DNA from: Spirochaetota bacterium
GTDB taxonomy: Bacteria; Spirochaetota; Spirochaetia; JABEVK01
Reading direction: 5' to 3'
Length of the DNA stretch: 45,338 nucleotides
NCBI GenBank assembly: GCA_020049045.1
Contig: JAIFLN010000053.1
Location: 1-45,338 of the forward strand
The notes under the pieces are model-generated. The model saw nothing but the letters and a program-made list of their open reading frames with translations, was not told the origin of the DNA and searched no databases. This document shows, in pieces, positions 1-45,338 of the stretch. The position numbers were made by a program, and so were the translations under genes. The number at the start of each line of letters is the position of its first letter. Within the stretch, counting starts at the first letter, position 1.

Positions 1-473
1 AGCTCAAAGACCGCGAGATCACCCGCCTGCGCCACGAAACCATCGGGTTTATCTTTCAGTCCTTCAACCTCATTCCCGTGCTCACCACCCGTGAAAACAT
101 CGAGTTCCCCCTTCTTTTAGGCAAGGACAACAAGATGACCAAGGAACGGCGCGACTATGTCGACTTTCTGATTGAAGAAGTCGGCCTGGCTGACCGGCTC
201 AAAAACCGCCCCAACGAGCTCTCCGGCGGACAGCGTCAGCGCGTGGCCATTGCCCGCGCCCTGGTCACCAAGCCCGTCATCGTGCTGGCCGATGAACCGA
301 CAGCCAACCTTGACTCGGCCACCGGCGACGACATTCTGAACCTGATGAAGAAGATCAACCGCGATCTGAAAACTACCTTTATCTTCAGCACCCACGACGC
401 CAAGATTGTTGAACTGGCCGACCACATCATCCGCCTCAAGGACGGCTTGGTTACCGAGAACTACAAGGCGTAA
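1..473 (+). CDS. ABC transporter ATP-binding protein, LolD/MacB type (5' end missing)
   Basis: The gene enters from the left edge; the open frame runs from base 3 and the Walker A region lies outside the window. The visible 156 residues hold the Q-loop (FIFQSFNLIP), the ABC signature LSGGQRQRVAIARA, Walker B VIVLADEPTANLDS and the H-loop STHD, so the ATPase half is intact. The LSGGQ and DEPTANLDS style is typical of the LolD/MacB/FtsE group that drives three-component exporters without moving solute through the membrane. The next gene, an FtsX-type permease, starts one base after the stop codon. The likely role is powering extraction of lipoproteins from the inner membrane, inferred from the LolA-like protein downstream. 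Confidence 0.93.
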   Translation, partial: LKDREITRLRHETIGFIFQSFNLIPVLTTRENIEFPLLLGKDNKMTKERRDYVDFLIEEVGLADRLKNRPNELSGGQRQRVAIARALVTKPVIVLADEPTANLDSATGDDILNLMKKINRDLKTTFIFSTHDAKIVELADHIIRLKDGLVTENYKA

Positions 474-474
474 T

Positions 475-1935
475 ATGGGCACCATCCTCAAAATTGCCAT
501 CCGCAACCTGACCCAGCACAAGGTCAAGTCGCTCATTGTAGGGGCCCTCATCACCCTGGGAATCACCTTGACGTTCATCGGCAACTCGCTGTTTGAATCG
601 GCTTCTGAAGGCGTGAAACGGGGCTACTCGGAAAATTTTACCGGCGACATCATGATTCAGGGAACCAGCGACAAAAAGTTTTCTCTGTTTGGTTCTGAAG
701 ATTTTGGTTTTGGCGGAGTCGGCGAACCCACTCCCGTTATCCAGAAGTACGACCAAGTGCTTGAAACAATCCGCGCCCTTCCTCAAATGAAGGCCTTCAC
801 CAGCCAGGTAGCCGGGTTTGCCATTCTGAATCTCGAAGCAAGGGGTCAGGCCTTCAACTTATTGTTCGGCATTGAGCCGGAAAGCTACTTTGAAACCTTC
901 CAGAGCATTAAGATCCTGGAAGGTCGTATGTTGGCAAATGGTGAGAACGGCATCATGATGAGCCGGAAACGTTTGAACCAGATTGCCAAAGACAACAAAG
1001 CTGTTCTGAAGTTGGGAGACGAAATCCTTCTCAACGCCTTCAGTGATAAAGGCGTCAAAGTACGGGCGGTCCCCCTGGTTGGCATCTACGAGTACATCGT
1101 TCCTACCCAAGCCCTCGAAGTGGTCAGTTTTGTCGATGTACAGACTATGCGTTCCCTCAATGCCATGACCGTCGGTTCCAAGGACGAGGTCAAGGTCGAC
1201 GATTCCACACAAGCCCTTCTCGATATGGGGAGCGACGATTTCTTTGGGGAAGAGAGCACAGTTGGTGCCGGCAAGACCGCCGGAGCAGTCAACCTGGATG
1301 GGATTCTGGGTGACAAGAGCATCCGTAATACCCTGCAGACCATCGACAACGGCTCCTGGCACAACCTGCTTGTCAGGCTTCAGCCGGGCTCAGACGTTAA
1401 CGGAACCCTTGCCGCCCTCAATAAAACTTTTGCAGCGAATGAGTTGCCCGTAAAAGCTGTGGGCTGGAAAGAAGCTGCGGGGACCACGGCGGCGCTCACC
1501 GATGTGGCACAGATCATCTTCAACATTGTCATTATTATTCTGGCGGTTGTTGCGGTCATCATCATCATCAACACTCTGGTGATCTCGGTGATGGAGCGCA
1601 CCAGCGAAATTGGAACCATGCGGGCCCTGGGTGCACAAAAGCCGTTTATCCGTGAACTGTTCATTGCCGAGACCATCCTTCTAGCCGGCTTCTTCGGGCT
1701 GATCGGCATCATCATCGGTTCGCTGGCGGTCGTGGGAATCAATATCGTTGGAATCAAGATCGACAATGACTTTCTCCAGGTTCTGTTTGGATCGACCAAC
1801 CTCAAACCCAATCTGAGTCTCAACCAGATGCTCCTGTCTTTGGGTTACACCTTCTTTATCGGGATGGTCAGCTGGATCTATCCCGTTTCGATTGCTCTCA
1901 AGGTATCGCCGCTCAAGGCGATTGCCACCGAATAG
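475..1935 (+). CDS. ABC transporter permease, FtsX/MacB/LolC-E family (first of two)
   Basis: A 486-residue inner-membrane protein. The chosen ATG lies one base after the ATPase stop; a longer frame upstream only overlaps the ATPase gene. One membrane helix near residues 17-40 is followed by a long extracytoplasmic domain, then three helices near residues 360-480. That is the MacB/LolC architecture. The segment ERTSEIGTMRALGAQ after the second helix is the typical FtsX-domain coupling motif (M-E-R-x-x-E-I-G-x-x-R-A-x-G). It forms an operon with the ATPase and a second, different permease, as in heterodimeric LolCE. A lipoprotein-releasing role is inferred; a macrolide or peptide exporter is the alternative. 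Confidence 0.9.
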   Translation: MGTILKIAIRNLTQHKVKSLIVGALITLGITLTFIGNSLFESASEGVKRGYSENFTGDIMIQGTSDKKFSLFGSEDFGFGGVGEPTPVIQKYDQVLETIRALPQMKAFTSQVAGFAILNLEARGQAFNLLFGIEPESYFETFQSIKILEGRMLANGENGIMMSRKRLNQIAKDNKAVLKLGDEILLNAFSDKGVKVRAVPLVGIYEYIVPTQALEVVSFVDVQTMRSLNAMTVGSKDEVKVDDSTQALLDMGSDDFFGEESTVGAGKTAGAVNLDGILGDKSIRNTLQTIDNGSWHNLLVRLQPGSDVNGTLAALNKTFAANELPVKAVGWKEAAGTTAALTDVAQIIFNIVIIILAVVAVIIIINTLVISVMERTSEIGTMRALGAQKPFIRELFIAETILLAGFFGLIGIIIGSLAVVGINIVGIKIDNDFLQVLFGSTNLKPNLSLNQMLLSLGYTFFIGMVSWIYPVSIALKVSPLKAIATE

Positions 1936-1943
1936 GAGTTTCC

Positions 1944-3242
1944 ATGTCCGTCGCCTCCATGGCCTTGAAAAACCTGGCCCGTCAGAAACGCCGCTCCATC
2001 CTCCTTGGGGGAGCCATCGCCTTTGGCATTCTCATCATCACGGTGGTCAATGGACTATCGGGAAGCCTGATCACTTCTCTCGAAGCCAATATTTCCAACC
2101 TGGTTTCGGGACACATCTTTATCCGGGGAACTGAAAAGACCGATAAGGGTCGGGTTCTCTACACCTTCAAAGACGACAAGAAGATGGATGAAGTGGTCAA
2201 CCGACTGAAGATTCCTTATAAATACATCTCCAAGACAACGGTAGCCCAACAGGCGAGCATCATCAGTGATTTTGCCACCACGTATCAGTCGGTAACCGGT
2301 GCGGATCTGGGTCTTGGAAGCTATCTTCACGACCGTATGACCCTTGTCGAAGGCGAGCTCGACACTTTCCCCGGATCGGATAAAATCCTGATCAGCGAGG
2401 GCGTTGCCAAAAAGCTCGATGTGAAACTGGGTGACCGGCTTTCCGTTCAAACCGACACCATTACCGGTCAGCAGAACGTTCTTGATTTTTATGTGGGTGC
2501 TATTTACAAGGACCCCGGAGTTGCTGCCAGCCTGGCCGGAGCCTATGCCGATCTGCCGAGAGTGAACCAGCTTCGTGACGTGCCCCAGGGCGAGTTCAAC
2601 ATCTACGGTCTGTTTCTTGAGGATGTGTCCACCGCTGACTTTTGGGGTGCCAAGCTTTATGAGGAGCTGAAAACAGAGGCCTTCCCCCTGTGGCAGCGTG
2701 GGTCACCTCAGGAATTGGTCAAACTCTTCCGCGATGAGACCTGGACGGGCATCAAATACAGTCTGTTCACCCTCAATGACGCATTGAGTTTCATCAAGGG
2801 CATTTTCCAGAGCCTCAACCTTATCGCCTTCTTGATTCTCATGGTGTTGTTCGTTGTCATCATGGTGGGTATCACAAACACCTACCGCATGATCGTGTAC
2901 GAACGGACCCGGGAAATCGGAACCCTGCGTGCACTGGGTATGCAGCGGCCGGAAGTGAGAAATCTGTTCTTGTACGAGGCCATTTTCTTGGGCTTGGGCG
3001 GTATTCTCGCCGGTTTTGTTCTAGGCGTCCTGGTGTTGGTCGGACTTTCTCTGATCGATCTCTCAGCCTGGAAAGATTTCAACATTCTGCTGAAAGACAA
3101 CCATTTGAAACTGACGGTAGACTTCGCATCCTTCGCCTTCAATCTGATCGTCGTGACAGCACTGACTGCTTTGGCAGCGCTTTTCCCCGCCCGAAGGGCA
3201 GGCAAGCTCACCCCTGCCGAAGCTCTTCGCACCACCAATTGA
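1944..3242 (+). CDS. ABC transporter permease, FtsX/MacB/LolC-E family (second of two)
   Basis: A 432-residue partner permease starting 8 bases after the first, with a clear ribosome site (aggag) before the ATG. It has the same layout: a helix at residues 15-38, a large periplasmic domain, then three helices near residues 290-430. The motif YERTREIGTLRALGMQ again marks the FtsX domain. The protein ends PARRAGKLTPAEALR, the common C-terminal signature of this family (PARRAAxxxPxEALR). Two unlike permeases with one ATPase suggest an asymmetric complex like LolCDE. Confidence 0.9.
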   Translation: MSVASMALKNLARQKRRSILLGGAIAFGILIITVVNGLSGSLITSLEANISNLVSGHIFIRGTEKTDKGRVLYTFKDDKKMDEVVNRLKIPYKYISKTTVAQQASIISDFATTYQSVTGADLGLGSYLHDRMTLVEGELDTFPGSDKILISEGVAKKLDVKLGDRLSVQTDTITGQQNVLDFYVGAIYKDPGVAASLAGAYADLPRVNQLRDVPQGEFNIYGLFLEDVSTADFWGAKLYEELKTEAFPLWQRGSPQELVKLFRDETWTGIKYSLFTLNDALSFIKGIFQSLNLIAFLILMVLFVVIMVGITNTYRMIVYERTREIGTLRALGMQRPEVRNLFLYEAIFLGLGGILAGFVLGVLVLVGLSLIDLSAWKDFNILLKDNHLKLTVDFASFAFNLIVVTALTALAALFPARRAGKLTPAEALRTTN

Positions 3243-3268
3243 CCCAAGAGAACACAAAGGAGATACGA

Positions 3269-4015
3269 ATGAAGAAGATTCTTCTGACCCTGGCAGCCCT
3301 GGCTATGACCACAGGAGCTTTTGCCCAGGACAATGTCGATTTCAAGGCAGTGCTGGCAAAGGTTGACGCTCAAACCAATTTTAAGGGAGACGCTTCGGCG
3401 AAAGTCACCATCCAGAGCAAGAAGCCTGGCGAGAACGACAACATCATGCAGGCGCAGTACTTCCGCCGCGACGCCGAAGATAAGTTCATGATCTTGATTC
3501 TGAAGCCCGAGGTGAACAAGGGTCAGGGGTACCTGAAAATTGAAGACAACATCATTTTCTATGATCCCGAAAGCCGCAAGTTCAGCAAGCTCACGGGCAG
3601 TGGAAACTTTCAGGATTCCAACGCCAAGAACAGCGACTTCCAGGCCTCCTCGCTTTCGGAAGACTACAATATTGTGGAATCCGGCCGCGAGAAACTGCAG
3701 GCCAAGGACACCTGGGTGCTGACCTTGAAAGCCAAGAAGAACGACGTCACGTACCCAAAGATGAAAATCTGGGTCGAAGTCGCCACCAACCTCATGCTGA
3801 AAAGTGAAGACTACTCGTTGTCTGACCGCCTGATGCGTACCAGCCTTTACGGTAAATACGTCAATATCGACGGGCGTTTCCTGGCTACCCGCATGCGCTT
3901 CGAGGACAACCTAAAAAAGGGTGAGGTCACCGACCTGGTGTTGGAAAATCCGTCCCTGGCCAAGCTGCCTGACAGTGTGTTTAGCCAGGCGTACCTCGAA
4001 AAGGTGAACAACTGA
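3269..4015 (+). CDS. LolA-like outer membrane lipoprotein-sorting protein
   Basis: A 248-residue secreted protein. The start at 3269 is set by a strong ribosome site (aaggag) and gives a classic signal peptide, MKKILLTLAALAMTTGAFAQ. An earlier in-frame ATG at 3239 would put ten hydrophilic residues before it and was not used. The mature part is beta-rich and resembles the LolA/LolB-fold family often annotated as 'outer membrane lipoprotein-sorting protein' (pattern IILKPEVNKGQGYLKI followed by FYDPESRKFSKLTG). The probable job is carrying lipoproteins or lipids across the periplasm after the upstream ABC complex releases them. Its stop overlaps the next ATG by one base. Confidence 0.85.
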   Translation: MKKILLTLAALAMTTGAFAQDNVDFKAVLAKVDAQTNFKGDASAKVTIQSKKPGENDNIMQAQYFRRDAEDKFMILILKPEVNKGQGYLKIEDNIIFYDPESRKFSKLTGSGNFQDSNAKNSDFQASSLSEDYNIVESGREKLQAKDTWVLTLKAKKNDVTYPKMKIWVEVATNLMLKSEDYSLSDRLMRTSLYGKYVNIDGRFLATRMRFEDNLKKGEVTDLVLENPSLAKLPDSVFSQAYLEKVNN

Positions 4016-5481
4016 TGAAAAGAACAACCGCTCTCTCGGTATTCGCCCTCATCCTTCTTCCCTTCCTGGGCTTTGCTCAGGAGGCCTCGTCTGAAGAGGA
4101 CTTCTTTGGCGAAGACGCGGAAACCGTCTCAACCGTCGCTGTGACCTCGGTGGACCCTACCAAGCAGTTCAGCGAGGACGCTGAGGGGTTGCGCTGGGGC
4201 GGTACGGTCTCGAGCAGCGCCACTTGGAACTCGGGTTGGGTGGGTCAGTGGCCTTCGGCTTCTGATCCCGCCAAGGGTTGGCAGGACGGGTTGGATTATG
4301 GGCTCTCGACCAAGCTCTTTCTCGACGGCCGCCCCGACGCGGATTTCCGGTTCCGACTTTCGCTCAAGACAGGTTACCCCTTCACCAACAGCACCACGGC
4401 TCTCAAAACCACGACCACCTCAACTACTATCGAGGTACCCAACATCGAAGTCTGGGAAATGTTCACCGACGTCACCGTGGCTGACGCGGTGTTCCTGCGT
4501 TTCGGAAAACAGTCGGCCAGCTGGGGTGTGGCTTACTTCTACAGCCCCGGTGATGTCATCAGCCTGACGGCCAAGGACGCTTCCGACCCTCTGGCCGAGC
4601 GGGAGGGTCCCGTTGCCCTGAAGGCCACCGTCCCCTTCCCCAACCTGAAGGCCAACCTGACCGGTTATGTTCTGGCACGTGACAGCTACTTCGGAACAAA
4701 TCTTCCCACCCTGCAAAGTATGGGGTATGCCCTTCAAGGCGATGTTTTGGTCGGAGACGCACAACTCAGCCTCGGAGGCTTTTACCAGCAGGATAACGCA
4801 CCGAAAGCCGTAGCCACCGTCAACACCGGGCTGAGCTTCCTCAAATTGCCTGTCTTCAACGACATCAACGTCTTCAGTGAAAGTGTGTTCAGTTACGGGT
4901 CTGATGTGCTCAAAACCTCGGGCAAATCGATGAGTGGTACATTCACCACCATTTCAGCCTGGGAAAAAACTGTCTATTACACCGGAACCCTGGGAGCCAG
5001 TTACTCCAACAGCGATGCTAACCTGAACCTCAGGTCAGAGTACCTCTTCAATCCCTTCGGATCGGACGATGCTACCATTGCGCAGCGAGCTTTCAACACC
5101 TTTGGTGCCTATGCAGCAGGCTATACCGCTGGAATTACCAACACCTCGGGTCGAGCCTACGGCTACGGCGATGCTGTCACTCCTGGCATCCACTATCTGA
5201 CCAGCCTTGCCAGCCTTTCAAAACTGGGTGGCAGTGACAAACTGAGCTTCTCGACTCTTTGGCAGCAGAACCTTTCAGACGTGTCGGGCTGGGTGAAGCC
5301 ATCACTGTCCTTCAAACCCTGGGACCAGCTAGGCTTCACCTGGGGTGTCACTGTTGTTTATGGAGACGAGGGAACCCAGTATCCCTTGACGTTCCAAGCC
5401 CGTGATTCCAAAGGCACCCCCCTGGGCACCAAGCGTGTCACCATGAATGTGGGTGTCACCTTCGGAACCGGACGCTACTAA
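4015..5481 (+). CDS. Predicted outer-membrane beta-barrel protein of the exporter operon
   Basis: A 488-residue protein with a signal peptide (cleavage after the GFAQ near residue 22), then an acidic low-complexity stretch (residues 23-50). The rest consists of alternating polar and hydrophobic strands rich in Gly, Ser, Thr and aromatics, ending MNVGVTFGTGRY. That is the pattern of an outer-membrane barrel, with an aromatic final residue. I recognise no named family beyond a likeness to the outer-membrane protein found after the ABC/LolA-like genes in treponemes (from memory). It is translationally coupled to the LolA-like gene by a one-base overlap. It could be the outer-membrane end of the pathway or its client. 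Confidence 0.7.
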   Translation: MKRTTALSVFALILLPFLGFAQEASSEEDFFGEDAETVSTVAVTSVDPTKQFSEDAEGLRWGGTVSSSATWNSGWVGQWPSASDPAKGWQDGLDYGLSTKLFLDGRPDADFRFRLSLKTGYPFTNSTTALKTTTTSTTIEVPNIEVWEMFTDVTVADAVFLRFGKQSASWGVAYFYSPGDVISLTAKDASDPLAEREGPVALKATVPFPNLKANLTGYVLARDSYFGTNLPTLQSMGYALQGDVLVGDAQLSLGGFYQQDNAPKAVATVNTGLSFLKLPVFNDINVFSESVFSYGSDVLKTSGKSMSGTFTTISAWEKTVYYTGTLGASYSNSDANLNLRSEYLFNPFGSDDATIAQRAFNTFGAYAAGYTAGITNTSGRAYGYGDAVTPGIHYLTSLASLSKLGGSDKLSFSTLWQQNLSDVSGWVKPSLSFKPWDQLGFTWGVTVVYGDEGTQYPLTFQARDSKGTPLGTKRVTMNVGVTFGTGRY

Positions 5482-6575
5482 CGGCGCTTGTTGAAATTGC
5501 GCATCTGTTGATGTATCGCCTTCCAGCGGTCTTTTTCTGCCCGCTGGAGGGCTTTGTTGTCTCTTTTGGCCAGGTGATGCAGCTCCCGTTCCTGGCGGCG
5601 CCAGCCCTCCCACCTGGCCTCATCGAGGCTTCCCTCTGCCAAAGCTTCTCGAACGGCACATCCGGGTTCCTCCTGGTGACGGCAGTCGTGAAAACGGCAC
5701 AAGGCCGCCAGAGCCTCAATGTCCGAAAACCCCTCAGCCAGATCGTCGGCGTCGGCCCAAAGCCCCACGGTGCGGAACCCAGGAGCATCCATCAGCAGGG
5801 CTCCTGAAGGCAACTGATAAAGGTGGCGGCTCGTCGTGGTGTGTTTGCCCTTGCTGTCCAGGGTCCGTACCTCTCGAGTCGCCAACGAGCTTGAGAGAAG
5901 TCGATTGACCAGGGTAGTCTTGCCCACACCGGAGGATCCGGCCAGAGCAATCGCGGTACCGGCAGTCAACCACGAATCCAATGCCTCCAGACCTGTTCCG
6001 GCCAGAGCGCTCAAGACCACCAGGGGATCTTCTCCCGCTGCCGTACGGGCGGTCTCCACCTTGGCCCCGCTGTCTGCTAAATCGGCTTTACTGAGAATCC
6101 AAAGCGGCAGCATCCCTCCATGACGGGCTAGGGTTGCCAGCCGCTGAGCCCTTCTCGGATTGAAGTTTCCATCGAGCCCCATGACAATGCCCAGCACATC
6201 CAAGTTGGCTGCCAGAAAGCTTTGACGTCCGCTGCCATCGGGCGAGCCAGTCGAGACCGATCGGCTGAAAACAGTCTTCCGGGCGACAACCCCGTGAATA
6301 ACAGCCTGCCCGGAATCGATCAGCTGAGCGACCACCCAGTCGCCAACCAAGGGAAAATCCGCTTCGGTACCGGTGAACTGCAAGCGGCCGGACACCAGTC
6401 CCGCCCGTGGTCCGTCGGGGGTTTCTAAAAGATGAACGGGACCTTCCCGCCCAATGACCCGAGCTGGAACAGGGACCACCCCGCGAGGACAAAGGGCGAC
6501 CGCCTCTTCATAGGGCTCACTCCAGACAGGACTCCAGCCCCAAGGGTTCAGTGATTCGTATTGATTTTGTGACAA
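5478..6575 (-). CDS. rsgA: Small ribosomal subunit biogenesis GTPase RsgA
   Basis: A circularly permuted GTPase (365 residues from the proposed start) that helps mature the 30S subunit. Motifs appear in permuted order: G4 as SKAD, G1 as GSSGVGKTTL, G3 as DAPG. An N-terminal OB-fold precedes the GTPase core, and a C-terminal zinc-binding pattern follows (CRFHDCRHQEEPGC). The first ATG, at 6674, would add 33 residues unlike the family. A TTG at 6575 preceded by aaggaa at 8-base spacing gives the family-like N-terminus LSQNQYESLNPWGW, so it is preferred. The gene converges on the beta-barrel gene and their ends overlap by four bases. Confidence 0.93.
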   Translation of the reverse strand: MSQNQYESLNPWGWSPVWSEPYEEAVALCPRGVVPVPARVIGREGPVHLLETPDGPRAGLVSGRLQFTGTEADFPLVGDWVVAQLIDSGQAVIHGVVARKTVFSRSVSTGSPDGSGRQSFLAANLDVLGIVMGLDGNFNPRRAQRLATLARHGGMLPLWILSKADLADSGAKVETARTAAGEDPLVVLSALAGTGLEALDSWLTAGTAIALAGSSGVGKTTLVNRLLSSSLATREVRTLDSKGKHTTTSRHLYQLPSGALLMDAPGFRTVGLWADADDLAEGFSDIEALAALCRFHDCRHQEEPGCAVREALAEGSLDEARWEGWRRQERELHHLAKRDNKALQRAEKDRWKAIHQQMRNFNKRR

Positions 6576-6794
6576 TTCGGTTGTTCCTTGAAAACAATGT
6601 GAGAAAAAAGGAACCAGACCGGGAAGGCGGTCGCGACGCGACTTAGTAGGAGAACCCGGCCTGGTGGCGGGCAATGTCCAAAGTGTGGTTGGTTTTCATC
6701 GGGCGGCCTCCTGCGGCGGGTAATATTGTGATATTCTGCCCTTCTAGAGCCGTTTTGTCTACAGTCGCTTGAACCACTTTCTGAGGAGGCCACC

Positions 6795-8633
6795 GTGCAC
6801 AGCCCCTTTTCGCCCTTGAGAACAAAGCCCACCTTCCCCTTGGTTGACCGCGAAGAGCCCGAACTCTACCGCGATCAGTTTCCCTACTCAGCCGTCCCGC
6901 GTATTCTCTTTGACGGCCACGATGTCATACCGCACCCTCCCCACGAAATCTGGATTACCGACACCACCTTCCGCGACGGTCAGCAGTCCCGGCCTCCCTA
7001 CACACCCGAGCAGATTTCGCAGATCTTTACCTATCTCCACAGGCTCGGCGGTGAGGAAGGGGTTATAAGGCAAACTGAATTCTTCCTGTATTCGAAACGG
7101 GACCAGAAAGCACTCGAGCTCTGTCAGGAAAAGAACTACCGTTTTCCGGAAATCACAGGATGGATACGCTCCGACAGCGAAGACTTGAAACTGGTGAAGA
7201 GTTTGGGGCTGAAGGAGACCGGTATCCTCACCAGTGTGAGCGACTACCACATTTTCCTGAAGCTGAAGAAAAGCCGGGCAAAAACCTCAGACTTGTACCT
7301 CGGCATTGTCAAAGACGCCCTGGCGGCCGGTATCATTCCCCGGTGTCATTTCGAAGATGTCACCAGAGCCGACCTCTATGGCTTTGTCCTGCCTTTCGCA
7401 GAGCAGCTTCTGAACTTGGCCCGGCAGGCAAACCTGCCCGTGAAGGTCCGCCTTTGTGACACCATGGGGTTCGGTGTTACCTACCCTGGTTCGGTTCTTC
7501 CCCGCAGTGTGCCGAAACTGGTTCATGCGTTCAGTCAAGAGCTGGGGTATCCGTCCGAATGGTTGGAGTGGCATGGGCACAATGACTTTCACAAAGTGCA
7601 TGTGAACGCTGCCACGGCCTGGTTATACGGTTGCAGCAGTCTCAACGCCAGTCTGCTCGGTTTTGGGGAACGAACAGGCAACCCGCCCCTAGAAGGCGCC
7701 ATCATGGAGTACATGGCACTGAAGGGTACCGCCGACGGGCTCGATACCAGGGTTATCACCGAAATCGCTCAGTTCTTTCGTGACGAGATCCAAGCGGTCA
7801 TCCCCCCCAATTATCCGTTTGTGGGCAGCGATTTCAACACCACCCGGGCGGGCATCCATGCCGATGGAATCATGAAAAACCCGGAGATTTACAACATTTT
7901 CGATACCGAGAAACTCCTGAACCGACCACTTAAGGTTCAGGTGACCGACAAAACGGGAGTTGCCGGTATCGCCCAGTGGATCAACGAAAACCTGCCGGAA
8001 ATCCAGTCAGGGGCCAAGGAACCCGTAAGCAAGCGCCTGGGCGGCATCAAGCACATCTATGCCTGGGTCATGGAGGAGTATAACAACGGTCGGACAACCT
8101 CCATCAGCCCCGAAGAAATGTGGGCGCAAACCAGGCGTTTTGTCCCCAGCCTCTTTGTCAGCGAATTCGAAAAGGTGAAGGCTGAAGCAAAAAGGATAGC
8201 CCATCAACTGGCCGAAAGCTTGTCAGCAGACGATGCCATCCGCAGCATGAACTGGGAGAAAATGGAAGAACAGCTCCATGAGACTGTGCAGCGGGAAGGT
8301 TCGATTCAGCTGTTGGCGGTGACCAACCTCGAGGGTCGGCGCTTGAGTCAGGTCCATACGCAACGTGGTGAAAAAGCTCTGTTCCGCAACCTGCTGACCA
8401 AGGATTTCCGCAAGCACGATTGGTTTGTGAAGGTGCTGGAAACACACGAAGCCTACGACTCGGATCTCTTCTTTTCGAAATACACCGGCCGCCTGATTCT
8501 GACTTCAGCGCATCCGCTGTTTGACGATCACGGAACTCTGTTTGGTGTGCTGGATGTTGATTTCATCTTCGATGAACTGGTGAAACTGATCACTCCCATA
8601 CCTGCAGAGATCCTGGATCTGTCCCAGGAATAG
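6795..8633 (+). CDS. Re-citrate/homocitrate/isopropylmalate synthase-like enzyme with C-terminal cache-like domain
   Basis: A 612-residue protein with a GTG start behind a gaggagg ribosome site. Residues about 50-400 form a DRE-TIM metallolyase barrel: DTTFRDGQQSR at 56-66 and the metal-binding HGHND at 260-264. These enzymes condense an acyl-CoA with a 2-oxo acid. The closest group I can recall contains the Re-citrate synthases of anaerobes, so citrate formation is plausible but unproven; homocitrate or citramalate synthesis is possible. Instead of the LeuA regulatory domain, residues about 410-500 look helical. Residues about 500-595 resemble an extracytoplasmic-type PDC/cache sensor fold (ending PLFDDHGTLFGVLDVDFIFDEL), yet there is no signal peptide or membrane helix. 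Confidence 0.82.
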   Translation: MHSPFSPLRTKPTFPLVDREEPELYRDQFPYSAVPRILFDGHDVIPHPPHEIWITDTTFRDGQQSRPPYTPEQISQIFTYLHRLGGEEGVIRQTEFFLYSKRDQKALELCQEKNYRFPEITGWIRSDSEDLKLVKSLGLKETGILTSVSDYHIFLKLKKSRAKTSDLYLGIVKDALAAGIIPRCHFEDVTRADLYGFVLPFAEQLLNLARQANLPVKVRLCDTMGFGVTYPGSVLPRSVPKLVHAFSQELGYPSEWLEWHGHNDFHKVHVNAATAWLYGCSSLNASLLGFGERTGNPPLEGAIMEYMALKGTADGLDTRVITEIAQFFRDEIQAVIPPNYPFVGSDFNTTRAGIHADGIMKNPEIYNIFDTEKLLNRPLKVQVTDKTGVAGIAQWINENLPEIQSGAKEPVSKRLGGIKHIYAWVMEEYNNGRTTSISPEEMWAQTRRFVPSLFVSEFEKVKAEAKRIAHQLAESLSADDAIRSMNWEKMEEQLHETVQREGSIQLLAVTNLEGRRLSQVHTQRGEKALFRNLLTKDFRKHDWFVKVLETHEAYDSDLFFSKYTGRLILTSAHPLFDDHGTLFGVLDVDFIFDELVKLITPIPAEILDLSQE

Positions 8634-8640
8634 ACACCGA

Positions 8641-8991
8641 TCAGGCCAGAAGTTCGCGGAGTTTTGTCTCGAGTTCCAGAAAGGAATAGGGCTTTGTCAA
8701 AATCTCAAATGGAAGGGGGAGGTCAGTTTTGAGAAAACCGCTGGTCAAAAGGACCCTCTGGCCGGGACAGAACTTCTGAAGAAACCGGACCCAATAGTCT
8801 CCCCCCAGAATATCCATGCGGTAGTCGCTGATAATGGCAATGATTTTGTGGTCCAAGAGATGTTTTATAGCACCAACACCGTCGGAGGCAACCAAGACAG
8901 GAAAACCAACCCGTGTCAGGTAATCCTTGAGCGGAATCCGAATGGAATCTTCATCTTCGACAATCAGAACATACCCAGTCGTATTATCCAC
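8641..8991 (-). CDS. Single-domain response regulator (receiver only)
   Basis: A 116-residue stand-alone receiver domain. The acidic pocket residues are E12/D13, the phosphoryl acceptor is D56 (IISDYRMD), the switch residues lie in LLTSG at 82-86 and the conserved lysine is K100 in TKP. There is no output domain, so it probably acts by protein contact or as a phosphate relay. It starts with GTG, 9 bases after the stop of the upstream HTH-receiver gene, whose stop codon region supplies the ribosome site (taggag). The two regulators are therefore cotranscribed. No histidine kinase is nearby. Confidence 0.88.
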   Translation of the reverse strand: MDNTTGYVLIVEDEDSIRIPLKDYLTRVGFPVLVASDGVGAIKHLLDHKIIAIISDYRMDILGGDYWVRFLQKFCPGQRVLLTSGFLKTDLPLPFEILTKPYSFLELETKLRELLA

Positions 8992-9000
8992 GGGGGGCTC

Positions 9001-9594
9001 CTACCACTTCAACGTGTCGCGGATCAGCTTGATTAGTACGTCATTTTCCAGGGGCTTGCGGAAAAACGCATCCGCTCCCAGCTCTCTCAGCCGAATTTCC
9101 AGGCCGGGGTCGTTGGAAGCCGTCATGCCAATAACCAGTGGATTGTCGAATCCAGGCTCCTGCTTGATGCGGCGGCACAATTCCGTGCCATCGACTCCCG
9201 GAAGGTTCAGGTCCAAGAGCACGACGCGGGGTTTATTAACACCCAGCATGGATCCAGCCTCAAAACCATCAAAGGCGGCCCAAATCTTGACATTGGGAAA
9301 GGCTCGCTGAAGTTGAGCCTGAAGCAATTCGTTAAAAACGCGGTCATCTTCCACAATCAAGATGGAGGGCTGCACGGGGTTTACCAGCGAATGCAGCTCT
9401 TCGGGCACGCGCATACCCTTAGAGTCGAGGAAGGCTTTCAAGTCTTCCGGATAGATCCGAAATTGCCCTCCGGGAGTGACGGAAGCCTTCAGATGCCCGG
9501 CACGGATCCAGTTGATCACTGTCTGATTAACCACGCCGCAAATTTTGGCTACTTCGAGAGCGGAAAAAACTCGTTGCTTCGGGGTGGGTGGCAT
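9001..9594 (-). CDS. Response regulator with N-terminal excisionase/MerR-type DNA-binding domain
   Basis: A 197-residue protein with the domains in reversed order for a response regulator. Residues 8-60 are a winged helix-turn-helix of the excisionase/BldC type (ALEVAKICGVVNQTVINWIR, then GGQFRIYPEDL). Residues 76-196 are a receiver domain with D83/D84, phospho-acceptor D128 (LLDLNLPGVDG), T158 and K180. It should bind DNA directly under phosphorylation control. A good sigma-70 promoter lies just upstream, and the following gene is a lone receiver. The cognate kinase is not in the window. Confidence 0.88.
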   Translation of the reverse strand: MPPTPKQRVFSALEVAKICGVVNQTVINWIRAGHLKASVTPGGQFRIYPEDLKAFLDSKGMRVPEELHSLVNPVQPSILIVEDDRVFNELLQAQLQRAFPNVKIWAAFDGFEAGSMLGVNKPRVVLLDLNLPGVDGTELCRRIKQEPGFDNPLVIGMTASNDPGLEIRLRELGADAFFRKPLENDVLIKLIRDTLKW

Positions 9595-9617
9595 TGCCTG
9601 AAATACTCCGTTCAGAA

Positions 9618-9646
9618 AGGATATCGACTGGCTACTCCCCTGTCAA
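9618..9646 (-). promoter_or_regulatory. Sigma-70 promoter of the two-regulator operon
   Basis: On the minus strand TTGACA (9646-9641) and TATCCT (9623-9618) are separated by 17 bases. The ATG of the HTH-receiver gene lies 23 bases past the -10 box. The -35 box is a perfect match and the -10 box matches in four of six positions. Confidence 0.7.
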
Positions 9647-9666
9647 CGCTCTCTACAGAAAAACAA

Positions 9667-9692
9667 AAAAACCGCCCCGAAAGGCGGTTTTT
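9667..9692 (-). terminator. Intrinsic terminator after rpsI
   Basis: The arms accgcc (9671-9676) and ggcggt (9683-9688) pair, extended by A/T pairs on both sides, with a 6-base loop. On the minus strand a T-rich run follows (9670-9661). It ends the rplM-rpsI operon; the T-tract on the plus side would allow function in both directions. Confidence 0.85.
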
Positions 9693-9725
9693 GAAAGACA
9701 AAAGAACAAAGAGCCGGCTTCGAAA

Positions 9726-10118
9726 TCAGCGCTTGGAAAACTGGAAGCGCTTGCGGGCCTTCGCCTGACCGTACTTCTTCCGTTCCACCATGCGGGAGTC
9801 ACGGGTCAAGAACCCATTTGCCTTCAGCGGTGGGCGGTTGGTGGGGTCAATGATATCGAAAGCACGGGAAATCCCATGGCGGATGGCTTCGGCCTGGGCG
9901 TTGTAACCTCCGCCTGCAATGGTCACATTGATGTCCCATTTGCCTTCTGCGTCGAGGACAACCAGCGGGGACTTCACAGTAACCTGCTGAATGGCATAGG
10001 GAAAGTAGTTTTCAAGCGAACGGTCATTGATGGTAATCAGACCCTTTCCCTTCTTCACATAGACTCGGGCGACGGCGGTTTTCCGGCGACCGGTACCGTT
10101 GATGGTTTTTTCAGCCAT
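9726..10118 (-). CDS. rpsI: 30S ribosomal protein S9
   Basis: A 130-residue S9 protein. The family start GRRKTAVARVYVKKGKG is at residues 10-26 and the protein ends in the basic tail KARKRFQFSKR, which reaches the P-site tRNA in the 30S subunit. Length and order (rplM then rpsI) are standard. It lies 16 bases downstream of rplM and is followed by a strong terminator. Confidence 0.98.
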   Translation of the reverse strand: MAEKTINGTGRRKTAVARVYVKKGKGLITINDRSLENYFPYAIQQVTVKSPLVVLDAEGKWDINVTIAGGGYNAQAEAIRHGISRAFDIIDPTNRPPLKANGFLTRDSRMVERKKYGQAKARKRFQFSKR

Positions 10119-10134
10119 GTTGTGTGCTCCTGAC

Positions 10135-10563
10135 TCAGATACTCAGAGCCTGGGGCTGCTGAGCGGCATGGGGGTGGCGATTACCACCGTAGATCTTGAC
10201 ATTGGTGAACAGCTGGTAACCCAGGGGGGTGTGCGGGAGCATTCCCTTGATGGCCAGTTCGAGGGGGCGACCGGGGCGGCGCTTGAGCAACGACTGGTAG
10301 CTTTCACCCTTGATGCCACCGATATGGGTGGTATGGTGGTAATAGATCTTCTTAAATTCTTTCCCGCCCGTCACCTTGATCTTCGAAGCGTTGATCACGA
10401 TGACGTAGTCACCAACTTCCTGGTGGGGAGTGTACAAGGGCTTATTCTTGCCTCGAAGGACCATCGCCACCTTGGTGGCGACACGGCCGAGGATCTGGCC
10501 CTCAGCATCGATGATGTGCCATTTTCGGACCACATCGGCAGGCTTTACAAAAATCGTCTTCAT
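10135..10563 (-). CDS. rplM: 50S ribosomal protein L13
   Basis: A 142-residue L13 with the family hallmarks WHIIDAEGQILGRVAT near residues 14-29, the GDYVIVINASKIKVTGGK segment at 47-64 and the GMLPHTPLG motif. It is an early assembly protein of the 50S subunit. Its ATG overlaps the stop of the preceding small membrane-protein gene (ATGA), so the two are translationally coupled. Confidence 0.98.
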   Translation of the reverse strand: MKTIFVKPADVVRKWHIIDAEGQILGRVATKVAMVLRGKNKPLYTPHQEVGDYVIVINASKIKVTGGKEFKKIYYHHTTHIGGIKGESYQSLLKRRPGRPLELAIKGMLPHTPLGYQLFTNVKIYGGNRHPHAAQQPQALSI

Positions 10564-10859
10564 GTCTGCGTTCTCTCACTTCTCTCAAACAATGTGCAAG
10601 GTACGTAACGGGGTGAGGATTCGGAGGAAGCAGCTTTGGCCTTCTCGGCCTCTTCTTCTTTCTTTGCTTCGGCCTTGTCCTTGAGATCGGCAATTCCGAT
10701 GAACACGGCAATCAGGCCGATAAACAGACCCAAAAGCGGAAGTCCGCCCTTCAGGACCGTCAAGACTTCACCACCCCAACCAAGACCAAGGGGAAAAGCA
10801 AAAGGAAGGACTGCCCAAACCGAGAGGGCCAAGAATACCAGACCAATAATGATCGCCAT
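10560..10859 (-). CDS. Small two-helix membrane protein ahead of rplM (unknown function)
   Basis: A 99-residue protein that I do not recognise. Two hydrophobic helices (about residues 2-26 and 38-58) are followed by a strongly charged Lys/Glu/Ala stretch (about 59-79), probably a cytoplasmic helix. It has an excellent ribosome site (ggaggtaac before the ATG), its own sigma-70 promoter and a four-base ATGA overlap with rplM. These make it a real first gene of the ribosomal-protein operon. Confidence 0.7.
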   Translation of the reverse strand: MAIIIGLVFLALSVWAVLPFAFPLGLGWGGEVLTVLKGGLPLLGLFIGLIAVFIGIADLKDKAEAKKEEEAEKAKAASSESSPRYVPCTLFERSERTQT

Positions 10860-10885
10860 GTTACCTCCAAACGATAGTCTTTAGC

Positions 10886-10913
10886 AGAATACAGGAAAAC
10901 AATCGGATGTCAA
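10886..10913 (-). promoter_or_regulatory. Sigma-70 promoter of the small membrane protein-rplM-rpsI operon
   Basis: On the minus strand TTGACA (10913-10908) and TATTCT (10891-10886) are 16 bases apart. The -35 box overlaps the stop codon of the pullulanase gene. The first ATG of the operon follows 26 bases after the -10 box. Confidence 0.65.
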
Positions 10914-12805
10914 GGCAAGGGAAAGTCCTTGACGAGCACCATCAGACTCCGACCCGGCAGGATGACCATGTGGTTCTTCGGTTTTCCCAGCGGCACTGTT
11001 CCGGCTCCCTGATGGTCAACCAGAATGGACCAATCGCCGGAGGGCAGGTGAACATCACGGGCCTTGGCGTGCGCATTCAGAACCACATAATGCCTGCCGT
11101 CAATCAGCCAGGCGACCATGTGGCCTTCCAGAAGTTCTGGAAAGGCAACCTGCCTCGCAACCTCTTGGGCATCGCGGAGACGCAGTGCCGGCCAGGCACG
11201 TCTCAGGGCGATCAGGCCGCGCATCCACTCAACAAAGTCACGATGCTGCTGGAGCGTAGACCAGTCCAATCCATTGATTGAGTCGGGGGAATTGTAGCTG
11301 TTCTCAACGCCTTTCTTCGTACGCAGAAATTCTTCTCCTGCATGAAGAAAGGGAATTCCCTGCGACAGAAAAACCGCCCCGTGGGCGAGTTTGGCCATAG
11401 CCATCCGGTCGGCGGTAGACTGTTGGGGATTCGTATGGGCCAACTTGTCCGACAACGTGTGATTGTCATGGGCGGCGACATAGTTGATCACTTGGGCTGG
11501 CCCGGCCGCCCACGTTCCTCTTCCAAGGGCCGGATGAGCCGTGCAGCCGACGGCGGCAAACTTCACGCTCCACTCTTGCCCCGACCCGCCGTTAACAAAG
11601 CCCTTCCGTTCCACCTCGAAGACGTGGCCCTTGAGCGTATCACGGTTTTCATCGCTGAAGAAGGCAATGCCAGGAACCCGGCCGGCATTGGACTTGATGG
11701 CTTTGTAATCGTCCGGAAGGGTCGAAAGTCCACCGGTCCAACCCTCACCATACAAAAGAAACGACGGATCGGGTCCTCGAAAGGTGTGGGCGATTTCATT
11801 CATGGTATCGATATCGTATAATCCCATCAGGTCGAATCGGAATCCATCGAGGTGGAATTCTTCCTTCCAATACTTGAGCGAGTCGAGAATGTAGCGTCGG
11901 ACCATGGAGCGTTCGGTGGCCAATTCATTTCCGCACCCTGAGCCATTGGAAAAATGGGGGCCATGCATCCGGTAGTAATAAAACGGATAGGCTTTGTTCA
12001 AATGGCTGTCAACGCTGGCGTAGGTATGGTTGTACACCATATCAAGAACGACCCGCAGACCTTTTTTGTGCAAAGCCTGGACGAGCTGCTTGAATTCACG
12101 GATCGCACCCTCAGGCTTACGATAGTCGGAGGCATAGGACAGTTTGAGAGCGTTGAAATTCCGGGGATTGTACCCCCAGTTGTAGTCTTCCGGTTCAGGA
12201 TCAAGATCGTCGACCCCGTCGAAATCGAAGACAGGCAGGAGGTGGACATGGGTGACCCCCAAGCTGGCGATGTGATCCAAACCGGTGGGGTACCCTTCTG
12301 GACTCTTGGTCCCTTCCTCGGTGAGCCCCAGGTATTTTCCCCGGTTCTTGATTCCTGAACAGGGAAGCGATGAGGCGTCCCGGACATGGAGTTCATAAAT
12401 AATGCTGTCAACAATGTGGTCCAAAGGCGGAGCCTTGTCCTCGGTCCACCCTTCCGGGTCGGTAGACCTCGGGTCAAACAAGTAGCCGCGCAAACCCTGT
12501 GGTCCCACGGACCGGGCATAGGGGTCGACACCCTCCGCCTTTCCTCTTCCCTCGTAATTGGTCACAAAGGTGTAGTAGTGACCGGCCAGATTGCCAGCAA
12601 CGGTAACCTCCCAGACGCCTTTGGATCCTTTGACAAACGGATGTTCGGCAGGCGCAAAGGCCGGGCTGGCCCCCTGGTACAACCGAAGAAGAACCGAGGA
12701 GGCTTCGGGAGCCCAGAAGCGGAAGACGGTGCCGGTGGGCTCCCAAAAGGCTCCCAGGGGCACATCGGTTGAAAAGCGTCGCGAGAAATCTTCCGTGAAT
12801 TCCAT
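10910..12805 (-). CDS. pulA: Type I pullulanase (alpha-1,6 debranching enzyme, GH13)
   Basis: A 631-residue cytoplasmic-type enzyme (no signal peptide). An N-terminal CBM48-like domain (about residues 15-110) precedes the GH13 barrel. Diagnostic motifs are YNWGYNPRNF (type I pullulanase), DMVYNHTY, the nucleophile Asp in GFRFDLMGLYD, the acid Glu in LYGEGW and the transition-state Asp in AAHDNHTLSDKL. It hydrolyses alpha-1,6 branches in glycogen, starch or pullulan, presumably acting on stored or imported glucans. It is transcribed away from aroA, with a 65-base shared upstream region. Confidence 0.93.
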   Translation of the reverse strand: MEFTEDFSRRFSTDVPLGAFWEPTGTVFRFWAPEASSVLLRLYQGASPAFAPAEHPFVKGSKGVWEVTVAGNLAGHYYTFVTNYEGRGKAEGVDPYARSVGPQGLRGYLFDPRSTDPEGWTEDKAPPLDHIVDSIIYELHVRDASSLPCSGIKNRGKYLGLTEEGTKSPEGYPTGLDHIASLGVTHVHLLPVFDFDGVDDLDPEPEDYNWGYNPRNFNALKLSYASDYRKPEGAIREFKQLVQALHKKGLRVVLDMVYNHTYASVDSHLNKAYPFYYYRMHGPHFSNGSGCGNELATERSMVRRYILDSLKYWKEEFHLDGFRFDLMGLYDIDTMNEIAHTFRGPDPSFLLYGEGWTGGLSTLPDDYKAIKSNAGRVPGIAFFSDENRDTLKGHVFEVERKGFVNGGSGQEWSVKFAAVGCTAHPALGRGTWAAGPAQVINYVAAHDNHTLSDKLAHTNPQQSTADRMAMAKLAHGAVFLSQGIPFLHAGEEFLRTKKGVENSYNSPDSINGLDWSTLQQHRDFVEWMRGLIALRRAWPALRLRDAQEVARQVAFPELLEGHMVAWLIDGRHYVVLNAHAKARDVHLPSGDWSILVDHQGAGTVPLGKPKNHMVILPGRSLMVLVKDFPLP

Positions 12806-12882
12806 GGAACAACTCTAAACCGGGCTGGCAGGTTTGACCAGGGGAACCCGTACGGGCTAGATTCGGCTTCGTGGAGGATCGT

Positions 12883-14145
12883 ATGAGAACTGTTGCCCGC
12901 GCCCTACCCCGCCCTGTTACCGTCCAAGCCCCGCCCGCCAAGGCCTATACCTTGAGGGCACTGCTGTTTGGTGCCCTGGCCGAGGGTACCAGTACGCTCC
13001 GCCGTCCCTTGCTGGCCGAAGACCAGCACAACATGATCGCCTGTCTGCGGGCCCTGGGCATCACGGTAGAACTAAAGGAAGGTCTGGCGACGGTTCATGG
13101 CAACGGGGGACGGTTCCGACCGACCACCGACTCGTTGTTTGTGGGCGACTCGGGAGTGACCATGAATTTTCTGACCGCGGCTGCCTGCTTTGCCGACAAG
13201 CCGGTGACCCTCGGAGGCACGCCCCGGCTCAACGAACGTCCCATCAAGGAAGTGGTAGACGGTGTGCGGCAGCTGGGTGCCAAGGTTGACTATCTGGGTG
13301 CGGAAGGGCTGCCACCAGTCCGCATCCACCCCACCGGACTCCACGGGGGTCGTGCCGCCATCCATGGGGCGGTGACCAGTCAGTATTTCAGCAGCCTGGT
13401 CATCAGTTCGGCCCTGGCGCAAGCTCCGGTGACGCTGGAATGCCTCGACGATATGACCGAGCGGCCGTATTTCGACATCAGCACCGCCATGATGGCCGAT
13501 TTCGGTGCTCTGGCCATCAACCGGGACTACCGGCATATAACGGTGGCGGCACCTCAAACCTATCAAGCCCGAGACTACCTGGTGGAAGGCGATTTCAGCT
13601 CAGCCTCGTTTTTGTTTCTGGTGGCCGCCGTCTTGGGCTCGACAGTACGGGTTGAGGGCCTCAACCGAAACTCGGTACAGGGCGACAAACGTTTTCTGAA
13701 TCTGCTGGAACGCATGGGTTGCCGGGTGCACTGGGATGGAACTTCCGTCGAGGTGAGCGGCGGAGATCTGGTAGGCATCGAAGAAGATATGAGCGACGTT
13801 CCCGACCTGGTACCGCCCTTAGCCGTCGCCGCCGCGTTTGCCCGCGGAGAAACCCGCTTCACCCGGGTGGGACACTTGGTCCACAAGGAATCCAACCGCG
13901 TTGTTGCCATGGAGACGGAACTGGGAAAAATGGGGATCAAAGCCACTCATGACGCTGAGACTATGACGATTGTTGGAAACCGCCTTGGTATTCACGGTGC
14001 TTCCGTAGCAACCTACAAGGACCACCGCATCGCCATGAGCTTGGCGGTAGCAGGCCTGGCTGTCGGTGATCAGCACATCGAAAACCCGGGCTGTGTTGCC
14101 AAGAGCTTCCCCGACTTTTGGGACAAACTGGCGCTGTTCGAATAA
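12883..14145 (+). CDS. aroA: 3-phosphoshikimate 1-carboxyvinyltransferase (EPSP synthase)
   Basis: A 420-residue shikimate-pathway enzyme joining PEP to shikimate-3-phosphate. The ATG at 12883 has a ggagg site 5 bases upstream; a GTG at 12871 lies inside that site and was rejected. Family landmarks are K20 in the N-terminal PAKAYTLRALL segment, GDSGVTMNFL, QYFSSLVISSAL, GDFSSASF, DVPDLVPPLAVAA, the LVHKESNR motif and the YKDHRIAMSLAVAGL motif. Several positions differ from the E. coli enzyme (AYTLR where SISHR is common), so its glyphosate class cannot be judged here. No other aro gene is in the window. Confidence 0.94.
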   Translation: MRTVARALPRPVTVQAPPAKAYTLRALLFGALAEGTSTLRRPLLAEDQHNMIACLRALGITVELKEGLATVHGNGGRFRPTTDSLFVGDSGVTMNFLTAAACFADKPVTLGGTPRLNERPIKEVVDGVRQLGAKVDYLGAEGLPPVRIHPTGLHGGRAAIHGAVTSQYFSSLVISSALAQAPVTLECLDDMTERPYFDISTAMMADFGALAINRDYRHITVAAPQTYQARDYLVEGDFSSASFLFLVAAVLGSTVRVEGLNRNSVQGDKRFLNLLERMGCRVHWDGTSVEVSGGDLVGIEEDMSDVPDLVPPLAVAAAFARGETRFTRVGHLVHKESNRVVAMETELGKMGIKATHDAETMTIVGNRLGIHGASVATYKDHRIAMSLAVAGLAVGDQHIENPGCVAKSFPDFWDKLALFE

Positions 14146-14163
14146 CAGCTGTTCGGTCCGGTC

Positions 14164-14418
14164 TTAGAACCGTACGTTTTTTAGCAGCAGGCTCTTGGCC
14201 GCGACGGCCTGGGGAAGGTACTCGGGTTTCACCGAGGCAAGAAAGCCGGCTGCCAGGTCCAAAAACGATTGACGGTATACCTCAGGGCTGGCTGCGTTTT
14301 GCCAAGCCAACCGTTCCAGGGACTGAAACACCAGCTTATAGAACGTCAAATTGCTTGTTTGGTCTTGTCCGTGCCTTAAGAGGTCCTCTAAGTCCAGATC
14401 CTTCAATTCCTGCGTCAT
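14164..14418 (-). CDS. Small hypothetical protein, 84 residues
   Basis: A short, mostly helical, acidic-to-neutral protein with no motif I recognise and no signal peptide or membrane segment. It lies 19 bases downstream of the AEC permease gene on the same strand and ends 18 bases from the converging aroA stop. The ribosome site is weak (gaagagac). It is kept because it fills an otherwise empty slot in the operon with ordinary codon use, but it could be a chance frame. Confidence 0.5.
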   Translation of the reverse strand: MTQELKDLDLEDLLRHGQDQTSNLTFYKLVFQSLERLAWQNAASPEVYRQSFLDLAAGFLASVKPEYLPQAVAAKSLLLKNVRF

Positions 14419-14437
14419 ACTGTCTCTTCGGCGGTTG

Positions 14438-15325
14438 CTAAAAAAACCTGAGAAGGAACCACCACAGGGTCACGGTGATGAACGAAACGGGAATTCCGAT
14501 GCCTACCAGAGCGTTGGCCAAATGCGGTGCCGTTTTGTACTCCGAAGCAATCACAGCAGAGGTGATCATGGGTGCCATGGCTGCCTCAAAGATGGCAATT
14601 TGCGCTGAAGGCCCCTTGATTCCCAAAAGCAGGGCAACCCCGAAAACCAGGGCCGGTGCTACTAACAGCTTGTAACTCAGACCGACCAGCAGAGTCCGGC
14701 CTCCTTTGGCGGCCTGGGAAAAACTCAGCTGCAGTCCCACCGAAAAAAGGGCCAACGGAGCAAGAGTTCCTCCAATAGCGTCAAAAAGCGGGTGCAACGG
14801 TGCCAAGTCAACAAATTGTGGCAGGATCAGGGCGGCAAGGAAGGTCAGCAACGGCGGAAAGCTGACCAACCGCTTGAGAACGGTGACAGCAACCACCCCC
14901 TGACCAGCCGAAGCTGCCAGCGAAGCGGCGGCAATTCCGACGGTAGAGAGCAGGATGAAAGTCACCTGATCACTCAAGACTCCGATGGGAAGGAAGCCCG
15001 GCCCATAAAACGCGAGGATCAATGGAAAGCCAACAAACGAAGTGTTGGCCAGACCGGTAGAAAGGAACAGGGCCGTCCGCTCACCCCGGTCCCAGTGCAG
15101 GGGTCTTGCTGCCAACCGGATGAACAACCAGGCTCCGCCCAGCACGATCAGTGGTGCCGCCAGTGGGAAAAGCGCATCGGTGGTCCAGCGGATCTGCGGC
15201 ACTGCTTTGAGGATCACAGCGGGCAGAGCCAGATACAAGACCCAGGCGTTGATCCCAGCCGAGGTGGAAGAAGACACTTTGCCGGATTTTCGCAGCAGAT
15301 ATCCGCCGGCCAAGGAGACTGCCAA
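14438..15325 (-). CDS. AEC-family transporter (auxin efflux carrier-like permease)
   Basis: A membrane protein of 295 residues from a TTG start, with about nine or ten hydrophobic helices. The first visible segment, GGYLLRKSGKV, and the NTSFVGFPL motif are typical of AEC permeases, which export or exchange organic acids and similar small anions. The start is doubtful. The TTG has no ribosome site, while the in-frame codons just upstream read ITNFLI, which would complete the first helix. A GGAG lies 8 bases before the ATA at 15343. A non-standard start is therefore possible. The gene would then overlap the end of the preceding SDR gene slightly. Confidence 0.85.
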   Translation of the reverse strand: MAVSLAGGYLLRKSGKVSSSTSAGINAWVLYLALPAVILKAVPQIRWTTDALFPLAAPLIVLGGAWLFIRLAARPLHWDRGERTALFLSTGLANTSFVGFPLILAFYGPGFLPIGVLSDQVTFILLSTVGIAAASLAASAGQGVVAVTVLKRLVSFPPLLTFLAALILPQFVDLAPLHPLFDAIGGTLAPLALFSVGLQLSFSQAAKGGRTLLVGLSYKLLVAPALVFGVALLLGIKGPSAQIAIFEAAMAPMITSAVIASEYKTAPHLANALVGIGIPVSFITVTLWWFLLRFF

Positions 15326-15339
15326 AATGAGGAAGTTGG

Positions 15340-16155
15340 TTATAGGAGTGTCTCCAGTTCGTTCAGCCAGGCAGTTTCAGCTGCCTGATCGGGGGGAAAC
15401 GGGCAATTTGGTACGGCCCGTCGATTTTGTACCATTTGACCGGAAAGAACCCCAGCCCCGGCATCGAGGGCCAGAAACTCACCGTTGGCGCAGCGGGCCG
15501 ACAGGAAGGGCTGTGCCACACACCCGAGAAAGCTAAGAGGCAAAGGCAGGCCATCGGCCAGACTGGATTTGACAAAACCGGGATGAAAAGCAAAGGCCGA
15601 CGCCCGACCAAGCCATCGACGGTGAAGACTTCGGACCATCAGGACTTTGGCAGCGGCCGCTTCGAGGGCCAAGGTCATTCCCTTGCCGTTTTGTGCCCCC
15701 TTCCAGTATTCCAGGTGCGGCCGGACCCCGTTCAGGGTAAATGCCGCACCGGCGACAAACAACACCCGGGCACCGGGGGCGGCCAGCAGGGACGGTTCGA
15801 GTGCCAGAGTCAAACGCCACGGCGAAACAGCATTGACGAGAGGGACCCGGCTCCAACCCGAGGGAGTTGCGGCACTGTCCCAAAGCATGACCCCCGCCGC
15901 ATGAAGGATGCCTGCAAGAGGGCGCCCTGCCAACCTCTGACGAACCACGGCCGCCAAGGAGTCAACCGACGACGGATCGGCCAGATCCACCTCAGCCACC
16001 AGGGCCCGTTCACCGCACCAGGCAGCCGTGTCCTCCAAGGCCTGTCGGGTACGAGCCGCCAGAATCACCTCGGCACCCGAGGAAGCCAGCGCCACAGCCA
16101 GGGTCCGGCCGACGCCGCTCCCTGCCCCTGTTACCAACCAAACAGAATCCTTCAT
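15340..16155 (-). CDS. SDR-fold protein lacking the usual catalytic tyrosine
   Basis: A 271-residue short-chain dehydrogenase/reductase. The nucleotide-binding motif VTGAGSGVGRTLA is at residues 8-20, a LHAAG motif (variant NNAG) follows, and the HPGFVKSSLA segment sits near residue 196. The catalytic YxxxK is not in place: where the family has Y-x-x-x-K before a Gly/Ala helix, this protein has AQNGK, and the nearest Tyr is eight residues before that Lys. Activity may be altered or lost. It is divergent from the UbiA-family gene 38 bases away; such pairing suggests a shared lipid or quinone-like pathway, but that is inference. Confidence 0.82.
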   Translation of the reverse strand: MKDSVWLVTGAGSGVGRTLAVALASSGAEVILAARTRQALEDTAAWCGERALVAEVDLADPSSVDSLAAVVRQRLAGRPLAGILHAAGVMLWDSAATPSGWSRVPLVNAVSPWRLTLALEPSLLAAPGARVLFVAGAAFTLNGVRPHLEYWKGAQNGKGMTLALEAAAAKVLMVRSLHRRWLGRASAFAFHPGFVKSSLADGLPLPLSFLGCVAQPFLSARCANGEFLALDAGAGVLSGQMVQNRRAVPNCPFPPDQAAETAWLNELETLL

Positions 16156-16193
16156 GGTACGCCCCTCCTCGGAGAATATCCCAGCAAACTAGA

Positions 16194-17114
16194 ATGAGTC
16201 AAATTTCACTCTTCCCAAGCGGTGATTACCCGGCTACACTCATACGAATGGTCGCTTCGGCTTTGCGCTCCACCTTTGTTCACCTCCGGCTTCCCTTTTC
16301 CTTTTTTCTTCTGCCGATTTTTCTTTTCGGTGTCAGCGCCTCACAGAATCTCGACCCGCTCCGGGCTTGGGCTGCTTTCTTTGTGATTCACTTTCTTTTG
16401 TACCCTGCCAGCCATGCGTTCAACACCTGGTACGATCGCGACGAAGGGTCCATTGGCGGCATTCCTGTCCCGCCACCGGTTCATTCCAGCTTGGTCTGGA
16501 CAGCCTGGATCCTCGACGGACTTGTCCTCGGTTCAGCCCTGGTTCTCGGGTGGTTTTTCTTTGTCTGCATGTTCTTCTATACCGTAGGCTCAAAACTGTA
16601 CAGCTGGAAGGTCACCAGGTTGAAAAACCGGCCTTTTGCAGGATGGTTGGGGGTGGGAGTTGTCCAAGGTGCCCTCACCTTTTTGGCGGTGGTACAAGGA
16701 ATCGGGGAGCCCCGTCCGTGGACCGATCCTCTGCTGTGGACAGGCACGCTGACAGCCGCATTGTTTCTGATGGGTGTCTATCCCATGACCCAGATTTATC
16801 AGCACGAAGAAGATGAACGGCATGGAGATTTGACGCTGAGCCGGGTGTTGGGAATTCGAGGAACCTTTGTGGTGGCTGCGCTCTTTTTGGGCACAGCCGT
16901 AGCGGCCTTTGTGGTCAGGTTCGTTCTGGTCGATGGTTGGGTGACCGCCTGGTTGTTTCTGGGTCTTCAGTCCCCCACGCTGGTTTACTTCTTTTGGTGG
17001 GCCGCTGCAGTCTGGAAAGATGCCTCCAGGGCCGATTTTCAACGGACCATGGGGCTCAACCTTCTCGCCTCTGGTCTCATGAATGTTTTTTTTCTTCTGG
17101 ATTTTTGGCCGTAA
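16194..17114 (+). CDS. UbiA-family membrane prenyltransferase
   Basis: A membrane protein (306 residues from the first ATG) with about eight helices. The two acidic motifs of UbiA enzymes are present in variant form: NTWYDRDEGSIGG at residues 77-89 and QHEEDERHGDLTLSR near 203-217. They bind the Mg-diphosphate of a prenyl donor. The acceptor is unknown; neither ubiquinone nor menaquinone genes are nearby. An ATG at 16248 gives a more family-like N-terminus (MVASALRSTFVHLRLPF), and neither start has a clear ribosome site, so the first 18 residues are uncertain. cydA follows 32 bases downstream. Confidence 0.82.
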   Translation: MSQISLFPSGDYPATLIRMVASALRSTFVHLRLPFSFFLLPIFLFGVSASQNLDPLRAWAAFFVIHFLLYPASHAFNTWYDRDEGSIGGIPVPPPVHSSLVWTAWILDGLVLGSALVLGWFFFVCMFFYTVGSKLYSWKVTRLKNRPFAGWLGVGVVQGALTFLAVVQGIGEPRPWTDPLLWTGTLTAALFLMGVYPMTQIYQHEEDERHGDLTLSRVLGIRGTFVVAALFLGTAVAAFVVRFVLVDGWVTAWLFLGLQSPTLVYFFWWAAAVWKDASRADFQRTMGLNLLASGLMNVFFLLDFWP

Positions 17115-17146
17115 GGGCTAAAACTAGTTTATAGCGAGGTAACTGT

Positions 17147-18505
17147 ATGGACGAAATGTCTTTGATCCTGTCACGGGTCCAATTCGCCATGTCGGCTGGG
17201 TACCATTTTATTTTCCCACCGACCACGTTGGGTCTGTCGTTCTTTATTTTCTTGTCGGAGACCCTCTATTTGACGACCAAGAAGGAGTCCTTCCGGAAGC
17301 TCTCCTCCTTTGCCGTCCGCATCCTGACGCTGGTCTTTGCCTTGGGAGTCGCCACAGGGCTGCTCCTGCCCTTCATGTTCGGCATGAACTGGGCCGAGTT
17401 TGCTAAACATGCCGGTGCGCTCTTTGGCGTTCAGTTGGCCGTTGAAGCCACCGTTGCCTTCACTTTGGAATCGGTTTTCATTGGTGTCCTTTTCTTTGGA
17501 AAGGACAAGATCAAGCCCTTCTGGTACTGGCTGGCAGCCTTTTTTGTCTTTTTTGGAAGTCACCTATCCGGCTTTATCATCATTGCCGCCAACAGTTGGA
17601 TGCAGACCCCCGGGGGGTTCAGCATCGACCCTGTCACAGGTAGAATGATCATGGTTGATTTCTGGGCCTTTAACTTTAACGCCTCAGTGCTTACCCGAAC
17701 ACTCCACGTGTTCACAGCGTCCTGGATGGTGGGGTCGTTCCTTCTGGTCGCTTGTGCCGCCTGGTTCCTAAAGCATGAGAAAGAAGTCCCTCTGGCCAAG
17801 ACCTTGATGACCTTTGCCGGAATCATCGCCTTGGTAACCGCCATCTCCCAACCCCTGATTGGCCACGCCTCCACTCTCGAGATCGAGAAGACCCAACCGG
17901 CCAAGGGAGCCGCCATGGAAGGAATTTACGAAACTCAGCGCAATGCTCCGCTCTACGCCTTGGGCTGGGTTGATGAGAAGAATCAGAGGGTCGACGGCAT
18001 TCCCCTTCCCGGCATGCTCAGCTTCTTCTACTCCTTTGACGTCAACTTCGAAGTCAAGGGAATGAATGACCCTGAAGTCAGCAAGCACGGTATTCCCCCG
18101 GTCCAGTGGGTGTTCCAGAACTTCCGATTGATGGTATTGGCGGGAACCTCAGCCCTGGCGATTGTGGCATTGGCGCTTCTGTTCCATTACCAAGGTACCT
18201 TGATCCGAAAAAAGAAGTCCTTGACCATCGTGATCTGGGCAGCCGTCCTGCCCTATGTTGCCGTAGTGACCGGTTGGTTCACCGCTGAGATTGGACGCCA
18301 ACCCTGGGCCATCTACCCGGTGGAAGCAATGAACTATGCTGGCTTGAGCACTGCAGATGCCATGACTAAGAACATGGATCAGGGCTACGTCTGGTTCAGC
18401 TTGATTGCCTACTTCGCTATCTACGCCATCTGTACCATCGTATTTCTGCGCTTCCTTCCCGTTATTGTGAAGAAAGGCCTCGATGCCCAACTGGCCCAAC
18501 ATTAG
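17147..18505 (+). CDS. cydA: Cytochrome bd oxidase subunit I
   Basis: A 452-residue heme-bearing subunit of the quinol oxidase that reduces O2 to water. H20 in SAGYHFIFPP is the expected heme b595 ligand; TRTLHVFTASW holds the second conserved His and FRLMV the Met ligand region. QPAKGAAMEG keeps the Lys and Glu used for quinol binding, and GRQPWAIYPVEAM is the C-terminal family signature. The Q-loop is short, as in non-enteric CydA proteins. It is followed three bases later by cydB-linked sequence. In an organism with an [FeFe] hydrogenase its role is probably oxygen scavenging. Confidence 0.96.
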   Translation: MDEMSLILSRVQFAMSAGYHFIFPPTTLGLSFFIFLSETLYLTTKKESFRKLSSFAVRILTLVFALGVATGLLLPFMFGMNWAEFAKHAGALFGVQLAVEATVAFTLESVFIGVLFFGKDKIKPFWYWLAAFFVFFGSHLSGFIIIAANSWMQTPGGFSIDPVTGRMIMVDFWAFNFNASVLTRTLHVFTASWMVGSFLLVACAAWFLKHEKEVPLAKTLMTFAGIIALVTAISQPLIGHASTLEIEKTQPAKGAAMEGIYETQRNAPLYALGWVDEKNQRVDGIPLPGMLSFFYSFDVNFEVKGMNDPEVSKHGIPPVQWVFQNFRLMVLAGTSALAIVALALLFHYQGTLIRKKKSLTIVIWAAVLPYVAVVTGWFTAEIGRQPWAIYPVEAMNYAGLSTADAMTKNMDQGYVWFSLIAYFAIYAICTIVFLRFLPVIVKKGLDAQLAQH

Positions 18506-18514
18506 GAGATGACA

Positions 18515-19561
18515 ATGACTGAATTGATGTTTTGGCAAAGCTTTTGGTTCCTTATCATTGGAGCTGCAATCTTCATTTTCCTTTGGCTGGATGGGTTTGA
18601 TCTCGGCATTGGCATGACTATGCCCTTCCTGAAGTCTCCCGAGCACCGGCTTGCTTCCCTCAATGCCATCTGGCCCGTGTGGGATGGAAATGAGTTATAC
18701 GGACTTATTGGTGGCGGTGCGATCTTCGCCACTTTCCCCGTTGTGTTTGCAGCCTTGCTTTCGGGGTTGTACCCTTGGGTTGTCTTGCTTCTGATCGGCA
18801 TTATGATGCGTCCTATCGCCTTCGAGGCTTGGAATCAGGAAAAAGAAGCGGGTTTCAAAGCACTGTGGGCCTGGACCTTCGCCGCTTCCAGTTTCTTGAT
18901 TCCCTTTGTGGCGGGTGTTGCCCTTGGCAGCACCATCGCTGGCATGCCCATCAATGCCGATATGGCGTGGGACAAGGGACACGGCTTCTGGGAAGCTTTG
19001 AGTCCGCTGTCAGTTCTCTGTGGTTTGTCGGTAGTGGGGATTGTCCTCCTCCAGGGCAGCGCGTATTTGGTCAAGCGCACCTCAGGTGACCTTCAAGCTC
19101 AAGCCCGCAAAGACCTGATGCCCCGCACGATTTTCGCCGCCGTTACCCTGGTTCTGGTTCTGGTCACTGCCGTGATCAGCGTCCCCGAACTATTGGGAAA
19201 ACCCCTGGCCCTCGTAGGCATTATTGCTGGTCTCGTCCTGATTCTGGGCGGTCTGGCTGGTGTCTGGATGAACAAGGATAAGGGTAACGAAGCTGCACCG
19301 TATTGGTTCAGCAGCGCTGTCACGGCAGGAACCATGGTGCTTGTCGGTGGAATCCAATTCCCCACCATGATCCGTTCGACAATTGACCCGGTGAACTACA
19401 CGCTGACCATCTTCAAGGCAGGTGTTTCGAACCCGGCAAACAGTCTGGCATTTATCGGGTTTGTCGGTGTTGGTGCCCTGGCAGTTGTCTGGGTGATTAC
19501 CTTCTTTGTGTACCGTTTGTTCAAGGGAAAGGTCGACCACAAGACACACGCCCACTATTGA
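18515..19561 (+). CDS. cydB: Cytochrome bd oxidase subunit II
   Basis: A 348-residue membrane subunit pairing with CydA. The family start WLDGFDLGIGM and the WDGNELYGLIGGG motif are present. Two ATGs lie six bases apart; the second (18515) is six bases after the aggag site, while the first directly abuts it, so the second is chosen. It is cotranscribed with cydA and ends shortly before a terminator. Confidence 0.95.
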   Translation: MTELMFWQSFWFLIIGAAIFIFLWLDGFDLGIGMTMPFLKSPEHRLASLNAIWPVWDGNELYGLIGGGAIFATFPVVFAALLSGLYPWVVLLLIGIMMRPIAFEAWNQEKEAGFKALWAWTFAASSFLIPFVAGVALGSTIAGMPINADMAWDKGHGFWEALSPLSVLCGLSVVGIVLLQGSAYLVKRTSGDLQAQARKDLMPRTIFAAVTLVLVLVTAVISVPELLGKPLALVGIIAGLVLILGGLAGVWMNKDKGNEAAPYWFSSAVTAGTMVLVGGIQFPTMIRSTIDPVNYTLTIFKAGVSNPANSLAFIGFVGVGALAVVWVITFFVYRLFKGKVDHKTHAHY

Positions 19562-19610
19562 AGCTGATCTGAACCGCTTTTCGAAGTGGAGAGGATCTGG
19601 TATCCTGAAA

Positions 19611-19637
19611 AGGTCGGCCGCAAGGTCGGCCTTTTTT
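19611..19637 (+). terminator. Intrinsic terminator after cydAB
   Basis: Two near-identical copies of ggtcggcc fold on each other as RNA, giving a 9-bp stem (two G-U pairs) closed by a GCAA tetraloop and followed by six T residues (19632-19637). It lies 50 bases past the cydB stop. Confidence 0.8.
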
Positions 19638-19655
19638 GTGTCCAAGGAGTGACTA

Positions 19656-20252
19656 ATGAAAGACATGGTAAGATGCAAAGCCTGTGGCTACGTCATGGAG
19701 AAAGACGCATTGACGGATGTTTGTCCTGCCTGCGGTGTCAAGAAAGAAATGTTTGAGCCCTGGGAAGACAAAGTGGGTGCTCTCAGGCGTTTCATTCTTG
19801 AGAAGCACCTCCACCCTGTTGTTGTCCACGCTCCCCAGGCGTTGACCTTTCTCCTCCTCCTCCTCGTGGCCGCCTTTCCCCTTTTCGGTGCCAACCTGCA
19901 GACAGCCTACCTTTGGCCCACAGTTGTCGTTATGACCTGGTTGCTTCCGTTCAGCATTGCAGCAACCATTCTATCGGGATTCTTTGACGCCATGGTTCGC
20001 TACCGTCGGATTGCAACGCCTGCGCTGATCCAGAAACAGGTGTTGGGTTATATCCTTCTGGCTGCCTCCGTGGTCATGACCATTTTGGTTTCCACGACCA
20101 ACTTCACCGATTTGACCTCCTGGCTGGCGTTTGTTGCGGCCAACGTGGTGGCCATGGGAGCCAGTGCCGTTTTGGGTATTCAGGGTTCCAAATTGACCCA
20201 TTCGGCCATGCCCGGCGACAAAATCTTCATGAAGAAAAAAAAGAAAAAGTAG
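19656..20252 (+). CDS. Rubredoxin-like domain fused to a four-helix membrane domain (DUF2231-like)
   Basis: A 198-residue protein with a ribosome site (aaggag) 7-8 bases before the ATG. Residues 5-36 form a rubrerythrin-type rubredoxin knuckle pair with C7, C10, C23 and C26, which would bind one iron. Residues about 52-185 contain four hydrophobic helices preceded by HLHPVVVHAPQAL, which resembles the HPxxVHFP motif of DUF2231 membrane proteins. The protein ends in six lysines. A membrane-bound electron carrier to an oxygen or peroxide-reducing partner is plausible given cydAB upstream, but unproven. Confidence 0.78.
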   Translation: MKDMVRCKACGYVMEKDALTDVCPACGVKKEMFEPWEDKVGALRRFILEKHLHPVVVHAPQALTFLLLLLVAAFPLFGANLQTAYLWPTVVVMTWLLPFSIAATILSGFFDAMVRYRRIATPALIQKQVLGYILLAASVVMTILVSTTNFTDLTSWLAFVAANVVAMGASAVLGIQGSKLTHSAMPGDKIFMKKKKKK

Positions 20253-20255
20253 CCC

Positions 20256-20861
20256 TTGGCCAAGCTCATCGGGATCTCCGGCGGAAGCGGATCGGGTAAA
20301 ACAACCATTGTTCGAAAACTCACCGAAATTGCCGGTGAGTTCCTGGTTATTCCGCAAGACAATTACTATAAAAGCGCCACATTTGTTCACAACTCGAACA
20401 TTACGGCTTTCAACTTTGACCACCCCTCAGCATTCGATACGGATCTGCTGTTTGAACACCTCAGTGCCTTGAAGCACGGGCGTGCGGTGGAAATGCCTAC
20501 TTACGACTTTGTGAAGCACCGCCGTACTGACGAAGTCGTTCCCTTGGTGCCAGGCCGCCTGGTTGTGCTGGAAGGCATTATGATTTTGTCGGAGCGGCGG
20601 ATCCGTGATCTGCTTGACCTTTCGATCTATGTCGATACCCCGGACGACATCCGGTTTATCCGGCGCATGAAACGGGACATTTCTGACCGGGGACGAACGG
20701 TCGACTCGGTGGTCGAACAATACCTTGAAGTGGTCCGCCCAGGGCATTATGAGTTCATTGAGCCTATGAAAGCCTTTGCCGACCTGATCATTCCTGAGGG
20801 TGGCCTCAACCCCCGGGCACTCGAGGTGCTGTCCAGTTTTTTTGAGAAGGTCATGGGGTGA
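20256..20861 (+). CDS. udk: Uridine kinase
   Basis: A 201-residue P-loop kinase that phosphorylates uridine (and usually cytidine) for pyrimidine salvage. The P-loop GISGGSGSGKTTI is at residues 6-18, the substrate-binding DNYYK at 35-39 and FNFDHPSAFD follows; all are uridine-kinase hallmarks. The start is TTG, three bases after the stop of the upstream gene. The purine-rich end of that gene (lysine codons) acts as the ribosome-binding region. Confidence 0.92.
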   Translation: MAKLIGISGGSGSGKTTIVRKLTEIAGEFLVIPQDNYYKSATFVHNSNITAFNFDHPSAFDTDLLFEHLSALKHGRAVEMPTYDFVKHRRTDEVVPLVPGRLVVLEGIMILSERRIRDLLDLSIYVDTPDDIRFIRRMKRDISDRGRTVDSVVEQYLEVVRPGHYEFIEPMKAFADLIIPEGGLNPRALEVLSSFFEKVMG

Positions 20862-20884
20862 AATTTTTACCCGATGGGAAAATT
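20862..20884. promoter_or_regulatory. Imperfect dyad upstream of the sigma-54 promoter (possible enhancer site)
   Basis: aatttttaccc and gggaaaatt face each other around a gat centre at 20873-20875. It sits about 85 bases before the -24 element, where sigma-54 activators usually bind. It has no T-tract, so a udk terminator is less likely. Only one site of this type was found. Confidence 0.35.
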
Positions 20885-20959
20885 CTTCTCTGTTAATGCC
20901 CCTTCAATTCATGACTAACTAAGTAAGCTATCTCGTCCTCGGGAAAGGGAATAAGTCTT

Positions 20960-20975
20960 TGGCACGGCTCTTGCT
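20960..20975 (+). promoter_or_regulatory. Sigma-54 (RpoN) promoter, -24/-12 type
   Basis: TGGCACGGCTCTTGCT matches the RpoN consensus TGGCACG-N4-TTGCW at every fixed position, with the GG and GC dinucleotides exactly ten bases apart. It is intergenic. Transcription would start near 20986, directly before the ribosome site (aaggag, 20989-20994) of the GTG-start gene at 21001. Confidence 0.8.
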
Positions 20976-21000
20976 GTGTCTGAGCTACAAGGAGTCTTTC

Positions 21001-21498
21001 GTGAATACCCCAAGCAAACTGATCCTCATCGCCGTCTTTTCCATCCTCGCCCCCTTCACTACCTTTGGCGCCAGCGCCGATGTCATGGTGGTCGTCAACG
21101 GCAACACCGAGGTCAACCGCGAGTCGTTCAATTTTATCCGCAAAGTCTTCAGCTTCGACGGTGTCAAATACTCGATTAACGCCACCATGGACCCTTCCAC
21201 CGTGAAAGCAGGCCAGTACAAGACGGTGGTGGTGCTGAACACCGGTGTAGCCTCCGGTGTCGATCCTGTTCTGCAGAAATTCATCAGCGGTTACGCGGAT
21301 AAAAAGTCGCTCTATCTGGTCAATCTTTTCAAGGGCAAGAAGGACCTGACCATCACCACCTTCCAAGCGGCCTCCAATAACTTGGGAGTGGATGGAATTT
21401 CGGCAGCATCGGCCTGGGGACGAGGGTTTGGCGGGGATCCGCAACAGATGCATCGGGAGTGGGTCAGAGAGCTGGTTCTGTTTCTCGGGAGAAACTAA
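21001..21498 (+). CDS. Secreted protein of unknown family, possibly flavodoxin-like
   Basis: A 165-residue protein starting at GTG 21001 behind an aaggag site; frames that begin upstream overlap the promoter. A signal peptide covers residues 1-26 (MNTPSKLILIAVFSILAPF, then TTFGASA). The mature part alternates strands and helices (VMVVVNGNTEVN, YKTVVVLNTGVASG, KSLYLVNLF, GVDGISAASAW), an arrangement reminiscent of a flavodoxin fold, but no flavin loop can be proven. It is three bases from the ferric-reductase-like gene, so it may be the periplasmic partner of that electron-transfer protein. Expression is probably RpoN-dependent. Confidence 0.72.
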   Translation: MNTPSKLILIAVFSILAPFTTFGASADVMVVVNGNTEVNRESFNFIRKVFSFDGVKYSINATMDPSTVKAGQYKTVVVLNTGVASGVDPVLQKFISGYADKKSLYLVNLFKGKKDLTITTFQAASNNLGVDGISAASAWGRGFGGDPQQMHREWVRELVLFLGRN

Positions 21499-21501
21499 GC
21501 C

Positions 21502-22791
21502 ATGAATGGCGCAGGTGTTGGTCTGCTGGTTGCTTTGTACTTACTGTTGCCGATGGCGCAGGCATGGGATTACATCAGTTCCCAGACCTTTGCCGGGGTG
21601 ATTGACCACACGAACTATCTCAGTTCGATCTTCGCCTACGACTGGTTGCTACTCAACGTGCTGATCGGCCTTAAACTCCCCTTTCTGCAAAATGCCCTCC
21701 CCTATGACCACCGAATCAAGGTCCATGTCTGGACCTCCTTGGGGTTGTTCGCGCTTCTAACCTGGCATGCGGTCTACTATTTTTTTTTCAATGCCAAAAC
21801 CATCGACCCGGTGAGTTGGAGCTTGGTTGCTCTTTTTTGCAGTATCGTCGTCTTGGGAGTACTCTGGGTTCCCCTTCCCGGCCTGAAAACTTTCCGTACC
21901 ATGGTTCTTGGGCTTGTGAAGGTTTCGTTTCTGCAGTCCTACGACTGGCTCAAGGCTGGACACAAGCTTTTGTATTTCGCGCTGGCCGGCCTGACGTACT
22001 GGCACGTCATCGAGGCCAAACTGATCGGTGTGGGTTCTCCCTGGGCCAGTTTTACCTACCAGGGGCTGTTCGTGCTGACGGCGTTATTGTTCTTCTGGAC
22101 CCGCCTCCGAAACTGGTTCCTTCCCTCTCTCGAGGTTCTGTCGGTAACCAAAAGCAGCGACATTGTCCAACTGACCTTGAAACCCCATCGCCGGGTCCGC
22201 TACCAGGCAGGGCAGTTTGCTTTTTTGCGCTTCCACCAAAAGGAATTACGGGGAGAGGAGCATCCGTTCAGCTTCACCAGCGCACCTTATGAACCCGAGA
22301 TTCAATTCGCCATGCGGGCGCTGGGGGACTTCACCTCCCAGTTGGGCACTCTGAGCCCGGGCGACCGGGTTCGCGTCAATGCGGGGTTCGGTGCCTTCAG
22401 ACCTGCTTCGGGCAGACAGCCCCTCGCCTTGATCGGCTCGGGCATCGGAGCGGCTCCGCTCGTGAGCATTCTGAAGGATATCGGCCATACAGATCCCGAA
22501 CGAGAGGTGATTGTTCTTTTGGCGGTCAACCGGCGGGACGAAGTCCTGGGTGCTCAAGCTTTGCAGGCTTTGTCTGTGTCGATGCCCCATCTGAAGTTGA
22601 AAATTTTCGTTTACGAGGAAGACGCTCGTCTCTACGGACCTGAACTGCTGAAGCTCGAGCTGGTCGAACCCCGGCGTTTTGAGTATTACCTGTGCTCTTC
22701 GGAAAAGGTGCGGGTTGTCGTGGTAGATGCTTTGAAGTCACTGGGAGTGAAATCCCGAAAAATTCACTTTGAAGCCTTCCAACTGGGGTAG
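21502..22791 (+). CDS. Ferric reductase-like membrane flavoprotein (FAD/NAD(P) oxidoreductase)
   Basis: A 429-residue protein. The N-terminal half (about residues 5-205) holds six or so hydrophobic helices with histidines typical of the ferric-reductase/NOX heme-binding domain (HVWTSLG, LTWHAVYY, LKAGHKLLY, YWHVIEA). The C-terminal half is an FNR-type module: HPFSFTSAP binds FAD and IGSGIGAAPLVSIL binds NAD(P). It should move electrons from cytoplasmic NAD(P)H through heme to an acceptor outside the membrane. It follows the secreted protein gene by three bases. The acceptor (metal, flavin or the secreted partner) is unknown. Confidence 0.85.
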   Translation: MNGAGVGLLVALYLLLPMAQAWDYISSQTFAGVIDHTNYLSSIFAYDWLLLNVLIGLKLPFLQNALPYDHRIKVHVWTSLGLFALLTWHAVYYFFFNAKTIDPVSWSLVALFCSIVVLGVLWVPLPGLKTFRTMVLGLVKVSFLQSYDWLKAGHKLLYFALAGLTYWHVIEAKLIGVGSPWASFTYQGLFVLTALLFFWTRLRNWFLPSLEVLSVTKSSDIVQLTLKPHRRVRYQAGQFAFLRFHQKELRGEEHPFSFTSAPYEPEIQFAMRALGDFTSQLGTLSPGDRVRVNAGFGAFRPASGRQPLALIGSGIGAAPLVSILKDIGHTDPEREVIVLLAVNRRDEVLGAQALQALSVSMPHLKLKIFVYEEDARLYGPELLKLELVEPRRFEYYLCSSEKVRVVVVDALKSLGVKSRKIHFEAFQLG

Positions 22792-22800
22792 AATACAATC

Positions 22801-23499
22801 ATGGTTCTGACCGTGGACTTTCATAACCACACCTGCTTATCCCCCTGCGGCAGTCTGGAATTATCGCCGGCACTGTTGGTGAGCCAAGCTGTGAACCGGG
22901 GTGTGCGGGTTTTGGCGCTCTCTGATCATAACAGCGCCCGCAATACCCCTGCATTTGAGACCCTCTGTCTGAAAGCCGGTCTTGTTCCCCTTTGTGGTGT
23001 CGAAGTCACCACCCAGGAAGAATTGCACTGCCTCTGCTTGTTTCGCGATGCCACTGCGGCCATGGAGTTCGGTGCCTACATCGAAGAGCATTTGATGAAG
23101 GTCACCAACAAACCGGAACGGTGGGGCGATCAGATCGTCGTCGACGCCGATGAAAACGTGATCGATGAGGTGACGTTTTACTTGGGAACCGCCACCGATA
23201 TACCCCTGACCGAGCTGGGCGGGCTATGCCTTACGGCCGGTGGATTGTTTATTCCGGCCCATATTGACCGCGCCAGCCAATCGGTACAAAGCCAACTGGG
23301 TTACCTGCCCGACCTCCCCTATACAGCGCTGGAGGTGCGAAAAGATGCCGCCGGTCTCGAAACGCGCGGGGTTCCGCTGGTGAAAGGCAGCGATGCCCAC
23401 TACCCCGAAGACGTGGGCAGCCGCCTCAGCCGGCTGGAAGTGGAAACAGCCAGTTTCGAGGGGATCAGGCAGGCGTTGCACAGAAAGGCCTTGGTGTAA
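22801..23499 (+). CDS. PHP-domain metal-dependent phosphoesterase
   Basis: A 232-residue PHP protein. The four metal-binding motifs are visible: DFHNHTCLSP (residues 6-15), LSDHNSARN (40-48), GVEVTTQEELH, and near the C-terminus FIPAHIDR and GSDAHYPEDVG. Family members hydrolyse phosphoesters such as nucleotides or histidinol phosphate; the small size and single domain fit a general phosphoesterase rather than a polymerase. It begins nine bases after the ferric-reductase-like gene and probably shares its RpoN-controlled transcript. It converges on the ABC permease gene with only two bases between them. Confidence 0.85.
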   Translation: MVLTVDFHNHTCLSPCGSLELSPALLVSQAVNRGVRVLALSDHNSARNTPAFETLCLKAGLVPLCGVEVTTQEELHCLCLFRDATAAMEFGAYIEEHLMKVTNKPERWGDQIVVDADENVIDEVTFYLGTATDIPLTELGGLCLTAGGLFIPAHIDRASQSVQSQLGYLPDLPYTALEVRKDAAGLETRGVPLVKGSDAHYPEDVGSRLSRLEVETASFEGIRQALHRKALV

Positions 23500-23501
23500 A
23501 A

Positions 23502-24212
23502 CTACACTCGTACTTTCTTTTCCAGGCTCTCAAAAATCACATCGGCCATCAGGGCCATCAGAACAGGCAAGGCTGCCCCCAAAACGAGCACCTGCCAGCG
23601 GCTGATATTGTTACCCGCAATAATGAGGTTGCCGACACCCCCGCCGCCCACAAAAGCCGCCAGAATGGCCGATCCGATAGTAATGGTGACCGCCGTGCGG
23701 ATACCGGCCATGATCATGGCGGCCGCCATAGGCAGCTCTACCCGAAACAGCACGTGGCGGCCCTTCATTCCCATGCCGTGTGCCGCCTCGGTAATGGAGG
23801 AGTCGACCTCCTGAAGGCCGATCAACGTATTGCTGAGAATCGGCAGCAGTGAGTAAATCCAAAGCGCCACAATGGCTGTCAGCGATCCGACCCCCAAAAA
23901 GCCCACCGACAGGGCAACGACGGCCAGACTGGGCACGGTCTGGCCGATATTCACCAAGGCGAGAACTCGGGGTGCCCAGGACTTCAGCCCTGGACGCGTC
24001 AGGGCTATCCCCAGGGGAACGGCCGTCAGCACAGCGAGCAAGGCGGAAACTCCCACAAGGTAGAAATGCTGAAGCAGGAGCACTGCCAGTTTGTCGTAGG
24101 TCACCAAACGGGCAACCAACCCGTCTTGAGGGTTCTGAACCACCCAAATACTCAGAAAGAGGCCGATCAGCCCGTAAAGAAGGACTTTCAGGAGGCTACT
24201 GAGAGAGGCCAT
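23502..24212 (-). CDS. Osmoprotectant-type ABC transporter permease (OpuCB/OpuCD family), second
   Basis: A 236-residue inner-membrane permease. The ATG at 24212 gives the natural N-terminus MASLSSLLKVLLYG; it overlaps the upstream ATPase gene by 17 bases. Six or so helices and the EAA loop (ITEAAHGMGMKGRHVLFRVELP) are visible, followed by AAFVGGGGVGNLI, typical of betaine/choline permeases. It pairs with the second permease at 25167. Members of this family import quaternary amines, but see the inserted flavoprotein gene, which may point to another substrate. Confidence 0.9.
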   Translation of the reverse strand: MASLSSLLKVLLYGLIGLFLSIWVVQNPQDGLVARLVTYDKLAVLLLQHFYLVGVSALLAVLTAVPLGIALTRPGLKSWAPRVLALVNIGQTVPSLAVVALSVGFLGVGSLTAIVALWIYSLLPILSNTLIGLQEVDSSITEAAHGMGMKGRHVLFRVELPMAAAMIMAGIRTAVTITIGSAILAAFVGGGGVGNLIIAGNNISRWQVLVLGAALPVLMALMADVIFESLEKKVRV

Positions 24213-25170
24213 GGCGGCTTGCCCTCTCCAACAGGTCTTCGAATTCCAGAACACCTACAATCCTGTCTCCGTCTTCGACATAGATAAACCGCTGTCCGGT
24301 GCGCAGCATTTCCGACAGGGCATCCTGCGCAGTTGCCTTCAAGCCCAAGAGCCCATGCCCCGTCGCGCGGGCTTTCTCACCCTCCGAAGGGGAAAGGCTC
24401 TTCATAATCTGTCCGCAAAGCATCAGGTTCAGCATTTTGAGTGAGTTCCGGCCGCCGATCAGTTCCGAGACAAACGGATCAGCCGGATTGGACAGGATCT
24501 CCATAGGGGAGCTCAGCTGAACGATTTGGCCGGCCTTGAGGACGGCAATGTTGTCGCCCATTTTGATGGCTTCTTCAATGTCGTGAGTGACAAACACAAT
24601 CGTCTTGCGGATCTTCTCTTGAATGTGCAGAAACTCATCCTGCATTTTGGCTCGGGTAATGGGATCCAGGGCACCGAAAGGCTCGTCCATGAGCATAATG
24701 GGAGGATCGGCGGCCAGGGCTCGGGCCACCCCCACGCGTTGCTTTTGGCCGCCGCTGAGCTCGTTGGGCTTTTTGTTCCGATACACCTTGGGGTTCAGGT
24801 CCACGAGCTCCAGAAGTTCCTCGATCCGGGCATTGATGCGTTCTTTTTTCCAGCCGAGCTCTCCAGGAACCGTGGCGATATTCTCGCCGACACTCATATG
24901 AGGAAACAATCCGATATCCTGAATAATGTAGCCGATGCTCAAGCGCAGCTCGATGGTGTCGACGGTATCGATGTTTCGCCCATCGATCAGAATGGCCCCC
25001 GAAGTGGGGCGGATGAGCTTGTTGATCATCTTCATCGTTGTCGTCTTGCCGCAGCCGGAGGGTCCGACCAGCATGCAGATTGTCCCCGAGGCGATTTCGA
25101 AGTTCAAGTTGTGGACAGCATCGGCCCCTTCCCCCGGATAACGTTTGACAACATTCTCAAATCGGATCAT
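24196..25170 (-). CDS. Osmoprotectant-type ABC transporter ATP-binding protein with CBS domain
   Basis: A 324-residue ATPase of the ProV/OpuCA group. Walker A is GPSGCGKTT (residues 37-45), the signature is LSGGQKQRVGVARAL, Walker B is IMLMDEPFGALD and the H-loop is VTHD. After the ATPase domain (to about residue 240), the C-terminus holds one CBS-like unit (ATAQDALSEMLRTGQRFIYV, then VGVLEFEDLLE). In OpuA-type systems a CBS pair senses ionic strength; a single unit may dimerise. Its ATG overlaps the upstream permease stop by four bases. Confidence 0.93.
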   Translation of the reverse strand: MIRFENVVKRYPGEGADAVHNLNFEIASGTICMLVGPSGCGKTTTMKMINKLIRPTSGAILIDGRNIDTVDTIELRLSIGYIIQDIGLFPHMSVGENIATVPGELGWKKERINARIEELLELVDLNPKVYRNKKPNELSGGQKQRVGVARALAADPPIMLMDEPFGALDPITRAKMQDEFLHIQEKIRKTIVFVTHDIEEAIKMGDNIAVLKAGQIVQLSSPMEILSNPADPFVSELIGGRNSLKMLNLMLCGQIMKSLSPSEGEKARATGHGLLGLKATAQDALSEMLRTGQRFIYVEDGDRIVGVLEFEDLLERASRHGLSQ

Positions 25171-25787
25171 CGGTTCAGTTTCCTTTGGAGACCACCCAAG
25201 AAACGGTCTGTGAGTATCGAGATCAAAGAGATGATGACGGCGCCCACGATGACCATCTGGTCGTTGCTGCGGCTGATCCCCTGAAAGATGTAGACCCCCA
25301 GACCGCCAGCACCGATGTAGCCTGCAATGGCTCCGATGCCGATTCCCATAACAGTAGCGGTTCGAATTCCTGACATCATGGCGGGAAATGCCAAGGGGAT
25401 TTTGATGGTTCTCAGAATTTTCTTTTCCGTGAGTCCCATGCCTCGGGCGGCTTCGAGAATGGAGGGGTTGATGGTCATCATGCCCGTATACACATTGCGG
25501 ACGATGGGAAGCTGCGTATAAGCCACCAGACCAACAATGGCCGGAATTTTTCCAATCCCCAAAACAGGGATCAGAAGCGAAAACAGCGCGAGACTGGGAA
25601 TGGTCATCAGGATATTGGTGAAATTCAGGACGATTTGAGCCGCCACCTTGTTCTTGGTGATGAGAATTCCGACACTCACGCCCAGCGCAATTGAAATCAC
25701 CATGGCAATGAAAACAATCAACAGGTGCTCTAGAGTCAGGGAGAGAATGGTTGGCCAGCGGGACATCAAGAACTCGAGAAAACTCAC
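25167..25787 (-). CDS. Osmoprotectant-type ABC transporter permease (OpuCB/OpuCD family), first
   Basis: A 206-residue permease starting at GTG behind an aaggag site. Its EAA loop reads ILEAARGMGLTEKKILRTIKIPLAFP and is followed by IAGYIGAGGLG, both typical of the OpuCB/OpuCD pair. It lies 28 bases after the flavoprotein gene and overlaps the ATPase gene by four bases. With the second permease, ATPase and lipoprotein binding component it completes a four-part importer. Confidence 0.92.
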   Translation of the reverse strand: MSFLEFLMSRWPTILSLTLEHLLIVFIAMVISIALGVSVGILITKNKVAAQIVLNFTNILMTIPSLALFSLLIPVLGIGKIPAIVGLVAYTQLPIVRNVYTGMMTINPSILEAARGMGLTEKKILRTIKIPLAFPAMMSGIRTATVMGIGIGAIAGYIGAGGLGVYIFQGISRSNDQMVIVGAVIISLISILTDRFLGGLQRKLNR

Positions 25788-25815
25788 CTAGCCGCTCCTT
25801 GCGTACTAAGGTTCA

Positions 25816-27123
25816 TCATACACGACTTTCTTGATTGGCGGCGTTTCTTCCGGCAATGCGGCCAAAAACAAAACACTCGGTGATCGAACAGCTGCCCAAC
25901 CGGCAGGCACCATGAACACCCCCTACCAGCTCTCCGGCAGCATAGAGCCCTGCAATCGGAATCCCCTTGGTATTCAGCACCTGCGCATCGGCATTGATGG
26001 CAAGGCCGCCCATGGTGTAATGCACTTTGGGCCACAAGCGTACACCGTAGTACGGTGGTGCTTTGAAACGGCCCGAACGGATCGTGGTCTCCAACAACCT
26101 TGCCGGGTCCATAGCGTAGGCCGAGGCGAGGTCTTCCAGGCTCCGGAATTCCTTGATCACCCCTTTTTTCAGTCCCCGTTCAAGACTCCAACCGGACTGA
26201 GCTACGGCCTGGGAATCGGCGAGACCGACACAGGGATGGCCAACCGCCAGCAAAGCATCGGCCACAGTTCTTCGATCCCCCATTTCGTCACAAAACCGCT
26301 GTGCCGTGACCGGGTCAACAACAATGCCAAGGGGAAAGACTGTATAGTCGGCGAAACCAGGTGCCTCGCCGTAGCCCTTTTCATCGGGGGAGGCCCAAGG
26401 TCCCAGTTGCACATGGGAGAGATGCAGGGAATCTGCGCCAAGCCGAAGGGCTTCGACCAGGACCTCGGCGGTGGTGAAGGGCTTGTTCGTTGTATCGACC
26501 GCAGCCGTCAGCCGCCCGTCGTGCAGCTGCCGGAACTTCACATCGGCACCAAAACCGCCGGTAGCGAGAACCACTGATCGGGCTTCGATGACCTGCTCTG
26601 ATCCCATTGCCGCATTGCGATGATCGTAGCCTTGCCGCACCACAACCCCGGTGACCCGCCCTTGTGGATCCGTACAAAGCTGCTCCACCTTGGTCTGATA
26701 CAGAATGGAGACGCCCAACTGTGAAAGCTTGGCCAAGAGCGGTCGCAAAAGAGAAACCCCGCTGCGTCCTTTGGCCGTGTAGCAACGGGCCACCGAGTGC
26801 CCACCAAAGATTTCAAGCCGATCGAGGTACTCAACGCCGAGAACATCGCGGGACCACTCAAGGGATTCTTGAGCCTTTTCGGCAAGAAGGCGCGCCAATT
26901 CCGGTTTGTTCAAGCCCTGCCCCGCCCGAAGCAGGTCGTTATAAAACAACTCGGGTGAGTCATCCGCTCCGAGAGCCGCAAAGCCGCCATCACTGATGAT
27001 CGAGTTGCCACCGGCGGCCCGCATTTTCTCAAGCACCAGTACCGACGCCCCCCCGGCAGCCGCCTCAACGGCAGCTACCAGGCCGGCAAACCCGCTGCCT
27101 ATGACAAGAACATCGGTCGTCAT
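25816..27123 (-). CDS. Fumarate reductase-like FAD flavoprotein inside the ABC importer operon
   Basis: A 435-residue FAD_binding_2 protein. The chosen ATG shares one base with the upstream stop (TAATG); an earlier start would add ten residues inside that gene. The dinucleotide motif GSGFAG is at residues 9-14, and LEKMRAAGGNS follows as in flavocytochrome c and urocanate reductases. Near the C-terminus H368 (VHYTMGG) and R408 (HGACRLGS) match active-site residues of fumarate reductases. There is no signal peptide and no heme motif, so it is a cytoplasmic, soluble flavoenzyme. It probably reduces or oxidises the compound brought in by the transporter around it. Confidence 0.88.
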   Translation of the reverse strand: MTTDVLVIGSGFAGLVAAVEAAAGGASVLVLEKMRAAGGNSIISDGGFAALGADDSPELFYNDLLRAGQGLNKPELARLLAEKAQESLEWSRDVLGVEYLDRLEIFGGHSVARCYTAKGRSGVSLLRPLLAKLSQLGVSILYQTKVEQLCTDPQGRVTGVVVRQGYDHRNAAMGSEQVIEARSVVLATGGFGADVKFRQLHDGRLTAAVDTTNKPFTTAEVLVEALRLGADSLHLSHVQLGPWASPDEKGYGEAPGFADYTVFPLGIVVDPVTAQRFCDEMGDRRTVADALLAVGHPCVGLADSQAVAQSGWSLERGLKKGVIKEFRSLEDLASAYAMDPARLLETTIRSGRFKAPPYYGVRLWPKVHYTMGGLAINADAQVLNTKGIPIAGLYAAGELVGGVHGACRLGSCSITECFVFGRIAGRNAANQESRV

Positions 27124-28037
27124 TATGGAAGCAGACCCACGTCCTTCATCCACGCTTGGGCCACATCACGGGGCACCTTCTGTTCGATATCAACGAGGTA
27201 GTTCATCTGCATGATGGCGGCGTTGTCGAGTTTGGCGGCGATTTGCCCCAGCAGCTCGACAAGCTTCGGGTTCTTGTCGGCAAATTCGGTCCTCACATTG
27301 GCCGAGGGGTTATAGGCGGGAAAAAACGCCTTGTCATCCTCTATGTTGACCAGTCCGAAAGCCTGAATGCGACCATCGGTAGAGAAGCCCATGCCGATTT
27401 CCGCCTGATTCTCCTTGAGAGCTTTATAGACAATGGCGTTGTCCATAACAATCGTCTTGTCTTCCTTCATTTTGAAACCATAGGTGGTCTCAAGACCCGG
27501 CAGGCCGTCTGATCGGGCCGTGAATTCATGGTCCACGGCAAAAGACAGCTGCTCGGGATGAGTGGACTGGTAGGCACCCAGCTGGCTGAGGGTCTGAATT
27601 CCCAGCGACTCGGCCTGTGCCTTTCGCATCATGACGGTATAGGTGTTGTTAAAGGGTGCATAGGGCAGCCATTCGATGCCGTTCTTGCGGTCCTCGTCCC
27701 GGACACTTTCATAACAGCTCTGCGACTCAGTCAGGGGATTGTCATGTTGCAGGTGCGACAGCCATCCCGTCCCTGTGTATTCCCAGTACACGTCAATTTC
27801 CTTGGTGAGCAGGGCACTCCGAACCTTGTTGGAGCCCGCCACACCGGTTTTGTCCTCGACGGAGTACCCGGCATTCTCAAGCGCCAGCAGGGTAATCTGA
27901 CCCAAAATCAACTGCTCAGTATATTCCTTCGATCCCACCCGGACCGTTTCCTTAGCAGGAGCACAGCCGGTGATCAGCAACGAGCCGATCAGCACGATCA
28001 GAAGCAGGGGAGCCAGCGGTTTGCCAGTCGTTCTCAT
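27123..28037 (-). CDS. Lipoprotein substrate-binding protein of the OpuC-type importer
   Basis: A 304-residue binding lipoprotein. The start at 28037 has a ggaagg ribosome site and gives a signal peptide with the lipobox LITGC, so the mature protein is tethered by Cys. The mature part is of the OpuAC/ProX type: VRVGSKEYTEQLILGQ and VYWEYTGTGW match glycine betaine/choline binding proteins. Its ATG overlaps the surE stop by four bases (ATGA). The ligand could be betaine, choline, carnitine or a related compound. Confidence 0.9.
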   Translation of the reverse strand: MRTTGKPLAPLLLIVLIGSLLITGCAPAKETVRVGSKEYTEQLILGQITLLALENAGYSVEDKTGVAGSNKVRSALLTKEIDVYWEYTGTGWLSHLQHDNPLTESQSCYESVRDEDRKNGIEWLPYAPFNNTYTVMMRKAQAESLGIQTLSQLGAYQSTHPEQLSFAVDHEFTARSDGLPGLETTYGFKMKEDKTIVMDNAIVYKALKENQAEIGMGFSTDGRIQAFGLVNIEDDKAFFPAYNPSANVRTEFADKNPKLVELLGQIAAKLDNAAIMQMNYLVDIEQKVPRDVAQAWMKDVGLLP

Positions 28038-28816
28038 AGGGTACCTTCCTTCGTGGACAAATCCCACCCCAAAGGGGTGAGTGAAATGACTTTTTCAAAA
28101 TGCAGAGCTCGGATATCGGAACCCGGCTCGGCCTGATCGAGATGGGAGTCAGGCTCAGACCGAAGCTGAAAGCCCTGATGCCAAGGCCGGGGTGCGGGCC
28201 GGCAAAACCGAGAACTGCTGTACCGGCTCTGCCGGGTGATATGAACGGCGGTGTTCTGATCGGCACCGATAGGAACATTCAGATTGAGCACTGAAACGGC
28301 CTCGGGCAGACCCTGGCTCAGAACCCGGGCCGCCCAGTGGGCCGCCACACGCTGGCAGGCACCCCAATCCATGGCCGGATAGTCGGTTGCATGCTGCTGA
28401 TCCAGGGGTGTCTGCAGAGAAACCGCGATGGCAGGGATTCCGTGACTGAACGCTTCGAACGCGGCCCCAAGGGTGCCGCTGCAGGTGAGCGAAAGCCCGA
28501 CATTTTCACCGTAGTTGATACCGCTAAGGCACAGGTCGGGTGTCCGGTCTGCAATCTCCAAAACGGCATGGGCCACCGCCTGTGCCGGTGACCCGCTGAC
28601 ACCGTAACCCCGTACCATCGTTTCCCCGACACGAAGATCGACCTCCTCGATCTTTCCAGAACTGTCATTTCGGGGAAACGATCTTCCCATTGTTGTCTGC
28701 TGCCAACGAGGTGCCACAATCAAGAGGTCTGCCAAGTGCCCAACCGCCTCGGCCAAGGCGGCCAGTCCTGGAGAAAAGACCCCGTCATCGTTGGTCAGCA
28801 GAATCAACGGTTTCAC
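28034..28816 (-). CDS. surE: 5'-nucleotidase SurE
   Basis: A 260-residue SurE-family phosphatase. Metal-binding LTNDDG is at residues 7-12, and VSGSPAQAVAHAV, LSGINYGENVG and GTLGAAFEA are the other family blocks. The usual Ser after VAP-x-x-x-Q is Thr here (VAPRWQQTTMG). SurE removes phosphate from nucleoside monophosphates and some polyphosphates. It is locked in the operon by four-base overlaps with the FGGY kinase upstream and the binding protein downstream, an unusual setting for surE. A role on a different phospho-compound is possible. Confidence 0.92.
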   Translation of the reverse strand: MKPLILLTNDDGVFSPGLAALAEAVGHLADLLIVAPRWQQTTMGRSFPRNDSSGKIEEVDLRVGETMVRGYGVSGSPAQAVAHAVLEIADRTPDLCLSGINYGENVGLSLTCSGTLGAAFEAFSHGIPAIAVSLQTPLDQQHATDYPAMDWGACQRVAAHWAARVLSQGLPEAVSVLNLNVPIGADQNTAVHITRQSRYSSSRFCRPAPRPWHQGFQLRSEPDSHLDQAEPGSDIRALHFEKVISLTPLGWDLSTKEGTL

Positions 28817-30240
28817 AGCTGATGAACAGCCTTGAGCGCAGGCTCCAACAACTTTGGTAAGTCACGGTACGCCACGGTATTGATCTTTGCGTACTGAGCG
28901 TGTCTGTCCATGTCGGGAAGGAACGAGTCACGTTCTTCGACCATGGCAACAGCAGCGTCCTGAAAACTCTTATACAGACCGGCAGCCACAGCCACACAGA
29001 TAGCGGAACCCAAAGCAGCGGCACCGTTGACCTTGTTGCGGACCGTTTTCACGCCATACAGGTCGGCGATAATCTGCATGTACAGATCACTGTTGGATCC
29101 GCCTCCCGAAACAATGATCTTCTGAGGTTTCTTGCCCAGTTCCGTGTTCATCGCGTCATAACTGTTCATCAAAGTCATGGCGATGCCTTCCAGCAGAGAC
29201 CGATAAATGTGCCCTCTGGTGTGCCGCTCGTCAAAACCGAGGATCACCCCTTTGCGGTAAAGCTGAGTGGCCGGTGCCAACCAGTCCGGTATGGTGAACA
29301 ACCCGTCGGACCCGGGCGGCACCGCTTCTGCTTCCTTAGCCAGCGCGTCTTCTACCGAAACACCATCTCTCTTCGCCTTGGCAGCGTATTCCTCGCCAAT
29401 GATGCCCTTGTACCAGGAAATCAGCCACATACCCCGGCGGATGCCCCCGCTTTCATAAAGGTATTGGTTGGGAATACACGACAAGTTGGTGAAGAAGTTG
29501 GTCGCATTGGGAAGATTCTTGGATCCATACACCATGGAGGTGATGTAGGTTCCCAGGGATACCAGCCCCGTGTCAGGACTGATCAATCCCGACCCCAAAG
29601 CTTCCACGGCTTTGTCGTTGGCAGTGGATACCACAGGAAGCCCCAGCGGCAGGCCCGTTTCCCGAGAGGCTTTTTCGTTCACATGCCCTAAGATGGTGCC
29701 GGGAATCTGAATATCCATCAGCTTGCTGCGAGGAATCCCGAAACCCTTGAAATAGGTTTCGTCCTCAGACCAGTCCCAGGTCTCCATATCGACCGGAAAC
29801 TGCCACTGGTAGGCGTTTGCTGACATTTCCTTAAACGCACCGGTTAAGCGGAAAGTCAGGTAGCCGGAAGTAGAGCACGTATAAGCGATTTGTGGATCAT
29901 CCTCAAATTTTTCGTACGCACGAATATCCATCCAACTCATCACAGGAGCTGCCAATGTTCCATCACTTTTCATAAAAACCCGGCAACAGCGGATAGAACA
30001 CAAACCCACACCTACAATATCTTTGGGATTTCCCTTAAATTCCTTCATAACTTTCTGAAGGACGATTTTTAGACTATCCCATAAATCATCATCTGGATGC
30101 TCTACGTAACCGGGTTTTCGTGTCTGCATTGGCCTCAAACCTTCACTGGCTGTGCAGACGACGTTCCCTCGCTGATTAAAGATTGTCACCTTGGTACTTT
30201 GCGATCCGCTATCAACACCAATCAAGTATTTCTCACTCAT
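28813..30240 (-). CDS. FGGY-family carbohydrate kinase (xylulokinase-like)
   Basis: A 475-residue sugar kinase with two actin-fold halves. The N-terminal phosphate loop is IGVDSGSQSTKVTIF (residues 7-21); the second half carries LSLGTY-like GLVSLGTYITS and the C-terminal IIVSGGGSNSDLYMQ ATP site. Family members phosphorylate xylulose, ribulose, glycerol or related polyols and ketoses; the sequence does not let me choose. The start ATG follows aaggag. The dehydrogenase gene 35 bases upstream suggests an oxidise-then-phosphorylate route for a polyol. Confidence 0.9.
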   Translation of the reverse strand: MSEKYLIGVDSGSQSTKVTIFNQRGNVVCTASEGLRPMQTRKPGYVEHPDDDLWDSLKIVLQKVMKEFKGNPKDIVGVGLCSIRCCRVFMKSDGTLAAPVMSWMDIRAYEKFEDDPQIAYTCSTSGYLTFRLTGAFKEMSANAYQWQFPVDMETWDWSEDETYFKGFGIPRSKLMDIQIPGTILGHVNEKASRETGLPLGLPVVSTANDKAVEALGSGLISPDTGLVSLGTYITSMVYGSKNLPNATNFFTNLSCIPNQYLYESGGIRRGMWLISWYKGIIGEEYAAKAKRDGVSVEDALAKEAEAVPPGSDGLFTIPDWLAPATQLYRKGVILGFDERHTRGHIYRSLLEGIAMTLMNSYDAMNTELGKKPQKIIVSGGGSNSDLYMQIIADLYGVKTVRNKVNGAAALGSAICVAVAAGLYKSFQDAAVAMVEERDSFLPDMDRHAQYAKINTVAYRDLPKLLEPALKAVHQL

Positions 30241-30275
30241 GGCAGCTCCTTTTTTAATGATAAAATGGTGCGCTA

Positions 30276-31055
30276 TCAGCGCATGAGGTAACCACCATCC
30301 ACCGTGAGAACATGGCCGTTGACATAGTTCGAAGCATCGCTCGACAAGAAGACGCAGGTCCCCATTAAATCAGCCAGCCAACCCCAGCGGTTGGCGGGAA
30401 TATGCGAAAGAATGGTCTTGTTGCGCTCGGGATCGCTGCGTGTTTTTTCTGTCAGTTTGGTTGCGAAATATCCGGGTGCAATAGCGTTGACCTGAATATC
30501 AAATTGGGCCAATTCATCGCACATGGATTTGGTTAAACCGGCAATACCATGCTTGGTAGCAGCGTAGGCAGGTGACCATTGTCCACCGAGGAAAGAAAAC
30601 AGTGAGCCGATGTTAATGACCTTGCCGCGACGTTGGGGAATCATGAACTGAAGAGCTTCGTGGGTCATCTCAAAAGCGGCAGTGAGATTGACCGAAACCA
30701 TCTTGTCCCATTCCTTGCGGCCAAACTTGGTGACGTCTTCGATATTGATGCAAATACCGGCGCAGTTGACAAGGATATCGATGTGACCCCAAGTATCAAC
30801 ACAGTCCTTGACCACACGCTTGCACTCACCGTCAGCTGTAATGTCGGCTTTTACATATTTATATTTTTGGCCGGCACCTTCAATGATACCTTTGGCCTCA
30901 CCATCGTCATCCATAATACTGACAGCCATGACATTCGCACCGGCCTTAGCCAACGCGGAAGAAAAGGCCAGGCCTAGACCGCTGTTACCACCAGTAACGA
31001 TGGCATTTTTGCCTTTGAGTGAAAACCAATTCATATTGAAATCTTGAATTTCCAT
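30276..31055 (-). CDS. SDR-family dehydrogenase (gluconate 5-dehydrogenase-like)
   Basis: A 259-residue classical short-chain dehydrogenase. TGGNSGLGLAF binds the cofactor, NCAG is the NNAG variant, the catalytic Ser lies in INIGSLFSF and YAATK supplies Tyr and Lys; all key residues are present. It ends GHVLTVDGGYLMR, typical of 2-deoxy-gluconate or gluconate dehydrogenases. It probably interconverts a polyol or sugar acid with its keto form using NAD(P). The start has an aggag site. Confidence 0.88.
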   Translation of the reverse strand: MEIQDFNMNWFSLKGKNAIVTGGNSGLGLAFSSALAKAGANVMAVSIMDDDGEAKGIIEGAGQKYKYVKADITADGECKRVVKDCVDTWGHIDILVNCAGICINIEDVTKFGRKEWDKMVSVNLTAAFEMTHEALQFMIPQRRGKVINIGSLFSFLGGQWSPAYAATKHGIAGLTKSMCDELAQFDIQVNAIAPGYFATKLTEKTRSDPERNKTILSHIPANRWGWLADLMGTCVFLSSDASNYVNGHVLTVDGGYLMR

Positions 31056-31075
31056 AACCTACTCCTGTATTTTTT

Positions 31076-32008
31076 TTAGCGTTGTATTCGTTTCAGTAAC
31101 TGATCAATAAAATCGACAGCATCGCCAACGACAACAACGTCGGCCAAGCTGCAAATCGGTGCCAGGGGATCGATGTTCACAGAAATGAGATGCTGCACAT
31201 TTTTCAGCCCTTCCATGTGTTGTACCGAGCCATAAATACCCAAGGCAATGTAAAGTCGGGGGCTAACCGTCTTGCCGGATTGCCCAACCTGGATTTTTCG
31301 CGAAGCAACACCGCTATCAACAATTCTCCGGCTGGCAGAAACCTGACCGCGTAAGGCTTCAGACAAATCTTGAAGCCGCGAGAAATGCTCCAGCACACCG
31401 CCACCGCCAGAAATCAAAACTTCACTGTCTCGAATATCTTTGGTTGCAGGTTTTTCACGGGAGCCGATGAAAGTAATACCGCTGCTTTTCCGTTGAAAAG
31501 GAAACACTCTATGCTGGGTCGTTTTGAAAGGATTCGTCGCGGCGGGAAAGACGCCTGGGCGTATCGTCATCATCAGAGGACCCATGCCCTTTTTGACGAT
31601 TCCTGCGAACAGTTTTCCACTGTAGGCCGGACGGATCATTTCGAGCTGGCCATTCACTTGTTCAAGACCGGTAACGTCTGCAACCAAACCGACATCGAGG
31701 CGCATGGCAAGCCGTGGAGCCACCATTCGGCCATAATTGGTTGCGGGAACTATGATGCAATCAAAGCCGTATTCCTCGTGTAGTTTAGCTGCAATTAATG
31801 CAATATTCGCCGTATCGTAAGCAGGTATTTGTGACCCTTCCGCGTGCACAAGAACATCAAAGTATTCTGCGGAACTTGCTATCTGGGAATCCAAAGGAAG
31901 ACCTACGGTAAATACCGAGGATTTTTCAAAAATGCGGTGTGCAACTTCGAGAAGTTCGAGTGGAAGATTCGGTTGATTGTTCTCCAGAAGCACCAAGCAT
32001 TTTTTCAT
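31076..32008 (-). CDS. etfA: Electron transfer flavoprotein alpha subunit
   Basis: A 310-residue EtfA/FixB protein. The C-terminal FAD-binding block is clear: SGVASRKIQVGQSGKTVSPR (from about residue 224), then LYIALGIYGSVQHMEGLK and the SVNIDPLAPI segment. It carries the FAD that takes electrons from dehydrogenases. Its start overlaps the etfB stop by four bases. The FAD oxidase at the head of the operon is the likely electron donor. Confidence 0.94.
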   Translation of the reverse strand: MKKCLVLLENNQPNLPLELLEVAHRIFEKSSVFTVGLPLDSQIASSAEYFDVLVHAEGSQIPAYDTANIALIAAKLHEEYGFDCIIVPATNYGRMVAPRLAMRLDVGLVADVTGLEQVNGQLEMIRPAYSGKLFAGIVKKGMGPLMMTIRPGVFPAATNPFKTTQHRVFPFQRKSSGITFIGSREKPATKDIRDSEVLISGGGGVLEHFSRLQDLSEALRGQVSASRRIVDSGVASRKIQVGQSGKTVSPRLYIALGIYGSVQHMEGLKNVQHLISVNIDPLAPICSLADVVVVGDAVDFIDQLLKRIQR

Positions 32009-32766
32009 AACAGGAACCCGTTTTTTTTCAGGTACCCATACACCGTCTCAATACCGTCTTCGTCGTTCTGGACAATCAGCTTTTCTTCCTTTGACCACTT
32101 CTGAACGAACGTTCTGTTGACTTGCGTTTTAGACCCCTCGAGCCCGACTTCTTCCGGAAGAAAACCAAGTTCCAAATTGGTCAGGACACGAACCTGAGAC
32201 GAAACATCCCTGTTCAAATCTTGATAGGCGACGTAGGGCAACTTATACGAACTGTCCTTGTGCACACTCAAGATCGCAGGCAGCTCCACTTGGAAAGTCT
32301 GGATGCTCGAGTCGTTATCCACTTCGATTTCTGGCTTTCCAGCAAGAAAGGAACCGGCTTCAATGGCAAGTATATTGGACATTTGAGGCAGGTCACAAAT
32401 CTCTGCCAGTTGCGAAGGAACCTGCGCGGTATCTCCATCGACGCTATGTGTACCGGTAAGAATCACGTCATAGTTCGTCTGTTGGAGATACCGTGCAAGA
32501 ATCCGGGTTGTCGCCCAGGTATCACTGCCACCGAAGGCTTTGTCAGAAATGAGAGTCGCCAGATCGACGTTCAGCCTGAGCAAGTCTTCGAGATGACCCA
32601 TCACGGTACGCGGAGCCATGGTGACAACCTCAATGATGGTTTCGGGATTTCTCCGCTTGATCATCAAGGCGTAAGCCAAAGCACAGGCATCGTCCGGGTT
32701 GAGGATGCGGTTAGTGCTATCCTCCTCCACATCAGGAACAAACTTGATCAGGCAAACGATCTTCAT
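32005..32766 (-). CDS. etfB: Electron transfer flavoprotein beta subunit
   Basis: A 253-residue EtfB/FixA protein. The start MKIVCLIKFVPD and the GTHSVDGDTAQVPSQLAE motif (about residues 112-129; usual form G-x-x-x-x-D-G-D-T-A-Q-V) identify the family. It binds AMP or a second FAD depending on type; whether this pair is electron-bifurcating cannot be settled by eye. It overlaps the MFS gene by four bases and etfA by four bases. Confidence 0.94.
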   Translation of the reverse strand: MKIVCLIKFVPDVEEDSTNRILNPDDACALAYALMIKRRNPETIIEVVTMAPRTVMGHLEDLLRLNVDLATLISDKAFGGSDTWATTRILARYLQQTNYDVILTGTHSVDGDTAQVPSQLAEICDLPQMSNILAIEAGSFLAGKPEIEVDNDSSIQTFQVELPAILSVHKDSSYKLPYVAYQDLNRDVSSQVRVLTNLELGFLPEEVGLEGSKTQVNRTFVQKWSKEEKLIVQNDEDGIETVYGYLKKNGFLL

Positions 32767-34040
32767 TCTGCCGCTTTGTCCTTTTTGACCATGACACCGA
32801 AAATAAAGACAAGCACAACACCAATCAGGCCAAGTACAGCGCTAGAAAGGAAATACGCGTTGTATCCACCCTTGGCGCCAAAAGTTGTCCAGAGCATGGA
32901 GTTGAAACCAGGAAGAATGATGTCGGGCAGGTATCCGAAGAACGAGATCACACCGATAGCCGTCCCCAGAATCAGGGCATCAATCTTGTAATCGCCCAGC
33001 AGGGACCAGTAGGTTCCCCGGATGGCATACAAGAAGATTCCCAAAACAACGATCAGGCTGGAGAACAGAAGGGCACCGCTGGAAACAGGCAGAACGGCGG
33101 TCAGGATCAAACAAAGGGCAGCCCCTGCCAAAGAACCCATCTGAACCTTGTCCTTGCCGATTTTGTCAGCGAGGAAGCCACCGATAAAGCCACCGACAGG
33201 CCTCATCCACAGAACAATGACCATGACCAGTGCCACAGAAACAGCGTCGATACCGACGTTGGACTCCAGGAATCCGCCAAGGTAGTACACCGTCCAGAAC
33301 ACCGAGTAGCCCATGAAAATGATGCCGCCGTGCAGGTAAATCTTAGGATTCTTGAACAGCACCCCAAGGTCGCTGAACTTAAATGAAGCAGACTTGACTG
33401 CTTCTTTCTTCGTGGCATCATTCGCCAGCAGTTTCTTGTCATCGGTTACGAACAGCATGACCAAGACAGCTGTGACAATCAAAACTATGGAGTACATGTA
33501 GATGACAGCAATCAACGCAACACGCTTGTCGACGAGTTCGAGGCTGCCGGCCAGCATGGTTGAGAAGATAAACAAGGCAATACTCGCCAGGACTGCTTCC
33601 ACAACCCCGCGTCCGCCATCGAGAATACCGAAGAAGGTACCCTGTTCATTTTCATTCGCCAGAAGTTTGACCAACTTCATGTGAGCGCTCCAGAAGGTGA
33701 AAACGGAGAAGAAGCCCCAGATAGCGAAAATATAGGGAACCATGGTGGTGTCAGGAACCTGCGCGAACCACAATCCGCCCAAGCCTGTAAAAAATAGAGA
33801 AATAGCCAGCAACTTCTTTGCCGAGAAACGGTCACTCAGAAAACCGCTGGGAAGGTAACCAATCACGAAAACCCAACCCAAAACGGTGTACATCATGTTC
33901 AGGTCGGTCATAGACATATTGAAGACCGCCAGAATTGTCTCTTGGTAGTTGCTCTTCAAATAAATCAACGGATAAATCGATCCGGCTGCCAAGACGATTA
34001 AAAAGAACTGAAAATACTTAGCCAATTTTTCCTTGTTCAT
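32763..34040 (-). CDS. Major facilitator superfamily transporter
   Basis: A 425-residue membrane protein with about 12 hydrophobic helices. The loop after helix 2 reads GYLPSGFLSDRFSAKKLL, the MFS signature (G-x-x-x-D-R-x-x-x-R/K-x-x), and a matching loop GGFLADKIGKDKV lies in the second half. Its overall look recalls the sugar-phosphate/anion branch, but I cannot name the substrate. Position directly after the FAD oxidase suggests it imports the compound that the operon degrades. The start has an aggag site. Confidence 0.88.
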   Translation of the reverse strand: MNKEKLAKYFQFFLIVLAAGSIYPLIYLKSNYQETILAVFNMSMTDLNMMYTVLGWVFVIGYLPSGFLSDRFSAKKLLAISLFFTGLGGLWFAQVPDTTMVPYIFAIWGFFSVFTFWSAHMKLVKLLANENEQGTFFGILDGGRGVVEAVLASIALFIFSTMLAGSLELVDKRVALIAVIYMYSIVLIVTAVLVMLFVTDDKKLLANDATKKEAVKSASFKFSDLGVLFKNPKIYLHGGIIFMGYSVFWTVYYLGGFLESNVGIDAVSVALVMVIVLWMRPVGGFIGGFLADKIGKDKVQMGSLAGAALCLILTAVLPVSSGALLFSSLIVVLGIFLYAIRGTYWSLLGDYKIDALILGTAIGVISFFGYLPDIILPGFNSMLWTTFGAKGGYNAYFLSSAVLGLIGVVLVFIFGVMVKKDKAAE

Positions 34041-34072
34041 AAGAACTCCTTTATTTGTTTGAATCGATAAGA

Positions 34073-35545
34073 CTATTTCTGATACTTCTTACCTTCCTCC
34101 TGCGGGTAGATCGTTCCAAAATTCATGATTCCTTTAGGGTCAAAAGCACTTTTCAGCGTTTCAAGCATGTAATAGGCCGACCCGTGTTCTTCTTTGGTCC
34201 ACTCATTACGATACTTTCCAATACCGTGGTGGTGACACATAGAGCCACCCAATTTCAACGTTTCTTCCACAATAATTGTTTGCAGGGGATGATGATAAAT
34301 TCGCATTTCATCTTCAGGATTGCAGTGGATCTTGTAGTTATAGACAAAGTACATATTCGTTCCGTTGCTATAACTATGTGAGGAGTGTCCACCGAGCATC
34401 GTCAGATCGGCAGCCCGCGAGAATTCTTTGCGGATCCGAGCAATCACATTCCGATAGATTTTGGGAATCGTCTCCCAATCAGCGGAAATCTCCGTCGTGA
34501 ATCCTGCGTGAGAATCATTCTCGATCATGCCTTCAAATTCATCATCAATATCTTTTTGCGACCAGTTGAGGTGATTAAACCAATCTTGGATCAATTTGCT
34601 TTCGACTTTTTCGACAATGCCGTCGGCAAAGGTTTTCACAGCCTGCTCAATTCCCTTGGCGGTTGCCGCAACAATATCGCTGTTGCCTTCCGCCATAAAA
34701 ATCAACACACAGTGGTTTTTATAAAAGTGATAGAAATGCTGGGCCGCGTCTTCTTCCGAGTAGGTTCTAGCAACCGATGGTCGGTACCCATTCGCCATCA
34801 CTTCCCGCAAGACTTTAATCCCGGTTTCAATATCCTTGATTAAATACCCGAAGAACTGATGATTCTCTGGAAAATAGCGGAACAGTTTAACAGTGACCTC
34901 GGTAATGTAGCAAAGAGTGCCTTCATTACCAATGGCAATATGGCGGATGTCCGGCCCCCCCGCACGACGGGAAACATTCTTAATTCGTGACACATGACCG
35001 TTAGGAAACACACACTCCAGACCGACAACCATGTCCTCAATTCCCCCGTAAAGGGTTGAGAATTGACCGATGCTACGTGTGGCTACCAAACCGCCCATTT
35101 TTGCTACTGGCTTGGATTGAGGAGAGTGGCCGGTCGTGTATCCCATCTTTCGAACAGCATCTTCCAGTTGCTGCAAAGGCACACCAGCCTGTGCCGTTGC
35201 CTGCATATTGTACACGTCAATCTTCAGAATTTTATTCAGCAACAAGGCATCAATAACAAGCGTCAAGTCTTTCCAGTTTTCGAGACCACCTTCTGTGGCA
35301 GTTTTTCCTCCACGAGCAATCACATTGATTTGATTCTTGTTACAGAACATCAATAGCTGGCTGACTTGGGCGGGAGAATTGGGATAGACAATAGCAATAG
35401 GAAGAGGAACATCAAGGACCTTTCTGGCTTTCGCATATTTCTTATATCGATCTGCGGAAGCGTCATACAACTCTTCATGGTTGGTATTGATCTGATCAAC
35501 TTTCAGAATAGTTGACAGCTCTTCCAACACTTTTTTTCGATCCAT
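34073..35545 (-). CDS. FAD-binding oxidase/dehydrogenase, AGPS/GlcD-type (first gene of the GlpP-linked operon)
   Basis: A 490-residue VAO-type flavoprotein. The FAD_binding_4 domain covers about residues 50-230 (VIARGGKTATEGG; then GHSPQSKPVAKMGG). Near the C-terminus CHHHGIGKYR (H438-H440) matches the His cluster of alkyl-DHAP synthases, and the rest resembles GlcD/LctD-type 2-hydroxyacid dehydrogenases. With etfBA in the same operon, it probably oxidises a hydroxy compound and passes electrons to ETF, as lactate dehydrogenase LctD does. The leader with a GlpP-type switch suggests a glycerol-phosphate-like substrate. The start has a very good aaggag site. Confidence 0.86.
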   Translation of the reverse strand: MDRKKVLEELSTILKVDQINTNHEELYDASADRYKKYAKARKVLDVPLPIAIVYPNSPAQVSQLLMFCNKNQINVIARGGKTATEGGLENWKDLTLVIDALLLNKILKIDVYNMQATAQAGVPLQQLEDAVRKMGYTTGHSPQSKPVAKMGGLVATRSIGQFSTLYGGIEDMVVGLECVFPNGHVSRIKNVSRRAGGPDIRHIAIGNEGTLCYITEVTVKLFRYFPENHQFFGYLIKDIETGIKVLREVMANGYRPSVARTYSEEDAAQHFYHFYKNHCVLIFMAEGNSDIVAATAKGIEQAVKTFADGIVEKVESKLIQDWFNHLNWSQKDIDDEFEGMIENDSHAGFTTEISADWETIPKIYRNVIARIRKEFSRAADLTMLGGHSSHSYSNGTNMYFVYNYKIHCNPEDEMRIYHHPLQTIIVEETLKLGGSMCHHHGIGKYRNEWTKEEHGSAYYMLETLKSAFDPKGIMNFGTIYPQEEGKKYQK

Positions 35546-35574
35546 ATTTCATCTCCTTCTGAGCTCGAAAGGGC

Positions 35575-35674
35575 AAAAAAAAAAGCACAGAGAACAGAAT
35601 TCCCCGGAAAAGATCGTTAATCTTGAAAACAAGAAAAAACGAACTCTTGAAAGGGAATTACTGTTCTCTGTGCT
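35575..35674 (-). terminator. Leader terminator (attenuator) of the FAD oxidase operon
   Basis: On the minus strand the arm 35674-35653 pairs with 35605-35584: 14 perfect pairs (agcacagagaacag against its complement), one bulged base (35660), then 7 more pairs (aattccc with gggaatt). The loop is about 48 bases. A run of ten U residues follows (35584-35575). It lies wholly in the 5' leader, 30 bases before the coding start, so it must be read through for expression. Confidence 0.88.
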
Positions 35675-35684
35675 CTAGTAATTC
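35655..35684 (-). promoter_or_regulatory. Candidate antiterminator hairpin in the leader (GlpP target)
   Basis: On the minus strand gaattac (35684-35678) is perfectly complementary to gtaattc (35661-35655), with a 16-base loop. The second arm overlaps the ascending arm of the terminator, including its bulged base. The two structures therefore exclude each other. This is the expected layout of a protein-controlled antitermination switch. Confidence 0.6.
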
Positions 35685-35690
35685 AAGGCA

Positions 35691-35719
35691 ATGCTACAAC
35701 GGGTCCCGTAGGCCGTCAA
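35691..35719 (-). promoter_or_regulatory. Sigma-70 promoter of the FAD oxidase-ETF-kinase operon
   Basis: On the minus strand TTGACG (35719-35714) and TAGCAT (35696-35691) are separated by exactly 17 bases. Transcription would begin near 35684, the first base of the candidate antiterminator. It sits in the gap after glpP. Confidence 0.72.
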
Positions 35720-35733
35720 GGACTTTTTTTTGC

Positions 35734-36300
35734 TTACAACGCCCAAACGATAGGATTTGTCGATGAAACGGCCTTTGCGCCTGCCTTCAAAGCTGCCTCG
35801 GCATCTTCTCGGTCGCAGACAAGTCCCCCTGCAATCACAGGAATGGACACCTGTTCAACGACCCAACCGATCACTTTCGGCATGCAGCCAGGCATGATCT
35901 CGATGCAATCGGGCTGGGAGATTTCTACCTGCTTTCCCAGATTGTTGTAGGAAAAGGAATCAATCAGAAAAAAACGATGTACGGTAAACAGACCCTGCGC
36001 CTTGGCGGCCTTGATCATCGAAGCTTTTGAACTCAAGATTCCGTCGGTCTGGGTGTTCTGTTTCAGAAAGTGAACACTGATATCTCGATTTGAGAAGCCG
36101 TCGATCAGGTCGACGTTGAGAAAGACCATTTTGCCATGGTCCTTCAATGTCTTCACGATGGAGCCCACATTCAGAATGTCCCCGTACAGGACAAAGACGA
36201 TTTTGCAGTCCGACGTGAGGACCTGCTGAAGACCGGCGTCATCCTTGATCCCGGCGATACTCGGTTTCTTCTCAATACTTGCCAACAGCCAGTTACTCAC
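35734..36300 (-). CDS. glpP: GlpP-family glycerol-3-phosphate responsive antiterminator
   Basis: A 188-residue protein of the GlpP family, which in Bacillus binds glycerol-3-phosphate and leader RNA to prevent early termination of glpD. Family landmarks are FLNVDLIDGFSNRD, DGILSSKASMIKAAKAQG, HRFFLIDSFS, PDCIEIMPGCMPKVIG and IPVIAGGLVCDREDAEAAL. The start is GTG 36300, preceded by ggagg and overlapping the carbonic anhydrase stop (GTGA). A longer frame upstream lies inside the previous gene. Its gene ends just before the promoter and attenuator it probably controls. The true inducer here is not known. Confidence 0.92.
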   Translation of the reverse strand: MSNWLLASIEKKPSIAGIKDDAGLQQVLTSDCKIVFVLYGDILNVGSIVKTLKDHGKMVFLNVDLIDGFSNRDISVHFLKQNTQTDGILSSKASMIKAAKAQGLFTVHRFFLIDSFSYNNLGKQVEISQPDCIEIMPGCMPKVIGWVVEQVSIPVIAGGLVCDREDAEAALKAGAKAVSSTNPIVWAL

Positions 36301-36950
36301 GGTTCCTCCCCATAGTTCACTGGAACGACACCCTCGTACTTCCATTGCTCCAGCGGAAGGGGAAGGTCATTGATCAGGCCGGTTCGGATATCCAGGACCC
36401 AACCGTGAACTTTGGGATAGTAGCCCCCTGCTTCGATCAAACGCTCAAGATCAGAAATCTTGAAGACGTTCTTTACCTGAGCAAGAACGTTGAGCTCAGT
36501 CAGAAGGTCGAGTCTGACTTTCTCATCCGGTATGGCATCAAGCTCATGCTTGTGCGCCCGGATAATATCTTTAATGGGAGTGGTCCAGTTTTCCTTCAGG
36601 CCTCGCAGATCATTTCGATAGGCGCCGGTAACCCCACCGCACTCGTAGTGCCCGCAGACAATGATATGCCGCACCTGCAATGTGTCGATGGCGAATTCCA
36701 GGGCGGCGAGCAGGTTCATATCAGTTTGGCTGACCTGGTTGGCAATATTGCGGTGAATAAACAACTCACCAGGTTCTGTCTGGGTCAGAGTGTCGATGGG
36801 GACCCGGCTGTCACTGCATCCGATGTACATAAAAGGCGGTTTTTGGTACTCGCTGAGGGTCTCGAAGTACTTGGGGTCCTTTTTGAGTTTATCGACGGCC
36901 CAACGGGTGTTGTTGCGGATCAGTTCATCGTAGTGATGGTAGTGGCGCAT
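36297..36950 (-). CDS. Beta-class carbonic anhydrase
   Basis: A 217-residue enzyme interconverting CO2 and bicarbonate. Zinc ligands are C45 (GCSDSRV, with D47 and R49 as the catalytic dyad), H101 and C104 (CGHYECGGV). Length and motifs match bacterial beta-CA. It is coupled to glpP by a four-base overlap, an odd pairing; perhaps bicarbonate is needed by the pathway or the two merely share transcription. The ATG follows a ggagg-like site. Confidence 0.95.
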   Translation of the reverse strand: MRHYHHYDELIRNNTRWAVDKLKKDPKYFETLSEYQKPPFMYIGCSDSRVPIDTLTQTEPGELFIHRNIANQVSQTDMNLLAALEFAIDTLQVRHIIVCGHYECGGVTGAYRNDLRGLKENWTTPIKDIIRAHKHELDAIPDEKVRLDLLTELNVLAQVKNVFKISDLERLIEAGGYYPKVHGWVLDIRTGLINDLPLPLEQWKYEGVVPVNYGEEP

Positions 36951-37022
36951 CCCTCCAGACTAAACGGAAATGGGCAGGAAGGAAAGCGGGAAAGTGTTGC
37001 CCAAATCAGAAGTCCTAATCGC

Positions 37023-37053
37023 AAAAAAAAAGGAGCCACCCGAAGGTGGCTCC
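37023..37053 (-). terminator. Intrinsic terminator of the hydrogenase operon
   Basis: A perfect 9-bp stem (ggagccacc with ggtggctcc, 37032-37053) has a four-base loop, which reads TTCG on the minus strand. A U-rich run follows (nine T residues on the minus strand, 37031-37023). It lies 18 bases past the hydA stop. Confidence 0.93.
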
Positions 37054-37070
37054 CTCTCCCCGAAAGGATT

Positions 37071-38837
37071 TTACTTCACGTACAAAGGCCTGGGCACATA
37101 GTGGGTGTGCAGCAGATGATGCGCCTTCTCGCTGTTGGGCTTGCCAAGGAAATCCTTGTAGAGCGCTTGAACCGAAGGATTTTCATGGCTCAAGCGGATA
37201 ACGGAATCCTTGTCATCCTTGTAGATTCCTGCTGTCCGTTTGGCACGCACTTCGTCGGTGGAACCGTAGGGCTGTCCGCCACCAGAAATACAGCCGCCAC
37301 GGCAGGCCATAACCTCGATGAAGTGGAAGGGAAGTTCCTTTCCGGCTGCTTTGGCGGCGCGAACCTGTTCCATCACAACCTTGACATTGGCCATTCCGTG
37401 AGCGATGGCAAACCTGACCTCGATCTCCTTGCCACCGGCCGGAATCTTGACGCTGGCGATTTTCACACCGTCCATACCACGGGCAGCAACGAGGTCAACC
37501 GAAGTAAGATTCTTGCCGCTCACCATATAGTAGGCGGTTCTGAGGGCAGCTTCCATAACACCACCGGTGGCACCGAAGATGGTGGCAGCGCCAGTGTAGA
37601 TACCAAGCGGGCTGTCGGCCGGTTCGTCGGGCAGATTCACAAAGTCGATGCCGGCCTGCTTGATCATACGGGCCAATTCGCGGGTGGTCAGCGACAGATC
37701 GACGTCTGCGGCACCGGAGGAACGCATGTCGTCGGAGCGCTGGATTTCGTACTTTTTGGCGGTACAAGGCATAATGGCCACCGATACGATGTCGGCGGCC
37801 GTCTTTCCGGCTTTCTCGGCATAGTAGGTCTTCACCATGGCACCCATCATCATCATGGGGCTCTTGGCCGTTGAGAAGTTCGAGATCATATCGGTGTGAT
37901 ACTTCTCGAGGTAGTCGACCCAGCTGGGGCAACAGGAGGTGATCAGCGGAAGCTCACCACCGGTGGTGAAGCGATGAATGAACTCGCTGGCCTCTTCCAT
38001 AATGGTCAGGTCGGCCGACAGATTGGTGTCAAACACTTTGGAGAAGCCCAAGCGCCGCAAGGCCGCATACACCTTGCCAGTAACCAGGGTACCAGGCTCC
38101 AGACCGAACTCTTCGCCAAGGGCAACGCGGACTGCGGGGGCAATCTGAACGACGACTTCTTTGCTCTTGTCGCGGAGCGCGGCCCAGGCTTTGCGGGTCT
38201 CATCGACTTCAGTAATGGCACCGACAGGACAATGCGCCGAGCACTGACCGCACTTGATACAGGGGCTTTCGGCCAGGGTGACGTCTCCGGCGGGAGCAAT
38301 GCGGGTTTGGTCACCGCGGTTGAGAAATTCCAGTGCCCACACGTCCTGCATCTGCTGACAGACCAAGGCGCACCTTCCACAGGCGATACACTTGGCGGGG
38401 TGCAACTGCACCGACGGGGTCGACAGGTCTTCGGGAAGCCGCCTTACGCCGCTGGCAAAGGGAACGTCGCGGATACCGAACTCGGCACTGAGGGTCTGCA
38501 GCTCGCAACAGCCGTTGCGGGGGCAGGTCAGACACTCGTTCGGGTGGTTGGACATGATCAGTTCCAACGTTGTGCGCCGGGTTTCGACGATATCGGGGTC
38601 ATGGGTGATGTAGTTCTGACCTTCGACGACCTCGGTGGTGCAGGCCCGCACCATTTTGGGGGAACCTTCGACCTTGACCACGCAGATGCCGCACGCACCC
38701 CAGGCCTTGAGGTCCGGATGGGCACAGAGGGCGGGAATCTTGGTATTGGCCAGCTTGCCGGCTTTCAGAACGCTGGTCCCCGCTGGAACAGTGACGGGGG
38801 TGCCGTTGATTTTGATGTTGATATTCATCGTGTTCAT
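37071..38837 (-). CDS. hydA: [FeFe] hydrogenase catalytic subunit, HndD/HydA type
   Basis: A 588-residue NAD-linked hydrogenase subunit. In order it has a plant-type [2Fe-2S] domain (C38, C49, C52, C66), a His-Cys3 cluster site (HPNECLTCPRNGC, 98-110), two [4Fe-4S] sites (CIACGRCALVC at 150-160 and CIKCGQCSAHC at 193-203) and the H-cluster domain. All H-cluster motifs are intact: TSCCPSW (300-306), MPCTAKK (356-362) and MACRGGCISGGGQP (510-523). With HndA-C-like partners this is the trimeric or tetrameric, possibly electron-bifurcating, class. ATGs at 38837 and 38828 are both possible starts. Confidence 0.97.
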   Translation of the reverse strand: MNTMNINIKINGTPVTVPAGTSVLKAGKLANTKIPALCAHPDLKAWGACGICVVKVEGSPKMVRACTTEVVEGQNYITHDPDIVETRRTTLELIMSNHPNECLTCPRNGCCELQTLSAEFGIRDVPFASGVRRLPEDLSTPSVQLHPAKCIACGRCALVCQQMQDVWALEFLNRGDQTRIAPAGDVTLAESPCIKCGQCSAHCPVGAITEVDETRKAWAALRDKSKEVVVQIAPAVRVALGEEFGLEPGTLVTGKVYAALRRLGFSKVFDTNLSADLTIMEEASEFIHRFTTGGELPLITSCCPSWVDYLEKYHTDMISNFSTAKSPMMMMGAMVKTYYAEKAGKTAADIVSVAIMPCTAKKYEIQRSDDMRSSGAADVDLSLTTRELARMIKQAGIDFVNLPDEPADSPLGIYTGAATIFGATGGVMEAALRTAYYMVSGKNLTSVDLVAARGMDGVKIASVKIPAGGKEIEVRFAIAHGMANVKVVMEQVRAAKAAGKELPFHFIEVMACRGGCISGGGQPYGSTDEVRAKRTAGIYKDDKDSVIRLSHENPSVQALYKDFLGKPNSEKAHHLLHTHYVPRPLYVK

Positions 38838-38845
38838 ACTCTCCC

Positions 38846-40633
38846 TTACGACACCAGAATGGCGCCGAACTTGCAGGCGTCAAAACACGCGCCGCACTTG
38901 ATGCACTTCGACTGGTCAATGACATGGGGGGCTTTCCGTTCCCCTGAAATGCAGTTGACGGGACACTTGCGGGCGCAGACGGTACAACCGATGCACTTGT
39001 CGGCGATCACGGTGTAGGTCACCAGATCCTTGCATTTTCCGGCCCGGCACTTCTTCTGCTCGATGTGCTCCAAGTATTCTTCCCGGAAGAACTTAATGGT
39101 CGAAAGAATGGGATTGGGAGTGGTGCCGCCCAGCATACAGAGGCTGGCGCGCTGCATGGCAAACCCGATCTGCTCCATGGTGGCGAGGTCTTCGAGAGTG
39201 CCTTTCCCCTTGGTGATCTTGTCGAGAATGTTCAGCAGCTTGCGGCCACCGATACGGCAGGGAGCGCACTTACCGCAGCTTTCCTCCACCGAGAAGTCCA
39301 GGTAGAACTTCACCACGTCGACGATACAGTCAGATTCGCACAGAACGATCAGACCACCAGACCCCATCATCGAGCCGATCTTGGTCAGACTTTCATAGTC
39401 GATGGGAGTGTCGAGGCTTGCGGCAGGAAGGACTCCGCCCGAAGGGCCACCAGATTGGACGGCTTTGAAGGCCTTTCCGCCCTTGATGCCGCCACCGATG
39501 TCGTACACAATTTCGCGCAGGGTGGTTCCCATGGGAACTTCCACCAAGCCGGAGTTGTTGATGGCACCGGTAAGGGCGAACACCTTGGTTCCCTTGCTGG
39601 TGGCGGTACCGATGCTCGCGAACCAGTCGCCACCCTTGGTGATGATCACCGGGATGTTGGCGTAGGTTTCTACATTGTTGATGCTGGTGGGTTTGCCCCA
39701 CAGGCCGCTGACCGACGGAAACGGAGGTTTGGGAACGGGCATGCCCCGCTTGCCTTCAATCGACTGGATCAGGGCTGTTTCTTCACCGCAAACAAAGGCT
39801 CCGGCGCCGAGACGAATCTCGATGTCGAAGTCAAAGCCCGAACCGAGGATATTCTTGCCCATCAGACCCATCTCGCGGCTCTGCTTCATGGCCACTTCCA
39901 GACGGTGGATGGCCAGGGGGTATTCAGCGCGGATGTAGATAAAACCCTTGGTGGCACCCTGGGCGTAACCGGCGATGGTCATGGCTTCGAGCACCGAGTG
40001 AGGGTCGCCTTCGAGAGTCGAGCGGTCCATGTAGGCACCGGGGTCGCCTTCGTCGGCATTGCAGATGACATAGCGCTGGTCGGCGGGGGTCTTGCTGGTG
40101 TTGGTCCACTTCAGCCAGGTGGGGTAACCGGCACCACCGCGGCCGCGCAAGCCAGACTTCTTGACCTCGTCGATGACCTGCTGAGGGGTCATCTCAAACA
40201 GTACTTTTTCGAGACCAAGGTAGCCGTCACGGGCGATGTATTCCTGCACGTCTTCGGGATTGATGATACCGCAGTTGCGCAGAACGATGCGGATCTGCTT
40301 CTGGTAGAACTGGATGTCCTCTTCGGTCTTGGCGGTTACCTGATCGGCGGTTTTGTACAGCAGCTCTTTGACCGGGCGGCCTTTCACCAGGTGCTCCGCA
40401 ACGATCTTCTCGGCGTCTTCGGGTTTCACTTCGACGTAGAAGCTCTCATCGGGAAGAATTTTGACAATCGGTCCCTTTTCACAGAACCCAAAGCAACCGG
40501 TCTTGACGACCTGAACCTGACCAGTCAGCCCATGGGCCTCCACGGCAGTCCTGAGATTTTTGAAAATGTCGTCGGCCTTACTTGATTCGCAGCCCGTGCC
40601 GCCGCAGACCAGACAGAAGTTATTCAGGGCCAT
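38846..40633 (-). CDS. hydB: NADH-dehydrogenase-like hydrogenase subunit, NuoF/HndC/HydB type
   Basis: A 595-residue flavin/iron-sulfur subunit. The N-terminus is a thioredoxin-like [2Fe-2S] domain (residues 1-90). The NuoF core follows, with GLRGRGGAGYPTWLKW and ICNADEGDPGAYMDR for FMN and NAD, then the [4Fe-4S] site SCGKCAPCRIG. The C-terminus adds a two-cluster ferredoxin domain (CIGCTVCARKCP and CIKCGACFDAC). It connects NAD(H) and ferredoxin to the H-cluster subunit. It sits between the HndB-like gene and hydA with 3- and 8-base gaps. Confidence 0.96.
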   Translation of the reverse strand: MALNNFCLVCGGTGCESSKADDIFKNLRTAVEAHGLTGQVQVVKTGCFGFCEKGPIVKILPDESFYVEVKPEDAEKIVAEHLVKGRPVKELLYKTADQVTAKTEEDIQFYQKQIRIVLRNCGIINPEDVQEYIARDGYLGLEKVLFEMTPQQVIDEVKKSGLRGRGGAGYPTWLKWTNTSKTPADQRYVICNADEGDPGAYMDRSTLEGDPHSVLEAMTIAGYAQGATKGFIYIRAEYPLAIHRLEVAMKQSREMGLMGKNILGSGFDFDIEIRLGAGAFVCGEETALIQSIEGKRGMPVPKPPFPSVSGLWGKPTSINNVETYANIPVIITKGGDWFASIGTATSKGTKVFALTGAINNSGLVEVPMGTTLREIVYDIGGGIKGGKAFKAVQSGGPSGGVLPAASLDTPIDYESLTKIGSMMGSGGLIVLCESDCIVDVVKFYLDFSVEESCGKCAPCRIGGRKLLNILDKITKGKGTLEDLATMEQIGFAMQRASLCMLGGTTPNPILSTIKFFREEYLEHIEQKKCRAGKCKDLVTYTVIADKCIGCTVCARKCPVNCISGERKAPHVIDQSKCIKCGACFDACKFGAILVS

Positions 40634-40636
40634 GTC

Positions 40637-41023
40637 TTACTTCTCCTTCACGATGTCTTTCGACGGCCTGTCGAAGACGTGCTTGTCAACGAGTTTTTTC
40701 TCGAGGATATGGCTGTGGACGATCTTCCGCGCCGTCTCAGGGTCGACATTGCCATAAATGATGTCGGGCATACCGTCCATCCGGATTTCGACGGTGGGTT
40801 CCGAATGGCAGAAGCCCATACAACCCACCTGTTTGATAACAACGTTGCGGATGTCCTTGCTGTTGAGCTCGTTAACGAACGCATCCAAAGTTTCCTTGGC
40901 TCCAGCAGCGATGCCGCAGGTCCCCATTCCAACAATGATCTCGATGCTCTTGTCGCCGCCGACCCGGCGATCCATCGCCTTTTGGCCGGCTTCCCGCATG
41001 GCTCTCAGTTCTTGAAGGGTCAT
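40637..41023 (-). CDS. Thioredoxin-like [2Fe-2S] hydrogenase subunit, HndB type
   Basis: A 128-residue small subunit of the NAD-linked hydrogenase. The conserved blocks VGMGTCGIAAGAKETLDAF and VGCMGFCHSEPTVEI carry the cluster cysteines of this family. It probably relays electrons or stabilises the complex with the HndA- and HndC-like subunits. Its start overlaps the stop of the ATPase-domain gene by four bases. Confidence 0.94.
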   Translation of the reverse strand: MTLQELRAMREAGQKAMDRRVGGDKSIEIIVGMGTCGIAAGAKETLDAFVNELNSKDIRNVVIKQVGCMGFCHSEPTVEIRMDGMPDIIYGNVDPETARKIVHSHILEKKLVDKHVFDRPSKDIVKEK

Positions 41024-41583
41024 TTTGTTACCTCCACTAATTCCAGTTCTTGGCTGCGGAAATACTCCCGCAGTAATGTCAGGGACTGCAGGTCTTCCAG
41101 ACTTCCTAAGGCTTCCAGGAGCTCACTCCTCTTGTCCTCGTAGGAACTGGAACCGCCAGGTCCCGTCAAGCGCCGCACTACCGTTGCCTCGTGGTCACCG
41201 CCCAAAGCCATCAACTGGCCCAGGGTAGCAGGGAGTTCCCCCAGAGGGGGCGTATCCCAGTGCTGTAAATTGAACCGCGCAATCACCGTTGTTCCCTCGC
41301 CCTTGCGGGAGGTAATCTGGAACCATCCGTCCGTCATTCTGGTCGTCTGAATAACGAAAGGCAGCCCCAGACCCACCTTGCGGTGGCGGTGTTTCACACC
41401 GTCGGTGTAAAACGGGTCCTGAGCCCGGACCAACTCGGCCTCATCCATACCCTTACCGTTGTCGGTAACGGTCATGGTGAAACTCTGCTCGTCCTGATCC
41501 AGAACCACCCCGACGTTCCGGGCACCGGCCTCGACTCCGTTTTGAAACAGGTCGGCCAGAAAATCACCCAGGGTCTTGTGGAT
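41020..41583 (-). CDS. Histidine-kinase-type ATPase domain protein of the hydrogenase operon (apparent ATC start)
   Basis: A single HATPase_c domain, 187 residues if translation starts at the ATC at 41583. The N-box is DLFQNGVEAGA (11-21), the G1 box DNGKGM (41-46) and the G2-like motif GLGLPFV. There is no phospho-accepting His domain. The only usual start codon, GTG at 41508, would remove the N-box. No ATG, GTG or TTG lies between it and the hndA stop at 41593; the only other near-cognate start in that stretch is CTG. The ATC follows GGAG by six bases and gives a sensible N-terminus. Similar small ATPases occur in other hydrogenase operons; a regulatory kinase-like role is likely. Confidence 0.8.
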   Translation of the reverse strand: MHKTLGDFLADLFQNGVEAGARNVGVVLDQDEQSFTMTVTDNGKGMDEAELVRAQDPFYTDGVKHRHRKVGLGLPFVIQTTRMTDGWFQITSRKGEGTTVIARFNLQHWDTPPLGELPATLGQLMALGGDHEATVVRRLTGPGGSSSYEDKRSELLEALGSLEDLQSLTLLREYFRSQELELVEVTK

Positions 41584-41594
41584 GGCAGGCTCCT
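41581..41594 (-). promoter_or_regulatory. Ribosome site and apparent AUC start codon
   Basis: On the minus strand taggag is followed by six bases and then ATC (41583-41581). The SD is built partly from the stop codon of the upstream hndA-like gene. The spacing is ideal for that codon and for no standard start. Confidence 0.55.
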
Positions 41595-42084
41595 AGTTGG
41601 ACTTCAGTTTGGCAAGAACTTCGGGGAGCTTGTCGGGGACGAGCTTTCCAAAGACTTCCGTTCCGCAGACTGCCACCGGGGCCAGACCGCAACAGCCGAC
41701 GCAGCGAACCGACTCGAAGCTGAATTCTCCGTCGTCACTGACCTGGTTGAGATGGATACCTAGCAGGTTCTCCAGCTCGTGAATGATATCCTCGCCACCC
41801 TTAAGGTAACAGGCAGTACCCATACAGACCTGAATGTTGTTGCGCCCAGGTTTGGTCAGCTTGAAATAGTGGTAGAACGTCACAACCCCGTAAATCTTGG
41901 CCAACGGCAATTGAAGCATCTGTGACAGCTGAATGATGGCAGGCCGGGGGAGGAACCCGAATTCCTGCTGAAGCCGGTGCAGAATCATGATGAGGCTACC
42001 CGGCTTGTCCTTCCATTCCTCAATGAATTGGACCAAAGTGGACGAAAACTCGGTAGCGGTTTTGTCCTTCGTTATTACTGACAT
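41593..42084 (-). CDS. NuoE/HndA-type [2Fe-2S] hydrogenase subunit
   Basis: A 163-residue first gene of the hydrogenase operon. The ATG at 42084 follows a gaggagg site; a longer frame upstream runs through the leader and was rejected. NuoE landmarks are IYGVVTFYHYFKLTKPGRN and the cluster motifs VCMGTACYLKGG and CVGCCGLAPVAVC, giving four cysteines for a [2Fe-2S] centre. It would be the electron-entry partner of the NuoF-like subunit. Confidence 0.95.
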   Translation of the reverse strand: MSVITKDKTATEFSSTLVQFIEEWKDKPGSLIMILHRLQQEFGFLPRPAIIQLSQMLQLPLAKIYGVVTFYHYFKLTKPGRNNIQVCMGTACYLKGGEDIIHELENLLGIHLNQVSDDGEFSFESVRCVGCCGLAPVAVCGTEVFGKLVPDKLPEVLAKLKSN

Positions 42085-42137
42085 GAATCCTCCTCTCACA
42101 ACTTTAGAGCTCGGTGCCACTATTATTGCTGGTTTGA

Positions 42138-42183
42138 GAGATAAAAGCAACTCATGAATTGCTTATCGATTCACTTTTATCTC
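42138..42183 (-). repeat. Inverted repeat in the 5' leader of the hydrogenase operon
   Basis: Perfect 10-base arms gagataaaag (42138-42147) and cttttatctc (42174-42183) with a 26-base spacer, which contains a smaller gcaa/ttgc pair. It begins right after the predicted transcription start, so it would form the 5' end of the mRNA. It has no U-tract; RNA stabilisation or a protein operator are possible roles. Confidence 0.6.
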
Positions 42184-42193
42184 ATTAAGGATT

Positions 42194-42222
42194 AGTTTAG
42201 AGCATCAAAACCGAGATGTCAA
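42194..42222 (-). promoter_or_regulatory. Sigma-70 promoter of the hydrogenase operon
   Basis: On the minus strand TTGACA (42222-42217) and TAAACT (42199-42194) are 17 bases apart. The -35 is perfect and the -10 matches four of six. The predicted start is near 42187, leaving a leader of about 100 bases. Confidence 0.78.
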
Positions 42223-42227
42223 TTTTA

Positions 42228-42245
42228 TTGTGAATTTGTTCACAT
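42228..42245. promoter_or_regulatory. Rex-type operator upstream of the hydrogenase promoter
   Basis: TTGTGAATTTGTTCACAT matches the Rex consensus TTGTGAA-N4-TTCACAA at all but the last base. It ends five bases from the -35 box. Rex is a repressor released by high NADH and commonly controls hydrogenase and fermentation genes. No rex gene is in the window. Confidence 0.7.
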
Positions 42246-42293
42246 TAACACGAAAGAGTTTTTCTCTTTTCCGATGCCCAGGAGAGCCGTCGG

Positions 42294-42902
42294 TCAAAGA
42301 CTTTCGATGGCGGGGATTGGTAACCCTGTCAGCTCTGCTATTTCGACGGGGCTCATTCCTTTGACCTTGAGGTTTCTCGCTATCTCCATGCTCCTCGCAA
42401 CTCGGCCTTCCTCTCGGCCTTCCTCTCGGCCTTCCGCCAAACCAGCGCGGCGAGCTTCACCCCTCATACTTGCAAGGTCGTGTTCGTACATCTCTTTTTG
42501 TATCTCGTAAACGATTTCCGGGGTCAAGGCCATAAATTCCTCCATCCGGATCCGAGTGGCCAACAGCATTTCAGCTACGGCATTTTGATCAATGACCCAA
42601 TTCTTTTCCGGCTTCTCTAGAAAGGTGCCCCAAATTGCCGCATTCTTCAAGTCTGGCGAGGCTCGATTTTGATACTGAGGATCCTCGGACACAAGCCGAA
42701 GGAGTTTGCGGAGTTCGACGAAAACGAAGCCAAGATGGTCAGTTGGTCCAACCTCTCGGTTTTGCAGGGTCAAGTGATGAATCTTTGGAATCCCCACAGG
42801 TTCGAAAAAAGCATTGATCAGGCTTTCCAGCAACGGAAGACCTTCGGGTTCACCGAAAACATACCGGAAGACCCGGTCATCGGTCAGGGGCGAATAGGGC
42901 AT
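42294..42902 (-). pseudogene. Rpn/YhgA-like (PD-(D/E)XK 'transposase') gene, catalytic middle missing
   Basis: An open frame of 202 residues, starting at an ATG with a ggagg site. The N-terminus (SPLTDDRVFRYVFGEPE) and the C-terminal tail (repeated EGREEGREEGR, then IARNLKVKGMSPVEIAELTG) are those of the Rpn family of recombination-promoting nucleases, which are normally about 280-310 residues. The central nuclease block with its Asp and Glu-x-Gln motif is absent: sequence jumps from the early region (about residue 60) to the late helical region (KNAAIWGTFLEKPEK). This looks like an internal deletion, so nuclease activity is probably lost. The frame is still intact. Confidence 0.7.
42401..42436 (-). 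repeat. Three tandem 12-bp repeats coding the EGRE tail
   Basis: The unit ctcggccttcct occurs three times in a row on the plus strand (the third copy ends in g). On the minus strand it encodes the EGREEGREEGR stretch, a region known to vary in copy number in Rpn-family genes. Confidence 0.8.
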
Positions 42903-42957
42903 AGAAACCTCCACACCCCCCTGACAGGAAAACGAGGCATTTTGCTTCAAAGTTTCA

Positions 42958-43071
42958 GCTTTAGCCGCCCCGACGTCGAGGCGACGCACGGAGCGTACCC
43001 TTCGGTACGTGAGTACGGAGCGAGGAGGAGGTGACGCCCGATGCGGCCGCAGCAGGCGCGGCGGCTAAAGC
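42958..43071. repeat. 114-bp structured palindromic element
   Basis: Perfect 12-base outer arms (gctttagccgcc, 42958-42969; ggcggctaaagc, 43060-43071) enclose three smaller palindromes: cgtcg-agg-cgacg (42974-42986), cgtacc-cttc-ggtacg (42994-43009) and tgcggccgca (43042-43051). Folded, it gives a cloverleaf-like structure. The right arm contains the stop codon of the GNAT gene. No gene is seen inside. It resembles mobile REP-like intergenic elements, but only one copy is present in the window. Confidence 0.65.
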
Positions 43072-43562
43072 AATTTCTCGTAGCTGACCACGTCCAGCCA
43101 CCGGTCAAACTTGCGCCCCACCTCATGGTAATGGGCGCATTTGGAATAGCCGTGCTTTTCGAAGAGCTTGATGCTGGCGGTGTTTTCACCGCAGATAATG
43201 GCCAGCAGATTGTGGAAATTCCGTTCGCGCGCCTTCGCCTCGACAAAGGTCAGCGCGGCTGATCCCAAACCCCGAGCCGGAAAGTCGGGGGCAAGATAGA
43301 TGGTCACTTCGGCGCTGCCGTCGTAGGCTTCGCGGGGCTTGTAACGCGCTAGAATCACATAACCGGCCAGCTGGCCGTCGGCGTGGATGGTCCAGCTGTC
43401 GTAACGGGGGTAACCGGGAAACAGCAGCGCCCGAAAGGTCGCCCGGTCGATTTCTTCGGTGTGGAAGGTGGCCGTGCTGGTACGGACGTAGTAGTTGTAC
43501 ACGGGTAACAGGCGGTCGATATCGGCTTCTTGGGCGGGTTCAAAGGTGACTCTGTCCATCAT
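43065..43562 (-). CDS. GNAT acetyltransferase, phosphinothricin acetyltransferase-like
   Basis: A 165-residue N-acetyltransferase. LPVYNYYVRTSTATFHTEE near the N-terminus is typical of the Pat/MnaT (YncA) group, and RGLGSAAL is the acetyl-CoA loop; FEKHGYSKCAHYHEVGRKF closes the fold. These enzymes acetylate phosphinothricin or methionine-derivative amino acids. Two adjacent ATGs (43562, 43559) follow an aaggag site. The last codons and stop lie inside the palindromic element, so the C-terminal residues may derive from it. Confidence 0.9.
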   Translation of the reverse strand: MMDRVTFEPAQEADIDRLLPVYNYYVRTSTATFHTEEIDRATFRALLFPGYPRYDSWTIHADGQLAGYVILARYKPREAYDGSAEVTIYLAPDFPARGLGSAALTFVEAKARERNFHNLLAIICGENTASIKLFEKHGYSKCAHYHEVGRKFDRWLDVVSYEKLL

Positions 43563-43631
43563 AGCACTCCTTGGTGGCAGTATCGCACCCCGAGTGGACT
43601 CAATGGCAAGGGGGGGCGTACACTGAGGGCA

Positions 43632-44927
43632 ATGAACCTTTCCACTCCGTTTCGAACGCTGGCAACGGGCATCTTCGTGTTAATGCTGGGCGGTGCGATG
43701 CTTCTCGCCCTCCCCTTCAGCCATCGGACTGAAGTCCCCTTCCTTGACCATCTGTTTCAGTCTGTCTCGGCTGTTTCAGGGACGGGGTTGGTGACCGTCA
43801 GCCTTGGCGGGACCTACACCTGGCTGGGCCAGGCTATCCTGTTGATCCTCTTTCAACTGGGCGGCTGGGGTTTTATGACCGTTACTTCGTTCTTTTTCAT
43901 TGCCCGGCAAAAACCTCTTCCCCCCGACAAGGAACGCGTTTTGAGGGCCAGCTACAGCCTTCCCAAAGGCTTCGACCTGCGCTCGTTCATCCGCCATACC
44001 GTTGTGTTCACCCTGGTCATCGAAACCACCGGAGCGCTGATCCTCTGGGGGCTCTTTTCGGCGGCGGGTCAACCCGATGCCCTGTGGAGTGGGATTTTTC
44101 ACTCGGTTTCGGCCTTCGCAACGGCCGGTTTCAGCTTGTACGACGACAACCTCATAGGCTTTGCCGCTGATCCGTGGATCAACCTCACCATTGCCCTGCT
44201 CTGCCTGTCCGGGGCGGTGGGGTTTATCGTCATGCAGGACTTCTGGGCTGCCATCCGGCAGAAGCGGAAGATCACCTTCACCACCAAGACCATTTTGGTC
44301 ACCACGGGCTTGATCGTGGTTATGGGCACTCTGATCGTCTTTTTCACGGAACCGCTGTTGAAACCCCTCCCCTGGACAAGTGCCCTCGGTGCGGCTGCTT
44401 TTCATGTGATTTCTGCCTCGGCCACCGCCGGCTTCAATACTCTGGACCTGGGCCTGGTTTCCCGGGCAACGCTTTTCGCGATCATCCTGGTGATGATCGT
44501 CGGCGCGTCGCCTTCAGGAACCGGTGGAGGAATCAAGACCACCAGCATCACGGCCCTGTTTGCGGTGGTGGTCAGTTTGCTCCGCGGACGCCACTCCGTC
44601 AGCCTCTTCCGCAACGAAATTCCGCAGGCCCGGGTGCTGACCGCCACGGCAACCGCCGGACTCTACCTGGCTGTGTTGTCGCTCGGGACTTTGACGCTGT
44701 GCCTGACCGACCCGTTTGCCTTTGAAAACCTGGCCTTCGAGGCGGCCTCGGCCCTGGGAACCGTGGGCCTGAGCACCGGCATCACCGCCCGGTTGTCCGA
44801 CCTGGGGCTGACGGTGCTGATGGCGCTGATGTATATCGGCCGGGTCGGTCCGCTGAGCTTCGGCATTGGACTGATCGGTGCCCGGGAGCCTCAAGCCAAG
44901 ACTCCGCCCACCGATCTGGCCGTGTGA
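43632..44927 (+). CDS. TrkH/KtrB-family potassium transporter
   Basis: A 431-residue membrane protein. The four pore loops expected of this K+ transporter superfamily can be seen: SGTGLVTVSLGG, SAFATAGFSLYD, SASATAGFNTLD and ALGTVGLSTGIT. Length suits KtrB. The ATG at 43632 follows a gaggg site; a frame starting 102 bases earlier overlaps the GNAT promoter region. No KtrA/TrkA gene is next to it (nrdR follows), so its regulatory subunit must be elsewhere. Confidence 0.93.
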   Translation: MNLSTPFRTLATGIFVLMLGGAMLLALPFSHRTEVPFLDHLFQSVSAVSGTGLVTVSLGGTYTWLGQAILLILFQLGGWGFMTVTSFFFIARQKPLPPDKERVLRASYSLPKGFDLRSFIRHTVVFTLVIETTGALILWGLFSAAGQPDALWSGIFHSVSAFATAGFSLYDDNLIGFAADPWINLTIALLCLSGAVGFIVMQDFWAAIRQKRKITFTTKTILVTTGLIVVMGTLIVFFTEPLLKPLPWTSALGAAAFHVISASATAGFNTLDLGLVSRATLFAIILVMIVGASPSGTGGGIKTTSITALFAVVVSLLRGRHSVSLFRNEIPQARVLTATATAGLYLAVLSLGTLTLCLTDPFAFENLAFEAASALGTVGLSTGITARLSDLGLTVLMALMYIGRVGPLSFGIGLIGAREPQAKTPPTDLAV

Positions 44928-44952
44928 AGCCTTTTCGTGGTATGATTTTGCC

Positions 44953-45338
44953 ATGAAGTGTCCGCTCTGTTCCCATTTGGAAGACAAGGTCATCGAGTCC
45001 CGGCAAAACATCTCGGGGACGTCGTTGCGCCGCCGCCGCGAATGCCTGGCCTGCGGGTACCGCTTCACCAGCTACGAACGCATCGAAGAGATTCCGCTGA
45101 TGGTGGTGAAGAGCGACGGCCGCCGCGAACCCTTTGACGTCAAAAAGATTGAGCGCGGCCTGGTCCGGGCCCTGGAAAAACGCCCCGTCAGTCAGATCGA
45201 GATTGAGGAACTGCTCAACACGCTTGAGGACGAAGCGGCCATGGAAGGCAAGGCCAACCACGAAATTCCCAGCAAGGCCCTGGGGGAACTGGTGATGAAA
45301 AAGCTGGAAGCCGTCGACAAGGTGGCCTACGTGCGCTT
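44953..45338 (+). CDS. nrdR: Transcriptional repressor NrdR (3' end beyond window)
   Basis: The first 128 codons of NrdR, the ATP/dATP-sensing repressor of ribonucleotide reductase genes. The zinc ribbon has C3, C6, C31 and C34 (KCPLC and CLACGYRFTSYER), and the ATP-cone begins at about residue 49 (LMVVKSDGRREPFD). Full-length NrdR is about 150 residues, so some 20-25 are missing. No ribosome site precedes the ATG, but TGGTATGAT lies 6 bases upstream and could be an extended -10, making the mRNA leaderless. Confidence 0.95.
   Translation, partial: MKCPLCSHLEDKVIESRQNISGTSLRRRRECLACGYRFTSYERIEEIPLMVVKSDGRREPFDVKKIERGLVRALEKRPVSQIEIEELLNTLEDEAAMEGKANHEIPSKALGELVMKKLEAVDKVAYVR

Follow-up and report, generated by a model that had tools for sequence, protein, structure and literature searches.

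Antitermination by GlpP is already known: in Bacillus subtilis the protein acts on glpD, glpFK and glpT through a GlpP site and an inherent terminator in their leaders (PMC9604022), and when loaded with glycerol-3-phosphate it is said to bind the antiterminator (PMC7430163). Neither a published YgcP target nor a GlpP antiterminator structure was present in the open literature that we searched (the original B. subtilis glpD-leader papers fall outside that scope and may hold an antiterminator drawing), and comparative regulon work in Thermotoga omitted the GlpP-family element as "not studied by comparative genomics" (PMC3750489). What is new here is a structurally defined RNA target that crosses phyla, together with a YgcP regulon. 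The locus lies in a 45,338-nucleotide stretch of a Spirochaetota genome (the whole of which is referred to hereafter as the window) and resembles B. subtilis GlpP control of glpD, glpFK and glpTQ, in that the regulators are homologous and promoter, leader and conditional terminator follow in the same order. It differs in protein clade, in its fixed loop and stem sequence and in its operon, and whereas the B. subtilis ligand is glycerol-3-phosphate, that of the window's YgcP-type protein is not known to be so.

The glpP/ygcP-type gene of the window (35734..36300, minus strand, with its stop codon at 35734) encodes a putative RNA-binding antiterminator of 188 amino acids, homologous to the GlpP family (PF04309) over the whole domain (E 1.7e-63, 213.5 bits against a cut-off of 27, profile positions 2-173 of 173) and with 3KTS and 1VKF as relatives in the PDB. 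Its closest public relatives come from a Spirochaetes MAG (84% identical), a Bacillota MAG, Cohnella and several Enterobacterales, and in a protein tree it falls within a YgcP clade of 13 members (support 100/99) that also holds E. coli YgcP, annotated "putative anti-terminator"; a similar E. coli ORF was reportedly noted in the 1998 GlpP paper. The Pfam scan of the window regulator returned G3P_antiterm plus weak TIM-barrel matches, with no CAT_RBD or PRD domain, and a BglG/RAT reading was rejected on these grounds. The BglG/SacY/LicT proteins and their RAT hairpins are alike in their working (a protein-stabilized hairpin overlaps the terminator 5' arm), but those proteins are unrelated to the GlpP type, and the window RNA differs in being a hairpin with a large purine loop and no Rfam match. 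Some residues that are otherwise conserved in the family distinguish YgcP proteins from classical GlpP (K/R72 in place of D, and H108 in place of Q, the latter adjoining an R109 common to both classes), so ligand and RNA specificity may differ between the two; for a member of the YgcP clade, glycerol-3-phosphate is just one possible ligand. The GTG start codon of the gene overlaps the end of a carbonic anhydrase gene (36297-36950), from whose transcript the regulator may be expressed.

Along the minus strand, glpP is followed by a promoter, a leader and then the gene for a FAD-linked oxidase, which starts at 35545 (Shine-Dalgarno AAGGAG at about 35558-35553). The sigma-70-type promoter, TTGACG-17-TAGCAT (35719-35691), stands directly behind glpP with the 17-bp spacing given in a sequence-only reading of this DNA, and recurs with the same hexamers and spacing in a MAG leader (L004); Bacillota leaders and those of G387, a genome of the window's phylum, have near-consensus promoters whose -10 box ends 5-9 nt ahead of the modelled hairpin. 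If transcription starts some 7 nt past the -10 box the RNA would begin GAAUUACUAGAGCACAGAGAACAGUAAUUC, and at this predicted 5' end lies the predicted antiterminator hairpin GAAUUACU[AGAGCACAGAGAAC]AGUAAUUC (35684-35655), in which eight perfect Watson-Crick pairs between the 5' arm (35684-35677) and the 3' arm (35662-35655) close a 14-nt loop with a tandem GAG motif (35676-35663). Only 9 of 5000 dinucleotide shuffles gave an equally good hairpin within the first 45 nt. The loop and 3' arm together make the 5' arm of an intrinsic terminator hairpin (35676-35582) with a U10 tract (35584-35575, exactly ten T), and the two leader hairpins are mutually exclusive, as that reading had held. Its description of the terminator as 21 bp with a U10 tail was right as to the tail; the outer stem is somewhat longer, at 16 + 8 pairs with one bulged U, and this bulged base does pair in the 5' hairpin (with an A), as it had described. 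The leader as a whole has a minimum free energy of -55.5 kcal/mol (z = -7.7; 0 of 200 shuffles as stable). Stepwise folding gives the 5' hairpin as the minimum-energy structure up to about nt 85, with the terminator taking over at about nt 90 (about -5 kcal/mol, -4.9, for the former versus about -47 kcal/mol for the latter). The layout is thus that of GlpP-type leaders, with a promoter, a leader site and a presumably conditional terminator upstream of the regulated gene, and a conserved alternative hairpin overlapping the terminator.

The operon behind the switch appears to span 12 closely spaced genes down to 23502, continuing past 35545, where the interval of the earlier reading ended; its limits are inferred from gene spacing. 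All on the minus strand, these encode the FAD-linked oxidase (FAD_binding_4 + FAD-oxidase_C, YgcU-like; 34073..35545), an MFS transporter with a YgcS/YqcE-like role (32763..34040), EtfB (YgcR-like; 32005..32766), EtfA (YgcQ-like; 31076..32008), an SDR dehydrogenase (YgcW-like, KduD-related; 30276..31055), an FGGY-family sugar/polyol kinase (YgcE-like; 28813..30240), a SurE phosphatase/nucleotidase whose start overlaps the kinase stop (28034..28816), an OpuAC-type quaternary-amine substrate-binding protein overlapping surE (27123..28067), a FAD_binding_2 oxidoreductase (25816..27153) and, at the probable operon end, the ABC permease, ATPase (with CBS) and second permease of the OpuAC-type transporter (23502..25787). 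No classical glp target (glpF, glpK, glpD or glpT) is found among the window genes, and the kinase, at 121 bits, comes nowhere near the 590-bit GlpK equivalog cut-off. The proposal of a new GlpP regulon with quite different downstream genes is supported, with the regulon assigned to the YgcP type; it also extends beyond this genome, as the genes behind the switch correspond to the E. coli ygcU/S/R/Q/W/E set. Judged from its gene content, the coupling of an oxidase to Etf, an SDR enzyme and a sugar-type kinase suggests that an imported compound is oxidized and phosphorylated.

E. coli MG1655 carries the same gene set (ygcNOP, ygcWUSRQ and yqcE-ygcE), in a region that 5018 of 5426 complete E. 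coli genomes share. This cluster (b2766-b2776) is like the window's in the orthologous clade of its regulator, in its genes and in the hairpin, which both divergent leaders (ygcW and yqcE) carry together with a terminator. It differs in comprising two divergent operons, with ygcP apart in a transcript with ygcNO, whereas the window has one operon, to which surE and the OpuAC-type transporter are added; unlike the window, it is also under apparent CRP control (PMC1794230). The open literature searched gave no function and no inducer for the ygc cluster. The hairpin is the likely RNA target of E. coli YgcP; it would place the ygcW-U-S-R-Q and yqcE-ygcE operons under YgcP, and is of practical value for this gene cluster in offering a target that can be mutated.

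The sequence-only reading had named the absence of either hairpin from related genomes as evidence against it; instead, both recur in several phyla, where compensatory changes preserve them and the regulator accompanies them. The 5' hairpin lies next to close relatives of GlpP in Spirochaetota, Clostridia, Bacilli and Enterobacterales, with arms GAATTACT..AGTAATTC in MAG L004, AAATTACT..AGTAATTT in Cohnella and GTTAC/GTAAC in two divergent copies in Ewingella; in every case the 3' arm serves again in a terminator downstream. Seven 3'-arm bases were checked in each of 28 YgcP-type leaders, and in all 28 the terminator fold pairs 5-7 of them with downstream sequence. The window combines membership of the YgcP clade with the hairpin consensus of that subtype (RTTACY-AGAG-N(4-5)-GAGAA-N-RGTAAY-type).

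A covariance model of the YgcP-type hairpin (R1), built from eight copies including that of the window, scored 50.4 bits on the window hairpin (a training sequence), its sole match in the genome. Nine of ten carrier genomes searched whole gave one to three matches each, those of at least 36 bits all lying on the contig of the regulator; the carriers outside the training set were Limnobaculum, an Enterobacterales MAG and two Rahnella. Extending the survey to 938 sampled genomes (250 Bacilli, 198 of the window's own phylum, 149 Enterobacterales and 341 of the Clostridia-type class of G061) yielded matches of at least 36 bits in seven (the window's, G387, Cohnella, Ewingella, G583, G061 and G761), all seven of which encode a YgcP-type protein; in G761, to which only the RNA model had led, a YgcP gene adjoins the matches. 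Among the Enterobacterales (n = 149), PF04309 exceeds its cut-off in two genomes, and precisely these two have the element (p = 9e-5); within the window's phylum (n = 198) the element occurs in two of the three genomes that pass this cut-off, the third (G408) having a divergent GlpP. Neither G408 nor G023, which also has a divergent GlpP, gave a clear model match. Matches below about 32 bits in Bacilli and other genomes (L030-L046, L048-L050, L052, L054, L183) were set aside on inspection as chance, since either no terminator was found with the hairpin or there was no link to the regulator; the sub-threshold exceptions that we accepted (L028, L029, L184, L185) lie beside a YgcP gene and ahead of a terminator. 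Despite rearrangement the hairpins keep the same target genes, standing separately ahead of ygcW-ygcU, EtfBA and the MFS gene in G387, ahead of ygcU in G061, G163 and G761, and ahead of two divergent BCCT betaine/choline/carnitine transporters in the Clostridia (L198 in G761, L005/L018 in G061). G387 has one YgcP and one divergent GlpP (C142 and C157; L055, L073), the latter with a candidate leader of its own, AATGG[CAAGAGAAAAGAGAG]CCATT, and the Cohnella ygcP locus has a purine riboswitch nearby (L006 2161-2261; Rfam RF00167, 73 bits).

Covariation was assessed on a sequence-only MAFFT alignment of 25 YgcP-type hairpins, where the score was 0.250 as against 0.170 +/- 0.014 for shuffled alignments (0 of 500) and at most 0.170 for slid partners, with both-sided changes in six of the eight pairs. 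The terminator does not include the 5' arm and so cannot account for the covariation seen there. G163 (Bacilli, with divergent ygcW and ygcU) keeps the loop between stems that have changed to CGCU/AGCG and UUGCU/AGCGA. Stems of only 6 bp, or with a mismatched inner pair, occur in E. coli and Ewingella, and the most conserved part of the element is the loop (invariant AG, GAGAA). The glp-type layout described below was first spotted by eye, and a further test was therefore run on leaders chosen only by repeat and terminator, with no stem requirement, by exchanging 5' flanks between them. Natural flanks gave a closing-stem score of 5.70 versus 3.75 +/- 0.19 after exchange for all 57 leaders (z 10.3, 0 of 2000); the score fell from 5.07 to 4.12 in the Bacilli-dominated glp set (z 6.1, 0 of 2000), and the YgcP set alone gave z 4.1.

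Leaders downstream of glpP in Bacilli, of both glpF and glpD types, resemble that of the window in having two GAGA-like loop repeats and a closing stem overlapping the terminator; the stem is short (3-6 bp), and its 3' arm starts the terminator (TTGTG[ATGGAGACCCGGAGACC]CACAA, TAATGG[GGAGACACGGAGAT]CCATTA, AAAGGG[ACAGAGATGAGGAGAAAAC]CCCTTT and ATAGGG[..]CCCTAT are examples). Closing stems and loop lengths are too different between the two classes for a single model. A second model (R2), which covers the glpF-type register only and misses glpD-type leaders, matched 44 of 250 Bacilli genomes at E <= 0.01, all of them among the 182 with GlpP over cut-off (p = 1.7e-7); 19 of the 44 had supplied training sequences, and for the other 25 a hand estimate puts p at about 1e-4. 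The absence of a convincing R2 match in YgcP genomes indicates that the hairpin classes differ in sequence, paralleling the protein tree. Rfam 15 has no family at or above gathering threshold for either hairpin class (sub-threshold matches only), so that the GlpP family now has a covariation-defined RNA element absent from Rfam, usable for finding YgcP/GlpP regulons in other genomes. About 10-15 nt ahead of the first GGAGA, close to where the RNA is predicted to begin, Bacilli glpF leaders (L078-L164) also share a conserved AAGTTAATA-like box that the glpD and YgcP types lack and that may be a further contact or stability element; in several Bacilli (e.g. G200, G222, G254, G282) glp-type hairpins lie far from glpP and are possible additional GlpP targets.

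These observations bear on three other accounts of the locus. The strength of loop conservation and the shortness of the glp-type closing stem would suit a regulator that reads the tandem GAG(A) as single-stranded RNA (cf. TRAP, HutP) and blocks the terminator directly, the stem merely presenting the repeats; a pure single-strand site would need no stem, however, and the 6-10 bp of the YgcP leaders are kept by compensatory change, which makes this account unlikely. We regard it as very improbable that the inverted repeat is instead a DNA operator at +1 for a dimeric transcription factor. The repeat is perfect and lies right behind the -10 box, a common position for operators, but conservation is highest in the asymmetric stretch of 14-15 nt that the arms enclose, the 3' half also serves a terminator in every case, and presence of the element tracks an RNA-binding family rather than a DNA-binding gene; U-G wobbles on the transcribed strand at two of the pairs (in four and two sequences) likewise favour RNA over a DNA operator. 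Least probable of all is an ordinary glpP terminator followed by an unregulated operon, with the 5' hairpin a coincidence: its position directly downstream of the glpP stop codon would be expected, yet in E. coli, G387, G061, G163 and G761 the hairpin-terminator unit precedes other genes and not the ygcP 3' end, promoters lie upstream of the unit, and the unit is conserved and covaries.

We are therefore confident that the switch is one of protein-controlled transcription antitermination of the GlpP family, YgcP subtype. The computation shows that both structures exist, exclude each other, are conserved, covary and occur together with the regulator; binding by YgcP, its dependence on a ligand and the direction of control we infer from the GlpP precedent. 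Transcription would begin from the promoter just past glpP, and the leading ~30 nt of the RNA would fold into the hairpin with its conserved 14-15 nt purine-rich loop (AGAGnnnnGAGAA). Were active YgcP absent, this hairpin would be overtaken by the terminator built from the same bases, and transcription would stop at the U10 tract; YgcP carrying its ligand, which is probably some phosphorylated pathway metabolite, would bind and stabilize the loop-hairpin, blocking the terminator and allowing polymerase to read through into the genes for the FAD oxidase, MFS transporter, EtfBA, SDR enzyme, FGGY kinase, SurE and quaternary-amine ABC transporter.

BCCT transporters in the Clostridia and the OpuAC-type transporter in the window point to a quaternary-amine-like substrate; the presence of two unrelated quaternary-amine transporter families in the regulon is a lead to the nature of the pathway compound, not proof. 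More tentatively, and short of a view that we would favour outright, the GlpP family may recognize a general element, a hairpin whose loop carries tandem GAGA and whose variable closing stem overlaps the terminator, and may do so in two or more specificity classes. One of these, the YgcP class, would govern from spirochaetes to E. coli an oxidative pathway not yet described (FAD oxidase + Etf, SDR, FGGY kinase) that is linked to these transporters, and would respond to a phosphorylated product of the pathway and not to glycerol-3-phosphate. Elsewhere in the window (37071-40633) lies an [FeFe]-hydrogenase, with a NuoF-type, NADH dehydrogenase-like subunit immediately upstream of it, from which the organism is probably an anaerobe; in such an anaerobe the FAD-oxidase/Etf module could be electron-confurcating.
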